From the NCBI RefSeq assembly GCF_001238295.1, contig NZ_LGXZ01000004.1, forward strand, positions 248,001-312,000: DNA of 64,000 nt. Reading direction: 5' to 3'. The position numbers and the translations under genes were made by a program. This DNA comes from Ruegeria sp. 6PALISEP08 (GTDB lineage Bacteria > Pseudomonadota > Alphaproteobacteria > Rhodobacterales > Rhodobacteraceae). Shown here piece by piece: positions 1 through 64,000 of the stretch (position 1 is the first letter of the stretch; each line of letters starts with the position of its first letter). Under the pieces are notes generated by a model, which was not told where the DNA came from, ran no database searches, and saw nothing but the letters and a program-made list of their open reading frames with translations.

Positions 1-291
1 TTGCACTGAACGCTTCGAGGGCCACTGCCGCAACCTGCCGTTTGCGTCGAACAGATGAAGCGCGCGTTCTACTGTTCGCGCATTGGCCGCTGGCGGGTCC
101 GAGCGCGCCTGCAATCTGCGACTGGCGGCGCTGTCGGCGCGCATATGTTGTACATTCTGATAACCTGCCGCGCGCGCGACCATGTTCATCAGAGTCAAGT
201 GCGAGGGGCTGGCCTCTCCCAACTGGGTGGCCAAGGTTCGAACAAAGGGGGTCAGATCATCCACATGCAAAGGGACTGGTATCTTGCTCAT
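1..291 (-). CDS. DUF2087-family protein, N-terminal 97 codons (cut by window edge)
   Basis: An open frame reads from ATG at 291 leftwards to base 1 with no stop, so the gene continues outside the window. The visible 97 residues start MSKIPVPLHVDDLTPFVR and contain an all-helical region with the stretch AAGYQNVQHMRA, then ALHLFDANGRLRQWPSKRS. From memory of the family this matches DUF2087 proteins, small cytoplasmic proteins with a proposed nucleic-acid-binding role but no proven function. It lies on the same strand as glpD with a 198-base gap (292-489) in which I see no gene or clear terminator. Family call is moderately sure; function unknown. Confidence 0.7.
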   Translation of the reverse strand, partial: MSKIPVPLHVDDLTPFVRTLATQLGEASPSHLTLMNMVARAAGYQNVQHMRADSAASRRLQARSDPPAANARTVERALHLFDANGRLRQWPSKRSVQ

Positions 292-489
292 CACACATCC
301 AAATCGGGCGTTCTGTGCATTCGTTGGCCGCTGACCTGACGAAGCAACGCCCTGAGTGTTGCGATGTCAATCATCCGTTAAAGGCAGGTTTAGCACTCTA
401 AGAAAGAGCAACGGCGCCTCGGTGTCTGCCGACCGTGCCCCAAGGGCTAGCATAACAGGGGTCCACCGCCAAGGGGCCTGCAAACCCTG

Positions 490-2067
490 TCACGCGCTGC
501 GCCGCTCGGCCATCCAGCTATCGATCCGCGCGATTTGCTCGTCACTGAGCCGAAGCCCCAGCTTGTTGCGTCGCCAGACGACATCTTCGGCAGTGCGGGC
601 ATATTCCTTGTCCATCAACCAAGCGACCTCTTGCGCGGTCAGGGTTGCGCCAAAATCCTCACCCAGGTCAGACACCTGTTTTGCACCACCTATTATCTCG
701 CGCGCCTCGGTCCCGTAGGCGCGGATCAAGCGGGCCGCCCATGCTGGGTCGAGGAACGGGTATTCCGCCAGAAGATCGCTTTGAAGGGTGTCGACGGCTT
801 CCACCGGAAAGTCTCCACCGGGCAGAGCAACTCCGGCAGTCCAGGGTTTGGGCAGGTCCGGAAAGAAATCGGCCACTTTTTCCAACGCGCTTTCTGCAAG
901 CCTGCGATAGGTGGTGATTTTGCCACCAAACACGTTCAAGACAGGCGCCCCACCCTGCGCATCGACTTTCAGCGTATAGTCTCGCGTCGCCGCTGTGGCG
1001 CTGCTGGCCCCATCGTCATACAGCGGGCGCACACCGGAATACGTCCAGACAATATCATCGCGGGTCACGGCGCGTTGGAAGTATTTTGACGCGAACGCAC
1101 ACAAATACTCCTGCTCGGTCTCGGTACATACCGGCGCGGTGGACGGATCCGGATGATCCTGATCGGTCGTGCCAATCAGGGTAAAGTCCTGCTCGTAGGG
1201 AATGGCAAAGATGATGCGGCCATCTTCGCCTTGAAAGAAATAACACTTGTCGTGATCGTACAATCTAGGTGTCACAATATGACTGCCGCGCACCAGCCGA
1301 ACGCCTTCGCGCGAGTTCACGCGAATTTTGGTCTGGATGATGTCGCCGACCCACGGACCACCTGCGTTGATCAACATTCTGGCCTGGATCACACGGGTCT
1401 GGTTACTGTCCCGATCCCGCACCGTCACCTCCCACAGATCACCCACCCGCTCGGCCGAGATCACTTTGGTCCGCACCATGATCTGCGCACCTCGCGCCTC
1501 AGCATCACGCGCATTCAGGACCACCAGACGGGAATCCTCGATCCAACAGTCGGAGTACTCATAGGCCGTTTCGAACCTGTCTTGCAAAGGGGCCCCTTCC
1601 GGTGCAGTGCGCAGGTTCAGCGACGTGGTTCCGGGCAGGATTTTGCGCCCGCCAAGGTTGTCATACAGGAACAACCCCAAACGGATCAGCCAAGCCGGAC
1701 GCCGCCCACGCATCCATGGCATCACCGTGCTGAGCAAGCGAGAGGTCGGCGTTTCCGAGTCAAACCGCATGTCCTTGTGGTAAGGCAACACAAAGCGCAT
1801 CGGCCAACTGATATGTGGCATCGCTCGCAGCAGGGTTTCACGTTCGATCAGTGCCTCGCGGACCAACCGAACTTCAAAAAACTCCAGGTATCGCAACCCG
1901 CCATGAAACAGCTTGGTCGAGGCCGAAGACGTAGCCGATGCCAGATCGTTCATTTCCGCCAGTGTCACCGACAAGCCCCGCCCGGCGGCGTCCCGTGCGA
2001 TACCACAGCCATTGATGCCGCCACCAATGATGAAAAGGTCTGTGATCTGATCGTCCGTCGACTGCAT
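490..2067 (-). CDS. glpD: Aerobic glycerol-3-phosphate dehydrogenase
   Basis: Membrane-associated FAD enzyme that oxidises sn-glycerol 3-phosphate to dihydroxyacetone phosphate and passes electrons to quinone. The 525-residue product opens with the FAD-binding motif IIGGGINGCGIARDAAGRG near residues 13-31. It carries typical GlpD blocks (SSASTKLFHGGLRYLE, GTTDQDHPDP, VFGGKITTYRRLAE) and a C-terminal helical cap domain. Length fits the family. I chose ATG 2067 rather than the upstream ATG at 2130 because GAGGAA lies about nine bases before it and family members start just ahead of the FAD motif. It is transcribed away from glpR, whose product probably represses it. Confidence 0.95.
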   Translation of the reverse strand: MQSTDDQITDLFIIGGGINGCGIARDAAGRGLSVTLAEMNDLASATSSASTKLFHGGLRYLEFFEVRLVREALIERETLLRAMPHISWPMRFVLPYHKDMRFDSETPTSRLLSTVMPWMRGRRPAWLIRLGLFLYDNLGGRKILPGTTSLNLRTAPEGAPLQDRFETAYEYSDCWIEDSRLVVLNARDAEARGAQIMVRTKVISAERVGDLWEVTVRDRDSNQTRVIQARMLINAGGPWVGDIIQTKIRVNSREGVRLVRGSHIVTPRLYDHDKCYFFQGEDGRIIFAIPYEQDFTLIGTTDQDHPDPSTAPVCTETEQEYLCAFASKYFQRAVTRDDIVWTYSGVRPLYDDGASSATAATRDYTLKVDAQGGAPVLNVFGGKITTYRRLAESALEKVADFFPDLPKPWTAGVALPGGDFPVEAVDTLQSDLLAEYPFLDPAWAARLIRAYGTEAREIIGGAKQVSDLGEDFGATLTAQEVAWLMDKEYARTAEDVVWRRNKLGLRLSDEQIARIDSWMAERRSA

Positions 2068-2134
2068 ATCGTTTGATTCCTCGCGAGGCATTGTCTGGCG
2101 CATTAGCCCGAAAGTCATTCGCTTGGTCAATGTT

Positions 2135-2220
2135 TATGTTCGTTTATTTTCTTTTTGCAACGCTGATATGAAAAATTCGCAGCCCTTCTTGCCAAACTTA
2201 CCCAAAAGAACAAAAACGAA
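2135..2220. promoter_or_regulatory. glpD/glpR divergent control region with GlpR-like half-sites
   Basis: The AT-rich intergenic region between the divergent glpD and glpR genes holds TATGTTCGTTTA at 2135-2146 and AAAAGAACAAAAACGAA at 2204-2220. Both resemble half-sites of the E. coli GlpR operator (ATGTTCG-type cores), and they face each other about 70 bases apart. The spacing would allow one repressor to control both promoters. Binding is inferred. Confidence 0.45.
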
Positions 2221-2248
2221 GGAACGCGTTTTTGAGTGGACCCGCCCC

Positions 2249-3010
2249 ATGTCTCTGTCTTTTCGCCAATCCGACATTCTGGACATCGCCAGTACCGAAG
2301 GGCGCGTCACGGTTGACGGGTTGGCTGAACGTTTTGGCGTCACTGTTCAGACGATCCGGCGCGATCTGACGGAACTGGCTGATGCCGGTAAACTTGACCG
2401 GGTCCATGGCGGCGCTGTTTTGCGATCAGGCGTGTCCAATATCGGCTACGACGACCGACGTGCGCTGAACGCGGATGCCAAAACGCGCATCGCACAAGCC
2501 TGCGCTGCGGAGATTCCGGATGGCGCGTCGATCTTCATGAATATTGGCACCTCGACCGAGGCCGTGGCGCGACAAATGCTGAGCCATAAGAACCTGATGG
2601 TCGTGACGAACAACATGAACGTCGCCAACATCCTTATTGAAAACCCAGATTGCGAAGTTGTCATGGCTGGCGGTATTCTGCGGCGCTCGGATGGCGGGTT
2701 GATCGGCACCCTGACTGTTTCAACCATCCAACAGTTTAAGTTTGATCTGGCCGTCATCGGATGCTCGGCGCTGGATCGAGACGGAGATCTGTTGGATTTC
2801 GATTTTCAAGAAGTTCAGGTCAGCCAAACCATCATCGCACAAGCACGGCGCACCTTTCTGGTGGCAGATCATTCAAAGTTTCAGCGTTCGGCCCCTGCAC
2901 GGATCACCTCGATGTCCGAAATCGATACGATTTACACAGACGTTCATCTGCCGGGTGATCTACCGCAACACTGTCGGGAGTGGCGAACAGAAGTCGTTCT
3001 CTGCGCGTAG
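2249..3010 (+). CDS. glpR: DeoR/GlpR-family transcriptional repressor
   Basis: The 253-residue protein has an N-terminal DeoR-type winged helix-turn-helix (RQSDILDIASTEGRVTVDGLAERFGVTVQTIRRDL, residues about 5-40, followed by the signature HGGAVL) and a C-terminal DeoR sensor domain of the ribose-5-phosphate-isomerase-like fold (FMNIGTSTEAVARQ, VMAGGILRRSDGGLIG). Start ATG 2249 gives the family-standard N-terminus; GAGTGGA lies about nine bases upstream. An in-frame ATG at 2123 would add 42 residues unlike the family and would run into the operator region. Divergence from glpD points to glycerol-3-phosphate as inducer, which is an inference. Confidence 0.88.
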   Translation: MSLSFRQSDILDIASTEGRVTVDGLAERFGVTVQTIRRDLTELADAGKLDRVHGGAVLRSGVSNIGYDDRRALNADAKTRIAQACAAEIPDGASIFMNIGTSTEAVARQMLSHKNLMVVTNNMNVANILIENPDCEVVMAGGILRRSDGGLIGTLTVSTIQQFKFDLAVIGCSALDRDGDLLDFDFQEVQVSQTIIAQARRTFLVADHSKFQRSAPARITSMSEIDTIYTDVHLPGDLPQHCREWRTEVVLCA

Positions 3011-3119
3011 TAACTTTCGCACTTCAACGTTTGGGTGAATTGCGCAGCTTGTCAGATGCCGTTCAGCCTGACACTATCCACTACATGTTACAATGCGCAC
3101 GGGAGGGGAAGACCGGGCC

Positions 3120-3275
3120 ATGATTGCTTTATTATTTCTGCTGTTTACCGTCACAATGGGGCTCAACTATTTCAACCTGACTAAGGTCGGCAACGTGCTG
3201 TTTTTCGCCACGTTGGCTCTCAGCATCTATTGGTTGAAATTCCACGCCACCAGCCAACTGACAATTCAACTTTGA
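3120..3275 (+). CDS. Small membrane protein, DUF5993-like, partner of DsbB
   Basis: A 51-residue, strongly hydrophobic protein (MIALLFLLFTVTMGLNYF...) with two predicted membrane segments (residues about 2-19 and 24-40) and a short polar tail. ATG 3120 is preceded by GGGAGGGGAAG. It ends ten bases before the DsbB-like gene, so the two are almost certainly co-transcribed. I recall small two-helix proteins of the DUF5993 family sitting in front of DsbB-like genes in proteobacteria, which fits size, hydropathy and place. The biochemical role is unknown. Confidence 0.72.
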   Translation: MIALLFLLFTVTMGLNYFNLTKVGNVLFFATLALSIYWLKFHATSQLTIQL

Positions 3276-3285
3276 GGGGACCGGC

Positions 3286-3861
3286 ATGACACCTGAACTG
3301 TCCCGCACGCTCAACGCGCTGGGTATGCTTGCCGTCTGCCTTGTCTTGGCTTTGGCGTTTTTCTATCAGCTTGTTCTTTACGAACTGCCTTGCCCACTTT
3401 GCTTATTGCAACGTGTTGGGCTTGTGGCGGTTGGTGTGGGGCTTGGCTTGAACCTGCTCTATGGCGCTAGACCACAACATTATGCCATTGTGCTGATCGC
3501 AGCACTGTACGGCGGCAGTGTTTCGATCCGCCAAATCCTGCTGCATATCGTACCCGGAACAGGCCACTACGGATCACCGGTTCTGGGGCTCCACTATTAC
3601 ACATGGGCCGGGATCGCTTTTTTCCTCATCTTGCTGGGCACGGCGATCATGCTGATGTTTGAGCGTCAGTACGACCACGACGTGTCCGCAGAGCCGAAAT
3701 TTGGGGGAAACAAACTGGCCAAAACAGCCTTTTTCATCATGCTGGCACTGGCTGTGGTGAATGCCGGGTCAACCCTGCTGGAATGCGGTCCCGGCATCTG
3801 CGCTGACCCGCCGACAAGCTACAAATTGATTGACGAACTGGACGCGGACGACGGAGGATAA
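3286..3861 (+). CDS. Disulfide bond formation protein B (DsbB) variant
   Basis: Inner-membrane quinone reductase that would reoxidise a DsbA-type thiol oxidase. The 191-residue product has the periplasmic CPLC pair at residues 36-39 directly after the first membrane helix, the following LQR, and helices near 13-30, 42-60, 66-82 and 107-125. Unlike classical DsbB, the second periplasmic loop (about 85-105) has no cysteine. Instead a fifth helix (about 147-164) is followed by a C-terminal tail with Cys167 and Cys172 (ECGPGIC), which topology puts in the periplasm. It follows the DUF5993-like gene by ten bases. The family call is firm; that the tail pair replaces the loop pair is my inference. 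Confidence 0.85.
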   Translation: MTPELSRTLNALGMLAVCLVLALAFFYQLVLYELPCPLCLLQRVGLVAVGVGLGLNLLYGARPQHYAIVLIAALYGGSVSIRQILLHIVPGTGHYGSPVLGLHYYTWAGIAFFLILLGTAIMLMFERQYDHDVSAEPKFGGNKLAKTAFFIMLALAVVNAGSTLLECGPGICADPPTSYKLIDELDADDGG

Positions 3862-3892
3862 GACAACCTTCGCCCGAAAAGGAGGCACGAGC

Positions 3893-4255
3893 TTGGGACT
3901 ATTGGGGCAGCCGCTAGGCTATTACGACTATCTGACTTTCGTGGCGTTGATCCTGCTGCTTGCGGCGGTGATGGCGTTGTTTCTCTTCCTCATGGGGCTT
4001 CCGGGGCGGATCGCAATTAAACGCAATCACCCTCATGCCGAAGCCGTCAAGATCATGGGATGGATGGGATTTCTGGCCGTGGTCCCATGGGTCCACGCCT
4101 TTATGTGGGCGTTCCATGATGGAATCACCGTCGACATACGCCGGGGCCCAGACGAAGAGAAAGATGCCATTCGCGACGAAATCAAACGTCTGGGCGGCAA
4201 GATCAGGCCCGAGTATCAGGATCGTCTGGACACAGACGATACGCAGAAAAGCTAA
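3893..4255 (+). CDS. DUF3302 (YiaW-like) membrane protein
   Basis: A 120-residue protein with two membrane helices (about residues 14-34 and 47-67) and a charged cytoplasmic tail. It matches the DUF3302 family, to which E. coli YiaW and YibI belong, and is followed at once by an HlyD-type protein exactly as in yiaW-yiaV. I place the start at TTG 3893 because a full Shine-Dalgarno AAGGAGG (3879-3885) sits seven bases in front. The upstream in-frame ATG at 3830 lies inside the DsbB gene and has no such site. Function unknown; probably a partner of the periplasmic adaptor. Confidence 0.78.
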   Translation: MGLLGQPLGYYDYLTFVALILLLAAVMALFLFLMGLPGRIAIKRNHPHAEAVKIMGWMGFLAVVPWVHAFMWAFHDGITVDIRRGPDEEKDAIRDEIKRLGGKIRPEYQDRLDTDDTQKS

Positions 4256-4276
4256 GGCCGAAGGAAACCAACAAAC

Positions 4277-5422
4277 ATGCTCGTCGCCCTTGGCATCACT
4301 CTTTTTTACATCATTTTTGTCTGGCTCATCTTCTTCAAGCTGGAACTTCTGAAATTCAACATCGCCTGGGGCATCGTCTCGTTCTGGGTGGGCGCGCATC
4401 TGCTGCTGATCTTTCTGGTGGCGCTGCGGTTCTTTCAGCCCTTCTCGGCAGACAGTCATGTGGTGCGTTCGACCATACAGATCGTGCCCAAACTGACGCA
4501 GCCAACGATATTGACCGAGGTACTGGTCGAGCCCAATACTCAGGTTACAAAAGGCGATCCGCTTTATCGCTTTGATGACACCGTGTTTTCACTGGCGGTG
4601 GACAATTCAAAGGCCCAACTGGTCGCGGCCGAGCAGAATGCCAAAATTCTGGAACAGGATGTGATCGCGTCGACCGAAGCAGTGGAACGGGCAAATGCGC
4701 AGCTGGCTTATGCGCAGACCCAACAAGCCCGTTATGAAAACCTCGTGCCCGCTGGTGGAGCACGGCAGGACGATTTGGATCGCTGGAACGAGCAGGTGAC
4801 CGAAGATCTGGCCGCCGTCAAACAGGCTCAGGCAAATCTGGAAAAGGCACAACTGGCTGTGGAATCGCAGATAGACGGCGTGAACACGGGTATTCTTCAG
4901 GCTCAGGCCCAATTGGCCGAAGCCGAGTATTTTCTGGAAAACACAACAATCTATGCACCTGAAAACGGTATGATCGTTTCTCAACAGGCACGTCCCGGTC
5001 TGGTTGTCGGCGACGTTCGCCTGGGCGCAATTGCCAGTTTCGTAACCGAGGACAGCCCTTATATCCTCGCCACATTCCGTCAGCAGAACCTCAAATTTGT
5101 CGAACCTGGGCAAGAGGTTGAGGTGGCGCTGGATCTCTACCCCGGTGAAATCCTGAATGGAAAGGTCGAGGCAATCTGGTGGGCAACTCGACAAGGGCAA
5201 TACCTTCCTTCGGGACGCCTACCCGGTTTTGAACTGCCCAAACTGCCCGGTCGAATTGCAGTGCAGATCACCGTAGATCTGCCAGAAGGCCACACATTCC
5301 CCGCAGGTGGCCACGCGGCAGTGGCGATCTACACGGGCATGGGCAAAAGCTTTGAGTTCCTGAGACGCATCAACATCCGTCTCTATTCCTTCGCCAACTT
5401 CATCCGGCCACTGGATATTTGA
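4277..5422 (+). CDS. HlyD/EmrA-family periplasmic adaptor (YiaV/YibH-like)
   Basis: Membrane-fusion protein of 381 residues. It has two N-terminal membrane helices (about 3-22 and 34-53), as in the YibH/YiaV branch, a split lipoyl-like domain (TILTEVLVEPNTQVTKGDPLYRFD and IYAPENGMIVSQQARPG), a long alpha-helical hairpin rich in Gln/Ala (about residues 105-215) that would reach the outer-membrane channel, and a beta-barrel domain. It sits between the DUF3302 gene and a TolC-type lipoprotein, so these three form one operon. No MFS, RND or ABC pump gene is adjacent; substrate unknown. Confidence 0.88.
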   Translation: MLVALGITLFYIIFVWLIFFKLELLKFNIAWGIVSFWVGAHLLLIFLVALRFFQPFSADSHVVRSTIQIVPKLTQPTILTEVLVEPNTQVTKGDPLYRFDDTVFSLAVDNSKAQLVAAEQNAKILEQDVIASTEAVERANAQLAYAQTQQARYENLVPAGGARQDDLDRWNEQVTEDLAAVKQAQANLEKAQLAVESQIDGVNTGILQAQAQLAEAEYFLENTTIYAPENGMIVSQQARPGLVVGDVRLGAIASFVTEDSPYILATFRQQNLKFVEPGQEVEVALDLYPGEILNGKVEAIWWATRQGQYLPSGRLPGFELPKLPGRIAVQITVDLPEGHTFPAGGHAAVAIYTGMGKSFEFLRRINIRLYSFANFIRPLDI

Positions 5423-5433
5423 GGATGCGCACA

Positions 5434-6984
5434 ATGACACTCCGCCAGCTGCTTGGCACCGCTCTTTGCGCCGCAACCCTCGCAGCCTGCGCGCCGGTGG
5501 GACCGGATTTCGTGCGTCCGAACTCTCCGGTCGTGAAGCAATGGATCGAGGTGAACAACCCCGGCACCGGCCAAAGCGGCCTGACATCGCGCAGCGCACC
5601 TGTGGTGAAATGGTGGGAGACGTTCAATGATCCGACCCTCAACAGGCTTATTGCAGAAGCTTATGCGCAAAACCTGACCCTTCAGGTTGCGGGTGCGCGC
5701 GTGTTACAGGCCCGGGCACAGTTGGGCATCGCATTTGGCGAGCTTTATCCGCAATCCCAGGCCATTGGCGGGTCGTTGCAGCGGCGACAAATCAGTGACA
5801 ATCTTGGACCCATCGCCGATATCAATCGCATCATTCCGCTGGATACCGAATTCTCAACCTCACAAGTCGGGTTCGATGCCCAGTGGGAGCTGGATGTCTG
5901 GGGCGCGCAGCGACGCGGCGTTCAGGCCGCGCGGTCCAATCTGGCGCTTCAGGTGGCCAATTACGACGACGCACTGGTGACGCTGACCGGGGATGTGGCT
6001 GCTCTGTACGTCAATATCCGTGCGCTGCAGGAGTCGCTGGCAGTTGCGCGCGAAAACATCAAGTTGCAGCAAGCATCTGCTGATCTGACCCAATTACGTT
6101 TCAACAATGGTGTCACGACCGAGTTGGACGTGCAGGAATCCACCGCCCTGCTCAACAACACCAAAGCCTTGGTGCCAGACCTGGAAAGTGACCTGCAACA
6201 GACCAAGAATGCCTTGGCGGTGCTGCTGGGTGTCACGCCGTCTCGGATGACAAACCTGTTGGGGAATACCGGCCGCATCCCGTCTGCGCGGACAAATGTG
6301 GCTGTGGGTGTACCCGCTGAACTTCTGCGTCGACGCCCGGATGTGCGGGCTGCGGAATTGGCTGCTGCGACGCAATCGGCGCAGGTGGGCATTGCGATGG
6401 CGGATCTGTATCCGCAGTTTGTCCTGTCAGGCGCGATTGGTCTGCAGGCGTCAGGCGGACGTGATCTGTTCAGCGGCAACAGCGCAACCGGTCTGGCCAG
6501 TGCCGGCGTCGTCTGGAACGTGTTGAATTATGGCCGCATCAAGAACAATGTCCGCGCACAGGACGCCGCTTATCAGGCGCTGATCGCCAATTACCAGAAC
6601 ACCGTGCTGACGGCCTATTCCGAGGTGGAAAGCGCGATGGTCGCCTATGCGCAGGCACGCAAACAGGTTGGGTTCTATCAGCAAAGCGTCGACGCCTCGC
6701 GCAAGGCGGCTGAGATCGCGGTCAGCCAGTACACGGACGGTATTGCCAGCTATTCACGTATCCTGAACACGCAAACGGCCCTGCTGCGCTCGCAAGCCAA
6801 TCTGATTGAAGCACGGCAGCAAGTTTCCAGTAATCTGGTTGCGGTTTACAAGGGGTTGGGCGGCGGCTGGCAGATCCGTCAAAACCAGGAATTTCTGCCC
6901 GAAACCGTATTGGCCGAAATGGCCTATCGCACCGACTGGGGCGATCTGCTGCAGAAAACCCCAACCGGTGCCAGTCTGAACTAA
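5434..6984 (+). CDS. Outer-membrane efflux lipoprotein, NodT/TolC type
   Basis: Outer-membrane channel subunit of about 516 residues. The signal peptide ends in the lipobox LAAC with Cys19 as lipidation site, followed by APVGPDFVRP, a hallmark of the NodT family. Two OEP repeats follow (WWETFNDPTLNRLIAEAYAQN; PAELLRRRPDVRAAE; long heptad-rich helices). ATG 5434 is chosen since GAGG (5421-5424) lies nine bases upstream; ATG 5425 and TTG 5419 are also in frame. The adaptor stop codon overlaps this Shine-Dalgarno, indicating translational coupling. The 3' end lies three bases from the end of mprF on the other strand. Confidence 0.9.
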   Translation: MTLRQLLGTALCAATLAACAPVGPDFVRPNSPVVKQWIEVNNPGTGQSGLTSRSAPVVKWWETFNDPTLNRLIAEAYAQNLTLQVAGARVLQARAQLGIAFGELYPQSQAIGGSLQRRQISDNLGPIADINRIIPLDTEFSTSQVGFDAQWELDVWGAQRRGVQAARSNLALQVANYDDALVTLTGDVAALYVNIRALQESLAVARENIKLQQASADLTQLRFNNGVTTELDVQESTALLNNTKALVPDLESDLQQTKNALAVLLGVTPSRMTNLLGNTGRIPSARTNVAVGVPAELLRRRPDVRAAELAAATQSAQVGIAMADLYPQFVLSGAIGLQASGGRDLFSGNSATGLASAGVVWNVLNYGRIKNNVRAQDAAYQALIANYQNTVLTAYSEVESAMVAYAQARKQVGFYQQSVDASRKAAEIAVSQYTDGIASYSRILNTQTALLRSQANLIEARQQVSSNLVAVYKGLGGGWQIRQNQEFLPETVLAEMAYRTDWGDLLQKTPTGASLN

Positions 6985-6987
6985 GCC

Positions 6988-9597
6988 CTACTTGGTCAGT
7001 CCGCGCAGCCCACCTGAGATCAGGATATTGACCTCATACAAAATGCGCGGCGCAGCCAGCCCGCCGGGGCTGGCCAGATAATTCGGGCTCCATTCCGGGT
7101 CGAACTTTTGCTTGAAGCTGCGCAAGCCTTCGAAATGGTAAAACTGTTCGCCATGCTCATAGACGAACCCTCCGATCCGGTTCCAGAGCGAGGCATGTTG
7201 CCGATTTTCTATACCCGAGAACGGCGCGGCCCCCAGCGAGAACCAGTGAAAGCCCTGCTCCGAGCCCCAAACCATCATCTCGGCAAACAGCGCGTCCATC
7301 ACAAAGCTGGGGCTGTCTGGCTCATACCGCATCAGATCCAATGACAGCTCGGATTTGTCGCCGCCTTGGAACAGGTTGGCGAACGCCTTGATCTTACCTG
7401 TGTTTCCATCGCGCAATACTGCATGATCGAAATACGACAAGTACTGATCGTCAAAGCCCCCTAGTGCAAATCCCTTTTCAGCCCCGGCCTTTTGCTCCAG
7501 CCAATGATCTGAAATTTCGCGCAACTCGGGCAGAACGGGTGCCAGCTTTTCCTTCGGGATGATCTCGAACACATAGCCTTCGCGTTCGGCCCTGTTCTTG
7601 GCTTGCCGGAACCGTTTGCGCGACTTTCCATCCAGCGAGAAATCTTGCAGCGGCACCCGAGCAACCTCGCCTATTTTCAGGATCGACAGGCCAAGATCCA
7701 GAAAAGTCGGCAGGTATTTGGTCGAAACACTGTAGAACGCACACAGCTTTCCTTCACGGTCCGCCTTTTCCCGAAGCTGCCAGATCAATTGTCGGCCTGC
7801 CACCTCATCCCCCACCGGTTCCCCTTTTGAGATCACAGCGTTGCCGGTATCAGCATAGGCGATAAAGGCCGTTTCATCCGGCGAGATCAGAAATTGCTTG
7901 TCGCCGGTCAGGGATATCTGGGATTCGGTATCCTCACTTTCCATCACCAGCCGTTCGACCACCTCGGGGATTTCAGTGCGTTGCGGTGTTGGAATCTCGC
8001 GTCCAAACAGAGAGTTAACGGCCACCACACCGACGATCACCGCCACAACGAGGCTCGATCGCAAAAAGCGCGAGGCGTCGCCATTCCATGCAAACTCCCA
8101 CCACAAAGCGTTTTGGTATTCGACGTGGGAATAAGCGAATAGCCCAATCCAGAAGATAACGGCCAGCAACACCACAACGCTGATCAGCCAAGGAATGTTC
8201 AGGCGAAAGATCGATGCGCCGCTGACCCGGTAAAACGCACCGCGGAACAGGGCCAAAACGCCTATCGTTCCCAACATCGACACCGCTTCGTGCGTGTCCA
8301 GGCCCTTGGCGAGCGAGGCAAAGAACCCCGCAACCATCAGCAGCATCGCCACCACCCATGCCCGGTAGAGCTTGCGGAACAAGCCGCGCGACACCAGCAA
8401 CAGCAGAACACCAATGGCACTGCCCACAAGGTGCGAGGCTTCGACAAAGGACAGCGGCAGAACATCTTTCAAAACGCCAAGGTTCTGTGAACCCGCAGGC
8501 AGTGCCCCTGATACCAAAAGGATCACCCCGGCCACCGCCGCAACGCCCGCTGCAACAATGGGGACCATGGGACGGATGACCCTATACACCCAGGTTGCAG
8601 CACCGCCGATCCGGTGCCGTTGCGTCAGCGCCGATGCCACAGCAATCGACAGGCTGGCGACGGCAAATGGCAAAAAAGTATAAACCACCCGGTATAACAG
8701 CAATGCCGCTATGACATCCGACCGCCCCGACGCCCCAAGCCCCGCAATCAGCGTCGCTTCGAACACACCGATTCCGCCCGGTGCGTGGCTAAGGATACCT
8801 ACGGCAATGGCGGCAACATAGATCGTGAAGAAATACGGATAGCCAACGCCCAGATCGTCGGGCATCAGGACATAAAGCACCATGGACGCGCCGAACAAAT
8901 CACCGATCGCGGCCAGCGTCAGAAGGCTGGCCAGTTTCCCGCCCGGCAAATCAAAACCAACACCAGCCAATGAAAGCCGCCTGCCCCCGCTGGACAGCCA
9001 GACGAACAGGACGACCAACGCCCCCAGCAGAGAAAGCCCAATGGCGGTTTCCACTGTTGTGCTGACCGGCACCACCTTGGATATGCCGTCGGGATGCAGG
9101 GTCAACAGCAGGCCAAGGATCAAGATCAGACCCATCCAGAACGCGACCCATGAGGTCGCGATCACCCCGGCCACACGCCCCAGGTCCAGCCCAAGTGACG
9201 CATAGATCCGATATCGGATTGCGGTCCCGGTGATGTAGGAAAAGCCTAGACAATTTGATACGGCATAGCCACTGGCCCCCGCCATCCCGGCCACATGCAA
9301 AGGCACTTTGCCTTCAGCTACGCTCTGCACGGCGAACACATCGTAAAGTGACAGAGAAAAGAAACTGAACCCCGTCCAGCAGAGCGCAATGAACATCAAT
9401 TTCCACGACGTCGCGGCAATATCAGTCTGCACTTCTGACCATTTCACATGCGCCGACAGATCGTGCAGAACCGTCAAGGCGATGCCGGTAATGACAATGG
9501 GTATCGCGATGCGCAGCCAAGGCTTTTCCAGCATCGCCGCAATCCGTTCCGCCCAGCGCACGGCCAGAGGTTCGTCAGTTTTCTGCGAAGTGGTCAT
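6988..9597 (-). CDS. mprF: Bifunctional phosphatidylglycerol aminoacyltransferase/flippase MprF (LpiA-like)
   Basis: An 869-residue integral membrane protein. The N-terminal part (about 20-540) consists of many transmembrane helices of the flippase domain (with GFSYITGTAIRYRIYASLGL and HAPGGIGVFEA, typical UPF0104 blocks). The C-terminal soluble DUF2156 synthase domain (about 560-860) contains FRQAKNRAEREGYVFEI and MVWGSEQGFHWFSLGAAPFSG. The family transfers lysine or alanine from aminoacyl-tRNA to phosphatidylglycerol and exposes the product on the outer leaflet, giving resistance to cationic peptides and acid. In alphaproteobacteria it is often named lpiA. Which amino acid is used cannot be read from sequence. 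It stands alone on the minus strand. Confidence 0.9.
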   Translation of the reverse strand: MTTSQKTDEPLAVRWAERIAAMLEKPWLRIAIPIVITGIALTVLHDLSAHVKWSEVQTDIAATSWKLMFIALCWTGFSFFSLSLYDVFAVQSVAEGKVPLHVAGMAGASGYAVSNCLGFSYITGTAIRYRIYASLGLDLGRVAGVIATSWVAFWMGLILILGLLLTLHPDGISKVVPVSTTVETAIGLSLLGALVVLFVWLSSGGRRLSLAGVGFDLPGGKLASLLTLAAIGDLFGASMVLYVLMPDDLGVGYPYFFTIYVAAIAVGILSHAPGGIGVFEATLIAGLGASGRSDVIAALLLYRVVYTFLPFAVASLSIAVASALTQRHRIGGAATWVYRVIRPMVPIVAAGVAAVAGVILLVSGALPAGSQNLGVLKDVLPLSFVEASHLVGSAIGVLLLLVSRGLFRKLYRAWVVAMLLMVAGFFASLAKGLDTHEAVSMLGTIGVLALFRGAFYRVSGASIFRLNIPWLISVVVLLAVIFWIGLFAYSHVEYQNALWWEFAWNGDASRFLRSSLVVAVIVGVVAVNSLFGREIPTPQRTEIPEVVERLVMESEDTESQISLTGDKQFLISPDETAFIAYADTGNAVISKGEPVGDEVAGRQLIWQLREKADREGKLCAFYSVSTKYLPTFLDLGLSILKIGEVARVPLQDFSLDGKSRKRFRQAKNRAEREGYVFEIIPKEKLAPVLPELREISDHWLEQKAGAEKGFALGGFDDQYLSYFDHAVLRDGNTGKIKAFANLFQGGDKSELSLDLMRYEPDSPSFVMDALFAEMMVWGSEQGFHWFSLGAAPFSGIENRQHASLWNRIGGFVYEHGEQFYHFEGLRSFKQKFDPEWSPNYLASPGGLAAPRILYEVNILISGGLRGLTK

Positions 9598-9697
9598 GCT
9601 GCACGTCCCTGCCTGTTTGTGAAGCCAGTCAGTCTGCTGATTACCCTGACATCATCTACCCTGAAACTGTGGCACAAATTGTTTTCATCTCAAAGCA

Positions 9698-10126
9698 CTA
9701 GAGCCGCCCCTTGCGCGTGGACAGCAGCAAATTCGTCTCGGACCGTGTGATGCCGTCAAAGCGGCGGATCTGGAACAGAACCTCATCCAGTTCGGCCAGG
9801 GTCTCGGTGCTGATCTCTGCGATTAGATCCCAGCTGCCGTTGGTCGAATGCACTGCCGTCACCTGCCGCAGGGCCGCTATCCGCGCCATGACACGCTCTG
9901 TCCCGCGCCCTTCAATCTCTAGCATCATCAGTCCACGCACAGGGCTTTGCGCCAGATCCCTGCGTGTCAGGATAGTGAAGCCGACGATCTCACCGGATTG
10001 TTTCAGGCGCTGCAACCTGCTGCGCACAGTTGTGCGCGTCACGCCCAGCGTTTCCGACAGCTCGGACAGGCTGGCGCGTGCATCGCGTTGCAACGCATTG
10101 AGCAATCGATTATCCAAATCGTCCAT
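9698..10126 (-). CDS. Lrp/AsnC-family regulator, probable regulator of arginase
   Basis: A 142-residue protein with the AsnC winged helix at residues 1-50 (MDDLDNRLLNALQRDARASLSELSETLGVTRTTVRSRLQRL) and a C-terminal RAM ligand-binding domain (residues about 62-138). It is divergent from the arginase gene 87 bases away. The interval contains GCAAATTGC (10165-10173), a small palindrome of a type compatible with Lrp sites. By analogy with Lrp-type activators of arginine catabolism in rhizobia and agrobacteria, it probably activates the arginase gene in response to arginine or ornithine; that is inference from position. Confidence 0.85.
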   Translation of the reverse strand: MDDLDNRLLNALQRDARASLSELSETLGVTRTTVRSRLQRLKQSGEIVGFTILTRRDLAQSPVRGLMMLEIEGRGTERVMARIAALRQVTAVHSTNGSWDLIAEISTETLAELDEVLFQIRRFDGITRSETNLLLSTRKGRL

Positions 10127-10212
10127 GCTTTCTTCCCATTAAGAACTATCAGGAACCATTTTGAGCAAATTGCAGTCTTCACGCAAGGCACTCTGACATC
10201 GTAAATGGACAC

Positions 10213-11133
10213 ATGGACATGAAAAAAATCATACTGATCGGCGCACCAATGGACGCCGGAAAGCGTCGTCAGGGATGCCGGATGGGCCCCGACGCCTATC
10301 GTGTGGCCGGGTTGAAAGAGGCTTTGGCCGATCTTGGCCATTCCGTGCAGGATCAGGGCGACGTGCGCCCCGAAGAGACCGGTCTGCTCGAACATCCGCA
10401 TCTGTTTGCCCTGCCAGAGTGTGTCGGCTGGACTCAGGCCCTTAGTAAAGCGGCGCAGGCAGCCGCTGGTCAGGGCGTGCCCATTTTCATGGGCGGGGAC
10501 CATGCGTTGTCCATGGGCACCGTCAACGGAATGGCCGCACATGCAGCAAGGATGGATCGACCGTTGTTCGTGCTGTGGTTGGACGCCCACAGCGACTTTC
10601 ACACACCAGACAGCACGGGCAGCGGCAACCTGCATGGAACGCCTGTGGCCTATTTTACCGGAAGACCCGGTTTTGACGCTTTCCCGCCCTTGCCCGCTGT
10701 GGTCCCGACGGATCGCGTCGGCATGATCGGCTTGCGCTCAGTCGACCCTGCAGAGCGTATGGCGTTGGAACAGGACCGCGCCATGCTGGCCGACATGCGC
10801 AGCATCGACGAGCATGGGATCAAAGCCCCCCTGCTGGCCTTTTTGGACCGTGTGCGCGCCGAAAACGCGCTGCTTCATGTGTCGCTGGATGTTGATTTCC
10901 TCGACCCTGCCATCGCCCCGGCCGTCGGCACCACGGTCCCCGGTGGAGCGACCGAGCGCGAAGCCCATCTGGTAATGGAGCTTCTGCATGAAAGCGGGCT
11001 GGTCAGCTCACTGGATCTTGTTGAGTTGAACCCGTTTCTGGATGAAAGGGGCCGCACGGCCAAACTGATTGTCGATCTTGCTGCGTCGTTGATGGGCCGT
11101 CGCATATTCGACCGCCCCACCCGCAGTTTCTGA
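10213..11133 (+). CDS. rocF: Arginase
   Basis: Cytoplasmic manganese enzyme hydrolysing arginine to ornithine and urea. The 306-residue length is standard. Ureohydrolase motifs with the metal ligands are present in order: GGDHALSMG, LWLDAHSDFHTP and SLDVDFLDP followed by the arginase-type AVGTTVPGG, and the late DLVELNP. Substrate residues HGTP and the N-terminal GAPMDAGKRRQGCRMGP favour arginase over agmatinase. Start ATG 10213 has an in-frame alternative two codons downstream (10219). It is single, with the divergent Lrp-type gene as likely regulator. Confidence 0.92.
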   Translation: MDMKKIILIGAPMDAGKRRQGCRMGPDAYRVAGLKEALADLGHSVQDQGDVRPEETGLLEHPHLFALPECVGWTQALSKAAQAAAGQGVPIFMGGDHALSMGTVNGMAAHAARMDRPLFVLWLDAHSDFHTPDSTGSGNLHGTPVAYFTGRPGFDAFPPLPAVVPTDRVGMIGLRSVDPAERMALEQDRAMLADMRSIDEHGIKAPLLAFLDRVRAENALLHVSLDVDFLDPAIAPAVGTTVPGGATEREAHLVMELLHESGLVSSLDLVELNPFLDERGRTAKLIVDLAASLMGRRIFDRPTRSF

Positions 11134-11277
11134 TGCCGTGCTTATTGCCAGGCGAGTGAGGGAGACCCCTGTTGCTGCTGGGTGGTATCGCGCGAATGAT
11201 CCCAAAGACGGGCAGCAACTTTAGACGGCTGAGAAGCGCTCTGGCCGTATTGCGCGAGGCATAGCCTCACGCCTTTG

Positions 11278-12681
11278 CTACCCTGCAAGAGACGGCAGGT
11301 AGAGTACAATTCCCGGGAACGCCACGAGCATTGCGATCGTCATGGCATCAGCGATGAAGAACGGCGTCACGCCCTTGAACACGTCCTGAACGCTCAGGTC
11401 CGGGCGCACCCCGGCCACGACAAAGCAGTTCAGCCCGATGGGTGGTGTTATCAGGCAGAACTCGGCCATTTTAACCACAAGGATACCGAACCAGATGGCG
11501 CACATCGGGCCGGACATACCAAACGCGCTGTCGGCTGCGCTGACGGTCTCACCTCCGTTCAGGGCCATGACCGCAGGGTAGACAACGGGCAAGGTCAACA
11601 GCAACATCCCAATTGCATCCATGAACATGCCCAGCACAGCATAAGCCAGAAGGATACAGATCAGGATCATCATCGGTGACATCTCAAGCCCGGTAATCCA
11701 GTCGGAAAACGCTCCGGGAAGATCTGCGAAGCCAAGAAACCGCACATAGATCAGAACACCCCAGATGATCGAGAAGATCATGGCGGTCAGCTTGGCGGTT
11801 TCCAAAAGCGCGGATTTGAATTCCTTCCAACGCATTCCATGAAACAGGGCGAAACAGAACACGATGAAGGCCCCGATTGCGCCACCTTCTGTAGGGGTGC
11901 CCCACGCCTTGTCTCCGAACGGGTTGTAGACAAAGCAAATGATGATCAGGATCACGGCCACAATCGGAATGGCACCGGGCAAGGCAGCAAAGCGCTCTTT
12001 CCAGGTAAAACCCGTGACAGGCGGTCCGACGGTTTTGAAGACCACGGCAATCCCGACAATCAGCAGGCCATAAACGATTGCAGAAAACGCACCCGGTATG
12101 AATCCGGCCAGCAACAGCTTGCCGACATCCTGCTCAACGATGATGGCGTAGATCACCAGAATGGCCGAAGGCGGGATGAGCGAAGCCAGCGTTCCACCCG
12201 CGGCAACGACACCCGCCGCAAAGCGTTTGTTATACCCCACCTTCAGCATCTCTGGGATCGCTATTCGGGCAAAAACGGCTGATGTGGCAACCGATGCCCC
12301 GGATACAGCGGCAAAACCTGCGGTGGCGAAAACTGTGGACACGGCAAGCCCACCCGGAACCCAGGCCACCCAGCGTTTGGCAGCTTCGAACAAAGCGAGC
12401 GTCAGGCCAGCGTAGTAGGCCAGATAACCAATCAGGATGAAGGTCGGGATCAGGCTAAGCGTATGAGCCGCAACCTTTGAATGTGGTACCTGCCCTGCAG
12501 TCTTGACCGCAATCGTCAAAGCTTTGCCAAACTGGTCCGGTTCAAATCCAAACTTGGCCCAGAAAATCCAGATGAGCCCAACCAAACCCGTCAGTCCCGC
12601 CGCAAAAGCCACGCGCATTCCGACGACGACCAAAACCAGAAGACCACCCGTGACCCAGAGGCCAATTTCAATCGTGCCCAT
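11278..12681 (-). CDS. TRAP transporter large permease (DctM)
   Basis: Large membrane subunit of a tripartite ATP-independent periplasmic transporter, about 467 residues with a dozen predicted helices. It carries family blocks such as AHTLSLIPTFILIGYLAYYAG, TAGFAAVSGASVATSAVF and GGTLASLIPPSAILVIYAII. ATG 12681 is chosen because it begins MGTIEIGLWV, a normal DctM start, and leaves four bases after the small permease stop; the longer frame to 12771 would overlap that gene. It uses the sodium or proton gradient to import a carboxylate-type solute delivered by the binding protein encoded upstream. Substrate unknown. Confidence 0.92.
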   Translation of the reverse strand: MGTIEIGLWVTGGLLVLVVVGMRVAFAAGLTGLVGLIWIFWAKFGFEPDQFGKALTIAVKTAGQVPHSKVAAHTLSLIPTFILIGYLAYYAGLTLALFEAAKRWVAWVPGGLAVSTVFATAGFAAVSGASVATSAVFARIAIPEMLKVGYNKRFAAGVVAAGGTLASLIPPSAILVIYAIIVEQDVGKLLLAGFIPGAFSAIVYGLLIVGIAVVFKTVGPPVTGFTWKERFAALPGAIPIVAVILIIICFVYNPFGDKAWGTPTEGGAIGAFIVFCFALFHGMRWKEFKSALLETAKLTAMIFSIIWGVLIYVRFLGFADLPGAFSDWITGLEMSPMMILICILLAYAVLGMFMDAIGMLLLTLPVVYPAVMALNGGETVSAADSAFGMSGPMCAIWFGILVVKMAEFCLITPPIGLNCFVVAGVRPDLSVQDVFKGVTPFFIADAMTIAMLVAFPGIVLYLPSLAG

Positions 12682-12685
12682 GCTT

Positions 12686-13315
12686 CTAGTCCTGCCCTTC
12701 GAACTGCTCGGCCTCTGCCGCCGCTTGGGCCGCTGCATCCTGAAGAAGCGGCACCGCCACAGGGGTCTCAAGCCCTAACACAAACGCACGCCCATAGCCC
12801 CAAACCTGAATCATCAACCGTACACACAGCACCGAAAAGGCAACGGGCGCCAACAGCTTGGCAGGCCACAAGGGAATACTGATGTCGATGGAACTGTCCC
12901 TGCTCCAGAGCGGCGCGCCAAGATCGAAGGACCGATCGAAATGGGACCAACTTCCCCACACCAGTGCCACCATCAGAACGAGGATCAGAATGACCGAGAT
13001 CAGCTCGAACAGCCACAAGGCCCGACCGTGAAGCCGTGAGATGACGATGTCCATGCGAATATGCCCACCGTCGCGCTGCACAAAAGAGATACCCAGAAAT
13101 GCAATCAGCGGCATCGCCTGTTCGATCCAGTCGACGTAACCGGGCAACGGCGCGTTCAGCGCGTTTCGCCCGCTGACGGAAACCACGGCCAAAACCATCA
13201 GTCCAAAAACCGCGAAACCGCTGATCAATGCAAGAAAGCGTTCAAGCTTTAACAACTGCCGGTCCAGCTGGCTCAGACGGCTTCCGTCTTCCAGCACCGT
13301 GGCTTGTCCTGCCAT
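12686..13315 (-). CDS. TRAP transporter small permease (DctQ)
   Basis: A 209-residue protein with four membrane helices. Typical DctQ features are ERFLALISGFAVFGLMVLAVVSVSGRNALNAPLPGYVDWIEQ and LGISFVQRDGGHIRMDIV. ATG 13315 has AAGGA nine bases upstream and follows a strong hairpin; the longer frame starting at 13372 would have to be translated through that hairpin. The alanine/glutamate-rich C-terminal tail is variable in the family. Middle gene of the binding protein - small permease - large permease operon. Confidence 0.9.
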   Translation of the reverse strand: MAGQATVLEDGSRLSQLDRQLLKLERFLALISGFAVFGLMVLAVVSVSGRNALNAPLPGYVDWIEQAMPLIAFLGISFVQRDGGHIRMDIVISRLHGRALWLFELISVILILVLMVALVWGSWSHFDRSFDLGAPLWSRDSSIDISIPLWPAKLLAPVAFSVLCVRLMIQVWGYGRAFVLGLETPVAVPLLQDAAAQAAAEAEQFEGQD

Positions 13316-13343
13316 TCCGGTGGTTCCTTGTTCTTGAAAGTGA

Positions 13344-13369
13344 ACCGGGCACCCGACAGGGCACCCGGT
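13344..13369 (-). other. Intercistronic RNA hairpin between TRAP binding protein and permease genes
   Basis: An inverted repeat with outer arms ACCGGG/CCCGGT and wobble-paired inner arms gives a stem of about 11 pairs around a TGTC loop. It lies between the stop of the binding-protein gene and the Shine-Dalgarno of the small permease. There is no U-run, so it is more likely an RNA-stabilising or attenuating element that keeps binding protein in excess than a full terminator. Confidence 0.55.
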
Positions 13370-13377
13370 CAAAAGGA

Positions 13378-14394
13378 TCAGTTACCGCCGCGCTGCTGCT
13401 TCAGCGTGGTTTGAACCAGATCATACAGGTCTTGCGCAGGCAGTCCCTGCTCTGACATATCCGCAATCCATTTCTCGCGGATTGGATCTGCAGCTGTGGT
13501 GCGGAACTCCTCGATCACGGCATCGTCGATCATGACCTTCTGCACGCCCTTTTCCTCAAGGACGCTGTCCCACTGTTCGAGCAGGCCGCCGTAGTTTGCC
13601 AGATAGTGATCAATCGCCTCGTCAATCGAGCTGTTCAACGCTTCGCGATGCTCGGCAGGTAGTGCTTCATAGGCGTCGATATTCACAACCACAGGACAGT
13701 TCACTGTGCCGGGGTTCAGGTTGGCCGTCCACCAATCGGCCTCATTGATCGTGCCAAAGGACAGGTGCGCATGCTGGGCAAAGGCAACGGTATCCACAAC
13801 ACCAGATTCCATTGCATTAAAGGCTTCGGTCGCAGGCACCGAAGTCGGTACACCACCCACAGCCTCAAAGGCTTGGCCCAAACCGCCGGTTGCACGAACG
13901 CGCATTCCATCAAATTCCGCCAACTGGTCACGGGGTTCGCCTGTGCCCACGATATTATACTGTGGCATGGGCGAGGTCATGATGATCCGGGCATTCCACT
14001 GCGCCATCTCATCCTTGACGGCTGGGTGGTCATACACCGCGTGACTGACGGCAACCTCTTCCTCAAGGTTGTTCACACCCAGGAACGGCAATTCCAGCAC
14101 AGTGATCGCCCGGTTTTTGTCGCGGTGATAGCCAGCGCAGAACTGAGCCATCTCGAACGCCCCGATTTCGATACCATCCAGGTTTTCGCGTGGCTTGGAC
14201 AAGCCTCCATAGCTGACATTGATGGTGAAATCTCCTCCGGTCTTTTCACTGACCAGTTCAGCGAGCTTTTCGACATGTTCGGTGAATGCGCGGCGTTTGC
14301 CCCAAACGGATGCATTCCATTCGGTCGCAGCAGCCTCACTTACAAACGCAAAGCTCAAGGCGGCAACAGCGGCACCGCTCAACATCTTATTCAT
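13378..14394 (-). CDS. TRAP transporter periplasmic solute-binding protein (DctP family)
   Basis: A 338-residue secreted binding protein. The Sec signal peptide MNKMLSGAAVAALSFAFVSE ends near AAATEW. Family features include KPRENLDGIEIGAFEMAQFCAGYH, FDGMRVRATGGLGQAFEAVGG (with the arginine that usually salt-bridges the ligand carboxylate) and VPATEAFNAMESGVVDT. ATG 14394 is preceded by AAAGGGAGACAAAATC. First gene of the operon, so it probably has its promoter in the 406-base gap to acs. Ligand unknown. Confidence 0.92.
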   Translation of the reverse strand: MNKMLSGAAVAALSFAFVSEAAATEWNASVWGKRRAFTEHVEKLAELVSEKTGGDFTINVSYGGLSKPRENLDGIEIGAFEMAQFCAGYHRDKNRAITVLELPFLGVNNLEEEVAVSHAVYDHPAVKDEMAQWNARIIMTSPMPQYNIVGTGEPRDQLAEFDGMRVRATGGLGQAFEAVGGVPTSVPATEAFNAMESGVVDTVAFAQHAHLSFGTINEADWWTANLNPGTVNCPVVVNIDAYEALPAEHREALNSSIDEAIDHYLANYGGLLEQWDSVLEEKGVQKVMIDDAVIEEFRTTAADPIREKWIADMSEQGLPAQDLYDLVQTTLKQQRGGN

Positions 14395-14800
14395 GATTTT
14401 GTCTCCCTTTGGTGCGCCTCTTTCCGAAACGCTTGAAAAAGAAGCTAGCGCCAACATTCTGATGTGCCAACCCTCAGGATCGCGCATGTGAACCCATCTG
14501 ACACCAAGAAGAAGATATGGCCGGAGAGGACGCCGCTGCATCGGCGCGAAACAACGACCAGCAGGCGTTACAATTAAATATTTGTTTCCGAAGGTTTTTT
14601 ACAAAATTTTGCCGTGAAATTTACAAAAATTGAGACTGGATTAAAATTTATTTACAAACAAACCCAAAGATTACGGCAATTTATTTATTTATTTTCTGAA
14701 CCCGGTAATACTCTGATCGGGGAGGAACAGGATCGACTTTGCCAAACAATCAGGCAAAAACGACCTAACGTAATCCAGTCCAGAGGGAGGAGCCTCAAAG
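14395..14800. promoter_or_regulatory. 406-base divergent intergenic region (TRAP operon / acs), with three TTTACAAA boxes
   Basis: No gene is seen here. The acs-proximal half is very AT-rich and contains three copies of TTTACAAA in the same orientation at 14598-14605, 14620-14627 and 14651-14658. The spacings of 22 and 31 bases are close to two and three helical turns, which suggests binding of one regulator to one face of DNA. The acs ribosome site is inside AGAGGGAGGAGC just before 14801. Promoters for both directions must lie here but I cannot fix their -35/-10 elements. Confidence 0.5.
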
Positions 14801-16765
14801 ATGACCACCGCTGCCCAGGCAGATGCCAAGACATATCCGCCATCCGCAGAAACCGTCGCCCGTGCGCATGTCGATGCTGCAAAATATGCCGACATGTATG
14901 CCGCCTCAACCTCTGACCCGGACGCGTTCTGGGGCGAGCAAGGCAAGCGCGTCGACTGGATCAAACCGTTCTCGAAGGTAAAGGACGTCAATTACGACTT
15001 CGGCTCGGTCAAGATCAATTGGTATGCCGATGGCACGTTGAATGTCTCGGCCAACTGTCTGGATCGTCACCTGAAAACCCGTGGCGACCAAACTGCGATC
15101 ATCTGGGAACCCGATGATCCAAACGACCCGGCCCAACATATCTCTTACGCCGAACTGCACCGCCGCACTTGCCGGATGGCCAATATCCTGGAAACGCTGG
15201 GTGTGCGGAAGGGCGACCGCGTTGTCATCTATCTGCCAATGATCCCCGAAGCCGCCTATGCCATGCTGGCCTGCGCGCGGATCGGCGCAATTCATTCCAT
15301 CGTTTTCGCAGGCTTCTCGCCCGACGCTCTGGCGGCGCGTGTCAACGGTTGCGACGCCAAGGTGGTGATCACGGCAGACGAAGCGCCTCGTGGCGGTCGC
15401 AAAACTCCGCTGAAATCCAACGCCGATGCCGCCCTGCTTCACTGCAAAGACTCGGTGAAATGCCTGGTCGTCAAGCGCACCGGTGGTCAGACCACATGGA
15501 TCGACGGTCGCGATTACGACTATAATGAAATGGCGCTTGAGGCGGATGACTACTGCGCGCCCGCCGAGATGAACGCGGAAGATCCCCTGTTCATTCTTTA
15601 TACCTCTGGCTCGACTGGTCAGCCGAAAGGCGTTGTACATACCACTGGCGGTTATCTGGTCTATGCCGCACTGACGCATGAGATCGTTTTCGATTATCAC
15701 GAAGGCGACGTGTATTGGTGCACGGCGGATGTGGGCTGGGTCACGGGCCACAGCTATATTGTCTATGGCCCTCTGGCCAATGGCGCGACGACCCTGATGT
15801 TCGAGGGCGTACCGACCTACCCCGATGCAAGCCGTTTCTGGCAGGTGTGCGAAAAGCACAAGGTGAACCAATTCTATACCGCCCCAACCGCTTTGCGCGC
15901 CCTGATGGGGCAAGGCAACGAGTGGGTTGAGAAATGCGATCTGAGCGATCTCAAGGTGCTGGGCACCGTGGGTGAGCCGATCAACCCCGAGGCCTGGAAC
16001 TGGTACAACGAAGTTGTCGGTGGCGGACGCTGTCCTATTGTTGATACCTGGTGGCAGACGGAAACCGGCGGTCACCTGATGACGCCCCTGCCTGGTGCCC
16101 ATGCGATGAAACCCGGATCGGCCATGAAGCCATTCTTCGGCATTGAACCAGTGGTTCTGGACCCGCAGTCCGGTGTAGAAATCGAAGGCAACGGCGTCGA
16201 AGGCGTTCTTTGCATCAAGGACAGTTGGCCCGGTCAGATGCGCACCGTTTGGGGTGATCATGAGCGGTTCGAGAAAACCTATTTCTCGGATTACAAAGGC
16301 TACTACTTCACAGGTGACGGCTGCCGTCGCGATGAAGGTGGCGATTATTGGATTACGGGTCGCGTCGATGACGTGATCAATGTGTCCGGCCACCGTATGG
16401 GTACGGCCGAGGTGGAAAGCGCTCTGGTGGCTCATGCCGCTGTCGCTGAGGCCGCCGTTGTGGGCTATCCTCATGAGATCAAAGGGCAAGGCATCTACTG
16501 CTATGTCACTTTGATGAATGATCGTGAGCCTTCGGACGAGCTGCTGAAAGAGCTGCGCACATGGGTCCGGACAGAAATCGGCCCGATTGCCTCGCCGGAT
16601 GTAATCCAGTGGGCCCCTGGCCTGCCCAAGACACGCTCGGGCAAGATCATGCGCCGGATCCTGCGCAAGATTGCCGAGAATGACTTTGGCAGCTTGGGTG
16701 ACACTTCGACACTGGCAGATCCGTCGGTTGTCGAAGATCTGATCAAGAACCGTGCGAGCAAGTGA
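14801..16765 (+). CDS. acs: Acetyl-CoA synthetase (acetate-CoA ligase, AMP-forming)
   Basis: Converts acetate, ATP and CoA to acetyl-CoA, AMP and pyrophosphate. The 654-residue length is normal. It has the ANL signature [19 protein letters not shown], the acetyl-pocket region [13 protein letters not shown], the hinge region [20 protein letters not shown] and the C-terminal [15 protein letters not shown], where Lys615 is the expected catalytic and reversibly acetylated residue. Strong Shine-Dalgarno GGGAGGAG lies upstream. It heads a run with adenylate kinase, DUF4212 and a symporter, so uptake, activation and AMP recycling of acetate are encoded together. Confidence 0.96.
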
Positions 16766-16772
16766 GGATGTG

Positions 16773-17456
16773 ATGGACGCTGCCACAATCACCACACCCG
16801 CCGTTCTCATCCTTCTCGGCCCTCCGGGCGCCGGGAAGGGTACACAGGCCCGTATGCTGGAAGAGAAGTTCGGGCTGATTCAGCTGAGCACCGGCGACCT
16901 GCTGCGCGAGGCTGTCGCGGCAGGGACAGAAGCAGGTCTTGCCGCCAAAGCCGTCATGGAAGCGGGCGACCTGGTTAGTGACGACATCGTCATCGCCATT
17001 CTGCGTGACCGCATGGCTCAGCCTGACTGTGCCAAAGGTGTCATTCTTGATGGCTTTCCCCGCACAACGGTCCAGGCCGAGGCGCTGGACGATCTTCTGG
17101 AGTCGAACAATCAGAAGATCAACGCCGCGATTAGCCTTGAAGTTGAAGACGCCGAAATGGTTGTCCGCATCTCGGGCCGCTACACCTGCGCCGGGTGTGG
17201 TGAAGGGTATCACGATACGTTCAAAAAGCCCGCCGAAGATGGCAAATGCGACAAGTGTGGCCACACCGAATTCAAGCGCCGCGCGGATGACAATGCCGAA
17301 ACCGTAGCATCGCGGCTGGCGGCCTATCACGCGCAGACCGCGCCGCTGATCACCTATTACGAAGGCCATGGCGTGCTGCAGCGCACCAACGCCATGGGCA
17401 AGATTGAAGACATCGCGCGCGATCTGGAGGAAATCGTCGGTCGCGCGATGAAGTAA
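16773..17456 (+). CDS. adk: Adenylate kinase with zinc-binding LID, coupled to acs
   Basis: A 227-residue enzyme interconverting AMP + ATP and 2 ADP. Features are the P-loop GPPGAGKGTQ (about residues 16-25), the AMP-site block LSTGDLLREAV, DGFPRT, and a LID domain with four cysteines in two CxxC pairs (TCAGCGEGY and GKCDKCGH) that would hold zinc. Start ATG 16773 lies seven bases after the acs stop with GAGG before it; the longer frame from 16752 overlaps acs. Because Acs makes AMP, an adenylate kinase here would return it to ADP and pull the reaction forward. It is likely a second copy beside a housekeeping adk elsewhere, which I cannot check. Confidence 0.88.
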   Translation: MDAATITTPAVLILLGPPGAGKGTQARMLEEKFGLIQLSTGDLLREAVAAGTEAGLAAKAVMEAGDLVSDDIVIAILRDRMAQPDCAKGVILDGFPRTTVQAEALDDLLESNNQKINAAISLEVEDAEMVVRISGRYTCAGCGEGYHDTFKKPAEDGKCDKCGHTEFKRRADDNAETVASRLAAYHAQTAPLITYYEGHGVLQRTNAMGKIEDIARDLEEIVGRAMK

Positions 17457-17635
17457 GGGGAGGATATAAGCCGTAAGGCTTTGATCCAAAAAAGAATTCT
17501 TCAATGAACCGCCGTGGCGGAACAGCGAAGTATTGCCGGGCGTCACGGGGCGTTTGGTACATTCGAGAAGCGGTCCGCGTCACTGGAGGAATTGGGCACG
17601 GGCCGCCCAACGAGGAAGCGAAGGAGGAACCCGCA

Positions 17636-17920
17636 ATGGCGGATCATTCAACAAACTCCGCGCAGACTGCCGAGTCCGATAAGGGCTATTGGCAGGCCAA
17701 CCTGCGCCTTATCTACATCAGCCTCGTCATCTGGGCGCTGGTGTCGTTTGGATTCGGCATTCTGCTGCGTCCGTTGCTGTCGGGTATCGCCGTCGGCGGA
17801 ACCGATCTGGGCTTTTGGTTCGCACAACAGGGATCGATCCTGGTCTTTTTGGTGCTGATCTTCAACTACGCCTGGCGCATGAACAAGCTGGACGCCGAAT
17901 TCGGCGTAGACGAAGAATAA
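17636..17920 (+). CDS. DUF4212 protein, small subunit of sodium:solute symporter
   Basis: A 94-residue protein with two membrane helices (about 29-50 and 62-81), matching the DUF4212 (symporter small subunit) family that accompanies VC_2705-type acetate/solute symporters. Typical block: GYWQANLRLIYISLVIWALVSFGFGILL. ATG 17636 is preceded by AAGGAGGAACCCGCA; the longer frame from 17504 lacks such a site. It is 15 bases upstream of the symporter gene. The 179-base leader after adk contains short hairpins and could hold a separate promoter. Confidence 0.9.
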   Translation: MADHSTNSAQTAESDKGYWQANLRLIYISLVIWALVSFGFGILLRPLLSGIAVGGTDLGFWFAQQGSILVFLVLIFNYAWRMNKLDAEFGVDEE

Positions 17921-17935
17921 GGGAGAGCGGGGATT

Positions 17936-19720
17936 ATGGATCAGTTTACCATCAACCTGCTGTTTGTTGGCGCGTCTTTCGCGTTATACATCGGCATCGC
18001 GATCTGGGCCCGAGCGGGTTCCACATCTGAATTCTACGCCGCCGGTCGCGGCATTCACCCGGTCACCAACGGCATGGCAACAGCGGCGGACTGGATGTCT
18101 GCGGCCTCGTTCATCTCGATGGCGGGCCTCATCGCCTTTACTGGCTATGACAACTCGACCTTCCTGATGGGTTGGACCGGTGGCTACGTGCTGCTGGCGC
18201 TGCTGCTTGCGCCCTACCTGCGCAAGTTCGGTAAATACACCGTGTCGGAATTCATCGGTGACCGCTTCTACAGCCAGACCGCACGTATCGTTGCGGTGAT
18301 CTGTCTGATTGTTGCCTCGGTAACCTACGTGATCGGTCAGATGACCGGTGTGGGCGTGGCCTTTGGCCGCTTCCTCGAGGTTTCGAACACATCCGGTCTG
18401 CTGATCGGTGCGGGCGTCGTGTTTGCCTACGCGGTGTTTGGCGGAATGAAGGGCGTGACCTATACTCAGGTCGCTCAGTACTGCGTGCTGATCACCGCCT
18501 ATACCATCCCGGCGATCTTCATCTCGCTGCAGCTGACCGGCACTCCCGTTCCGGCGCTGGGTCTGTTTGGTGACACCGCCAGCGGTGAGCCCCTGCTGAC
18601 CAAGCTGGACGCGATCGTGACCGAGCTGGGCTTCAACGAATACACAGCCCACCACTCGAACACGCTGAACATGGTGCTGTTCACCCTGTCGCTGATGATC
18701 GGTACTGCGGGCCTGCCCCACGTGATCATGCGCTTCTTCACCGTTCCCAAAGTATCTGACGCACGTTGGTCGGCTGGTTGGGCACTGGTCTTCATCGCGC
18801 TGCTGTATCTGACCGCTCCTGCGGTTGGTGCCATGGCGCGCCTGAACATCAGTGACATGATGTGGCCCAACGGTGGCATCGAAGGTGGCGCTGTTTCGGT
18901 CGAAGAGATCGACAACGATCCGCGTTACGACTGGATGGCCACGTGGCAGAAAACCGGCCTGCTGGACTGGGAAGACAAGAACGGCGACGGCAAGATCCAG
19001 TACTACAACGATAAGTCCGAAGCCATGACTGCTATCGCGGAAGAAAAAGGCTGGGTCGGTAACGAGTTGACCAAATTCAACCGTGACATCCTGGTTCTGG
19101 CCAACCCCGAGATTGCCAACCTTCCGGGTTGGGTGATCGGTCTGGTCGCTGCTGGTGGTCTTGCGGCTGCTCTGTCAACCGCTGCGGGCCTGTTGCTGGC
19201 GATCTCGTCGGCAGTGTCCCACGACCTTGTTAAAGGTGCGATCAACCCGCAAATCTCTGAAAAGGGTGAACTGCTGGCCGCTCGTATCGCAATGGCCGTT
19301 GCCATCGTTGTTGCAACCTACCTGGGTCTGAACCCACCGGGCTTTGCGGCGCAAACCGTGGCACTTGCCTTTGGTCTGGCGGCAGCCTCGATCTTCCCGG
19401 CGCTGATGATGGGGATCTTCTCGACCCGCATCAACAACACCGGTGCGGTTGCTGGTATGCTGGCTGGTCTGACGGTCACTCTGGTCTACATCTTCCTGCA
19501 CAAGGGCTGGCTGTTCATTCCGGGCACCAACTCGTTCACCGATGCTGACCCACTGCTGGGTCCGATCAAGTCGACCTCGTTCGGCGCAATCGGTGCGATG
19601 ATCAACTTTGGTGTGGCCTACGTTGTCGCGGGCATGACCAAAGAGACCCCGCAGGAGATCAAGGATCTGGTCGAAAGCGTACGCATTCCCCGTGGTGCGG
19701 GCGCAGCTCAGAATAAGTGA
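17936..19720 (+). CDS. Sodium:solute symporter, VC_2705/ActP-like (probable acetate permease)
   Basis: A 594-residue membrane protein of the SSS family, with about 13 helices and blocks AADWMSAASFISMAGLIAF, FGKYTVSEFIGDRFYS and LPHVIMRFFTVP, close to ActP-type short-chain-acid permeases. A loop between helices (about residues 321-366) is hydrophilic and carries DKNGDGKIQYYND at residues 347-359, an EF-hand-like loop with Asn in place of the usual last Glu. Downstream of acs, adk and the DUF4212 partner, acetate or a similar short acid is the likely substrate. A clear terminator follows the gene. Confidence 0.9.
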   Translation: MDQFTINLLFVGASFALYIGIAIWARAGSTSEFYAAGRGIHPVTNGMATAADWMSAASFISMAGLIAFTGYDNSTFLMGWTGGYVLLALLLAPYLRKFGKYTVSEFIGDRFYSQTARIVAVICLIVASVTYVIGQMTGVGVAFGRFLEVSNTSGLLIGAGVVFAYAVFGGMKGVTYTQVAQYCVLITAYTIPAIFISLQLTGTPVPALGLFGDTASGEPLLTKLDAIVTELGFNEYTAHHSNTLNMVLFTLSLMIGTAGLPHVIMRFFTVPKVSDARWSAGWALVFIALLYLTAPAVGAMARLNISDMMWPNGGIEGGAVSVEEIDNDPRYDWMATWQKTGLLDWEDKNGDGKIQYYNDKSEAMTAIAEEKGWVGNELTKFNRDILVLANPEIANLPGWVIGLVAAGGLAAALSTAAGLLLAISSAVSHDLVKGAINPQISEKGELLAARIAMAVAIVVATYLGLNPPGFAAQTVALAFGLAAASIFPALMMGIFSTRINNTGAVAGMLAGLTVTLVYIFLHKGWLFIPGTNSFTDADPLLGPIKSTSFGAIGAMINFGVAYVVAGMTKETPQEIKDLVESVRIPRGAGAAQNK

Positions 19721-19773
19721 GCTTGATGCGGTCGTTGGTTCTTGCCTTCGACCGCGTCTTTCGATCCACTGTT

Positions 19774-19806
19774 CCCGCCCGGCACACCACTGGGCGGGAT
19801 TTTTTC
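19774..19806 (+). terminator. Rho-independent terminator after the symporter gene
   Basis: Stem CCCGCCC (19774-19780) pairs with GGGCGGG (19792-19798) around an 11-base loop and is followed at once by ATTTTTT. It ends the acs-adk-symporter unit, or lets only part of transcription pass into the DUF294 gene, whose start is 23 bases further on. Confidence 0.85.
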
Positions 19807-19828
19807 ACCAGAACACCGGAGACAACAC

Positions 19829-21652
19829 ATGCCCCTGTCCCATGATGAAATTGCCCGGTTTCTGAAATCCGTTCACCCTTATGACGCGTTGCCTTCCGAC
19901 GCCCTCGATCAGATTGTCAAACAGATCGAAGTCTGGGAGGTCGAGGAAGATGCCTCGGTCTATGAGCTGGGCCATAAGTTGCCCGGGGTGTTCGTAATCT
20001 ATGAAGGACAGGTTGAGATTACTGATGAGAACGGTGCCATCGTCTCTCATCTGGGTCTGCGCAATTCCTTTGGCGAGAGGGGCCTGCTGAAAGACGGCAA
20101 GGCCGCCACAAAGGCCCGTGCGCACACACCTTCGGTCCTGATGGTTCTGCCGCCGGATCTGGTGCGGAGTTTGATCGATGACCACGATGTGGTGGCAAAG
20201 TTCTTTGACCGCACACGTGGCGACCGCAGCGGCCCGCAAAGCCTGGCTACCAGCTCGATCGACGTACTGATGGCGCATAATCCGGCCACCTGCCCCGCTG
20301 ACACGTCGGTTCAGGACGCCGCAAGGATCATGCGTGACAAACATATCTCGTCGCTCTGCATCACCGACGAAGATCGCTTGCAGGGCATTGCGACCCTGCG
20401 GGATATCTCGGGCAAATACGTTGCAGACGGCTTGCCCGCCACCACGCCGATCTCTGAGATCATGACCGCAAATCCTGTGACCCTGTCACCCAGCGACATC
20501 GGGTCGGATGTGCTGCATATCATGATGGAGCGTGGCATAGGCCATATCCCAATCTCCGAAGGCGGTCGTTTGGTCGGGATCGTCACCCAGACCGATCTGA
20601 CCCATTATCAGGCCGTGAACTCGGCCGAGCTGGTGCGTCGTATTGCGCTTGCCAACACAGCCGAAGAGATGGCGCGCGTCACCGAAGAGATCCCGCAGCT
20701 TCTTGTGCAGCTGGTTGCAGGCGGAAACCGGCATGAAATTGTTACCCGTCTGATCACCGATATCGCGGATACGGTCACACGCCGCCTTCTTGCCCTGGCT
20801 GAAGCTGAACTGGGCTCGCCCCCGGTTCCGTATCTGTGGTTGGCGTGCGGCTCGCAAGGGCGGCAGGAACAAACGGGCGTATCGGATCAGGACAATTGCC
20901 TGATGCTGGATGACAGCGTGACTGACGCAGACACGGCCTATTTCACCAAGTTGGCCAAATTCGTCTCGGATGGGCTCGACATTTGCGGATATTTCTACTG
21001 CCCCGGCGACATGATGGCGACCAATCCGCGCTGGTGTCAGCCGGTGCGCGTCTGGCGCGACTATTTCAAGGGCTGGATCGCCAAGCCAAACCCCGAGGCG
21101 CAGATGCTGGCTTCTGTCATGTTCGACTTGCGCCCCATCGGTGGCGCGTTTGAGTTGTTTGCCGACCTGCAAGCCGACACTCTGGCGGCGGCTAGAGCAA
21201 ATTCGATCTTCGTGGCGCACATGATTTCCAACTCGTTGAAACACACGCCCCCGCTGGGGCTGCTGCGCGGGTTCGCCACGATCCGCTCGGGTGAACATCG
21301 CAACACGCTGGACCTGAAACACAACGGTGTTGTGCCTGTTGTCGATCTGGCGCGCATCTACGCATTGCAGGGCGAATTGACCGAGGCCAACACCCGCGCC
21401 CGCCTGAAAGCAGCCGAGGCCAGCGGTGTCCTCAGCCCGTCCGGCGCCCGGGATCTGCTGGACGCTTACGACCTGATCGCCGAAACCCGGCTGGAACATC
21501 AGGTTCGGCTGGTCAAATCCGGCGAAAAACCAGACAACTACCTGCCGCCGTCCGAACTCTCGGACTTTGAGCGAAGTCATCTGCGCGATGCGTTTGTTGT
21601 GGTAAAAACGATGCAGTCGGCGGTTGGCCACGGCAAGGGTATGCTGGGCTAA
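19829..21652 (+). CDS. cNMP-binding / CBS / DUF294 putative nucleotidyltransferase
   Basis: A 607-residue cytoplasmic protein with four modules: an N-terminal cyclic-nucleotide-binding-like domain (about 10-125), two CBS repeats (about 145-265), a DUF294 nucleotidyltransferase core with GSQGRQEQTGVSDQDNCLML (about 345-365; the G-S and D-x-D pattern of polymerase-beta-type transferases) and a helical DUF294 C-terminal domain. ATG 19829 has GGAG seven bases upstream. The architecture resembles PII-uridylyltransferase-type regulatory enzymes sensing nucleotides. Its place behind the acetate symporter and ahead of a DnaQ-like protein is a combination I recall in other proteobacteria, but the target is unknown. 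Confidence 0.87.
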   Translation: MPLSHDEIARFLKSVHPYDALPSDALDQIVKQIEVWEVEEDASVYELGHKLPGVFVIYEGQVEITDENGAIVSHLGLRNSFGERGLLKDGKAATKARAHTPSVLMVLPPDLVRSLIDDHDVVAKFFDRTRGDRSGPQSLATSSIDVLMAHNPATCPADTSVQDAARIMRDKHISSLCITDEDRLQGIATLRDISGKYVADGLPATTPISEIMTANPVTLSPSDIGSDVLHIMMERGIGHIPISEGGRLVGIVTQTDLTHYQAVNSAELVRRIALANTAEEMARVTEEIPQLLVQLVAGGNRHEIVTRLITDIADTVTRRLLALAEAELGSPPVPYLWLACGSQGRQEQTGVSDQDNCLMLDDSVTDADTAYFTKLAKFVSDGLDICGYFYCPGDMMATNPRWCQPVRVWRDYFKGWIAKPNPEAQMLASVMFDLRPIGGAFELFADLQADTLAAARANSIFVAHMISNSLKHTPPLGLLRGFATIRSGEHRNTLDLKHNGVVPVVDLARIYALQGELTEANTRARLKAAEASGVLSPSGARDLLDAYDLIAETRLEHQVRLVKSGEKPDNYLPPSELSDFERSHLRDAFVVVKTMQSAVGHGKGMLG

Positions 21653-21677
21653 ATGCCCCCAAGAACGGAGAGACCAC

Positions 21678-22196
21678 ATGTTTCTGGAATTGATCGGCAC
21701 TATCTTTGCGGGCTTTGCGTTTGCGGGCGTCGTGCTTGTGCTGAACAAGCTGACCGGTGGGCGCCTGCCAAAATGGACCACTCCGGTTGCGGCAGGTCTG
21801 GGCATGATCGGCATGACCATCGCCAGCGAGTACTCTTGGTATGACCGCACAGTAGGTACTCTTCCGGAAAGTATGGAAATTGTTCAAGAAGTTAAAAACA
21901 AGTCCTACTACCGACCCTGGACATATGCTGTGCCCTTTGTCGACCGTTTCTCGGCCATCGACACACAATCGGTCAGAACCAATGATCAGGTTCCCGATCA
22001 ACGGCTGGTCGATCTGTATCTGTTTGGGCGTTGGGCACCTGTCACGCATTTGCCGGTGGCCGTCAACTGTGCGGAAAACAGTCGCGCCAACCTTGTAGAC
22101 GGAGCCGAATTTGCCGACGACGGTCGCCTGATCAACGCAAGCTGGTACCGCGCTGAGGGCAAAGACTCCATCATCGAGACCACCTGCGGGGTCTGA
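21678..22196 (+). CDS. Conserved hypothetical membrane protein of the acetate cluster
   Basis: A 172-residue protein with two N-terminal helices (about 2-23 and 34-51; the second includes PVAAGLGMIGMTIASEYSWY) and a polar C-terminal part of about 115 residues. The latter has two cysteines (VNCAENSR and TTCGV) and would be exported or cytoplasmic depending on topology. ATG 21678 is preceded by GGAGAGACCAC. It sits between the DUF294 gene and the exonuclease gene with two bases before the latter, so the three are one unit. I do not recognise a family or function. Confidence 0.75.
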   Translation: MFLELIGTIFAGFAFAGVVLVLNKLTGGRLPKWTTPVAAGLGMIGMTIASEYSWYDRTVGTLPESMEIVQEVKNKSYYRPWTYAVPFVDRFSAIDTQSVRTNDQVPDQRLVDLYLFGRWAPVTHLPVAVNCAENSRANLVDGAEFADDGRLINASWYRAEGKDSIIETTCGV

Positions 22197-22198
22197 TC

Positions 22199-23611
22199 AT
22201 GCTCACTGGATTAAGTCTGAGACTCAGGATTTTTCTGTTCTTCTGCCTGCTGGCATTGGGGGGAGTTGCGATCAGCGCAATCGCCCTTTGGATCACCTAT
22301 GCCCGCGCGGAGAACCCCGAACTTCTGGACGCTTTCATTTTTGCCGAAATCCTGATCGGGTTTGGCTTGCTAGCCCTGATCGCGGGTGTCTGGCTTCTGT
22401 TTGACGACAATGTTGCAAAACCGATCGAGCGCCTCTCGGCCCAATTGCGCGCGCGTGCGCATGCCGGGGTCAGCACGGATCTGGACATGCAAGCCGCGCG
22501 CTATCTGGGGGATCTCGCCCCGGCCGCGGCTGGGCTGGCGGAACAAGTGGCTTCAAACGCGATGCGAACTGCCGAGGCCGTAGCTACGGAAACCGCTCAT
22601 CTCGCGGCCGAAAAACAGCGTCTCACCGCGCTGTTGACGGAAATCCCGGTCGCCATGCTGCTGGCCAGCCCCAAGCATCAGATCGTGCTGTACGACGGGC
22701 AAGCAGCCGAGGTTTTGGCCCAGATCGCGCACCCCCGCCTGAATGCCTCGCTTTTTGAGTATATAGAGGCAACCGGCCTGACCGACGCCTACGCAAAACT
22801 GAGTAAAACCGGCAAGGACGTCTATTGCACCCTGTCCAGTATCGACGGCAAGCAGACCTATTCCGCCCGAATGAAACCGCTGGGGGGGGCGCCAGGATAC
22901 ATGCTGGTCTTTGATGACAGCGCTGCGCAGATTTCCCCTGATGAGGCACGCCCGCTGGTTTACGATTTTGAGTTGCTCGACACGCCGGGCGATGACGCGT
23001 TCGAGAACCGCACCCTGTCTGATCTGTGTTTCGTGGTCTTCGATACCGAAACAACCGGGCTGCTGCCGCACAAGGATGAAATCGTTCAGATCGGCGCGGT
23101 GCGCGTCCTCAACGGCAGGATCGTACAGGGCGAACATCTGGACATGCTGGTGGATCCGGGCATTCCAATTCCCCCAGCCTCAACCAGGGTGCACAAGGTC
23201 AGCGACCATATGGTTCAGGGCGCGCCGGATATCACCCAGGCCGGGCGCGTGTTTCACCAATTTGCACGCGATGCGGTGATGGTGGCGCATAACGCGCCCT
23301 TCGACATGGCGTTCCTGCGCCGTCACGGGCCGAGGATGGAGGTCGAATGGGACCATCCGATCCTGGACACGGTTCTTCTGTCTGCCGTCCTGTTCGGGGC
23401 CAGCGACACGCATACGCTGGACGCCCTTTGCGAAAGGTTGGACATCACCATCCCCGAGGCGCTGCGCCACACTGCACTTGGCGATGCTGTTGCCACGGCT
23501 GAAGCGTTGGTCAAAATGCTGCCGATCCTGCAGGCGCGTGGCTTTACCACATTTGGTGAGGTCATAATGGAAACCCGAAAACACGGACGTTTGCTGGAAG
23601 ACCTGAACTGA
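22199..23611 (+). CDS. Membrane-anchored DnaQ-like 3'-5' exonuclease with HAMP/PAS-like N-terminus
   Basis: A 470-residue chimera. Two helices (about 9-32 and 44-66) bracket a very short loop, then a HAMP-like segment (LFDDNVAKPIERLSAQLRARAHAG), a coiled coil, a PAS-like region (about 140-245, LLTEIPVAMLLASPKHQIVLYDG), and a C-terminal DEDDh exonuclease (about 278-455). The exonuclease has FDTETTGLLPHKDEIVQIGAV, AHNAPFDMAFL and HTALGDAVATAEAL, which supply the acidic residues and the catalytic histidine. The front half looks like a sensor kinase lacking its kinase, with a nuclease in its place. ATG 22199 follows the upstream stop by two bases. Substrate and signal unknown. Confidence 0.85.
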   Translation: MLTGLSLRLRIFLFFCLLALGGVAISAIALWITYARAENPELLDAFIFAEILIGFGLLALIAGVWLLFDDNVAKPIERLSAQLRARAHAGVSTDLDMQAARYLGDLAPAAAGLAEQVASNAMRTAEAVATETAHLAAEKQRLTALLTEIPVAMLLASPKHQIVLYDGQAAEVLAQIAHPRLNASLFEYIEATGLTDAYAKLSKTGKDVYCTLSSIDGKQTYSARMKPLGGAPGYMLVFDDSAAQISPDEARPLVYDFELLDTPGDDAFENRTLSDLCFVVFDTETTGLLPHKDEIVQIGAVRVLNGRIVQGEHLDMLVDPGIPIPPASTRVHKVSDHMVQGAPDITQAGRVFHQFARDAVMVAHNAPFDMAFLRRHGPRMEVEWDHPILDTVLLSAVLFGASDTHTLDALCERLDITIPEALRHTALGDAVATAEALVKMLPILQARGFTTFGEVIMETRKHGRLLEDLN

Positions 23612-23699
23612 CGGTTTAAATTGCAGGCAACAGTCAGCTTTTCGTGGACAATCCGGGCCGCGCGTGGCACCAGATGCGCGGCCAAGGAAGACGCGCGCA

Positions 23700-24200
23700 A
23701 TGACCGAAAAGACCTTTACCCCTACGCCGGATCAAAGCCCCGCCTTTCGCGAGGCGCTGGGGTGCTTTGGCACTGGCGTCACCGTGATCACCACACAAAC
23801 CGAAGGTGGACCGCGCGCGATCACTGTGAATTCCTTTGCCTCGGTCTCATTGGACCCGCCGCTGGTGTTGTGGTGTCTGGCCAAGGAATCGTACCGTTTC
23901 GATGCCTTCAGCAGCTGTGAACATTATTCGATTCATGTGATGGCACAGGATCAACAGGATCAGGCGCTGCGGTTTGCGCGTGACGGTGCAGATTTCTCAC
24001 ATGCAGATTGGACTGAGGATAAGACCGGTCGCCCGCAATTGACCCAATGTCTGGCGCGGTTTGATTGCCGCCTGCATGCGCGGCACGACGCCGGGGATCA
24101 TCTGATTATTGTCGGTCAGGTGGATCAGGTAATGTACCGCACCGGCAAGGGTTTGATCTTCAAGCGCGGTCAGTTCGGCGGGTTTGTCGACCTGATCTAA
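23700..24200 (+). CDS. Flavin reductase family protein
   Basis: A 166-residue FMN-binding split-barrel protein (flavin_reduct domain) with GCFGTGVTVITT, ITVNSFASVSLDPPLVLWCLAKES and the C-terminal LIFKRGQFGGFVDL, typical of NAD(P)H:flavin oxidoreductases that feed reduced flavin to two-component monooxygenases. ATG 23700 is preceded by AAGGAAG; the upstream frame from 23664 has no Shine-Dalgarno. No partner oxygenase lies beside it. Its stop codon overlaps by two bases the stop of the gene on the opposite strand. Confidence 0.88.
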   Translation: MTEKTFTPTPDQSPAFREALGCFGTGVTVITTQTEGGPRAITVNSFASVSLDPPLVLWCLAKESYRFDAFSSCEHYSIHVMAQDQQDQALRFARDGADFSHADWTEDKTGRPQLTQCLARFDCRLHARHDAGDHLIIVGQVDQVMYRTGKGLIFKRGQFGGFVDLI

Positions 24201-24676
24201 TCGTCCAGCGACCCATGCACGGCAAGCGCCTCAAGCTGGGCGTCCTGCGGCGTGATGACTCGATAGCTTTCGTGCACACCTGCCTCGCTCAACTCACGGG
24301 CTACGGTGAGCAAAGTGTTGGCGGCATGGTCTTCGCACAGGTCAGACATGTGATCGATTTCGGATTGTGCGACGCCCATTGCGGCCTCGACCGATGGCGC
24401 GCCGTAGAATTGTACAAAATGTTCGGCCAGATTGCGCGTTATCTGATCCTTCTCTGCAGGCTCGATCTGTGTCACGGCGACAAATGTGACGCGGCCAAAG
24501 GTCTCCAGACCCAACCAGCCATTTGCAAATGCCTGCCGCGCCTTACCCTCAAGATCGGCATCGCTCCAGTTCGAAAACTCGAACCCGCCGGACACACACC
24601 ATTCTCCGGTACGGGCCGGGGAATGAAACACGTTCATATCGCTTTCGTCGAAATGGATTGCGCGGGCCAGTTTCAT
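24197..24676 (-). CDS. DUF6505-like conserved protein
   Basis: A 159-residue cytoplasmic protein beginning MKLARAIHFDESDMNVFH with the stretches TGEWCVSGGFEFSNW and LAEHFVQFYGAPS. From memory it fits DUF6505, a family seen next to the ligase-like gene found here. Its start overlaps the stop of the upstream gene by four bases (ATGA type), so it is translationally coupled in an mrp - ligase-like - DUF6505 operon. No catalytic motif is evident. The neighbouring genes suggest a part in maturation of formate dehydrogenase or its electron carriers, as inference only. Confidence 0.65.
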   Translation of the reverse strand: MKLARAIHFDESDMNVFHSPARTGEWCVSGGFEFSNWSDADLEGKARQAFANGWLGLETFGRVTFVAVTQIEPAEKDQITRNLAEHFVQFYGAPSVEAAMGVAQSEIDHMSDLCEDHAANTLLTVARELSEAGVHESYRVITPQDAQLEALAVHGSLDD

Positions 24677-25371
24677 CGTCCGTTCTCCAACACTTCGGTC
24701 AGGGGGCGCAAGCGCGTGTCTGCACCGTCGCGGATCAGCATCCCGAACCGCTCATCCGTTCCAAGGAACACACCGCCGTCCGTTAGCGGATCACCAACAC
24801 CGCGCAAAAGCGCCATCCAGTCGGTATGCAACGGCGCGTTGCCTTCCTCTTGCCATCGATTGAGCCAGGTCAACATGTGACGAGACCAGCTTTCGACCAG
24901 TTGCGTCGCGGAAACCTCTGCGCACCCTTCGTCATAGAGCGCGGTAACGTCCGGGTTCGCACCCGGCGCTTCGCTGGTTTGCAACAGCGCCAGTTCCCAA
25001 CCAACAATCAGCCAATCCGGCTCGTCTTCGGCTGAGGTGTCCGAGGCGGCGACCCGAAACTTCCCACATTTTGCGCCGTTCACGCAGATCAATCCGTCCC
25101 AGCCGAGATGCACGGCAACCTCGGGCGGAGCCAGAGCGCCCAGCGCATTCTGAAACCCCACAGCGCAAAGGGGCAGCATCGCCATGGCGTCCCGCAACGG
25201 CACCTCGGGCGCAAAGACGATGGCAACGCGCAGGCGGTCGGCCTGAATGTTGTAGACGACCGTTCCCGCGTCACAACCCAGTGCCGCCATAGCCTGCGCG
25301 CGGTCGAACGGGTCTTCCCCACCCTGAACAGAGTGGCCCGTCAGCAAAGGGGGAAAGACCGGCTGGCTCAT
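24673..25371 (-). CDS. Biotin/lipoate-protein-ligase-like protein (DUF4444 C-terminus)
   Basis: A 232-residue protein with a biotin/lipoate A/B ligase-like fold in its first two thirds (RLRVAIVFAPEVPLRDAMAMLPLCAVGFQNALGALAPPEVAVHLGWDGLICVNGAKCGKFRV) and a C-terminal segment typical of DUF4444. The usual BirA GRGR motif is absent, and the block GLICVNGAKCGK stands where ligases have the lysine-bearing GKKVAG. Activity on biotin, lipoate or another cofactor is therefore uncertain. It overlaps its neighbours by four bases on each side. Confidence 0.7.
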   Translation of the reverse strand: MSQPVFPPLLTGHSVQGGEDPFDRAQAMAALGCDAGTVVYNIQADRLRVAIVFAPEVPLRDAMAMLPLCAVGFQNALGALAPPEVAVHLGWDGLICVNGAKCGKFRVAASDTSAEDEPDWLIVGWELALLQTSEAPGANPDVTALYDEGCAEVSATQLVESWSRHMLTWLNRWQEEGNAPLHTDWMALLRGVGDPLTDGGVFLGTDERFGMLIRDGADTRLRPLTEVLENGR

Positions 25372-26429
25372 GCGAAGCCGTTCGAGATCAGGTCGCGTGC
25401 GATTTTGCGGAACGACTCGGCCTGTGGGCTGTCGGGTTTGCTGACCACGATGGGTGCCCCCCCGTCGGCAGCGACACGAATATCCAGATGCAGCGGAATC
25501 TCACCCAGCAACGGTACACCCAGCGTCTCAGCCTCGGAGGCGACACCGCCATGGCCAAACACATGCTCTTCGTGCCCGCAGTTCGAGCAGATGTGGGTCG
25601 ACATGTTTTCAATCATACCCACGATCGGAGTCTTGAGCTGGTTGAACATGTCGATCCCCTTGCGGGCGTCGATCAGGGCTACATCCTGCGGGGTTGAGAC
25701 GACGATAGCACCGTCCACCTGGAATTTCTGACTCAGCGTCAATTGCACATCGCCGGTGCCGGGTGGAAGGTCGACGATCAGCACGTCCAAAGCGCCCCAC
25801 TGAACCTGACCCATCATCTGTTGCAGCGCGCCCATCAGCATGGGTCCGCGCCAGACAACGGCCTGACCTTCGTTGGTCATCAGCCCCATGGACATCATGG
25901 TCACGCCGTGATTGCGCAACGGCAGGATGGTCTTGCCGTCCGGGCTGGCCGGACGACCGGAAACACCCAGCATCCGGGGCTGCGACGGGCCGTAAACATC
26001 AGCGTCCAGCAAACCCACACGGCGACCTTCGGCGGCCAAGGCGCAAGCAAGGTTCGCGGACACGGTGGATTTGCCGACGCCACCTTTACCGGATGCGACC
26101 GCTATGATCCGATCGACACCTGGAACGGCCTGCGGCCCGGTTTGCGATGGCTTGGGCTTCGGCTTCAAATCTGGCGGGGCCTTTTCGGAATGCGCAGTCA
26201 TCATGGCCGAGACATTGGCCACACCGTCAACCATCTGCGCGGCCTTCTCGGCCGTTGCCCGTACAGGCTCCATCTGTTCGGCGTGCTTTGGGTCGATCTC
26301 CAGCACAAAACGCACGGTGTCGCCTTCCACGTTCAGTGCCCGCACAACGCCCGCGCTGACAATATCTTGCCCGGACACCGGATCGGTGATCTTTTTCAGG
26401 TTCGCCAGAACCGCATCACGAACACTCAT
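25368..26429 (-). CDS. Mrp/NBP35-family Fe-S carrier ATPase (ApbC-like)
   Basis: A 353-residue cytoplasmic P-loop ATPase that carries and delivers Fe-S clusters. The N-terminal MIP18-like domain (about 3-80) is followed by the deviant Walker A SGKGGVGKST at residues 113-122, the switch region LLDADVYGPSQPRMLG, and the cluster-binding CxxC (HICSNCGHEEHVFG). Length is normal. It is first in the minus-strand operon and divergent, 123 bases away, from the c-type cytochrome gene. Its location beside a very Fe-S-rich formate dehydrogenase island suggests it serves that system, though such proteins are often general. Confidence 0.92.
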   Translation of the reverse strand: MSVRDAVLANLKKITDPVSGQDIVSAGVVRALNVEGDTVRFVLEIDPKHAEQMEPVRATAEKAAQMVDGVANVSAMMTAHSEKAPPDLKPKPKPSQTGPQAVPGVDRIIAVASGKGGVGKSTVSANLACALAAEGRRVGLLDADVYGPSQPRMLGVSGRPASPDGKTILPLRNHGVTMMSMGLMTNEGQAVVWRGPMLMGALQQMMGQVQWGALDVLIVDLPPGTGDVQLTLSQKFQVDGAIVVSTPQDVALIDARKGIDMFNQLKTPIVGMIENMSTHICSNCGHEEHVFGHGGVASEAETLGVPLLGEIPLHLDIRVAADGGAPIVVSKPDSPQAESFRKIARDLISNGFA

Positions 26430-26552
26430 GCCTCGTTCCCTTTGATGCGCCCTGCTGACAGGGGCGTGCGTGTCGACTCGCCACTCATTGCATGTGTCTC
26501 CGTCTCTTTCAGTTTATTTGACGCACCGCGCCCCGCCCCGTTAGGCTGAGCC

Positions 26553-27281
26553 ATGCGCTTTGTCCTCTTGTGCCTGAGCCTGACGCTCTCTGCCACCCCC
26601 TCTTGGTCACAAGAGGCTATTGGGCTTGCGGCCCCGGCCGAGGTGAATGACTCTGGTCTGTTGCAACATATTCTTCCTCGCTTTTCTCTCAAGACCGGGA
26701 TTCGCGTTATTGCGGATGACACAGGCGTTATGGTCCTGAAGCCCGCCCCGCCCGGCGATCCGGTTTTTGCCCGCAATGATGTAATCTATCACCTCACCAT
26801 CGAAGACAATAAGCGGCAGGCTCGGTTTCGCGACTGGCTGCGTTCGGAGATCGGCAAACGCACCGTTGAGAGTTTTGCGCCCGCGCAGGGCACGCCCTTT
26901 ACCGCCAGCTTTGATCTGACGGTCACTCAGTCGGACGAAACCGTCGACGGCGATACCGTGCTTGGCGAGGAACTGTCGATGACCCATTGCGGGCGATGCC
27001 ATGTGATCGGGCCGAAGAACCGAATGAACGGGCTGGGGTCGACGCCTTCTTTCCCAGTGCTGCGCGCAATGCCCGACTGGTCTGAACGGTTCGAGGCGTT
27101 CTTTGCCTTGAACCCCCACCCCGCGTTTACGCAAATAGACGGGCTGACACCGCCTTTTGACCCCGAACGCCCGTCTCCCATTCACCCGGTCGAGATCACG
27201 CTGGACGATCTTGACGCGATCCTCGCCTTTGTGTCGCGCATCGACGCGGCAGATCTTGGTGCCCCGCTGCAGTTTCAATGA
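26553..27281 (+). CDS. c-type cytochrome with TupA-like N-terminal segment
   Basis: A 242-residue exported protein (signal peptide up to about WSQ at 18-20). A single haem motif CGRCH lies at 146-150. Residues 33-63 (SGLLQHILPRF..TGIRV) and 78-117 (RFRDWL....G...VESFAPAQGTPF) resemble, in order, the start and the end of the tungstate-binding protein encoded at 38718-39536 (SGLLEYILPWF..SGIDV; RFIDWL...G.EAIASF.LEGQQVF), with the middle missing. So the gene looks like a shrunken TupA-type binding protein fused to a cytochrome c domain. It is divergent from mrp and overlaps the polyferredoxin gene tail-to-tail by seven bases. A role in electron transfer from formate dehydrogenase is inferred from place. 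Confidence 0.75.
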   Translation: MRFVLLCLSLTLSATPSWSQEAIGLAAPAEVNDSGLLQHILPRFSLKTGIRVIADDTGVMVLKPAPPGDPVFARNDVIYHLTIEDNKRQARFRDWLRSEIGKRTVESFAPAQGTPFTASFDLTVTQSDETVDGDTVLGEELSMTHCGRCHVIGPKNRMNGLGSTPSFPVLRAMPDWSERFEAFFALNPHPAFTQIDGLTPPFDPERPSPIHPVEITLDDLDAILAFVSRIDAADLGAPLQFQ

Positions 27282-29227
27282 TCCTTTCTGTCCGAATAAT
27301 AGTCTTCGGTGGTAACGACCCGAGGCTTGGGGTTTGACTGGAACGGATTGTCCTGCTGTTGGAACTGCGTATTCACCCTACAATTGTCACACATCTGGAT
27401 CATTCGTGCCTGATCCGACGTGGCAAACATCGGGTGCGTGCCCGAAAGCTTCTCCATGATCCGTTCCACAGTAGATTTCACCCCAAACAATGCACCACAT
27501 TCAACGCAAGCAAAGGGCTCCTCTTCATTGAGCACTTGCTGCGACAGGGCCGCATCACTCAAATCAAGCTGTGGGACTAGAGTGATCGCGTCTTCCGGGC
27601 AGATCGTCTTGCACATCCCGCATTGCAGACAGGCATCCTGCTGAAAGTTGAGTTGCGGCTTGTCCGGGTTGTCGATCAGTGCACCAGACGGGCACAGCGA
27701 CACACAGCTGAGACACAAGGTGCAACTGTCCTTGTTTACCGCCACCGCCCCATAAGGCGCATTTTCGGGCAGCGGCAACGGTGCCTCAGCCTGCGGGTTC
27801 AGAGCCTGCGCAGCCAATCGCGCGATCTGTCGGCGATTCCCCAGTGGCAGAACCGGATCAGCCAGAGGCTGCGGCACGTCTTGACCATAGAGCAGATCAG
27901 ACATGGCATCGGGATCAACCTCATCAATCAGGCCGATCCCGTCTGACCCGGCAATAGCGTGTGCCAGTGCAACCTCGCGATCCAGCGCGTCCCGCTCGGT
28001 CGTGGGCGCGAGCAGCACATCCACACGAGCAAATCCGTGCGCCAAGGCGGCAAGCATCTCGGCGTGACCGAAGCCCGATATAACATTTAGTTCCAACGGG
28101 ATAACATCCGAAGGTAAACCACGGCCAAAGCGTGCTGACAGCCGGATCATCTCGGACCCATGCGCATCATGGATCAGCAGTCGAGGCGCAGAACCTCCTG
28201 CACGTCGATAGGTGCGCGCCAGGATATGCATCCGGGACAACAGCGCCGATACACTCGGGTCCTCATAGGTGATCGCGGTTGACGGGCACAGAGCAGCACA
28301 CGCACCACATCCGGCGCAGACCATCGGATCGATGCTCACATGCTCTCCCGCTGGTGTAATCGCCCCGGTTGGGCAAACATCCAAGCAGTTAGAGCAGCCC
28401 ACCTGTTCGGCCCGCGAATGCGCGCAGAGTGTTTCTTCCAAACGCACGTACAGGGGCTTTTCGAACGTACCAACAAGTTGCGCAGCCTCAAACGCCAGAC
28501 GTTCAACAGCCACCGCGTCTTTTGGATCGGCCCTCAGATATCCCTCGCGCTTGGCTGGGGCTTGTACAAAGGGCGTGCTCCCTGTCAGGTCCAGAATAAT
28601 GTCACAAGCGGAATGTGCACCATCCTTAGGGTCAGTCCATGTGAAAGCGCCACGCCCACCCGGCACAACCTGTTGCAAAGCGTCCAGACGCAGGGAAAAA
28701 CCGCCCAGCGCCCCGGACACGGACTTCACCTTACCGCGAACCACATCGAACGCGCGCGAAGTCGGCTCTGCCTGATCCGTGGTCAGTATGGTCACAGCCA
28801 AGGTTCCCGCCAATTTCTCAGCCAGATCAAATCCCACCGCACCGGGGCCGATGATGAAGCAGGTTCCCTCGCTTATGACATCGACGCTGGGCGTGACCGG
28901 TTGCGGCAACAGCGCCTCAGCCGCCAATGCCGCCATCTTGGGTGCCGCATCTGCGCCCTGTTCGGACCAACCCGCACGGTCGCGCAGGTCAAAAAAGCCG
29001 GGCGTGTCAATACCCAGATCTTCAGCCAAAGACTGGAACACCTCCTGCTCTTGCAGGCAGGCGATCACGGCTTCCCCTTCTTGCATCAGGTCGGCGGCGG
29101 ATTGCAGTTGGGTTGTGCAAAGGGTCGTGTGCACCTTGGAACAGGTCAGCCCGCAGGCGCTTTCGATCCTCTCGGGGTCCAGCGCCTGTGTTCCGGCGCA
29201 GTCGCATAACAATATTTTGGTGCCCAT
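27275..29227 (-). CDS. 650-residue multi-cluster 4Fe-4S protein of the formate dehydrogenase island
   Basis: Cytoplasmic iron-sulfur protein. Residues 1-110 hold an N-terminal domain with scattered cysteines (LLCDCAGTQ, SACGLTCS, TTLCTTQ). A central region has a GPGAVGFDLAEKL motif reminiscent of a dinucleotide-binding loop (about 128-140). Two pairs of ferredoxin-type CxxCxxCxxxCP motifs follow (CSNCLDVCP and CAGCGACAALCP near 280-320; CTLCLSCVSLCP and CLQCGMCKTICP near 505-550), then C-terminal CVEC and CDNC pairs. It is similar to polyferredoxins I recall next to FDH genes. It would relay electrons or assist cluster insertion. It is divergent from the DUF3305 gene across 258 bases. Confidence 0.82.
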   Translation of the reverse strand: MGTKILLCDCAGTQALDPERIESACGLTCSKVHTTLCTTQLQSAADLMQEGEAVIACLQEQEVFQSLAEDLGIDTPGFFDLRDRAGWSEQGADAAPKMAALAAEALLPQPVTPSVDVISEGTCFIIGPGAVGFDLAEKLAGTLAVTILTTDQAEPTSRAFDVVRGKVKSVSGALGGFSLRLDALQQVVPGGRGAFTWTDPKDGAHSACDIILDLTGSTPFVQAPAKREGYLRADPKDAVAVERLAFEAAQLVGTFEKPLYVRLEETLCAHSRAEQVGCSNCLDVCPTGAITPAGEHVSIDPMVCAGCGACAALCPSTAITYEDPSVSALLSRMHILARTYRRAGGSAPRLLIHDAHGSEMIRLSARFGRGLPSDVIPLELNVISGFGHAEMLAALAHGFARVDVLLAPTTERDALDREVALAHAIAGSDGIGLIDEVDPDAMSDLLYGQDVPQPLADPVLPLGNRRQIARLAAQALNPQAEAPLPLPENAPYGAVAVNKDSCTLCLSCVSLCPSGALIDNPDKPQLNFQQDACLQCGMCKTICPEDAITLVPQLDLSDAALSQQVLNEEEPFACVECGALFGVKSTVERIMEKLSGTHPMFATSDQARMIQMCDNCRVNTQFQQQDNPFQSNPKPRVVTTEDYYSDRKDH

Positions 29228-29383
29228 GTCCCCTCCAGTGGGAAGCCATCCCGTGCAATTAAGGCTGTATCCTCAGCCCGACAACTTCAACCCCCCTGAA
29301 GCGCGCCGGGTGCCAAGCTGCATTGGGGCGCAAAATAGCAGGAAACCAAAGTGTTTTGTGGCCCGCTCACGAAGATGCGACCA

Positions 29384-29402
29384 AGACTTACGACCAAAGT
29401 CT
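29384..29402. promoter_or_regulatory. Inverted repeat in the polyferredoxin/DUF3305 divergent region
   Basis: AGACTT (29384-29389) and AAGTCT (29397-29402) form an inverted repeat with a seven-base spacer. The flanks also read CGACCAA twice in direct orientation (29378-29384 and 29391-29397). It lies 84 bases upstream of the DUF3305 start, a place suited to an operator for the formate dehydrogenase operon. No binding protein is known. Confidence 0.35.
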
Positions 29403-29485
29403 AAGAGTGCAGGCTTGGCACAAAGACAGATTGTGTACCATAGTGTTCATGGAAAGGCACGGGAGAGCCTTACGGGGAGGAGCCA

Positions 29486-30040
29486 GTGGCCAAGGCCGCA
29501 AGCCAAATCGAAATGCCGGTTGGCGTCATCGTGCGCAAGACACCCGGGGTCACACGTTGGGCCCGTTGGAGTTGGCGTGCAGTGGCCGCCGTGCCCGGTG
29601 CAGGCCCTGCCGATTGGCAGGTTCTGCGTCGTGAAGACGATGCGGTTGAATACCACGCAGCCACCTTGCCCCTGACCCTCTGGGCAGATGAGACCGAGGC
29701 TTACATGGTCAATCTGTCGGACGGGCAGCCATCGCTTTATCTGGTGTTGCGGGATGAATTGCAGGGGGATGTTCCTCTGAACGCGGTACTTGTCACTGCC
29801 TCACCTTTTGAGGGGCAGGACTATGCCGATACCGGCGAAGAGATCGTCGAGAAAATTCCCATGACCGAAGGGCTGATTGCCTGGGTGAGGGACTTCACAC
29901 TCAAGCATCATGAGCACGAAGTGTTCATAAAGCGCCGCCGGGACAAAAAACGCACCGACTTGGTCGAGGATGGCAAGGGCGACGCTCGTATCCGTCAGGA
30001 CTCGGATGTCTACCGCGCGCCCAGAAAGGTGCTGCAATGA
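29486..30040 (+). CDS. DUF3305 protein
   Basis: A 184-residue cytoplasmic protein of the DUF3305 family, opening IEMPVGVIVRKTPGVTRWARWSWRAV, the family hallmark, with a C-terminus rich in basic residues (KRRRDKKRTDL). Translation starts at GTG 29486 behind GGGGAGGAG. It is the first gene of the formate dehydrogenase operon and overlaps the DUF3306 gene by four bases. Both families are found almost only in such operons, so an assembly or regulatory role is likely; the mechanism is unknown. Confidence 0.87.
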   Translation: MAKAASQIEMPVGVIVRKTPGVTRWARWSWRAVAAVPGAGPADWQVLRREDDAVEYHAATLPLTLWADETEAYMVNLSDGQPSLYLVLRDELQGDVPLNAVLVTASPFEGQDYADTGEEIVEKIPMTEGLIAWVRDFTLKHHEHEVFIKRRRDKKRTDLVEDGKGDARIRQDSDVYRAPRKVLQ

Positions 30041-30627
30041 CCCAGTCCCGCGATTTCTGGTCCCGCCGAAAGGCCGCTGTTCAAGCTGAAGCCGAAGCCG
30101 AGGTGATTGCGGTCGAAGAACAAGCTGTCGCGGCGCGGCAGGCCGAATTGCAAGAGAAGAGTGATGCCGAGATACTGGCCGAGTTCGATCTGCCCGACCC
30201 GGATACGCTGCAACCAGGCGATGATGTGTCGGGCTTTATGGCAAAGGCCCTACCTGATCGCCTGCGTCGACGTGCGTTGCGGCAGTTGTGGCGCCTGAAC
30301 CCGGTTCTGGCCAACGTGGATGGGCTGGTTGACTACGGCGAAGACTATACCGACGCAGCCTGTGTGATCGAGAACCTCCAGACGGCGTATCAGGTTGGCA
30401 AGGGCATGCTGGCCCATGTCGAAGCGTTGGCAGCGGCGGAGGCCCCCCAAGAGGATGAGAGCGACTTCGAAGTTGAGCCCTCGCTTGAACTGGAGACGGA
30501 GCCAGCGCCTCAGATTGACTCACCCCCTGCCTCAGAGGTGCCTCTGGCAGAGGCAGAAATCGAGGTCGAAGACGAGATGGAAATGACCCCGGCGCCACGC
30601 CGCATGAAATTTGAATTTGAAGGATAA
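30037..30627 (+). CDS. DUF3306 protein
   Basis: A 196-residue acidic protein with family features RDFWSRRKAAVQAE at the N-terminus, LPDPDTLQPGDDVSGFMAKALPDRLRRRALRQLWRLNPVLANVDGLVDYGEDYTD in the middle, a Glu/Pro-rich low-complexity stretch (about 135-185), and the basic end PRRMKFEFEG. It is translationally coupled to DUF3305 (ATGA overlap) and three bases from the TorD gene. Partner of DUF3305 in formate dehydrogenase operons; function unknown. Confidence 0.87.
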   Translation: MTQSRDFWSRRKAAVQAEAEAEVIAVEEQAVAARQAELQEKSDAEILAEFDLPDPDTLQPGDDVSGFMAKALPDRLRRRALRQLWRLNPVLANVDGLVDYGEDYTDAACVIENLQTAYQVGKGMLAHVEALAAAEAPQEDESDFEVEPSLELETEPAPQIDSPPASEVPLAEAEIEVEDEMEMTPAPRRMKFEFEG

Positions 30628-30630
30628 CAG

Positions 30631-31242
30631 ATGACCGCAAGCAACGCGCAAAATATGGACATCTCGGCCGAGGATCGGCTGCGCGCGGATTTCTATAATT
30701 TTCTGGGTTTGCTTCTGGCTGGCCCACCCGATCAGTTGCTTCTGGGACAGATGGCGGGGCTGAGCGGAGACGACACCGATCTGGGTCAGGCCATTCAGGC
30801 AATGGCGCGTGTGGCCAAGGTCACCAAGCCCGCCGCCGCCGAGCGTGAGTTCAACGCACTGTTCATTGGGCTGGGTCGTGGCGAGTTGCTGCCTTATGCC
30901 AGTTTTTATCTGACGGGGTTCCTGAACGAAAAACCTCTGGCGCAATTGCGCAATGACATGGCCGTCCGGGGGATCACCCGTGCGCAGAATGTGTTCGAGC
31001 CCGAAGACAACATCGCCTCTCTGATGGAAATGATGGCGGGCATGATCGTCGGACGTTTTGGCGCCACTGCATCGCTCGAGGACCAAAAGGCGTTCTGGAA
31101 CAAGCATATCGGCCCCTGGGCCGCGCATTTTTACTCTGATTTGGAAGCTGCCGAAACCTCGGTTCTTTATGCATCCGTCGGCACAGCCGGGCGCGTGTTC
31201 ATGGAGATCGAGAGGGAAGCCTTCCGAATGACGACAGCGTGA
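30631..31242 (+). CDS. TorD/DmsD-family chaperone for formate dehydrogenase
   Basis: A 203-residue all-helical cytoplasmic chaperone. It shows RADFYNFLGLLLAGPP near the start and the family motif region YASFYLTGFLNEKPLAQLRNDM, followed by EDNIASLMEMMAGMI (typical E-x-x-D-x-I-x-x-L-x-E-x-M pattern). TorD proteins bind the twin-arginine leader and apo-form of molybdopterin enzymes and hold them until cofactor insertion is complete. The downstream FDH alpha gene with its own twin-arginine leader is the obvious client. Confidence 0.9.
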   Translation: MTASNAQNMDISAEDRLRADFYNFLGLLLAGPPDQLLLGQMAGLSGDDTDLGQAIQAMARVAKVTKPAAAEREFNALFIGLGRGELLPYASFYLTGFLNEKPLAQLRNDMAVRGITRAQNVFEPEDNIASLMEMMAGMIVGRFGATASLEDQKAFWNKHIGPWAAHFYSDLEAAETSVLYASVGTAGRVFMEIEREAFRMTTA

Positions 31243-31303
31243 TGCGCTGTCATTCGCCAGCGCCCAAACGGGCGTTACACTGCAATTGGGAAAGGAGGTT
31301 CCC

Positions 31304-31492
31304 ATGAGCAAGACCAAGGAACAAGGCGCCTCGCGCCGTGACTTCCTGAAACTGGCCGGAACCGCAGCGCCTGCTGCTGTTGCCGCCGCAAGCCTGACCG
31401 GGGAAGCCGAGGCAGCCGAGCTGCCGACCGACGAAACCCGCATTCAGGACACCGCGCATACACGCGCCTACATCGAAAGCACCCGGTTCTAG
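31304..31492 (+). CDS. Small twin-arginine-signal protein of formate dehydrogenase region
   Basis: A 62-residue protein whose N-terminus is a twin-arginine signal (SRRDFLKLAGTAAPAAVAAAS, with RR at residues 11-12), leaving a short mature tail ending DTAHTRAYIESTRF. ATG 31304 has AAAGGAGG seven bases upstream. It matches the known 'formate dehydrogenase region TAT target' family (TIGR02811). Proteins of this type precede FDH alpha genes; they may be a small subunit or assembly aid. A 105-base gap separates it from the alpha gene. Confidence 0.88.
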   Translation: MSKTKEQGASRRDFLKLAGTAAPAAVAAASLTGEAEAAELPTDETRIQDTAHTRAYIESTRF

Positions 31493-31597
31493 GATCGGGC
31501 GCCTTCACATCCGACAGACGGTTGCGATTGGCCCTGACGTCGGCTTCAGCAGTACCAAGCCAGCCGTGGCGTACACGGCGCGCAAGGGAGGAAACAA

Positions 31598-34492
31598 ATG
31601 CTTAGGAAAAAGACCAACGGGGTTGCGAGACGCCCCCAGCGGACAAGTATCCTGTCCCAGGTCGGCGAAAAAACCGTCGATCGCCGCGCATTTCTGCGTG
31701 GCTCGGGCCTCACGATCGGCGGTCTTGCCGCGATCAGCGCCACGGGTGGAACCGTGACGCCAGCCAGTGCCCAGACAGCGGCCAATCAGGCCGTCGAGAA
31801 TATCAAATCCATCTGCACCCACTGCTCGGTCGGATGTACGGTTATCGCCGAAGTGCAGAACGGTGTCTGGATCGGGCAGGAACCCGGTTGGGACAGCCCC
31901 TTCAACCTGGGCGCACACTGCGCCAAGGGCGCTGCCGTTCGAGAGCACGCGCATGGTGAACGCCGCCTCAAGTACCCGATGAAAAAAGAAGGCGGCGAGT
32001 GGAAGCGCATCAGCTGGGAAGAAGCGATCAACGAGATCGGCGACGGCATGATGAGCATCCGCGAAGAATCCGGGCCGGACAGCGTATACTGGCTGGGTTC
32101 AGCCAAACATAACAACGAACAGGCCTACCTGTTCCGCAAGTTTGCTGCCTATTGGGGCACGAACAACGTGGACCATCAGGCCCGTATCTGCCACTCAACC
32201 ACTGTTGCGGGGGTTGCGAATACATGGGGCTACGGCGCCATGACCAATTCGTATAACGACATCCACAACTCTCGGGCTATCTTCATTATCGGCGGTAACC
32301 CGGCCGAGGCGCACCCGGTCTCGCTGCTGCACGTTTTGCGCGCGAAAGAGCAGAACAACGCCCCGCTGATCGTCTGCGATCCGCGCTTTACGCGCACCGC
32401 GGCGCATGCGGATGAATATGTCCGCTTCCGCCCCGGTACCGACGTCGCTTTGGTCTGGGGTATTCTGTGGCACATCTTCGACAACGGATGGGAGGACAAA
32501 GAGTTCATCCGCACCCGTGTCTGGGGGATGGACCAGATCCGTGAAGAGGTCGCCAAGTGGAACCCGGATGAGGTCGAACGCGTCACCGGTACGCCGGGAT
32601 CGCAGCTGAAGCGTGTTGCGCGCACCATGGCCAACAACCGTCCTGGAACGGTGATCTGGTGTATGGGTGGCACGCAGCATACCAACGGCAACAACAACAC
32701 CCGCGCTTACTGCGTGCTACAGCTTGCGCTTGGCAACATGGGCACCTCGGGTGGTGGCACCAACATCTTCCGCGGCCATGACAACGTGCAGGGTGCGACG
32801 GACCTCGGTGTTCTGTCCCATACCCTGCCCGGCTACTATGGTCTTTCGGCCGGTGCCTGGGGACACTGGGCCCGTGTCTGGGGTGAAGAACCGGAATGGC
32901 TAGCTGGCCAGTTCGCCTCGATCAAAGACAAGGAAGGCAAGGACAAGCCGCTGCAGAACGAACGCGGCATACCTGTTTCCCGTTGGATCGATGGTGTTCT
33001 GGAAGACCCGGCAAACATGGATCAGGACAACAATGTCCGCGCTATGGTTCTGTGGGGCCACGCGCCCAACTCGCAGACCCGGATGACGGAAATGAAGACG
33101 GCGATGGAGAAGCTGGACATGCTGGTCGTGATCGACCCGTATCCCACCGTCTCGGCCGTTCTGCATGACCGTACCGATGGCGTTTACCTGTTGCCCGCCT
33201 GTACGCAGTTCGAAACTCGTGGCTCGGTCACGGCATCGAACCGGTCGCTGCAGTGGCGCGACAAGGTTGTGGAACCACTGTTCGAAAGTCTGCCGGACGA
33301 GGTCATCATGGCCAAGTTCGCAAACAAGTTCGGATGGGCAGACCGACTCTTCCGCAATATCGAAATGGATGACCCGGAAACCCCGAATGTTGAAAGCATC
33401 ACACGTGAGTTCAACTCCGGCCTCTGGACCATCGGTTACACCGGTCAATCGCCGGAACGGCTGAAAAGCCATATGGCCAACCAGCATACGTTCGACAGAA
33501 CCACGCTGCAGGCAATCGGCGGACCAAACGACGGCGAGTACTACGGTCTGCCCTGGCCTTGCTGGGGAACTGCTGAGATGGGTCATACGGGGACTCCGAA
33601 CCTCTATGACATGTCCAAACCGGTGGCCGAAGGCGGCCTGACCTTCCGTGCCCGCTTTGGCGTGGAACGCGATGGCGACAATCTGCTGGCCGAAGGGGTC
33701 TATAGCGTTGGATCGGAAATTCAGGATGGATACCCTGAATTCACGATGCAGATGCTGATGGACCTGGGTTGGGACGGCGATCTGACCGACGAAGAGCGCG
33801 CGGCCATTGACGCCGTTGCCGGTCCAAAGACCAACTGGAAAACTGACCTTTCGGGCGGTATCCAGCGCGTCGCAATCAATCATGGCTGTGCGCCCTTCGG
33901 GAACGCAAAGGCACGCGCGGTTGTCTGGACCTTCCCGGATCCGATCCCGCTGCATCGCGAGCCGCTCTATACCAACCGGCGCGATCTGGTCGAGGACTAT
34001 CCGACCTACGAAGATCGTCAGGCCTATCGCCTACCCACCCTTTACGCTTCGATCCAGAAGAACGACTTTTCAAAGGATTACCCGATAATCCTGACGTCTG
34101 GTCGTCTGGTCGAATATGAAGGCGGCGGCGATGAGACACGGTCGAACCCGTGGCTGGCTGAGCTGCAGCAGGACATGTTCGTCGAGATCAATCCGCGCGA
34201 TGCCAACAACCTTGGTATTCGCGACGGATCACAGGTCTGGGTCGAAGGTCCCGAGGGCGGCAAGGTCAAGGTGATGGCGATGCTGACCAATAGGGTCGGT
34301 GCCGGCGTGGCCTTCATGCCGTTCCACTTTGGCGGCCATTTCCAGGGCGAAGACCAGCGGCACAAGTACCCCGCCGGAGCAGACCCCTATGTGCTGGGTG
34401 AAAGTACCAACACCGCCCAGACCTACGGCTATGATTCAGTGACCCAGATGCAGGAGACCAAGTGTACTCTCTGCAAAATCTGGGCAGCGTAA
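31598..34492 (+). CDS. Formate dehydrogenase alpha subunit (catalytic, Mo/W-bis-MGD)
   Basis: Oxidises formate to CO2 on the periplasmic side. The 964-residue protein has a twin-arginine leader ([18 protein letters not shown]), an N-terminal 4Fe-4S motif ([10 protein letters not shown]...HCAKGA), and the molybdopterin oxidoreductase and dinucleotide-binding domains. The catalytic site is Cys198-His199 in [11 protein letters not shown], a cysteine rather than selenocysteine (codon TGC at 32189). [10 protein letters not shown] and [19 protein letters not shown] are FDH hallmarks. Start ATG 31598 follows GGAGGAAACAA. The adjacent tungstate transporter suggests a tungsten form, which sequence cannot prove. 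Confidence 0.95.
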
Positions 34493-34503
34493 GGAGGACG
34501 ATA

Positions 34504-35097
34504 ATGGCTAGAGCAAAGTTTCTCTGCGACGCTGAACGCTGCATCGAGTGCAACGCCTGCGTAACCGCGTGTAAGAACGAGCACGAAGTGCCGTGGGGCA
34601 TCAACCGCCGCAGGGTGGTGACGATCAATGACGGCAACCCGGGTGAACGCTCGATCTCGGTCGCCTGCATGCATTGCTCGGATGCGCCCTGTATGGCGGT
34701 GTGCCCGGTCGACTGCTTCTATCAGAACGAAGAAGGGGTCGTCCTGCATTCCAAGGACCTGTGTATTGGTTGCGGCTATTGCTTCTACGCGTGCCCCTTT
34801 GGCGCACCGCAATATCCGCAGGCGGGCAACTTCGGATCGCGTGGCAAAATGGACAAATGTACCTTCTGTGCCGGCGGCCCCGAGGAAACGCACTCGACCG
34901 CAGAGTTCGCCAAATATGGTCGCAACCGGATCGCCGAGGGCAAACTGCCCATCTGCGCCGAGATGTGTTCCACCAAGGCCCTGCTTGCCGGTGACGGCGA
35001 CGTAGTGTCCGCAGTCTACCGCGAACGCGTCGTGGCGCGCGGGTTTGGCTCGGGCGCGTGGGGTTGGGGCACAGCCTACGACCAGAAAGACGGCTAA
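34504..35097 (+). CDS. fdh3B: Formate dehydrogenase beta subunit (FDH3 type, four 4Fe-4S clusters)
   Basis: Electron-transfer subunit of 197 residues linking alpha to gamma. Sixteen or so cysteines form four ferredoxin-type clusters: [45 protein letters not shown], and KCTFC with a later [12 protein letters not shown] 34504 has TAAGGAGG directly upstream; the longer frame from 34462 overlaps the alpha gene. It lacks a membrane anchor helix such as the one in E. coli FdnH, in line with the short FDH3 beta type. Eleven bases after alpha. Confidence 0.93.
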
Positions 35098-35172
35098 GAC
35101 CGCCTTTTCGTGAACCAAACAGGCGACCTGCATCCGTGGGTCGCCTGATCAGGGATTTTGACCGAGGTTCAG

Positions 35173-36381
35173 ATGTTCCGCTTTCTCATCGCATTGCTGT
35201 TCACCTTTGGGTTGGCACAGGCCACCGTTGCACAAACCGCCGAGACCGAGACCCCGCCTGCCTCGGATGAGCGCGCCTCGACCGGAGGCGCAACAACGCT
35301 TGAGGATATCCTTGCGCGACAGCGAGGCGAAAAAGTGGACAACACCTATCGCTCGGAAAACACCGGCCAGGGCAATGTCGAAGGTTTTCTGGGCCAGTTT
35401 GGACCCAGCGGCGTGTCTTCGGACAGCGATATATACCGCGCGCTGCGCTTTGGCTCGGCGGATGTCACTGTTTCATCACGGGGGCCTGCCGACAGTGTGC
35501 TGATCCAGGATGGCGGCATGTGGTGGTGGGAATTCCGCACCGGCCCACTGCGCGAATACGGCACCTATATCATCGCCGGAATGCTGGGCATCATTGTTCT
35601 GTTCTTCCTAATCCGCGGCAAAATCCGCATCGACGGAGAGAAAACCGGCCGAACCGTCACCCGCTTTAATGGATTTGAACGATTTGGCCACTGGCTGTTT
35701 GCAGGGTCGTTCCTGATCCTTGGCGTCACCGGTCTGCTGACGCTTTATGGCCGCGACTTCCTGATGCCGATCTTCGGAAAAGAAGGCTTTGCCACCATCG
35801 CTCAAAGCTGCAAGTGGCTTCACAACAATCTGGCTTGGGCTTTCATGCTGGGGTTGATCATCGTGACCGTGAATTGGATCGCGCACAACATCCCCAACCG
35901 CACCGACCTGAAATGGCTGGCCGCCGGTGGGGGGCTGTTTACCAAAGGTAGCCATCCGCCCGCCAAGAAATTCAACGCAGGCCAAAAGGTGATCTTCTGG
36001 GCCTGTATCCTGCTGGGCGCTTCGATCAGCCTGTCCGGACTGTCGCTACTGTTCCCGTTCGAGCTGCCGATGTTCGCCAAGACATTCTCTGTTGCCAATG
36101 CCACCGGCATTCCACAGTTTCTGGGCCTGAACCTGCCCGTGCAGATGTCGCCGCAAGAAGAAATGCAATACGCACAGATATGGCACGTAATGGTCGCCTA
36201 TGCCTTCATCGCCATCATCATTGCGCATATCTACCTTGGGTCCGTCGGGATGGAAGGCGCGTTTGATGCCATGGGTACTGGCGAGGTCGAAGAACAATGG
36301 GCCCGCGAACATCACTCGCTGTGGTTGGAAGAGGTGCAGGAAAAAGAGGCTGGCAAGGCAGCGGCCTCACCTGCCGAATAG
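35173..36381 (+). CDS. Formate dehydrogenase gamma subunit (cytochrome b)
   Basis: Membrane anchor and dihaem cytochrome b of about 402 residues. A signal peptide (MFRFLIALLFTFGLAQATVAQ) precedes a periplasmic region of about 110 residues, then a helix (near 138-157) and the four-helix FdnI-like core with haem-ligand histidines (FERFGHWLFAGSFLILGVTG, WLHNNLAWAFMLGLIIVTVNWIAHN, AQIWHVMVAYAFIAIIIAHIYLG). ATG 35173 has GAGG eight... five bases upstream; TTG 35158 is an in-frame alternative. The long periplasmic N-terminal region is larger than in E. coli FdnI. It ends exactly where the WD40-cytochrome gene begins. Confidence 0.92.
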   Translation: MFRFLIALLFTFGLAQATVAQTAETETPPASDERASTGGATTLEDILARQRGEKVDNTYRSENTGQGNVEGFLGQFGPSGVSSDSDIYRALRFGSADVTVSSRGPADSVLIQDGGMWWWEFRTGPLREYGTYIIAGMLGIIVLFFLIRGKIRIDGEKTGRTVTRFNGFERFGHWLFAGSFLILGVTGLLTLYGRDFLMPIFGKEGFATIAQSCKWLHNNLAWAFMLGLIIVTVNWIAHNIPNRTDLKWLAAGGGLFTKGSHPPAKKFNAGQKVIFWACILLGASISLSGLSLLFPFELPMFAKTFSVANATGIPQFLGLNLPVQMSPQEEMQYAQIWHVMVAYAFIAIIIAHIYLGSVGMEGAFDAMGTGEVEEQWAREHHSLWLEEVQEKEAGKAAASPAE

Positions 36382-37644
36382 ATGCGCTGGCTGATCTTTG
36401 CCTTTGCGGTGATCCCCCTGCCCGCGTGGTCAGAGTTCTTTACGCTCAAAGGCCATGGTGGGCCGATCATGGGGATCGCCACGGCACCAGACGGCCGGAT
36501 CGCAACAGCCAGTTTCGACAACTCCGTCGGGCTATGGTCGAACCAGACGCCCGAATGGCTGGAAGGTCACGAAGCTGCCGTCAACGCGGTCGTCTTCAAC
36601 GGCACAGCGATCTATTCCGCCGGAGATGATTTCACTCTGCGTCGCTGGCCGGGCGGAGAGATCGTAGGTCAGCACAAAGGCAAGATCGTTTCTGTGGCTG
36701 CTTCCAAAACTCATGTAGCAACGGCCAGTTGGGACGGCACCATCGGCTTATGGCCTGTCGATGGCACCGCCCCCACCCTGTTCGGCCCCACGGGCAGTGG
36801 CGTGAACGCGGTCGTCTTTTCCCCGGATGGATCACAACTTTATTCCGCAGGTGTAGATGGATCGTTGCGCCTGTGGGAAGTTGATACCGGTGCGGAAACA
36901 GATCGTCTGGTGGAACACGGCTTTGGCATCAACGAATTGATTTTGAATGCGCAGGACAACTGGATCGCCTATGGCGCAGTGGACGGGGTGACGCGCATCC
37001 TCGATTTGACCACGGGTGAGGAACGCGACTTCACACTGGACCGCCGCCCGATCCTGGCCTTGGCACTCAGCCCGGACCGAAGCCTTTTGGCTGTTGGCGA
37101 CGGCGAAGGCTATATCATGACGATCGACACGACCGAATGGCGCATCACGCAGGATTTCCGTGCGACGCTGCGCGGACCGGTCTGGGCGCTGACGTTCTCA
37201 AGCGACGGTCAGAACATTCACGCAGGTGGCATAGACGCCGCTATGTACAGCTGGCCTGTGGGTGAGCTGTCGGATCAACAGCAAATGGCCTCGACCGCGC
37301 CCAGTTTTCTGAAAGATCCCGAAGAGATGGAGAACGGAGAACGTCAGTTCGCCCGCAAATGCTCGATCTGCCATAGCCTGACACCCGACAGCGGACGCCG
37401 GGCGGGGCCGACACTGCATGGCATCTTTGGGCGGCCCGCAGGATCGCTGCCCGGATATTTATACTCGGATACGCTGCAAGACTCTGATATTGTTTGGAAT
37501 GAACAGACAATAAATACCCTTTTCGATGAAGGGCCGGATCATTACATTCCGGGGTCGAAGATGCCGATGCAACGGATTGCAGAACAGCAGGACCGGGACG
37601 ACCTGATCGCCTTCCTGCGCCGTGCAACGGACGACCAGAACTGA
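36382..37644 (+). CDS. WD40-repeat protein fused to mono-haem cytochrome c
   Basis: A 420-residue exported protein. It has a signal peptide (MRWLIFAFAVIPLPAWS), a beta-propeller of about seven WD40-type repeats (residues about 20-300; FDNSVGLWSN, WDGTIGLWPVDG, VDGSLRLWEVDTG), and a class-I cytochrome c domain with CSICH at 327-331 and the distal ligand region PGSKMPMQRI. Family end DDLIAFLRRA is present. The ATG touches the gamma stop. This cytochrome may accept electrons from the gamma subunit, or the propeller may dock it on the complex; both are inferences. Confidence 0.88.
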   Translation: MRWLIFAFAVIPLPAWSEFFTLKGHGGPIMGIATAPDGRIATASFDNSVGLWSNQTPEWLEGHEAAVNAVVFNGTAIYSAGDDFTLRRWPGGEIVGQHKGKIVSVAASKTHVATASWDGTIGLWPVDGTAPTLFGPTGSGVNAVVFSPDGSQLYSAGVDGSLRLWEVDTGAETDRLVEHGFGINELILNAQDNWIAYGAVDGVTRILDLTTGEERDFTLDRRPILALALSPDRSLLAVGDGEGYIMTIDTTEWRITQDFRATLRGPVWALTFSSDGQNIHAGGIDAAMYSWPVGELSDQQQMASTAPSFLKDPEEMENGERQFARKCSICHSLTPDSGRRAGPTLHGIFGRPAGSLPGYLYSDTLQDSDIVWNEQTINTLFDEGPDHYIPGSKMPMQRIAEQQDRDDLIAFLRRATDDQN

Positions 37645-37657
37645 ACCGGAGGAGACT

Positions 37658-37783
37658 ATGAAAGCCTTTTTTGCCGCGGTTGTCGCGATGGTCGTGATTA
37701 CAGTCGCAGCCCCGTCTACCTTGGATCGGATCGGGTTCAGCGCTGCGGACACCACGTCTGGTTCTGCGGTGCGCCTAGACTGA
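37658..37783 (+). CDS. 41-residue single-helix membrane peptide
   Basis: Short frame starting MKAFFAAVVAMVVITVAAPS with one hydrophobic helix (residues 2-18), then a polar tail ending in TTSGSAVRLD. Support: GGAGGAGACT places a strong Shine-Dalgarno four to nine bases before ATG 37658, it begins 13 bases after the WD40-cytochrome stop, and its stop (37781-37783) abuts the ATG of the next gene. It could be a small subunit or stabiliser of the formate dehydrogenase-cytochrome complex. No homologue is recognised. Confidence 0.7.
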   Translation: MKAFFAAVVAMVVITVAAPSTLDRIGFSAADTTSGSAVRLD

Positions 37784-38656
37784 ATGTCTCAATATCTGAC
37801 CACACGCGAACTGGCCGATCTGTTGCGCATTGGCGAGCGGAAAGCCTATGATCTTGCCTCTTCGGGCGAGGTGCCCTGCGTGCGCGCCATGGGCAAGCTG
37901 CTGTTCCCCAGAGCCGAGATCATTGCCTGGCTCAACGCCTCGCGATCCGGCCCGCAGGTGGCCGAACCGCCCCTGCCCCCGATTGTTGCAGGCAGCCATG
38001 ATCCTTTGCTGGATTGGGCATTGCGCGAAAGCGGATCGGGTCTAGCGACCTATTATGATGGCTCCTTCGACGGATTGACTCGGCTGAGCGACCGCAGCGC
38101 CCAGGCGGCAGTGCTTCACATCCACGAAGAGGACGGATTCAACACCAGTTCCCTGCGCGACGCGTTGGGCGAAGCCCCGGTGATCCTCTATGAAGTCGCC
38201 CGGCGTGAGCGCGGGCTGCTGCTTGCCCCAGGCGTTTCGGATATCAAATCCTTCGAAGACCTCAAATCGCGCCGCGTCATCCTGCGTCAGGACAGTGCAG
38301 CCAGCCAACACCTGTTTGATGCCCAACTTTCAGCCCACGACATGAGCCGGGATGATCTGGATATCTGCCCTGGCTGCGCACGCACCGAAGAAGAACTGGC
38401 CATCGCCCTGCACGATCAAAAGGCCGAGGCTGGCTTTGGTCTGGGTGCTTTGGCCGGGCTTTACGACCTGGGTTTTGTCCCAACCCATTCCGAAAGGCTG
38501 GACCTGGCGATCTGGCGACGGTCCTTTTTCGATCCACCAATACAAAAGCTGATGACGCTCTTGCATTCAGATCAATTCACCCAGCGCGCCCTGGAATTCG
38601 GTGGCTATGATCTGTCGGGAACCGGCACCATCCACCACAATGGTGCCAGTGAGTGA
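37784..38656 (+). CDS. Helix-turn-helix regulator with periplasmic-binding-protein-like sensor (PBP_like)
   Basis: A 290-residue cytoplasmic regulator. The N-terminal excisionase/MerR-like helix-turn-helix (residues 3-50: YLTTRELADLLRIGERKAYDLASSGEVPCVRAMGKLLFPRAEIIAWL) is joined to a PBP-like domain (about 70-285) related to molybdate/tungstate-binding proteins (LRDALGEAPVILYEVARRERGLLLAPG; VILRQDSAASQHLFDAQL; AIALHDQKAEAGFGLGALAG). It follows the 41-residue peptide with no gap and faces the convergent tupA. It likely senses tungstate or molybdate and controls tup and/or fdh genes; the palindrome upstream of tupB is a candidate site. Confidence 0.82.
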   Translation: MSQYLTTRELADLLRIGERKAYDLASSGEVPCVRAMGKLLFPRAEIIAWLNASRSGPQVAEPPLPPIVAGSHDPLLDWALRESGSGLATYYDGSFDGLTRLSDRSAQAAVLHIHEEDGFNTSSLRDALGEAPVILYEVARRERGLLLAPGVSDIKSFEDLKSRRVILRQDSAASQHLFDAQLSAHDMSRDDLDICPGCARTEEELAIALHDQKAEAGFGLGALAGLYDLGFVPTHSERLDLAIWRRSFFDPPIQKLMTLLHSDQFTQRALEFGGYDLSGTGTIHHNGASE

Positions 38657-38667
38657 TCCCCTCACCA

Positions 38668-38689
38668 CTTCATCTTTTCAAAAATACTC
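38668..38689. repeat. Degenerate copy of Rhodobacterales-type intergenic element
   Basis: The stretch starting CTTCATCTTTTCAAAAATA in the gap between the convergent HTH-PBP and tupA genes is alike to the end of the element at 46742-46803 (CTTCATCTGGCTAAAAATA). In roseobacters such sequences recur after genes. This copy lacks the GC-rich palindromes. Confidence 0.4.
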
Positions 38690-38717
38690 ACCCTGCACGG
38701 GTTGGCCGCAGTCCGAC

Positions 38718-39536
38718 CTATTGGGCATTTGGGAAAAACACCTGCTGTCCTTCAAGCCGGAAGGATGCAATCGCCTCCTGCCCATCCGCCCCGGTCAGCC
38801 AGTCAATAAAACGCTGACCGGAAGCCGCCCGCACATGATGGTGCTTTTTAGGATTCACAAGGATCACACCGTATTGATTGAACAAGCGCGGATCGCCCTC
38901 GACCAATACCTCAAGATTGCCCCGGTTGCCAAAGGACAGCCACGTGGCCCGGTCTGTCAGCGTATAGGCGTCCATTCCGCTGGCCACGTTCAGGGTTGCG
39001 CCCATGCCCGATCCGGTTTCACGATACCACGCGCCCGAGGCACCCGTTGGATCAAGACCGGCAGCCGACCAATGGCTCAGCTCGGCCTTATGCGTCCCAC
39101 TGTCATCGCCACGCGATGCAAAGGGGGCTTCAGCTTCCGCAATGGCAGTCAAAGCAGCCAGAATGTCGGATCCGCCACGAATCTCGGCCGGATCCGATTT
39201 TGGGCCGACCAGAACAAAATCGTTGTACATCAGGTCTTTGCGTTCAACGCCCCAGCCGTCTGCGACAAATTTCTCCTCGGCCGGCTTGGCATGGACCAGC
39301 AGTACGTCGCCGTCCCCATTGATCGCATTGCGAATGGCCTGACCTGTTCCCACCGCAACAACGCGCACGTCTATGCCGGACTCGGCCTCGAACCACGGCA
39401 GAATATACTCCAATAACCCAGAGTTCTGCGTCGATGTCGTGGATTGGACGACGATGAACGGCGTTTCCGCCGAAACCGCCCCCGCCGTTAAGCCAAGTGC
39501 CACTGCTGCTGCCCGAATAGCTGCCCGGAACATCAT
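38718..39536 (-). CDS. tupA: Tungstate ABC transporter substrate-binding protein TupA
   Basis: Periplasmic oxyanion-binding protein of 272 residues. Signal peptide 1-23 (ALGLTAGAVSAETP). Family motif QSTTSTQNSGLLEYILPWFEAESGIDV at 31-57 contains the TTST oxyanion site; further blocks are DVLLVHAKPAEEKFV, NDFVLVGPKSDPAEIRGG and FASRGDDSGTHKAELSHW. TupA proteins bind tungstate in preference to molybdate. Last gene of the minus-strand tupBCA operon, convergent with the HTH-PBP regulator. The supply of tungsten for the neighbouring formate dehydrogenase is the likely purpose. Confidence 0.92.
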   Translation of the reverse strand: MMFRAAIRAAAVALGLTAGAVSAETPFIVVQSTTSTQNSGLLEYILPWFEAESGIDVRVVAVGTGQAIRNAINGDGDVLLVHAKPAEEKFVADGWGVERKDLMYNDFVLVGPKSDPAEIRGGSDILAALTAIAEAEAPFASRGDDSGTHKAELSHWSAAGLDPTGASGAWYRETGSGMGATLNVASGMDAYTLTDRATWLSFGNRGNLEVLVEGDPRLFNQYGVILVNPKKHHHVRAASGQRFIDWLTGADGQEAIASFRLEGQQVFFPNAQ

Positions 39537-39554
39537 ATTCTCCGTCTTTTCTTT

Positions 39555-40289
39555 TTAAGTAACCAGCCCACCCGCCAGATAGCGACGCGATGCCTCGCTT
39601 TCGGGGGCATCCAATACCTGTTTTGCAGGTCCATGTTCGACCACGTGTCCGCCCTGCATCATGACTATGTCAGCGGCCAACCGCCGCGCCTGCCCGATGT
39701 CGTGCGTCACCATCACGATCCGCACCCCACGTGTCGAGGCGCGCTGGATCATCCGTTCGATCATCTGAGTGGCGCTTGGGTCCAGGGCGCTGGTGGGTTC
39801 ATCCAAAAACAGGGTTTCAGGGCCTGTCGCCAAGGCGCGGAGGATCGCCAGCCGCTGCGCCTCGCCCCCGGACAGAGATCGTGCAGATTGTCGGGCTTTG
39901 TCTTCCAGCCCGCCCTCGGTCAGCAATTCGGCAATCCGGGTTTTGCGCGCGTCACGTGCTATCTTCTGTCGTCTTAGGACAAAGTCCAGATTGGCCGAAA
40001 CCGAACGCCGCAGAAGAACCGGTTGCTGAAACACCATGGCCTGTCGTGCCGTGTGAACGGGACCCAAGGGTGCACCATCCTGAATGACCCGCCCCTGATC
40101 CGGGCTGATCAACCCGTGCAAACACCGCAACAACAGACTTTTGCCCGCGCCATTTGGTCCCAGCAACAACGTTGGTCCCGGCCCATCCAGCGTCAGATCA
40201 GCAACATCCAGCAAAGCCCTGCCGTTGCGGCGGATCTGAAGGCCGCGCACCTGCAGACACTTCGTCATGTCGCAAAGCAAATCACGCAT
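39555..40289 (-). CDS. tupC: Tungstate ABC transporter ATP-binding protein TupC
   Basis: A 244-residue ABC ATPase with Walker A GPNGAGKS, Q-loop VFQQPVLLRRS, signature LSGGEAQRLAILRAL, Walker B TLFLDEPTSALD and switch histidine MVTHD. ATG 40289 has AGGAGG eight bases upstream (inside the end of tupB) and overlaps the tupB stop by eight bases, so translation is coupled. An in-frame ATG at 40268 is a weaker option. It powers import of tungstate with TupA and TupB. Confidence 0.92.
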   Translation of the reverse strand: MRDLLCDMTKCLQVRGLQIRRNGRALLDVADLTLDGPGPTLLLGPNGAGKSLLLRCLHGLISPDQGRVIQDGAPLGPVHTARQAMVFQQPVLLRRSVSANLDFVLRRQKIARDARKTRIAELLTEGGLEDKARQSARSLSGGEAQRLAILRALATGPETLFLDEPTSALDPSATQMIERMIQRASTRGVRIVMVTHDIGQARRLAADIVMMQGGHVVEHGPAKQVLDAPESEASRRYLAGGLVT

Positions 40290-40995
40290 GGCGCAAACCC
40301 TCCTGTTCGGCCCGCAGACTGGCGGCGCTGACCATGGCGTTTACCACCACCGCAATCCCGATCAGGATTGCCCCCAAGGCCAGTGCCAGCGCGAGATTGC
40401 CTTTCGACGTCTCAAGAGCAATCGTTGTCGTCATAACTCGCGTAACATGGTTGATATTTCCGCCCACGATGATGACCGCACCCACCTCGGCAATTGCACG
40501 TCCAAACCCGGCCAACAAGGCCGTGACCAAAGCCAGGCGTGCGTCCCACAGCAGCACAGGAACCGATGCAAGGCGCGACACGCCCAAGGATCGCAACTGT
40601 TCGGAATACTCCTCGGCCAGCATTTCGATCACTTGCCGGGTCAGCGCGGCAACGATCGGGGTGACCAGAACCACCTGCGCGATGATCATGGCCGTCGGGG
40701 TATACAAAAGCTCAAGCACTCCCAAGGGGCCGGAACGGGACAACATCAGATAGACCAGCAGTCCAACGACGACGGGCGGGAACCCCATTAGCGCATTCAT
40801 CAGCACGATCAACGAGCGCCGTCCAGGGAACCGGGCGACAGCCAAAGCCGCACCGACAGGCATCCCGATCAGGGCAGAAATCAGCACCGCAAACACGGAT
40901 ACTTTCAGGGACAAAAGCACAATCGCCCAAAGCTCTGAGTCTCCTTCGAAGATCAAAGCAACCGCCAAGCTGAATTCTGATGCTAATCCCTGCAT
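40282..40995 (-). CDS. tupB: Tungstate ABC transporter permease TupB
   Basis: A 237-residue inner-membrane permease with about five helices and the cytoplasmic EAA-like loop EYSEQLRSLGVSRLASVPVLL that contacts the ATPase; AEVGAVIIVGGNINHVTRVMTTTIAL is typical for TupB. First gene of tupBCA. Its ATG at 40995 lies 18 bases after a perfect palindrome and behind a weak Shine-Dalgarno, which may matter for regulation. Confidence 0.92.
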   Translation of the reverse strand: MQGLASEFSLAVALIFEGDSELWAIVLLSLKVSVFAVLISALIGMPVGAALAVARFPGRRSLIVLMNALMGFPPVVVGLLVYLMLSRSGPLGVLELLYTPTAMIIAQVVLVTPIVAALTRQVIEMLAEEYSEQLRSLGVSRLASVPVLLWDARLALVTALLAGFGRAIAEVGAVIIVGGNINHVTRVMTTTIALETSKGNLALALALGAILIGIAVVVNAMVSAASLRAEQEGLRHA

Positions 40996-41012
40996 TTTCT
41001 ACCGCATGATCT

Positions 41013-41030
41013 GCATTTCGTACGAAATGC
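41013..41030. promoter_or_regulatory. Perfect 18-base palindrome upstream of tupB (candidate operator)
   Basis: GCATTTCGTACGAAATGC is a perfect palindrome located 18-35 bases before the tupB ATG. On the minus strand it lies just after a plausible promoter (TTGAAA at 41060-41065 and TGTAAA at 41036-41041, spacer 18), so a bound protein would block transcription start. It does not match the ModE consensus. The nearby HTH-PBP regulator is the first candidate to bind it. Confidence 0.55.
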
Positions 41031-41097
41031 GTTAATTTACAAGCAAATACTACTCTGATTTTCAATCGAGTACAGACACAAATCCGGCATCCAAAAT

Positions 41098-41125
41098 GAA
41101 AAACGCGGCCCCGATCGGGGCCGCG
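41098..41125 (-). terminator. Terminator of the minus-strand ABC transporter operon
   Basis: A perfect GC-rich palindrome GCGGCCCCGATCGGGGCCGC (about 41106-41125) lies just downstream of the binding-protein gene stop. Read on the minus strand it is followed by GTTTTTCAT. This gives a classical hairpin plus U-run and also separates the pyrimidine unit from tupBCA. Confidence 0.8.
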
Positions 41126-41153
41126 CTGAATTCGTTCGAATTATCGGATTGCG

Positions 41154-42155
41154 TTAGTTCAACGCCGCATCCGTGATCTGGTGCGTCCAGGCGCCGTCTG
41201 GCTCTTTTGTAATAGCCGGGTTCTCTGCGGAAACAGCTGACAGCAGTGTTTTTACGGTCTGGTCATAATCGGCAGGATCCAATGCGCCGTCCGATCCTTC
41301 GATAAGCTTTGCAACCTCACCCATCATATAGACCTGATGGTCCAATTCCTGCGCGCCGGTCTCATCGAATTCCAGCACGATTTCGGCGGCCTCTTCCTGG
41401 TTTTCAGCCGCGTATTTCCAGCCTTTCATCGAGGCCCGAACAAAACGCTCCATCTTGTCGACGAAGGCGGGGTCGTTCAGGTTCTCTTCCATGACATAAA
41501 GGCCATCCTCAAGCATCCCGAAACCCATCTGAAGATAGTTGAACGTCACCAGCTCTTCAGGTGTGATACCGGCCTGAAGGATCTGTCGGTACTCGTTGTA
41601 AGTCATGGTGGAAATGCAATCCGCCTGCCCCTGGATCAGAGGATCTGCAGAAAACGCCTGTTTCAAAACAGTGACACCGTTATCATCTGCGCCGTCCGTT
41701 TCGATGCCCAAGGACGCCATCCAGGCGTAGAATGGATATTCATTGCCAAAGAACCAAACACCCATGGTGCGGCCGGGGAAATCCTCGGGCGTTTCGACGC
41801 CGGTGGATTTCAGGCAGTTGACCTGAAGACCGCCCGTTTTAAACGGTTGTGCGATATTCACCAGCGGAACGCCGCGCTCACGCGCAGCCAAACCAGCGGC
41901 CATCCATGTGGTGATGACATCTGCACCGCCACCGGCAATGACCTGTTCCGGTGCGATGTCCGGGCCACCCGGTTTGATTGTGACATCAAGCCCTTCTTCG
42001 TCGTAGAAACCTTTCGCTTCCGCCACGAAGTAGCCGGCAAATTGCGCCTGCCCGACCCATTTCAACTGCAACGTCACTTCGTCCGCCGCTAGCGCCGTGC
42101 TGGCTGCCAAACTGAAGGCGGCAACCGCCCCGCTAAGTAGCTTGTTCATCTTCAT
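41154..42155 (-). CDS. ABC transporter substrate-binding protein, NMT1/THI5-like
   Basis: Periplasmic binding protein of 333 residues with signal peptide (MKMNKLLSGAVAAFSLAASTALA) and NMT1/THI5-type features VTLQLKWVGQAQFAGYFVAEAKGFYDEEGLDVTIKPGGPDI. The family binds pyrimidine-like or related small heterocycles. It is the last gene of a run with two permeases, a GNAT and an ATPase, adjoining dihydropyrimidinase; import of pyrimidines or related ring compounds is the likely job. A short hairpin lies in the gap to the upstream permease. Confidence 0.88.
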   Translation of the reverse strand: MKMNKLLSGAVAAFSLAASTALAADEVTLQLKWVGQAQFAGYFVAEAKGFYDEEGLDVTIKPGGPDIAPEQVIAGGGADVITTWMAAGLAARERGVPLVNIAQPFKTGGLQVNCLKSTGVETPEDFPGRTMGVWFFGNEYPFYAWMASLGIETDGADDNGVTVLKQAFSADPLIQGQADCISTMTYNEYRQILQAGITPEELVTFNYLQMGFGMLEDGLYVMEENLNDPAFVDKMERFVRASMKGWKYAAENQEEAAEIVLEFDETGAQELDHQVYMMGEVAKLIEGSDGALDPADYDQTVKTLLSAVSAENPAITKEPDGAWTHQITDAALN

Positions 42156-42212
42156 ATCTCCTAGTTGCTTATGGTTGCCTCGTTTTCGAGGTCTGTTGAG
42201 TTTTTCCTTTTC

Positions 42213-43058
42213 CTATCCACGTTGTGACGGGTGCCAGAACGTCACGACCTTCTCGATGCCTGCGACAAGGCCGTAAAATGCGGTACCGGCAAGCGCAGCC
42301 ACCACGATCTCGGCCCAGACCATATCAAGCGACAGCTGACCGACGCTGGTCGAAATCCGAAAGCCCATCCCCACGATCGGCGAGCCAAAGAACTCTGCCA
42401 CAATGGCACCAATCAAAGCCAAAGTTGTCGAAATCTTCAACCCATTGAAAATGAAAGGCATCGCCGCAGGCAAACGAAGTTTCAGAAAACTCTGCCAGTA
42501 GGTTGCAGCATAAGTCTCCATCAAGTCGCGCTGCATCGCGGTGGCTTCACGCAGCCCGGCCACGGTGTTGACCAGCATCGGAAAGAACACCATCACAACA
42601 ACCACCGCCGCTTTGGAATGCCAATCAAACCCGAACCACATGACCAGGATAGGTGCCGTGCCGACGATGGGAAGTGCCGCCACGAAATTCCCGACAGGCA
42701 AAAGGCCGAGGCGCAGGAAGTCCCACCGATCCACAGCAATGGCCATAAGGAATGCTGCTCCGCACCCGATGACATAACCGCTGAGCGCACCCTTCAGGAT
42801 TGTTTGAACAAAATCCGCCCAAAGAATGCCCAGGCTATCGGCAAAGCGCAGCGCGATGGCAGAGGGCGCAGGCAGGATAACCAACGGCACCTCAAGTCCG
42901 CGCACCAACAACTCCCACGCGCCGACAACGGTCAGCCCGAAAATCACCGGTGCCAGAAAGCGAACGAACTGGCTGTTTGCCTGAGGACCACTGGCCAGCC
43001 GGGTGTTCAGCCACCAGCCAACAGCCCACAGCAACAGAGCAAAGATAACCAACATCAT
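42213..43058 (-). CDS. ABC transporter permease
   Basis: A 281-residue inner-membrane permease of the SsuC/TauC/ThiX type with about six helices. The ATPase-contact loop is LMETYAATYWQSFLKLRLPAAMPFIFNGLKIS. It overlaps the preceding permease gene by four bases. Together the two permeases form a heterodimeric channel for the NMT1-like binding protein. Confidence 0.9.
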   Translation of the reverse strand: MMLVIFALLLWAVGWWLNTRLASGPQANSQFVRFLAPVIFGLTVVGAWELLVRGLEVPLVILPAPSAIALRFADSLGILWADFVQTILKGALSGYVIGCGAAFLMAIAVDRWDFLRLGLLPVGNFVAALPIVGTAPILVMWFGFDWHSKAAVVVVMVFFPMLVNTVAGLREATAMQRDLMETYAATYWQSFLKLRLPAAMPFIFNGLKISTTLALIGAIVAEFFGSPIVGMGFRISTSVGQLSLDMVWAEIVVAALAGTAFYGLVAGIEKVVTFWHPSQRG

Positions 43059-43981
43059 TGTGCCATCCCCATCCGCTTCAGGACCATCCGTTCAATCACT
43101 CCGAGCAGCCCGACCAGACAGGCCGCCAGAATGGCCGCTGCAAACAGGGCCGACCAGATCTGAACCGTTTGGCCATAGTAGCTACCAGCCAGCAGACGCG
43201 CGCCCAGCCCGGCAACGGCCCCCGTCGGCAGCTCGCCCACGATTGCACCAACCAAAGACGCCGCGATACCGATTTTCAGTGACGTAAACAGGTAAGGCAT
43301 CGACGCAGGCAGGCGCAGTTTCCAGAAACCCTGCGACCGGCTGGCACTATAGGTCCGCAACAGATCCAGCTGCATCGCATCGGGGCTGCGCAATCCTTTG
43401 ACCATACCAACGACAACCGGGAAGAAGCTCAGATAGGCCGAGATGATCGCCTTGGGGATGATCCCCTGAACGCCAACCGAATACAGGACAACAATGATCA
43501 TAGGGGCCAGCGCAATAATGGGGATCGTCTGACTTACAATGGCCCATGGCATGACAGACAAATCCATCACGCGGCTATGAACGATCCCGACAGCCAGCAG
43601 GATGCCCAGGCCCGTACCGATCACAAAGCCAAGCATCGTCGCGCTGAGTGTCACCCAACCATGATAGATCAGCGACCGTTTCGAGGTGATATTCTTCTCG
43701 ACAGTCGTTTCCCACAGTTCAATCACGACTTGATGGGGTGATGGCAAACGGGGTTTTTTTTGCTCCCACGCGGCGGGGATCGCAAACGTGTTGTTTGTAA
43801 CCAGCCCGAATTCCCCCAAGTCGCGGCGCGCGCTTGCAGTGGGCGGCTGAACCTCGGCCCCGCCCCGTTCAAGTTCACTCAGAACACCCTTGATGTTCAT
43901 CGGAACACAGGCCGCGTACCAGATCAGGGCGATTACAGCGACAACAGTGAGTACGGCAAAGACCTGCTTCATGCGCGCCAC
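43055..43981 (-). CDS. ABC transporter permease
   Basis: A 308-residue permease of the same superfamily with an N-terminal helix (about 8-28), a periplasmic segment of about 60 residues, then the channel helices. The contact loop is LLRTYSASRSQGFWKLRLPASMPYLFTSLKIG, similar to the one in its partner. Its start overlaps the GNAT gene by 13 bases, and its end overlaps the second permease. Confidence 0.9.
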   Translation of the reverse strand: MARMKQVFAVLTVVAVIALIWYAACVPMNIKGVLSELERGGAEVQPPTASARRDLGEFGLVTNNTFAIPAAWEQKKPRLPSPHQVVIELWETTVEKNITSKRSLIYHGWVTLSATMLGFVIGTGLGILLAVGIVHSRVMDLSVMPWAIVSQTIPIIALAPMIIVVLYSVGVQGIIPKAIISAYLSFFPVVVGMVKGLRSPDAMQLDLLRTYSASRSQGFWKLRLPASMPYLFTSLKIGIAASLVGAIVGELPTGAVAGLGARLLAGSYYGQTVQIWSALFAAAILAACLVGLLGVIERMVLKRMGMAQ

Positions 43982-44412
43982 TCCATGCGATAGACGGGCA
44001 CAGTGTCCGGAGGTACAGGCGGTTCTTCTGCGGTCACTTCAAACCCTTCACGGCGATAAAAGCGCTGCGCTGCCGTATTGGGTCTGTGTGTTGTCAGCCA
44101 TAGAAACTCTCTTCCCTCTTTGGCGATTTCGACAAACCGCTTGCCGATGCCTTGCCCAGTGCGGCTACAATACAGCGCGCCGATCTTCTGCTGCTCGGGA
44201 TCAACCGACATATAGCAATCGACCGGATCACCGGCGACCCAGATTTCACGACTGTCGAATGCATCGCCGATCAGGTTCGCCAGTTCTTCCACCGGCAATT
44301 CCTCGGACATCCAGTCTGTTTGCTTTGCCCAGTCATGAATGACCTTGGCGCAGGAAGTCACGTCACCTGGCACGGCGCGTCTGATCTTATCTGCGTTCAG
44401 TTCAGCTGTCAT
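43969..44412 (-). CDS. GNAT-family N-acetyltransferase embedded in ABC operon
   Basis: A 147-residue GNAT protein: IRRAVPGDVTSCAKVIHDWAKQTDW at the start, acetyl-CoA-binding motif A region GALYCSRTGQGIGKRFVEIAKEGREFLWLTTHRPNTAAQRFYRREGFEV. The pyrophosphate-loop G-x-G-I-G-K is visible. It overlaps the ATPase gene by 11 bases and the permease by 13, so it is an integral part of the operon. An upstream in-frame start at 44436 is possible. Substrate unknown; it may modify an amine made in pyrimidine breakdown. Confidence 0.82.
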   Translation of the reverse strand: MTAELNADKIRRAVPGDVTSCAKVIHDWAKQTDWMSEELPVEELANLIGDAFDSREIWVAGDPVDCYMSVDPEQQKIGALYCSRTGQGIGKRFVEIAKEGREFLWLTTHRPNTAAQRFYRREGFEVTAEEPPVPPDTVPVYRMEWRA

Positions 44413-45199
44413 AGGAATGCCCCGCCCGCAGTCCATCCCTCACGCGATGCGCGACCTCGATGAATTCCGGTGTGTCACGAATGTCCAATGGCCGTTCTTT
44501 GGGCAGAGGGCTATCGATTACATCCGTTATCCGCCCCGGTCTCGGGCTCATGACCACGATTTTGGTGCTCAGATACACGGCTTCGGGGATCGAATGCGTC
44601 ACGAACCCGATCGTCTTTTCGGTCCGCGCCCAGAGCGCCAGAAGCTGCTCGTTCAGGTGATCGCGCACAATCTCATCCAACGCGCCAAACGGTTCGTCCA
44701 TCAGCAGGATGTCGGCATCGAAGGCCAGCGCCCGCGCGATACTGGCCCGCTGCTGCATCCCACCAGACAATTGCCAGGGGAACTTGCCTTCAAACCCAGC
44801 AAGATCAACAAGTTCCAAGACCTTGCTCACCCGTTCTTCCTGCTCTGCAGCAGAGTATCCCATAATCTCAAGAGGCAGCTTGATGTTCTTGGCGATTGTG
44901 CGCCATGGGTAAAGCCCAGCCGCTTGAAAGACGTACCCATATGCCCGGTTTCGACGCGCTTCATCGGGGGTCATGCCATTCACGGTCAGCGTCCCGCCCG
45001 TGGGTGTTTCCAGCGCCGCGATACACCGCAGAAACGTGGTTTTGCCGCATCCGGACGGCCCGATGAAGCTAACGAACTCACCCTTGTCGATCGTCAGGTT
45101 CACGTCCTTGAGCGCGTGGATCGGGCCGTCGTTGGTTTGGAAGGTGAGGTCCAGCTGCCTTGCCTCGATGACGGGCTGGGTCGTGCTTTCAGTGTTCAT
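44402..45199 (-). CDS. ABC transporter ATP-binding protein
   Basis: A 265-residue ATPase of the nitrate/sulfonate/taurine type with Walker A GPSGCGKTT, Q-loop VFQAAGLYPWRT, signature LSGGMQQRASIARAL, Walker B ILLMDEPFGALD and VTHSIPEAVYLS. First gene of the transporter set, 55 bases downstream of dihydropyrimidinase, with a GC-rich hairpin in that gap. It drives the permease pair below it. Confidence 0.92.
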   Translation of the reverse strand: MNTESTTQPVIEARQLDLTFQTNDGPIHALKDVNLTIDKGEFVSFIGPSGCGKTTFLRCIAALETPTGGTLTVNGMTPDEARRNRAYGYVFQAAGLYPWRTIAKNIKLPLEIMGYSAAEQEERVSKVLELVDLAGFEGKFPWQLSGGMQQRASIARALAFDADILLMDEPFGALDEIVRDHLNEQLLALWARTEKTIGFVTHSIPEAVYLSTKIVVMSPRPGRITDVIDSPLPKERPLDIRDTPEFIEVAHRVRDGLRAGHSYDS

Positions 45200-45226
45200 T
45201 TTATTGCCTTGAAAAGAGTGTTGTCA

Positions 45227-45247
45227 GGGCCGCCTGCAAAGCGGCCC
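45227..45247 (-). other. Intercistronic hairpin between dihydropyrimidinase and ABC ATPase genes
   Basis: GGGCCGC (45227-45233) and GCGGCCC (45241-45247) form a seven-pair stem with a seven-base loop. No U-run follows on the minus strand, so it may stabilise or partly attenuate the mRNA rather than end it. Confidence 0.45.
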
Positions 45248-45254
45248 AAACGGA

Positions 45255-46709
45255 TCAAACACCGGTCGCCGGAATGCCCGTCCGCTCAACGGGTCTTGGG
45301 GCTGTCAGCTCTTTCCACGTGCTCAAAGCCTTGTTGACGGTCGTGTTCGCCTCGCGCGCCACAAAGTCACCGTGACCTTCCTGCGTCCGGATCTCGCCAT
45401 CGTGCACCGCTACGTGGCCTCGTGTCAGCGTAAAGCGTGGCAGACCTTTGACCTCTTTGCCTTCGAACACGTTGTAGTCGATCGAAGATTGTTGCACATC
45501 GGCGCGGATCGTCTTGGCTTTTTCAGGGTCCCAAACCACCAGATCCGCATCCGCACCAACAAGAACTGCCCCCTTTTTCGGATAGCAATTCAATATCTTG
45601 GCGATGTTAGTTGAAGTGACGGCTACAAACTCATTCGGTGTCAGACGCCCTGTATTCACCCCGTGGGTCCATAGCATTGGCATCCGGTCTTCAAGTCCTC
45701 CGGTCCCGTTCGGAATCTTGGTAAAATCGCCCACACCATAGCGCTTCTGCTCGGTGGTAAAGGCACAATGGTCTGTGGCCACGACACTCAGAGACCCCGA
45801 CTGAAGACCGTTCCAAAGGCTGTCCTGATGCTGCTTGTTCCGGAATGGGGGGCTCATGACCCGGCGCGCTGCGTGATCCCAATCCTTATTGAAATATTCG
45901 CTCTCATCCAGTGTGAGATGCTGGATCAGAGGTTCCCCCCACACCCGTTTGCCCTGCATCTTGGCGCGCCGAATGGCCTCATGTGCTTCTTCGCAGGACG
46001 TATGCACTACATAAAGCGGAACCCCCGCCATATCGGCAATCATGATGGCCCGGTTCGTGGCCTCGCCTTCAACCTGCGGTGGGCGCGAATATGCGTGTGC
46101 CTCTGGTCCGGTATTGCCTTCGGCCAGCAGCTTGGCGCTTAGCTCGGCCACCACATCACCATTCTCGGCATGCACCATAGCAGTTCCACCTAGCTCGGCC
46201 AGGCGTTTAAAAGATGCAAACAGCTCATCATCATTCACCATCAACGCGCCCTTATAGGCCATGAAATGCTTGAACGTGTTGATGCCACGCGTCTCGATCA
46301 CTGTCTTGATGTCGTCGAAGACCTGTTCGCCCCACCATGTAACCGCCATGTGGAACGAATAATCACAATTCGCCCGTGTCGATTTGTTGTCCCAGCGCTT
46401 CAACGCATCCAGCAGGCTTTCGCCGGGGTTGGGCAACGCAAAATCCACGACCATCGTCGTGCCGCCAGCCAAAGCGGCACGCGTGCCGCTTTCGAAATCG
46501 TCGCTGGAATAGGTGCCCATAAAAGGCATCTCCAAGTGGGTATGCGGATCGATCCCGCCCGGCATCACATAACAGCCGGTTGCATCCAGTTCCTTGTCCC
46601 CCCTCAGATCCATCCCGATCTCGGTGATCACACCCCCTTCGACCAGGACATCTGCTTTGTACGACAAATCCGCAGTGACGACCGTTCCGTTCTTGATAAC
46701 TGTGCTCAT
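45255..46709 (-). CDS. hydA: Dihydropyrimidinase
   Basis: Zinc amidohydrolase opening dihydrouracil or dihydrothymine to N-carbamoyl-beta-amino acid, step two of the reductive pyrimidine pathway. The 484 residues include PGGIDPHTHLEMPFMG (metal histidines), FKHFMAYKGALMVND with the carbamylated lysine, VVHTSCEEA, and SVVATDHCAFTTEQK with the catalytic aspartate. Start 46709 is preceded by GGGAGATTATA. It is followed by the ABC genes and preceded by beta-ureidopropionase, all on the minus strand. Confidence 0.95.
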   Translation of the reverse strand: MSTVIKNGTVVTADLSYKADVLVEGGVITEIGMDLRGDKELDATGCYVMPGGIDPHTHLEMPFMGTYSSDDFESGTRAALAGGTTMVVDFALPNPGESLLDALKRWDNKSTRANCDYSFHMAVTWWGEQVFDDIKTVIETRGINTFKHFMAYKGALMVNDDELFASFKRLAELGGTAMVHAENGDVVAELSAKLLAEGNTGPEAHAYSRPPQVEGEATNRAIMIADMAGVPLYVVHTSCEEAHEAIRRAKMQGKRVWGEPLIQHLTLDESEYFNKDWDHAARRVMSPPFRNKQHQDSLWNGLQSGSLSVVATDHCAFTTEQKRYGVGDFTKIPNGTGGLEDRMPMLWTHGVNTGRLTPNEFVAVTSTNIAKILNCYPKKGAVLVGADADLVVWDPEKAKTIRADVQQSSIDYNVFEGKEVKGLPRFTLTRGHVAVHDGEIRTQEGHGDFVAREANTTVNKALSTWKELTAPRPVERTGIPATGV

Positions 46710-46741
46710 TATAATCTCCCTGATGCGGTCTGCGCCGCTTG

Positions 46742-46803
46742 CTTCATCTGGCTAAAAATATCCCGGGGGAGTCGCCCGTCAGGCGACGGGGGCAGAGCCC
46801 CCT
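46742..46803. repeat. Rhodobacterales-type palindromic intergenic element
   Basis: Between hydA and the upstream hydrolase gene lies CTTCATCTGGCTAAAAATA, then CCCGGGGGA, then two hairpins: GTCGCC/GGCGAC (46771-46776 and 46782-46787) and GGGGGC/GCCCCC (46788-46793 and 46797-46802). The last hairpin overlaps the hydrolase stop codon. I recall this combination as a frequent repeat downstream of genes in Rhodobacteraceae genomes. On the minus strand it would form a strong structured 3' end. Confidence 0.65.
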
Positions 46804-48052
46804 ACTCCACGATCTCCGCCGTCTCGACGACCGCATGCAACAGAACATCCGTCCCAGCCGAAGCCCACTCCTTGCTGATCTCTTCCGCCTCGTTATGGCT
46901 TAACCCGTCCACGCATGGGCACATGATCATTGCCGTCGGTGCCACCCGGTTGATCCAGCAGGCGTCATGCCCCGCGCCCGAGATGATATCTGTATGCGAA
47001 TAGCCCAGCCGCTCGGCTGCATTGCGCACGGCAGACACGCAATCGTCGTCGAAATTCACCGGATCGAACCCACCGACCTTTTCGAACTCAATCTTTAGGC
47101 CCATTTCCTCAACGATGTCTTCGGCCGCCACCCGCAGACGGTTCTCCATATCGGTGATTACATCCAACTCGGGCGAGCGGAAATCGACCGTGAACACTGC
47201 CTTTCCCGGGATCACGTTACGTGAGTTCGGATACACATCGATATGACCTGCCGCCCCGACTGCGTGTGGCGCATGTGACCAGGCAATCTCGTCCACTTTC
47301 TCCAGAATACGCGCCATTGCCAGCCCGGCGTTCTTACGCATCGGCATCGGTGTTGAACCGGTATGGGCATCATTGCCGGTCACGGTGATCTGGGTCCAGC
47401 TCAACCCTTGCCCGTGTGTAACAACGCCAATATCCTTACCTTCGGCCTCCAGAATCGGGCCCTGTTCGATATGCAGTTCAAAAAATGCGTGCATCTTCCG
47501 CGCGCCGACTTCCTCATCACCGCGCCAGCCGATGCGATTGAGCTCATCACCAAATTTCTTACCCTCGGCATCCTCGCGCTCATACGCCCAGTCCTGCGTG
47601 TGCATTCCGGCGAACACCCCCGAAGACAGCATGGCGGGCGCATAGCGCGTGCCTTCTTCATTGGTCCAATTGGTCGCCACGATGGGATGCTTCGTCTTGA
47701 TCCCAAGATCGTTGAGGGTCCGGATGATTTCCAGCCCCCCTAAAACGCCCAGAACACCATCATACTTCCCGCCCGTCGGCTGCGTATCCAGATGCGATCC
47801 GACATAGACCGGCAGTGCATCCGGATCTGTCCCTTCGCGGTGTGCAAACATGTTGCCCATCTGGTCCAAGCCCATGGAACAGCCTGCTTCCTCGCACCAT
47901 TTCTGGAACAGGGCGCGGCCCGCGGCGTCCTCGTCGGTCAGGGTTTGACGGTTGTTGCCGCCGGCCACACCGGGGCCGATCTTGGCCATCTCCATCAAGC
48001 TGTCCCACAACCTGTCGCCATTGATCCTGAGATTCTGCGCCGGAGCTGCCAT
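46802..48052 (-). CDS. M20-family Zn hydrolase, probable beta-ureidopropionase (N-carbamoyl-beta-alanine amidohydrolase)
   Basis: Third step of the pathway: N-carbamoyl-beta-alanine to beta-alanine, CO2 and ammonia. About 416 residues, M20 dimetal family, hydantoinase/carbamoylase branch. Blocks: VYVGSHLDTQPTGGKYDGVLG (metal His/Asp), TNEEGTRYAPAMLSSGVFAG, FELHIEQGP and ISGAGHDACWINR. I choose ATG 48052 because AGGGAA lies seven bases upstream; ATG 48058 would be too close to that site and the frame to 48124 runs across the RutR box. First gene behind the RutR operator on this strand. Confidence 0.9.
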   Translation of the reverse strand: MAAPAQNLRINGDRLWDSLMEMAKIGPGVAGGNNRQTLTDEDAAGRALFQKWCEEAGCSMGLDQMGNMFAHREGTDPDALPVYVGSHLDTQPTGGKYDGVLGVLGGLEIIRTLNDLGIKTKHPIVATNWTNEEGTRYAPAMLSSGVFAGMHTQDWAYEREDAEGKKFGDELNRIGWRGDEEVGARKMHAFFELHIEQGPILEAEGKDIGVVTHGQGLSWTQITVTGNDAHTGSTPMPMRKNAGLAMARILEKVDEIAWSHAPHAVGAAGHIDVYPNSRNVIPGKAVFTVDFRSPELDVITDMENRLRVAAEDIVEEMGLKIEFEKVGGFDPVNFDDDCVSAVRNAAERLGYSHTDIISGAGHDACWINRVAPTAMIMCPCVDGLSHNEAEEISKEWASAGTDVLLHAVVETAEIVE

Positions 48053-48102
48053 GTTCATCTTCCCTGCTTGCTTGCGATTTGGCTCGCTTTTGGTGTCTTG
48101 AT

Positions 48103-48118
48103 TTGACCATCTGGTCAA
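48103..48118. promoter_or_regulatory. RutR operator
   Basis: TTGACCATCTGGTCAA matches the E. coli RutR consensus TTGACCANNTGGTCAA at every fixed position, and the symmetry continues one base further on both sides (48102-48119). It lies 51 bases upstream of the beta-ureidopropionase start and about 105 bases before the divergent TetR/RutR gene, so it can control both. Confidence 0.88.
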
Positions 48119-48223
48119 ACTCACGCTATCACGGGTTCGATATCAGTCAAGAAATTGCGCGGCACAGCTTGAATTTTCACTGAATTCCGCGCCTTTCGAC
48201 AAAAAAAGAGACACGCCGAAAAC

Positions 48224-48832
48224 ATGCCGAAAGACCGCGCACCGACTCGCATTCAGAAAAAGAACCGCGCCGCGATCCTCGAGGCCGCCCTGAACGTGTT
48301 TTCAGCACACGGGTTTCGCGGATCGACCGTGGATCAAATCGCTATTGAGGCGGGGCTGAGCAAGCCAAATCTGCTGTATTATTTCCCGTCGAAAGAGGCC
48401 ATCCATACGGAGCTTTTGTCGAGCCTGCTTGAGACCTGGCTGGCCCCTCTGCACGACCTCGACGAAAATGGCGATCCGATGGAAGAAATCCTGTCCTACA
48501 TCCAGCGAAAGCTGCAGATGAGTCAGGAACTGCCACGCGAAAGCCGCCTTTTTGCCAACGAACTGGTTCAAGGCGCGCCGCGTATCCACGAGGCTTTGTC
48601 CAATGACCTCAAAGAACTGGTCGATGAAAAAACCGTGATCCTAACGCGCTGGATGGATCAGGGAAAGATCGCGCGGCTGCACCCCTATCACCTGATGTTT
48701 TCGATCTGGGCGCTGACGCAGCATTACGCTGATTTCGAGGTTCAGGTGCGTGCGATTTTGGGCGAAGAGGATCCGTTTGAAGGTGCCGGTCCCTTTGTCG
48801 ATACATTGTATCGAAAACTTCTGACCCCCTGA
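48224..48832 (+). CDS. rutR: TetR-family regulator RutR (pyrimidine-responsive)
   Basis: A 202-residue TetR regulator with N-terminal helix-turn-helix (about 15-60: ILEAALNVFSAHGFRGSTVDQIAIEAGLSKPNLLYYFPSKEAIH) and RutR-like ligand domain (PRESRLFANELVQGAPRIHEAL; HPYHLMFSIWALTQHYADFEVQVRAIL). In E. coli RutR binds uracil and leaves DNA. The perfect RutR box in the divergent promoter and the surrounding pyrimidine genes support this role here. A terminator sits between its end and preA. Confidence 0.9.
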   Translation: MPKDRAPTRIQKKNRAAILEAALNVFSAHGFRGSTVDQIAIEAGLSKPNLLYYFPSKEAIHTELLSSLLETWLAPLHDLDENGDPMEEILSYIQRKLQMSQELPRESRLFANELVQGAPRIHEALSNDLKELVDEKTVILTRWMDQGKIARLHPYHLMFSIWALTQHYADFEVQVRAILGEEDPFEGAGPFVDTLYRKLLTP

Positions 48833-48857
48833 AAAAAGGGGCCGCAAAACCGGCCCC
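48832..48857 (-). terminator. Terminator after preA (minus strand), also usable for rutR
   Basis: GGGGCCG (48838-48844) and CGGCCCC (48851-48857) form a seven-pair stem with a six-base loop. On the minus strand it is followed by six T (complement of the A-run at 48832-48837), a classical terminator for the preT-methyltransferase-preA operon. In the plus direction the T-run is weak. Confidence 0.85.
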
Positions 48858-48879
48858 TTGGTAATCTGTTGCGATCCCT

Positions 48880-50184
48880 TTACTCAGCCGCCTTGGCCAT
48901 CGGGTTGTTCGGATGCGTGGTCCAGTTTGCATAAGATGGCTGAACCTCTTTGCCTGTGCGCGGATCGACCTCGCCTGCTGCCATCTGCACCATCGAGATG
49001 CAGTCTTCGACCGGGCAGACATCAACACAGAGGTTACAGGCGACGCATTCCTCGTCGATCACCTCGAACACCCGGTCCTCCGACATCGAAATCGCCTGGT
49101 GGCTGGTGTCTTCGCAGGCCGCATAGCAACGGCCACATTTGATGCACTGGTCCTGATCGATCTTCGCTTTGGCGATATAGTTCAGGTTCAGATACTTCCA
49201 GTCGGTGACATTGGGCACCGCACGACCGATCACCTCGTCAATGCTGGAATAACCTTTTTCATCCATCCATTCAGACAGACCCGCCGTCAACTCGTCGATG
49301 ATCTTGAAGCCATAGGTCATCGCGGCAGTACAAACTTGAACATTGCCGCAACCCAGCGAAATGAATTCAGCCGCGTCGCGCCATGTGGTGACGCCGCCAA
49401 TGCCGGAAATCGGCATGCCATGCGTGGCCTCAGCCCGCGCGATTTCGGATACCATGGACAGAGCAATCGGTTTCACCGCAGGGCCGCAATAGCCACCGTG
49501 GCTGCCTTTGCCGTCGATCGACGGCTCTGGGCTGAACGTGTCCAGATTGACGCTGGTGATCGAGTTGATCGTGTTGATCAGCGACACAGCATCCGCACCA
49601 CCATTTCTGGCTGCCGCAGCTGGTTTGCGGACATCCGTGATATTCGGCGTTAGCTTCACGATGACAGGGCGATCATAGTATTTCTTGCACCAGCGCGTGA
49701 CCATTTCGATGTATTCCGGCACCTGACCTACGGCTGAACCCATGCCACGCTCACTCATACCGTGGGGACAGCCGAAGTTCAGTTCGATCCCATCGGCGCC
49801 GGTTTCTGCGACGCGCGGCAGAATCGCCTTCCATGCCTCTTCCTCACACGGAACCATGATCGAGGCGATCAGCGCGCGATCCGGGTAGTCCGCCTTGACC
49901 CGCGCCATTTCCTCGAGGTTCACTTCCAATGGCCGGTCAGTGATCAACTCGATGTTGTTCAGGCCCAGCAACCTGCGGTCAGCCCCATAAATAGCGCCAT
50001 AGCGTGGGCCGTTCACGTTCACGACCGGCGGACCTTCGGCCCCCAGCGTTTTCCAGACAACACCACCCCATCCGGCCTCGAAGGCACGTCGGACGTTATA
50101 TTCCTTGTCGGTCGGCGGCGCTGAGGCCAGCCAGTAAGGGTTGGGGCTGGAAATGCCCAGAAAGTTTGTCGTCAGATCGGCCAT
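48880..50184 (-). CDS. preA: NAD-dependent dihydropyrimidine dehydrogenase subunit PreA
   Basis: Catalytic FMN subunit that reduces uracil or thymine with electrons from PreT. The 434 residues hold a dihydroorotate-dehydrogenase-like barrel (FLGISSPNPYWLASAPPTDK; ELNFGCPHGMSERGMGSAVGQ with the active-site cysteine loop; SGIGGVTTWRDAAEFISLG) and a C-terminal pair of 4Fe-4S motifs (CIKCGRCYAACED and CVACNLCVDVCPVEDC). ATG 50184 follows AGGGAGAAGCC. Last gene of the operon, ahead of the terminator. Confidence 0.95.
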   Translation of the reverse strand: MADLTTNFLGISSPNPYWLASAPPTDKEYNVRRAFEAGWGGVVWKTLGAEGPPVVNVNGPRYGAIYGADRRLLGLNNIELITDRPLEVNLEEMARVKADYPDRALIASIMVPCEEEAWKAILPRVAETGADGIELNFGCPHGMSERGMGSAVGQVPEYIEMVTRWCKKYYDRPVIVKLTPNITDVRKPAAAARNGGADAVSLINTINSITSVNLDTFSPEPSIDGKGSHGGYCGPAVKPIALSMVSEIARAEATHGMPISGIGGVTTWRDAAEFISLGCGNVQVCTAAMTYGFKIIDELTAGLSEWMDEKGYSSIDEVIGRAVPNVTDWKYLNLNYIAKAKIDQDQCIKCGRCYAACEDTSHQAISMSEDRVFEVIDEECVACNLCVDVCPVEDCISMVQMAAGEVDPRTGKEVQPSYANWTTHPNNPMAKAAE

Positions 50185-50202
50185 GGCTTCTCCCTTCCCG
50201 GC

Positions 50203-51039
50203 TCAGCCGGATTTCTTGAATATCATTTCAGTCGGGCGGATGCGCCCGGCCTTTAGGTTTGTGACGTAATTCTGGAACTTTTCGGGCGCCGTCTCGCCCA
50301 TCATCAGGTGGATCCCCAGCGGCGCGGGGCCGCTTTCGGCAATTTTGGCAAAGACATCCTCGAAGAACTGTATCGCAAATTCGGTGCGGTCGGATTCGGT
50401 CTCAAGTTCAAGTCCCGCCGCTGCCGCTGCGTTTTTGTACACGTCTGGCGCGTGAACGAAGGAAGTCTCTGGCACAGTGGACCAGGGAAGCGGGAAAGCC
50501 AGCGGCTCATCCATGTCTCCGCCCATGACATCGAACAGGGCAAAGGTTCCACCCGTGGCGAGCGTCCGCGACACTTCGGCAAAAAGCCCAGTCTTATCCT
50601 CGATGTTCATGCCAACATGCATCATGACCGCAAGGTCAAATCCCGCGTCCGGCACCGGCATATCCAATGCGCTGCCCACGTGAAAACTGGCCTTCTCGGA
50701 ATGCCCGACCAGGTCGCTCAGCGCTGTAGCCGTTTCAACGAATTCCGGCGTCAGATCGATGCCGGTCACCGTTGAATCATAGCGATCCACGATGTACCGC
50801 GAGGTACCACCAATACCGCACCCGACGTCAAGAATGCGTGTTGCATGGGTCGGCGACAGTTGCCCAAACAGGTTGTCCGTCGCCAGAACGCCGCCCGTGT
50901 GGAACTCGTCCCCTGCCTTCAGATCGGCAACGGTGGCCGCATCGGGATCGATGCCGCTGGCTTCAAGCGCCGCGCGGACGCGTTCGGTCAGGGCACCGGT
51001 GGTATAATGTTGAGCAACAGCTTGTTCGATCTGGGACAT
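50203..51039 (-). CDS. Class I SAM-dependent methyltransferase between preA and preT
   Basis: A 278-residue cytoplasmic methyltransferase with motif I ILDVGCGIGGTSRYIVD (SAM-binding), the acidic end TVTGIDLTPEF, and the later blocks FDLAVMMHVGMNIEDK and LATGGTFALFDVMGGD. It resembles UbiE/glycine-sarcosine-type small-molecule methyltransferases. It is placed 18 bases before preA and 46 bases after preT, all on the same strand, so it is co-transcribed with the dehydrogenase subunits. A methyl acceptor in pyrimidine catabolism is not known to me; it may act on a side product or related base. Confidence 0.85.
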   Translation of the reverse strand: MSQIEQAVAQHYTTGALTERVRAALEASGIDPDAATVADLKAGDEFHTGGVLATDNLFGQLSPTHATRILDVGCGIGGTSRYIVDRYDSTVTGIDLTPEFVETATALSDLVGHSEKASFHVGSALDMPVPDAGFDLAVMMHVGMNIEDKTGLFAEVSRTLATGGTFALFDVMGGDMDEPLAFPLPWSTVPETSFVHAPDVYKNAAAAAGLELETESDRTEFAIQFFEDVFAKIAESGPAPLGIHLMMGETAPEKFQNYVTNLKAGRIRPTEMIFKKSG

Positions 51040-51085
51040 GGGAATACCTCAGCAGCGAAAGGAATGGGGTGAGTACCCCACCCTA

Positions 51086-52420
51086 TCACGAAACGAGCGT
51101 CGCGTGGATGTCCATCGCCGCGTCCCGACCTTCGGCAACTGCGGTCACAGTCAGGTCTTCCCCCCCCGCAGCGCAATCACCGCCTGCCCAGACCCCGGTC
51201 AAGGAGGTGCGGCCAGCCCCGCTAACGGCAATCTTGTTGCCGTCCAGAGTCAGCCCTTCTGGCGCGCCTTCCAGAGTTTGACCGATGGCTTTGAGCACCT
51301 GATCGGCTGGCAGACGGATCGTCTCGCCAGTACCCGTGAGCTGACCGTTCTGGCTGGACGTATATTCTAGTTCGATCTCGGCTGCAGTTCCGTTGCCGTG
51401 TACAGCCACCGGCTGCACATTGGGCAGGATTCGAACGCCGTGTGAGGCCGCCAAATCCTGTTCATACCGGCTTGCGCCCATGGCGTCGCGACCTCGGCGG
51501 TACGCGATGGTAACGTGTTCAGCACCCAGCAGCTTGGACTTCACAGCCGCATCCACCGCTGTCATGCCCCCGCCAATGACAACAACATTTCGACCTACCG
51601 GCAGATTGGCGAGGTCGCTGGCCTGCCGCACGTCCGAGATGAAATCGACTGCTGCGCGCACACCGTCCTTGTCGACACCGCCTGCACGCAGGGCGTTTAC
51701 GCCGACGAGGCCGATGGACAAAAAAACCGCATCGTAGTTTTCGACAAGACCCTCCAGCGAGATGCTTTCACCCAGAGCCGATCCGGTTTCAATCGCGATG
51801 CCGCCTATTTTCAGCAGCCAGTCTACCTCGGCCTGCGCAAAGTCATTGGTCGATTTATAGGCAGCGATGCCATATTCGTTCAGGCCACCGGGCTTGGGTT
51901 TGCTTTCATGGATCACGACGTCATGACCCAGCATCGCCAGCCGATGCGCACACGCCAAACCTGCGGGCCCTGCCCCGACAACAGCCACTGTCTTGCCGGT
52001 CGAGGCCGCACGGTCGAACGGATGCGCACCCGAGGCCATGATGTCATCGGTCGCAAAGCGCTGCAGGCGACCGATCTCAACCGGTTTACCCTCGGCGGTT
52101 TCGCGAACACAGGCCTCTTCACATAGTGTTTCCGTCGGGCAGACACGGGCGCACATCCCGCCCAGAATGTTCTGTTCAAGAATAGTCCGCCCCGCCGATT
52201 GTGGCTGCCCGGCCTGAATCTGGCGAATGAACAACGGAATATCGATATCCGTTGGACACGCGGTTACGCATGGTGCGTCATAGCAGAAATAACAGCGATC
52301 TGCGGCAACGGCGGCCTCGTGCGGGGCCAGCGGCGGATGCAGATCGGTGAAATTCGAGGTCAGCTCATCGCTTGAAAGCCGCCCGGAGACGATCCCGGGT
52401 GCCATCTGGCCCTGTGCCAT
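51086..52420 (-). CDS. preT: NAD-dependent dihydropyrimidine dehydrogenase subunit PreT
   Basis: FAD/Fe-S subunit of about 444 residues passing electrons from NADH to PreA. The N-terminal glutamate-synthase-like cysteine domain (CYFCYDAPCVTACPTDIDIPLFIRQI; GGMCARVCPTETLCEEACVR) is followed by FAD motif VAVVGAGPAGLACAHRLA and NAD motif VVVIGGGMTAVDAAV, ending in the GGDCAAGGEDLTVTAVAEGRDAA block. ATG 52420 has AGGGAG seven bases upstream; the frame to 52468 gives a non-family N-terminus. It heads the preT-methyltransferase-preA operon and has a degenerate RutR box in front. Confidence 0.94.
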   Translation of the reverse strand: MAQGQMAPGIVSGRLSSDELTSNFTDLHPPLAPHEAAVAADRCYFCYDAPCVTACPTDIDIPLFIRQIQAGQPQSAGRTILEQNILGGMCARVCPTETLCEEACVRETAEGKPVEIGRLQRFATDDIMASGAHPFDRAASTGKTVAVVGAGPAGLACAHRLAMLGHDVVIHESKPKPGGLNEYGIAAYKSTNDFAQAEVDWLLKIGGIAIETGSALGESISLEGLVENYDAVFLSIGLVGVNALRAGGVDKDGVRAAVDFISDVRQASDLANLPVGRNVVVIGGGMTAVDAAVKSKLLGAEHVTIAYRRGRDAMGASRYEQDLAASHGVRILPNVQPVAVHGNGTAAEIELEYTSSQNGQLTGTGETIRLPADQVLKAIGQTLEGAPEGLTLDGNKIAVSGAGRTSLTGVWAGGDCAAGGEDLTVTAVAEGRDAAMDIHATLVS

Positions 52421-52476
52421 CACTCTACTCCCTGTAGATATGTTTGTTATGCTCTCAGCTTGCCACAAAAAAAATT

Positions 52477-52492
52477 TTTATCAATTGGTAAA
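52477..52492. promoter_or_regulatory. Degenerate RutR box upstream of preT
   Basis: TTTATCAATTGGTAAA fits the RutR consensus TTGACCANNTGGTCAA at 11 of 14 fixed positions and is itself a near-palindrome. It lies 57 bases upstream of the preT ATG in an AT-rich promoter region (52440-52540), consistent with RutR control of the dehydrogenase genes. Confidence 0.5.
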
Positions 52493-52579
52493 ATTTATCA
52501 AAGGGTCAAAAAATTGAAAAACTGGGCCAAATGACCCGGATTACGTTTGGTTTTGTGTAATTTTGAGGCGGACGAGACC

Positions 52580-53212
52580 TCAGATCATGGTGCCGAGATG
52601 ACCGGACTTGGTCCAAACCCGCGCGCCGAGCTGCCCTGCAATGGCCTGCGTTCGCGTACCCGGCGGCAAGCGCAACCAGTCCCATTTCGCGAATTGCTCG
52701 CCCTTTTCGGCAAAGCCCCCGTCAATGACAAAGACTTCCATGCCTTGGTCGGCGTTCAACTCAATTGTGTCCCCTGCAGCCCAGCTTTGCACGTGAACAT
52801 CTTCATGGTCGTCTTGGAACAGCTGCACATCATCTGCACCGTTGACAGACTTTCGCACCTCTGTCCGATCTTGCGGGTTGAACTGGTGGAGCTTGACCAG
52901 AATGGTCGCCCCTTCGGCTGCCGATGGCGTATGAGACGAAGTGGGCGGGTTGCGCACGTAACTTCCAACAGGGAAATCCCCGGTTTCATCCTGAAAAACA
53001 CCATCGAGAACCAGGTATTCCTCTCCACCATCATGCGTATGTGCTGAAAATGCGCTTCCGGGGGCAAAGCGGACGATTGTCGTGGCGCGGGCAACCTCGT
53101 CGCCAATGCGATCCAGCATTTTGCGCTCAACCCCTGCGGCTGGGGAAGCCACCCATTCGGTTTCGTCAAAATGAACCGCAACCCGCTTGGTGAAATCTGC
53201 GTTGATCCGCAT
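52580..53212 (-). CDS. Cupin-domain protein (ChrR-like cupin)
   Basis: A 210-residue protein with two cupin-like halves. The first (about 35-105) shows ATTIVRFAPGSAFSAHTHDGGEEYLVLDGVFQDETGDFPVGSYVRNPP, with the histidines and glutamate (H-x-H...E) of a metal-binding cupin, typical of ChrR-like cupins. The second (about 130-205) is more degenerate. No sigma-factor gene is adjacent, so an anti-sigma role is not supported; it may be a small-molecule enzyme or sensor. It stands at the upstream edge of the pyrimidine region on the same strand as preT, but with its own divergent promoter region (53213-53355). Confidence 0.8.
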   Translation of the reverse strand: MRINADFTKRVAVHFDETEWVASPAAGVERKMLDRIGDEVARATTIVRFAPGSAFSAHTHDGGEEYLVLDGVFQDETGDFPVGSYVRNPPTSSHTPSAAEGATILVKLHQFNPQDRTEVRKSVNGADDVQLFQDDHEDVHVQSWAAGDTIELNADQGMEVFVIDGGFAEKGEQFAKWDWLRLPPGTRTQAIAGQLGARVWTKSGHLGTMI

Positions 53213-53355
53213 GTTCGCCTCTTTTATTTAGTGATCCTGATAGAAATGGGAACTTGCGATGGAATTGCAAACTTTCGCCTTTTGACGGCTTGGGTTTGGT
53301 GTTGTACTCCGGGACGAAGGGTGCTGGATCACGCACCCATCGGAAACGGGCGCAG

Positions 53356-54351
53356 ATGCAAGCAAATCCACAGAAATTTAACATCGCCGTTGTCGGGCAA
53401 AACAATCGCCTGCAATACGAGGCCCTGTTATTTGCCGCATCGTTGCGCCACAGCTCACCCCAATTTGAAGGCAGGCTGTTTGTCGCCACGCCCAATCCCG
53501 GACCACGTTGGAGCCAGAACCCCAGCATTCAAGACGAAGATGTTCTGAAGGCGCTGAACCAATTGGATGCCGAAATTTTGCCCTTCGACTCGCATGTCTT
53601 TGGCGAAAGTTATCCTTACGGCAACAAGATCGAGGCCCTGTTGGCCCTGCCAGAAGATGAGCCCTTTGTGTTCTTTGACACCGACACGCTGATCACCGGT
53701 GACATCTCAACCGTGCCCTTTGATTTCGACCACCCAGGCGCGTCGTTGAAGGTTGAGGGGACATGGCCAAAGCCAACGCTCTACGGCCCCGGATTCGACG
53801 GTATATGGCGGGCGCTGTATCGGCGGTTCGGGCTGGATTTCGAAGACTCGCTGGATACCAGCCAACCCCATGATTACTGGCGGCGGTATCTGTATTTCAA
53901 CGCGGGCTATTTCTTCTACAAGTGCCCAAGAGTTTTTGGCGAGCGCTATCTGGACTATGCCAAAGCGATCCGAGATGAACATATTCCGGAGCTGACGGGC
54001 CAAAATCTTGACCCGTGGCTGGATCAGGCCGCCCTTCCTCTTGTCATCCATTCGTTCGGCGGTGGTCGGGATGCGCTGCCTGACGGTCTGCTCGACGGCT
54101 CTGTCAGCTGTCACTACCGCCTGTTCCCCATGCTCTACGCCCGTGAAAGTGATCACGTTATCGAGGTTTTGGAAACCGTTGTGGCACCGAACAAGGTCAA
54201 GAAGGTGCTCAAGCAATATGATCCGCTGAAAAAGCTGGTTCTGCAGGGGAAAGGCGCAAGAATCCGGGCCCTGTTTGATCAGGACAACCTGCCGCGACGC
54301 GAACAGGCCATCCGCAACACGATCAAAAGCAAAGGGCTTTGGCTGCGCTGA
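53356..54351 (+). CDS. Glycosyltransferase-like protein (hypothetical)
   Basis: A 331-residue cytoplasmic protein. It starts FNIAVVGQNNRLQYEALLFAASLRHSSP, followed by FVFFDTDTLITGD (about residues 103-115), a DxD motif as used by GT-A glycosyltransferases to bind sugar nucleotide and metal. YLYFNAGYFFYKCPRVFGERY and a DQAALPLVIHSFGG block resemble the acceptor side of GT8-like enzymes. The C-terminus is basic. Start ATG 53356 has only a weak Shine-Dalgarno; a longer frame from 53254 is possible but covers promoter sequence. Acceptor unknown. Confidence 0.65.
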   Translation: MQANPQKFNIAVVGQNNRLQYEALLFAASLRHSSPQFEGRLFVATPNPGPRWSQNPSIQDEDVLKALNQLDAEILPFDSHVFGESYPYGNKIEALLALPEDEPFVFFDTDTLITGDISTVPFDFDHPGASLKVEGTWPKPTLYGPGFDGIWRALYRRFGLDFEDSLDTSQPHDYWRRYLYFNAGYFFYKCPRVFGERYLDYAKAIRDEHIPELTGQNLDPWLDQAALPLVIHSFGGGRDALPDGLLDGSVSCHYRLFPMLYARESDHVIEVLETVVAPNKVKKVLKQYDPLKKLVLQGKGARIRALFDQDNLPRREQAIRNTIKSKGLWLR

Positions 54352-54423
54352 CAGGATCGTTGTGCGCAAGCGGGCAATCGCCTACAGATTCAGCAACCCA
54401 AATTCCAACAGGAGATTTTCAAG

Positions 54424-55716
54424 ATGTCTGACGGCCCCACTTACGGTTTCGACACGTTGCAGATTCACGCGGGCGCCCGCCCCGACCCGGCGACCGGAGC
54501 GCGCCAGACACCGATCTATCAGACCACGGCCTATGTCTTTCGCGATGCGGATCACGCCGCAGCCCTGTTCAACCTGCAAGAGGTGGGCTTTATCTATTCC
54601 CGCCTAACCAACCCAACCGTCGCTGTGTTGCAGGAACGCGTGGCGACGCTTGAGGGCGGTGTTGGGGCTGTTTGCTGCTCATCCGGTCACGCGGCGCAAA
54701 TCATGGCGCTGTTCCCACTGATGGGACCGGGTTGCAACGTCGTCGCCTCGACCCGTTTGTATGGCGGTACGGTCACGCAGTTCAGCCAGACCATCAAACG
54801 CTTTGGCTGGTCGGCTAAGTTTGTCGACACCGACGATCTTGACGCGGTGAAGGACGCTATCGACGAAAACACCCGTGCGGTGTTCTGCGAATCCATCGCC
54901 AACCCCGGAGGTTATGTCACCGATATCCGTGCCTTGGCGGACGTTTCTGATGCGGCTGGCATTCCACTGATCGTCGACAACACCTCGGCCACGCCATACC
55001 TGTGCCGCCCGATCGAACTTGGTGCGACGCTGGTTGTGCATTCGACCACCAAGTACCTAACCGGCAACGGCACTGTTACCGGTGGCTGCATTGTGGATTC
55101 GGGCAAGTTCGACTGGTCCGCAAATGACAAGTTCCCCTCGCTCAGCGAACCGGAGCAGGCCTATCACGGTCTGAAATTCCACGAAACGTTCGGGCCCTTG
55201 GCCTTCACCTTCCACGGCATCGCCATTGGCTTGCGTGATTTGGGCATGACTATGAACCCGCAAGCCGCGCATTATACGCTGATGGGGATCGAAACCCTGT
55301 CGCTGCGGATGGAACGCCACGTCGAGAACGCCAAGAAGATCGCGGCCTGGCTGGAAGCTGATGATCGCGTGGATTACGTCACCTATGCAGGTCTGCCCTC
55401 ATCGCCCTATCACGACCGGGTCAAGTCGCAATACAAACGTGGCGCTGGTGCCCTGTTCACCTTTGCGGTCAAAGGCGGGTACGACGCCTGTATCAAACTG
55501 GTCAACGCATTGGAGATCTTCAGCCACGTGGCCAATCTGGGCGATGCACGGTCGCTGATCATCCACTCGGCCTCGACCACCCACCGTCAGCTGACTCCGG
55601 AACAGCAAGAGGCCGCGGGTGCGGGTCCGGGTGTCGTGCGCGTGTCCATCGGGATTGAGGACGCGAACGACCTGATCGCGGATCTGGATCAGGCCTTGGC
55701 CAAAGCAAGCGCCTGA
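54424..55716 (+). CDS. O-acetylhomoserine aminocarboxypropyltransferase / cysteine synthase family (MetY-like)
   Basis: PLP enzyme of the Cys/Met metabolism family, 430 residues. Blocks: TLQIHAGARPDPATGARQTPIYQTTAYVF, the PLP phosphate-binding CSSGHAAQIMAL, and VVHSTTKYLTGNGTV, whose lysine forms the Schiff base with PLP. Length and the LGDARSLIIHSASTTHRQL end favour O-acetylhomoserine sulfhydrylase (homocysteine from O-acetylhomoserine and sulfide). AGGAGATTTTCAAG lies before the ATG. It is followed at two bases by a GNAT gene. Confidence 0.92.
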   Translation: MSDGPTYGFDTLQIHAGARPDPATGARQTPIYQTTAYVFRDADHAAALFNLQEVGFIYSRLTNPTVAVLQERVATLEGGVGAVCCSSGHAAQIMALFPLMGPGCNVVASTRLYGGTVTQFSQTIKRFGWSAKFVDTDDLDAVKDAIDENTRAVFCESIANPGGYVTDIRALADVSDAAGIPLIVDNTSATPYLCRPIELGATLVVHSTTKYLTGNGTVTGGCIVDSGKFDWSANDKFPSLSEPEQAYHGLKFHETFGPLAFTFHGIAIGLRDLGMTMNPQAAHYTLMGIETLSLRMERHVENAKKIAAWLEADDRVDYVTYAGLPSSPYHDRVKSQYKRGAGALFTFAVKGGYDACIKLVNALEIFSHVANLGDARSLIIHSASTTHRQLTPEQQEAAGAGPGVVRVSIGIEDANDLIADLDQALAKASA

Positions 55717-55718
55717 CG

Positions 55719-56429
55719 ATGGCCGGGCACGACACAAACGACCTTGGCCAACCTATCGGTTTGCCGGTTTCGGGTGACTTTCCGCGCCCAACACCGCCCT
55801 ATACACCGATGGAAGGTCGATATTGTTCTGTCGTGCCTTTGGACGTGAACAGACATGCGCCCGGACTGTTCCGGGCGTTTGCAAGTGACAGGGATGGACG
55901 CAACTGGACCTACCTTCCCTACGGCCCGTTCGACAGCGAGCCGGAATTTGAAGATTGGGCCCGCGCCAACTGCATGGACGCAGATCCGATGTTCCACACT
56001 GTTCTGGGTGGTGATGACGTGCCTTTGGGCATGGCCTCGTACCTAAGGATCGAGCCTGCAGCCGGGGCGATCGAGGTGGGACATATCCACTTCTCGCCCC
56101 TGCTTCAGCGCAAACCGCAGTCCACCGAAGTCATGTATCTGATGATGAAGCGGGTGTTCGATGAATTGGGCTATCGCCGCTATGAATGGAAGTGCGATGC
56201 GCTGAATGCACCATCCTGCAGCGCGGCAGCGCGGCTGGGCTTCACCTTTGAAGGAGTGTTCCGGCAGGCGACCCATTACAAGGGGCGCAACCGGGATACT
56301 GCGTGGTATTCGATTATCGATACCGAATGGCCCCGCGTTCGTGATGCTTTCGAAGCCTGGCTGTCGCCGGACAATTTTGACGACGCGGGCCAGCAACGCA
56401 TACCGCTGATGGCCCGCGCAAGGGATTAG
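55719..56429 (+). CDS. GNAT-family acetyltransferase (RimJ/RimL type)
   Basis: A 236-residue protein of the Acetyltransf_3 type. It begins with a polar leader, then YCSVVPLDVNRHAPGLFRAFASDRDGRNWTYLPYGPF, IEVGHIHFSPLLQRKPQSTEVMYLMMKRVFDELGYRRYEWKCDALNAPSCSAAARLGFTFEGVFRQATHYKGRNRDTAWYSI, the hallmark of this subfamily. Coupled to the upstream sulfhydrylase gene (two-base gap). Its acceptor is unknown. Confidence 0.88.
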   Translation: MAGHDTNDLGQPIGLPVSGDFPRPTPPYTPMEGRYCSVVPLDVNRHAPGLFRAFASDRDGRNWTYLPYGPFDSEPEFEDWARANCMDADPMFHTVLGGDDVPLGMASYLRIEPAAGAIEVGHIHFSPLLQRKPQSTEVMYLMMKRVFDELGYRRYEWKCDALNAPSCSAAARLGFTFEGVFRQATHYKGRNRDTAWYSIIDTEWPRVRDAFEAWLSPDNFDDAGQQRIPLMARARD

Positions 56430-56431
56430 TC

Positions 56432-57127
56432 TTAGTCCGAAATCTCGAATTCCATCGAGACGCTGACCGAGACTGAAACTTCCCCGCCCGCAACAGGGAC
56501 CCCGCCTGCATCGGCCATGCTCATGGCGCGCATCTCTGCCATGGGGCGCACGCCAGCCGATTGCTCAGAGATCGTTTGCACCGGGCCAAGTGTTACTCCA
56601 GCCGCCTGTGCCAACTGTTCCGCTTTGGCCTTGGCCTCGCCGACGGCTTCGGCACGGGCCTGCGCCTCCAACGGTTTTGAATCCTGCACACCAAAGCTCA
56701 GCCCGCTGAAATCATTGGCACCATCCTGAATGACCGCATCCATAATCTTCCCAAGCCGCGTCAGATCGCGAACGCGCACAAAAACACGGTTCGAGGCAGT
56801 GAACCCTGTGATTTCGGGCTTTTCCCCATTCTGCCCGTGCCGCCCCGACCAGACCGGTGACAGTGACAAATCGCGGGTTTGAACGTCCCGGTCTTCGATT
56901 CCCATCTCGGTCAGTCGTGACAGGACCTTGGCAACCGCATCCGAAGTCGCCTGCATGGCGGCCCCGGCCTCTGCGTTTTCGTTGGTCACGCCCAGCGTGA
57001 TTGTTGCCATATCGGGTGCGGTTTGCACGGTTCCGGTTGCATCCACTGTGATGCGACGTTCTTCCGCATGGGCCGCTCCTGCGGCTGTTGCTGCCATCAT
57101 CGCAGCCAGAAAAGCGAATGTCTTCAA
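56432..57127 (-). CDS. SIMPL-domain (DUF541) periplasmic protein
   Basis: A 231-residue exported protein with signal peptide MKTFAFLAAMMAATAAGAAHA and a SIMPL/DUF541 domain (RRITVDATGTVQTAPDMATITLGVTNENAEAG; QTRDLSLSPVW; ASNRVFVRVRDLTRLGKIMDAVIQDGAND). I set the start at TTG 57127: GGAG lies eight bases before it and it yields a clean signal peptide, whereas ATG 57190 would put 21 polar residues in front. Members such as E. coli YggE are linked to oxidative-stress tolerance; the exact function is unknown. Confidence 0.85.
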   Translation of the reverse strand: MKTFAFLAAMMAATAAGAAHAEERRITVDATGTVQTAPDMATITLGVTNENAEAGAAMQATSDAVAKVLSRLTEMGIEDRDVQTRDLSLSPVWSGRHGQNGEKPEITGFTASNRVFVRVRDLTRLGKIMDAVIQDGANDFSGLSFGVQDSKPLEAQARAEAVGEAKAKAEQLAQAAGVTLGPVQTISEQSAGVRPMAEMRAMSMADAGGVPVAGGEVSVSVSVSMEFEISD

Positions 57128-57291
57128 GGTTATCACTCCAATTTTTTCTACTTCAAGATGGGTTGGCGGACCGTCGCCATACAAGAGCAATCCCAGCCTT
57201 TTTCTTTCCCTCGGCGGGTTCCTGCTTTAATGTCGGTCTGCGAACGCAAAGTCGTTTGCATTGACGCTGATAATTATGGTTCTTCCGGAAT

Positions 57292-59340
57292 ATGAAACCC
57301 GCCTTTGCGTTGTCTTTTTCTGCAACCGGAATTTTTCTGCACCACCAATCCGAGGGCGATTGGTACGTTGTCGGCTCGATTCCGCTGGATGAGCAGGATC
57401 TGCCCGAGCAAATTCAGGCATTGCGGGAAAAAGCATTTGCCCTTGAAAACGACCTGAGTTGCAAGATCGTACTGCCAGCGGATCAGGTTCGCTTTCTGGA
57501 CGTCGAAACCGGTGACTTATCTGTCGCAGACCGAAAGGCACGCGTTGAGGCAGCACTGGTCGAGGCGACCCCGTATACTCTGTCCGACCTCAGCTATGAC
57601 AGCCAGACCGAAGGTGACACAACTCATGTCGCTGTCGTCGCCAAAGAGACTCTGTCTGAGGCGCGGAACTTTGCCATAGGCCATGGCTTTGTACCAACGG
57701 TTTTCACCGCTGAAGAAAGCGCAGGCACCTTCCCACGCGAGCCGGTTTTCATAGAGCAATCTGAGCAACCACTTGCAACGCAGCCCGCAGAGCCCAGTGA
57801 AACGGATTCGCCCGAAGAGGTTGCCCCCCCCGGCCTGCCTGCTCATCCCATCGCCGGTACGGCTGCACCGGATGCGTTTCGAGCGCCAGACAGCTCCCGC
57901 GCTGCACATGTTACCTCACAGCCCGCTTCCAAGCGTTACGCCATTCCGGCCTTTGCCGCCGTGATTCTTCTCGGCGGGGTTTTTGGCGCGTGGCTGGCCT
58001 CTGGCCCGACCGAGCAATCGGAGCGGACCGAGTTAAGCCCAGCCGCACCGGAAATATCGGCGCCTGAGGCCAAGGCAATCCCTGACCCCACATCCGAAAT
58101 TGCTGCTGTCGAGCCGCAGCCAAGCACCCTCCCCGAACCAACCGCAGAAACGACCGAGGAACGCTTCGAACAGGCTGAGCCGAACCCAGTTGCACCAGAC
58201 GTATTGGCACCCGAGCCCGAAGTCGCCCCTGTGCCGACGCCTGAGGTTGCAGCTGTTGAACCCCAGCAAAGCACGCCGCCTGAACCACCAGTTGATGAGG
58301 CCGAGGAACAGCCCGAGCTGTCACCTACGGATGCGGCGATCCTCGAAGCGCTCAAGGTTGCACCAACAGCGGTCGAGCCGATTGCTCAGGATCCCGATGC
58401 TCCAAAAGATATCCTTGCCGTGACAGGGATTGACGTGGCCCCCCCCGCTCCTTTGCAAGAGCCGGACGCCGTTGAGCCGGAAGACCTGTATCTGACATCT
58501 ATCGACAAGTCCGATCTCTCCAATGATGCTGTCGCATTGCCGCCTTCCTCAAGTTTCGACACGGACGTGCCATTCAATCAAGAGGGACTGCCCAGTGTTG
58601 CAGGCACGCGGTTCGATCTGGATGATCAGGGGCTTGTTGTCGCCACGCCCGAGGGTGCTTTGAGCCCCGACGGGATCACAGTATATCTGGGCCGCCCCTC
58701 CAAGGTCCCGCAACAAGCTCCGCTGCGGTTCGAGGAAGAGCCTGTTGTTGAAGAGGTCGATCAAAGGCTGGCTGGCCTCCGCCCCAAACCACGCCCCGGC
58801 GATCTTGAAGAAACGTTCGAACGTCAGCAACTCGGTGGTCAATCGCGCGAAGAACTGGCTGGCAAGCGCCCCAAACCACGCCCCGAAGGTTTGGAAGCCC
58901 CTGAAGAGGTGGAAGTAGCTGTCTCTGAGCTGGCCATCATGCGCGTCCCCCGACCCAAGGCGCGACCAGCAGGTCTGGTTGCGGCCAGACCGACCGTTGC
59001 AAAGCCGTCCACTCTGGCATCAACAGCGGCGCTGGATCAAAAGCCCGATGATGCAGGATCTTTTCAACCCAAGACGGTAGCACCCAAAATACCTTCGACC
59101 GCATCGGTCGCCCGACAGGCTACAATCGACAACGCCATCAACCTGCGTAAGCTGAACCTGATTGGTGTTTATGGCACTCCGGCCAACCGTCGCGCCTTGG
59201 TGCGTCTGCCCAGTGGTCGGTACAAGAAACTGAAAGTCGGGGATCGCATTGACGGCGGGAAAGTCATCGCCATCAGCGACAGTGAATTGCGCTATCAGAA
59301 AAAGGGCCGCAACGTGACACTGGCGATGCCGCGCAGCTGA
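57292..59340 (+). CDS. Large single-pass membrane protein with GspL-like N-terminus and GspC/PilP-like C-terminus
   Basis: A 682-residue protein of unknown function. Residues 1-150 look like the actin-like cytoplasmic domain of GspL/PilM (KIVLPADQVRFLDVETGDLSVADRKARVEAALVEATPYTLSDL). One helix follows at about 216-238. Then comes a long Pro/Glu-rich periplasmic stretch with a tandem 49-residue repeat (247-344), a segment with three RPKPRP-type motifs (about 492-560), and a C-terminal domain (about 617-682, LRKLNLIGVYGTPANRRALVRLPSGRYKKLKVGDRIDGGKVIAIS) reminiscent of the GspC homology region or PilP. No other secretion or pilus genes are near. The gene stands alone, divergent from the SIMPL gene. 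Confidence 0.7.
   Translation: MKPAFALSFSATGIFLHHQSEGDWYVVGSIPLDEQDLPEQIQALREKAFALENDLSCKIVLPADQVRFLDVETGDLSVADRKARVEAALVEATPYTLSDLSYDSQTEGDTTHVAVVAKETLSEARNFAIGHGFVPTVFTAEESAGTFPREPVFIEQSEQPLATQPAEPSETDSPEEVAPPGLPAHPIAGTAAPDAFRAPDSSRAAHVTSQPASKRYAIPAFAAVILLGGVFGAWLASGPTEQSERTELSPAAPEISAPEAKAIPDPTSEIAAVEPQPSTLPEPTAETTEERFEQAEPNPVAPDVLAPEPEVAPVPTPEVAAVEPQQSTPPEPPVDEAEEQPELSPTDAAILEALKVAPTAVEPIAQDPDAPKDILAVTGIDVAPPAPLQEPDAVEPEDLYLTSIDKSDLSNDAVALPPSSSFDTDVPFNQEGLPSVAGTRFDLDDQGLVVATPEGALSPDGITVYLGRPSKVPQQAPLRFEEEPVVEEVDQRLAGLRPKPRPGDLEETFERQQLGGQSREELAGKRPKPRPEGLEAPEEVEVAVSELAIMRVPRPKARPAGLVAARPTVAKPSTLASTAALDQKPDDAGSFQPKTVAPKIPSTASVARQATIDNAINLRKLNLIGVYGTPANRRALVRLPSGRYKKLKVGDRIDGGKVIAISDSELRYQKKGRNVTLAMPRS
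58030..58323 (+). repeat. Tandem 147-base (49-codon) duplication in the Pro/Glu-rich region
   Basis: Two consecutive in-frame copies at 58030-58176 and 58177-58323 encode similar Pro/Glu-rich segments. Conserved points are AP(E/D), AVEPQ(P/Q)ST, PPEP/LPEP and a final acidic stretch. The copies have diverged in sequence but keep length exactly, as expected for an old intragenic duplication of a spacer region. Confidence 0.65.
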
Positions 59341-59364
59341 TCGCGCGGTTCGACGTGACAAAAG

Positions 59365-59396
59365 ATGCGCCGGGGCGTTTTAGGTTCCCGGCGCAT
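59365..59396. terminator. Bidirectional hairpin between convergent genes
   Basis: ATGCGCCGGG (59365-59374) pairs perfectly with CCCGGCGCAT (59387-59396) around a 12-base loop. It sits between the large membrane-protein gene (plus) and hppD (minus). In the plus direction it is followed by TGTTCTT and in the minus direction by CTTTTGTC, so it could stop transcripts from both sides. Confidence 0.7.
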
Positions 59397-59406
59397 TGTT
59401 CTTGGA

Positions 59407-60504
59407 TTAGGCAGCGGAAATCTCACCGCTTTCGATCTGCTCACGCTCGATGGATTCGAACAGGGCCTGGAAATTACCTTCACCAAACCCGTCATCCCCC
59501 TTGCGTTGAATGAACTCAAAAAAGATCGGGCCGATTACGGTCTTTGAGAAGATCTGCAGCAGAATGCGGGTCTCGCCGCCGTCCAAAACACCCTCACCGT
59601 CGATCAGGATGCCGTGCTTCATCATGCGATCCAGCGGCTCTTCATGATCCGTTACGCGATCTTTCGACATCTCGTAATAGGCGGGGTTCGGTCCAGGCAT
59701 GAATTTCAAACCGTTCTCGGCAATTGCGTCGGTTGAGGCATAGATATCCTCGCTGCCGACAGCGATATGCTGGATGCCTTCGCCCTTGTACTTCTTGAGG
59801 TAGGATACAATCTGCCCGGTCTCACCCCGGTCTTCGTTGATCGGAATCCGGATTCGACCGCAGGGCGACGTCAATGCGCGGCTGAACAGGCCTGTGAACT
59901 TGCCCTGAATGTCGAAGAAGCGAATTTCGCGGAAATTGAACAGGTCACCATAGAACTCGAACCATTTGTCCATGTTGCCCGTGTAGACATTGTGGGTCAG
60001 GTGATCGAGGTAATAGAACCCTTCACCGCGCGGCTTGGATTCCTTGATCCACTCGAATTCCTGATTGTAGGGCGATGTATCGTAATACTGGTCGATGAAA
60101 TAGATCAGTGACCCGCCAATGCCCTTGATCGCAGGAACATCCATCGTTTTATCGTCCGCATCATAGGGTTCGGCCCCTTTCGACACAGCGTGTTCATACG
60201 CTTTCTGCGCGTCGACGACGCGCCATCCCATCGCCGGGGCGCACGGGCCATGCTCGGCTACGAATTTGTCCGCAAAGCTGTCCGGGTCGGCATTCAGGAC
60301 ATAAGTGACATCCCCTTGCTGCCAGAGTTCAACCAGCGGTTTGACCTTGTGACGAGCCACCAGGTCGAACCCCATCTTTGCGAACAGATCGCGCAGTTCC
60401 TGCGGTTCGGGATGGGCAAATTCAACAAACTCAAACCCGTCGGTCCCGGCGGGGTTTTCGTCGCTGATCACAGATTTCGGGGCGTTGTGCGGGAATGGAC
60501 CCAT
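59407..60504 (-). CDS. hppD: 4-hydroxyphenylpyruvate dioxygenase
   Basis: Non-haem iron enzyme converting 4-hydroxyphenylpyruvate to homogentisate in tyrosine catabolism. The 365-residue product has the VOC-fold pair of domains with ligand regions LDHLTHNVYTGNM, GEGIQHIAVGSEDIY and a C-terminal LLQIFSKTVIGPIFFEFIQRKGDDGFGEGNFQALFESIEREQ that closes the active site. ATG 60504 is preceded by AAAGGAGACGCGCC. Homogentisate pathway genes are not adjacent in this window. A divergent Lrp-type gene is its likely regulator. Confidence 0.95.
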   Translation of the reverse strand: MGPFPHNAPKSVISDENPAGTDGFEFVEFAHPEPQELRDLFAKMGFDLVARHKVKPLVELWQQGDVTYVLNADPDSFADKFVAEHGPCAPAMGWRVVDAQKAYEHAVSKGAEPYDADDKTMDVPAIKGIGGSLIYFIDQYYDTSPYNQEFEWIKESKPRGEGFYYLDHLTHNVYTGNMDKWFEFYGDLFNFREIRFFDIQGKFTGLFSRALTSPCGRIRIPINEDRGETGQIVSYLKKYKGEGIQHIAVGSEDIYASTDAIAENGLKFMPGPNPAYYEMSKDRVTDHEEPLDRMMKHGILIDGEGVLDGGETRILLQIFSKTVIGPIFFEFIQRKGDDGFGEGNFQALFESIEREQIESGEISAA

Positions 60505-60604
60505 GGCGCGTCTCCTTTGAAGACCGGAAATTTATTGCTGATTCAAAAATATGACTTTTCGAACGCTGTTTCTGCGCATTGTTTTCGTGTAAACTTAAGG
60601 TTGA

Positions 60605-60619
60605 CGCGCAAAATGCGCG
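60605..60619. promoter_or_regulatory. Small inverted repeat in hppD/Lrp promoter region
   Basis: CGCGCA (60605-60610) and TGCGCG (60614-60619) flank three A. TGCGCA also occurs alone at about 60573. It overlaps the region just before the GTG start of the Lrp-type gene and could be its own operator; support is only symmetry and place. Confidence 0.3.
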
Positions 60620-60651
60620 CGAAACACTGAAAAAACGAGATTCCTCCGCAC

Positions 60652-61107
60652 GTGCTGGACACAACCGACAAACGCCTGTTATCTGCCCTGCAAAAGGATG
60701 CGCATCTGACTGCGCATCAACTGGGTGAGATGCTGAACCTCTCGCCCAGTCAAGCGGGCAGACGCCGACAACGGCTTGAGGCCGAAGGCTATATTACAGG
60801 CTATGCCGCCCGGCTTGATCCGCTTAAGCTTGACTTGCAGGTGCAAGGATTTGTTCAGGTTCATCTGGGTACACATGGCCCCGAACAATCCCAAAGCTTT
60901 GCCCGCATGGTCGACACCCGCCCCGAGATAACCAGCGCCTGGACGATGACAGGAGAGGCAGATTACCTGCTGCATGTCTATTGTGATGATCTTTCCGCGC
61001 TCAACAGCTTGCTCCATCATGTCATCCTGCCGCATCCTGCTGTTGCCCGTGTGCAAAGCCAGATAGTGATGGACCAACTGAAACGCGACGCCCCCCTGCC
61101 CACCTGA
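60652..61107 (+). CDS. Lrp/AsnC-family regulator, probable regulator of hppD
   Basis: A 151-residue regulator with AsnC-type helix-turn-helix (residues 1-50: LDTTDKRLLSALQKDAHLTAHQLGEMLNLSPSQAGRRRQRLE) and RAM domain (about 62-145). Translation most likely begins at GTG 60652, which gives the standard N-terminus; no better ATG is in frame. It is divergent from hppD (147-base gap) and 20 bases upstream of the antiporter gene. Such pairs usually respond to aromatic amino acids; inferred here. Confidence 0.88.
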   Translation: MLDTTDKRLLSALQKDAHLTAHQLGEMLNLSPSQAGRRRQRLEAEGYITGYAARLDPLKLDLQVQGFVQVHLGTHGPEQSQSFARMVDTRPEITSAWTMTGEADYLLHVYCDDLSALNSLLHHVILPHPAVARVQSQIVMDQLKRDAPLPT

Positions 61108-61127
61108 ACGGGATCACGAGGAGACTA

Positions 61128-63008
61128 ATGGACGATTTTCTATATCAGGCTTCGATCTATCTGGCTGCGGCTGTGATCGCGGTGCCCCTGTCCGCAAGGC
61201 TGGGGCTAGGGTCGGTTCTGGGTTATTTGGCCGCCGGGATCATCATTGGGCCTGTACTGGGATTGGTCGGGGCCGAAACGGAAAACCTTCAACATGTCGC
61301 CGAGTTTGGCGTTGTGATGATGCTGTTCCTGATCGGACTGGAACTGGAACCTCGCGCCCTGTGGGATATGCGCGACAAGCTGCTGGGTCTTGGGGGATTG
61401 CAGGTTCTGCTCTCAACAGCTGCGATTGCCGCCGTTGCCATCTATGCAAATCACCCCTGGTCCGTCGCGCTGGCAGTGGGTTTGACCTTGTCCTTGTCGT
61501 CTACAGCGATCGTCCTTCAGACCTTGTCGGAAAAGGGGTTGATGCAGACGAACGGTGGTCGAGCCACATTTTCGGTGCTGCTGACGCAAGACATCGCAGT
61601 CATTCCGATCCTGGCATTGTTGCCGCTGCTGGCCCTTCCAGCGTTACCTCATATCGAAGCAGATGGTTCGATTGACCGCGGTGTTGCCGACCTACACGGA
61701 GCAGGCCACCATAGCCTGTCTCTGGTCGAAGGGCTGCCAGGTTGGGCCGTCACTCTCGTCACGATAGGGGCTGTGGCCTTCGTCATTCTGGCGGGTGTCT
61801 ACCTCACGCGCCCCCTGTTTCGCTTTATCCACGCCACCCGTCTGCGCGAGATGTACACCGCGCTAGCGTTGATGATCGTGGTTGGTATTTCCTTTCTGAT
61901 GACGCTGGTCGGGCTGTCACCTGCCTTGGGCGCTTTCCTGGCGGGCGTCGTTCTGGCCAGTTCCGAGTTTCGTCACCAAATGGAAAGCGACCTTGAGCCT
62001 TTCAAAGGCCTTTTCCTGGGCCTGTTCTTCATCACGGTCGGAGCAGGCATTAACGTTGGCTACTTCTTCGACGATCCGTTTGACCTGATCGGCCTGGCAC
62101 TGCTTGTGATCCTGGCAAAAGGGGTCATTCTTTACCTTGTCGGCAAGGCATTCCGCCTGAGCGGGCGGGATCACTGGCTGTTCACACTCGGACTGGCGCA
62201 GGCCGGTGAATTTGGATTTGTGCTGCTGGCCTTTTCGACACAACAGAATGTCATACCGCCCGACCTGTCGCAGAAGCTGCTTATGATAATTGCGCTGACG
62301 ATGCTGATTACCCCGCTTCTGTTCATCATCTATGACCTGCTATCCCGAAAAATGGGCGACACCTCAAAGGAGCCCGAACCGGATGAGATTGATGAAAAAG
62401 GCCCGGTTATCATCGCGGGCATCGGCCGCTTTGGTCAGATCGTGAATCGTCTGGTACGCGCCAGCGGTTTCAAGACCGTTGTGCTGGACCACGATATCGA
62501 AACCGTTCAGTTGATGCGCCGGTTTGGCGTAAAAGGCTTCTTGGGCGACCCTACGCGGCCCGAGTTGCTACGTGCCGCAGGGTTGGAAAAAGCATCCGTT
62601 CTGGTGGCAGCGATGGATGACCACAAGCAAGTCACACGACTTGTTGGTTATGCTCGACGGCAGCGCCCCGACCTGCACATCATCGCACGGGCCCGTGATC
62701 GGACCCACGTCTACGAGCTGTATCAAGCCGGAGCCAACGACATCGTGCGTGAAATGTTCGACAGTTCGCTGCGCGCGGGGCGCTACGTGCTGGAGAATAT
62801 CGGGCTGAGTGAATATGAGGCTTCGCAAGCAGAGCAGACCTTTTATCACCACGACCGGGCTTCTATGCGCGATCTGGCCGAACTGTGGGTTCCCGGAATG
62901 CCGACTGCTGAGAACAAGAAATACATCGAACGTTCGCAGAAGCTGGAAAAGGAACTGGAAACCGCGTTGCTCGAATTGGCTGAAGAGCACGCCAAGAAAT
63001 CTGCCTGA
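61128..63008 (+). CDS. Monovalent cation:proton antiporter, CPA2/KefB type, with RCK domain
   Basis: A 626-residue membrane protein. The N-terminal 12 or so helices (about 5-400) include VAEFGVVMMLFLIGLELEP and LSLSSTAIVLQTLSEKGL and the motif region GLSPALGAFLAGVVLASSEFRHQMESDLEPFKGLFLGLFFITVGAGINV. The cytoplasmic RCK_N (TrkA-N) domain follows (about 420-535: GPVIIAGIGRFGQIVNRLVRASGFKTVVLDHD). A charged helical tail replaces a TrkA-C domain. Such proteins are K+/H+ antiporters, with KefB/C being gated by glutathione adducts; no KefF/G-type ancillary gene is seen. GAGGAGACTA precedes the ATG. Confidence 0.92.
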   Translation: MDDFLYQASIYLAAAVIAVPLSARLGLGSVLGYLAAGIIIGPVLGLVGAETENLQHVAEFGVVMMLFLIGLELEPRALWDMRDKLLGLGGLQVLLSTAAIAAVAIYANHPWSVALAVGLTLSLSSTAIVLQTLSEKGLMQTNGGRATFSVLLTQDIAVIPILALLPLLALPALPHIEADGSIDRGVADLHGAGHHSLSLVEGLPGWAVTLVTIGAVAFVILAGVYLTRPLFRFIHATRLREMYTALALMIVVGISFLMTLVGLSPALGAFLAGVVLASSEFRHQMESDLEPFKGLFLGLFFITVGAGINVGYFFDDPFDLIGLALLVILAKGVILYLVGKAFRLSGRDHWLFTLGLAQAGEFGFVLLAFSTQQNVIPPDLSQKLLMIIALTMLITPLLFIIYDLLSRKMGDTSKEPEPDEIDEKGPVIIAGIGRFGQIVNRLVRASGFKTVVLDHDIETVQLMRRFGVKGFLGDPTRPELLRAAGLEKASVLVAAMDDHKQVTRLVGYARRQRPDLHIIARARDRTHVYELYQAGANDIVREMFDSSLRAGRYVLENIGLSEYEASQAEQTFYHHDRASMRDLAELWVPGMPTAENKKYIERSQKLEKELETALLELAEEHAKKSA

Positions 63009-63032
63009 CCCAGATCCGCGCCCGGGTCAGGC
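63003..63032. terminator. Hairpin between convergent antiporter and cobT genes
   Basis: GCCTGACCC (63003-63011) pairs with GGGTCAGGC (63024-63032) over nine bases. The left arm includes the antiporter stop codon TGA (63006-63008). There is no long T-run on either side, so termination may be partial or Rho-assisted. Confidence 0.55.
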
Positions 63033-63038
63033 GACACC

Positions 63039-64000
63039 TTAACCGTCAGATACGCCTGCCTCGGCAAAGGTTGCCATGCCGGAATGGCAAGCCACTGCGC
63101 TTTTGAGAATGTTTATCGCCAGTGCCCCACCGGACCCTTCGCCCAAGCGCAGGCCAAGGCTCAGCAACGGGTCTTTGCCTAGCTTGGACAATACTTCACC
63201 ATGCGCCGCTTCTGCGCTTTGGTGCCCGGCAACCGCATGGTCCAGCGCACCAGCCGACAATTTCCACAGGCAAGCGGCAGCGGCAGAGCAGATGAATCCG
63301 TCCAGAATGACTGGAATGCGCAATACGCGCGCGGCGGCAATCGCTCCGGCCATCGCGGCAATCTCGCGCCCTCCGAGGCAGCGCAGGATATCCAGGCCGT
63401 CCTCTGACGCATGTTTCGCAACACCCTCAGCCACAACACGCGTTTTGTTGGCAAGGCCTGCATCATCGACACCGGTGCCACGACCTGTCCAGTCCTCTGC
63501 GTCTCCGCCAAACAGCGCGCAGGCGATGGCGGCCGCCGGAGTTGTGTTGCCAATACCCATTTCGCCCACAACCAGCAGATCGGCCTGCGGATCAACGGCC
63601 TGCCAACCCGTGCGCAAGGCGCTCAGCAGTTCTTCTTCACTCATGGCCGGAGCTTGAGTGAAATCCGCAGTGGGTGTGTCCAGGTCCAGCGCATGCACGT
63701 CCATCGTCGCACCCGCTGCCTTTGCCAGCTGATTTATCGCTGCACCGCCATGTTCGAAATTCATCACCATCTGCACGGTGACTTCGGGCGGAAAGGCCGA
63801 TACGCCCTGTGCAGTGACGCCGTGGTTTCCGGCAAAGACGATGACTTGTGGTGCGCTAATCTGCGGACGGGCATCGCCACGCCATCCCCCATACCAGATC
63901 GCAAGATCTTCCAACCGCCCAAGTGCGCCCGGGGGCTTGGTCAGTTGTCCGTTTCGGTCAGCCGCAGCTTGCACCGCAGTGGCATCCGGCCCCGGTGCCG
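63039..64000 (-). CDS. cobT: Nicotinate-nucleotide-dimethylbenzimidazole phosphoribosyltransferase CobT (5' end outside window)
   Basis: Makes alpha-ribazole phosphate from dimethylbenzimidazole and nicotinate mononucleotide for the lower ligand of cobalamin. Blocks: [67 protein letters not shown] with the catalytic region, and [25 protein letters not shown] with the catalytic glutamate. The frame stays open to base 64000 ([17 protein letters not shown]), so GTG 63974 is not the true start and the gene begins beyond the edge. Other cob genes are not visible. Confidence 0.94.

Follow-up and report, generated by a model that had tools for sequence, protein, structure and literature searches.

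A secreted mono-haem cytochrome c of a formate dehydrogenase island carries one lobe of the tungstate-binding protein TupA

What would half of a solute-binding protein do at the front of an electron carrier? The question is raised by a gene of Ruegeria sp. 6PALISEP08 that lies in a formate dehydrogenase (FDH) and tungstate-uptake (tup) island, within the 64,000 nucleotides of DNA analysed here (the window). Its 242-residue product (Table 1) is named ‘hypothetical protein’ in four of five plasmid records and ‘c-type cytochrome’ in the fifth. Periplasmic binding proteins (PBPs) have two lobes and work by closing on a ligand, and it is their lobes that engage ABC permeases in the general picture. 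A reading made from the sequence alone had proposed that the cytochrome contains a TupA-type PBP domain from which the central lobe is missing, and had offered docking, metal sensing or protein contact as its role.

Table 1. The fused cytochrome, its parts and its neighbours (positions counted from the first nucleotide of the window)
Feature	Positions	Strand	Remarks
Whole gene, secreted mono-haem c-type cytochrome with N-terminal TupA lobe-A domain	26553..27281	+	242 aa
Signal peptide	26553..26609	+	approximately residues 1-19; cleavage site putative; from sequence, homologues and low pLDDT
TupA lobe-A domain	26610..26912	+	residues 20-120; lobe B and oxyanion motif absent
Helix a1 and SGLL..LPRFSLKTG motif	26649..26699	+	residues 33-49
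C-terminal lobe-A helices, F.DWL.S..G.RT..SF	26823..26876	+	residues 91-108
Variable linker	26913..26945	+	residues 121-131; mean pairwise identity 0.16
Mono-haem cytochrome c domain	26946..27260	+	residues 132-236; PF00034 below cut-off
Haem attachment CGRCH	26988..27002	+	residues 146-150
His189	27117..27119	+	invariant; candidate second axial haem ligand, ligation putative
DUF6505 protein	24197..24676	-
Biotin/lipoate ligase-like protein	24673..25371	-	PF16917
ApbC/Mrp-type Fe-S carrier	25368..26429	-	divergent neighbour
Multi-[4Fe-4S] ferredoxin-like protein of FDH island	27275..29227	-	tail-to-tail neighbour
DUF3305	29486..30040	+
DUF3306	30037..30627	+
TorD-type chaperone	30631..31242	+
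Formate dehydrogenase alpha subunit	31598..34492	+	N-terminal RRAFLR read as Tat signal
FDH3-type beta subunit	34462..35097	+	NF038355
Formate dehydrogenase gamma subunit	35158..36381	+	cytochrome b
TupA	38718..39536	-	source family of lobe-A domain
ABC ATPase and TupB-like permease	39555..40995	-

The N-terminal 100 residues of the cytochrome are lobe A of TupA, a homology that was confirmed computationally. Single sequences gave little of this signal: BLASTP of the fused cytochrome against the TupA of the window (the single pair compared) aligned 39 residues at 46% with an E value of 1e-5, a search of its own genome found TupA at E 0.056 only, and phmmer reached TupA structures at E 0.87 and 1.1 only. 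A single-sequence search of 394 sampled genomes of the family also matched a second group of sequences (E 1.5e-6 to 7.6e-4), and all six of these that were fetched proved to be full-length TupA. When families were compared with families, each end of the domain, taken alone, matched its own end of TupA (N-terminal piece 95.7%, E 9e-9; C-terminal piece 97.1%, E 6e-11). A hidden Markov model (HMM) of the whole domain was run against 8340 ORFs, a set enriched for TupA by the TupA loci that had been fetched, and recovered 31 of the 31 TupA ORFs, 30 of them at E <= 2.5e-8 and one at 0.017; two ORFs labelled ‘other’ were cytochrome homologues, and the next-best other ORF had E 0.61. The model of the N-terminal piece alone recovered 26 of the 31 (best 1.7e-4), with a decoy at 0.036. 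The resemblance to TupA is real. The top three of the profile’s 32 matches to the PDB sequence set were 3muq (1.2e-4), 3cvg (0.0017) and 5my5 (0.0047), all relatives of the TupA of the window. Pfam and NCBIfam gave no match to the lobe-A domain of the window protein; among 35 members, three solute-binding families each matched a single member. The window’s own TupA scores 216.7 bits against the NCBIfam TupA model, which has a cut-off of 400.

The structure model supports the same assignment. Residues 21-120 were predicted with a pLDDT of 90-96 and contain a one-lobe type II PBP fold built from the N- and C-terminal segments. The prediction shows lobe A of TupA, the outcome that the sequence-only reading had named as supporting its proposal. 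The second lobe and the ligand cleft are absent: the two conserved blocks are 50 residues apart in the window protein versus 196 in TupA, and 49-55 apart in most of the fused family (up to 90). VIA-align ranked the model clearly, with binding proteins in the top places and TupA first; the best Foldseek match was 3muq at E 0.018, with nothing at E <= 0.001. Elsewhere the model is poor, with pLDDT under 50 at residues 1-18 and 52-80 per block over residues 121-230, lower towards the end, and a pTM of 0.49. A chance resemblance of short motifs, which the short pairwise alignment, the weak own-genome match and the Foldseek result might suggest, was ruled out by the profile, HMM and structural results, each independent of the others, and is virtually impossible. 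The architecture proposed by the sequence-only reading is thereby upheld.

The other half of the protein is a mono-haem cytochrome c domain. It has a single CXXCH, placed near the start of the domain as in class I cytochromes c (PF00034), and scores 18.3 bits (E 0.006) against PF00034, the curated gathering cut-off being 21.3 bits; it differs from class I in having an invariant histidine and no conserved distal methionine. Across 35 members, PF00034 matched 21 at E <= 0.01. Judged by conservation, no methionine qualifies as a distal ligand, as the best (158) is present in 70% of 159 proteins versus 100% for His189, which is also found in 12 aligned unfused relatives. This pattern suggests a bis-His haem. 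The protein would reside in the periplasm, and because FdhA has a Tat-like leader, FDH and the fused cytochrome would both be located there.

The gene has a conserved place in the island. In a set of 99 loci (one genome counted twice; the 45 named loci mostly Ruegeria), island genes were found near the cytochrome in 96, the ferredoxin-like gene in 95 and apbC in 93; the three loci without island genes (L083-L085) hold the cytochrome only. Most of these loci also hold genes for DUF6505 (92 loci) and for the biotin/lipoate ligase-like protein (92); the literature search found no paper on DUF6505. Operons in which FDH genes stand together with DUF3305/DUF3306 and a TorD/DmsD-type chaperone have been described (PMC4464133) and represent the same kind of island, but the available passages of that paper name no fused cytochrome. 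The island has a second odd cytochrome architecture, a WD40 beta-propeller with a C-terminal cytochrome c domain encoded directly after the FDH gamma subunit (36382-37644, +) and found at a like distance in 45 of 45 genome contig loci. Beside tupA lies a gene for an HTH_17 and PBP_like protein (37784-38656, +), probably a DNA-binding regulator whose sensor domain is of the PBP type, and an NMT1/THI5-like substrate-binding protein (41154-42155, -) adjoins the tup genes.

The distribution of the fused protein was examined in the same 394 family genomes, 154 of which were positive; sorting by score and residues covered gave 136 with the fused protein, 3 with the cytochrome only and 15 with TupA only, the last class having been read in five of its 15 genomes. 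Six carriers matched in the C-terminal half only, and when read these also had lobe A. With FdhA called at E <= 1e-250 and TupA at E <= 1e-40, FdhA was found in 184 genomes and TupA in 257, and 182 of the 184 FdhA-positive genomes have TupA. Carriers almost always have both FdhA (131/136) and TupA (134/136), as expected if the cytochrome always accompanies fdh and tup genes; that association fails in the other direction, as the fused protein is missing from 53 of the 184 FdhA genomes (an unfused cytochrome is present in three of the 53). The islands of 20 of these 53 genomes were fetched, and in 15 of them apbC adjoins the ferredoxin-like gene with no fused cytochrome between, the other five being cut short or rearranged; in these 20 stretches the family HMM matched only four TupA genes and one sequence at E 0.17. 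On an FdhA tree of 64 rows (44 of the 54 carriers given, plus 20 non-carriers), the fused protein switches between present and absent 11 times, against a shuffle mean of 17, and well-supported branches force at least seven of the switches. The FdhA genomes and islands that lack the fused protein argue against a strict need for it in FDH activity or maturation, and FDH already has its own cytochrome b subunit; since so many FDH islands do without it, the cytochrome would be an accessory. One genome that has the fused cytochrome and FdhA also contains a TupA match with two internal TGA codons (G200:C1:1857563-1858324).

Relatives without lobe A indicate where the fusion came from. In a class sample, 25 of 385 genomes were positive and seven matches spanned both halves, five in the window’s family and two (G678 and G755) in one other family. 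The remaining matches covered the cytochrome part alone, except that of G690 (query 54-129), which contains an internal stop, has no CXXCH in the three forward frames at the locus and was left unclassified. A phylum sample gave 16 positives in 398 genomes, seven spanning both halves and all seven in the window’s family. The ten unfused loci at E <= 1e-26 were all fetched with their flanks: seven are near fdh/tup island genes (L266, L267, L268, L269, L270, L272 and L276) and three are away from them (L271, L273 and L277). In L266 (G488, 7442-7909) the site between apbC and the ferredoxin-like gene is taken not by the fused protein but by an unfused cytochrome with its own signal-like start. In L267 and L268, both from one other family, TupA, a LysR-type HTH gene, DUF3144, the unfused cytochrome, DUF6494, ApbC, the ligase and DUF6505 are found side by side (gene families were determined for L267 alone); DUF6494 and DUF3144 may take part in the same pathway.

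The small cytochromes of L266, L267, L268, L272 and L276 share the CXXCH and a PH motif with the fused protein, are of the same cytochrome family and often sit in the same kind of island; they differ in lacking lobe A, a signal-like stretch leading straight into the haem domain. Within the window’s family, three genomes (G004, G054 and G338) combine FdhA with an unfused cytochrome that lies away from the island, which means that the cytochrome can persist without lobe A; one unfused member (L085) lies among housekeeping genes and another (L083) beside unrelated genes. Because the unfused loci are mostly near fdh/tup genes and the fusion is nearly confined to one family, the cytochrome is probably an old resident of fdh/tup islands, one that probably gained a single TupA lobe in the line leading to the window’s family. 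A tree of the cytochrome domain (64 of 185 rows, 116 columns, many unresolved forks) did not show whether there was a single fusion event, or whether the family’s unfused copies are losses.

Conservation was measured in 159 non-redundant fused proteins. Arg43, Trp95, Cys146, Arg148, Cys149, His150 and His189 are conserved at 1.00 and Lys47 at 0.99 (rounded). Residues 33-49 have a mean pairwise identity of 0.65 and residues 91-108 one of 0.53, against 0.57 for the cytochrome; identity falls to 0.24 in the shrunken middle, where gaps lower the value, and to 0.16 in the linker. The TupA positions equivalent to Arg43 and Lys47 are variable. As the helices are kept and these two residues are new relative to TupA, the two lobe-A helices constitute a face that has been both kept and altered.

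The reading favoured here, to which a probability of about 0.5 is given, is that lobe A is a docking module by which a periplasmic electron carrier attaches to the FDH/Tup machinery, and to FDH first. Computation shows the homology, the fold as predicted, the lost ligand site, the conserved position in the genome and the conserved lobe-A helices; the docking role, the periplasmic location and the bis-His haem are inferred. The fused protein would be the periplasmic mono-haem cytochrome c of an FDH3-type formate dehydrogenase island, in which TupA lobe A was captured as a folded unit after losing lobe B and the oxyanion motif. No longer binding an oxyanion, it would now serve as a rigid docking module, and its a1/C-helix face, with the new Arg43 and Lys47, would tie the cytochrome to a periplasmic partner. 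The likeliest partner would be the Tat-exported FDH itself and the next likeliest the TupB/TupA side. Docking would place the haem where it could exchange single electrons with FDH or take part in a redox step that maintains the enzyme’s metal cofactor. Of the roles that had been suggested from the sequence, docking or protein contact is therefore the one retained as the best reading; metal sensing is not, for reasons given below.

The same module could instead regulate tungstate uptake, docking on the permease TupB in competition with TupA, with the state of the haem setting the strength of the interaction. Descent from TupA, whose known partner is TupB, speaks for this, as do the presence of TupA in nearly all carriers and the position of the unfused relative in L276 (G810, 7665-10340), immediately before tupB-tupC-tupA, with others near TupA. 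However, Arg43 is invariant and Lys47 nearly so, and neither is a feature of TupA, which indicates that the docking face has changed and is unlike that of TupA. Moreover, tupA, approximately 11 kb from the fused gene in the window, was inside the fetched stretch (flanks of approximately 6-10 kb) in just 19 of 99 loci, as opposed to 96 for FDH-island genes. A redox-gated role at TupB is consequently considered unlikely. It is also doubtful that lobe A acts within its own molecule, with no partner, by packing on the haem domain to shield the haem edge or set its potential. A compact domain always precedes the haem in the fused family, and the new arginine and lysine could meet the haem propionates, but such packing fits poorly with a linker as variable as this one, with a model of such low pTM, and with unfused relatives that manage without lobe A.

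That lobe A is a decaying leftover of gene fusion and does nothing by itself is very improbable and largely refuted: the middle of the domain is indeed shrunken and variable, but both helices are approximately as conserved as the cytochrome and carry new residues that are invariant or nearly so across the 159 non-redundant proteins. The word ‘remnant’, used of the domain in the sequence-only reading, is misleading for the same reason.

An ability to bind or sense tungstate or molybdate would be consistent with descent from TupA and with location in an island for a W/Mo enzyme, and was assessed through the ligand site. In D. alaskensis TupA (5my5), the lobe-B ligands are Arg118, Thr124 and Asp170, and TupA delivers to TupB (PMC5517513). 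Eight ligand or motif positions, matched by motif to residues named in the available text of that paper, are invariant in 23 of 23 TupA sequences, and all eight are present in the TupA of the window. In the fused protein the segment bearing the lobe-B ligands is part of what is missing, and without lobe B there is no cleft. The lobe-A oxyanion motif (TTTS / STTST), retained in 23 of 23 TupA, keeps three or more Ser/Thr in its five positions in none of 157 fused proteins, and a pattern search for the D...H of TupA where His59 would lie succeeded in two of 159. The fused protein thus differs from TupA in lacking lobe B and the oxyanion motif and in having a cytochrome, and with these losses tungstate binding by the lobe-A domain appears very unlikely; a sensing role has hardly any probability left.

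A single PBP lobe that stays conserved after its ligand site is gone probably does something else. If docking is its role, this would to our knowledge be the first case of half a solute-binding protein serving as the docking part of an electron carrier. The parts are of known kinds; what is new is that they are combined, and that one PBP lobe is used after losing its ligand site. No description of the lobe-A/cytochrome fusion was found in a literature search that covered titles, the starts of abstracts and passages of PMC13197769, with subscription journals mostly outside its scope, and the new fusions around molybdoenzymes listed in the available part of PMC6147048 include none of this kind.

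A broader idea, put forward tentatively, is that a ligand-less PBP lobe may act as an adaptor for redox proteins, docking a haem protein on the tungstate permease, at the docking site of TupA, or on the W/Mo FDH and thereby coupling redox state to metal supply or enzyme upkeep. Through the fusion, a periplasmic cytochrome can be linked with tungstate uptake and formate dehydrogenase in a way open to testing, in a large bacterial group that includes Ruegeria and Roseovarius. Natural genetic controls exist, as the same place in the island holds the fused protein, an unfused cytochrome (L266) or nothing.
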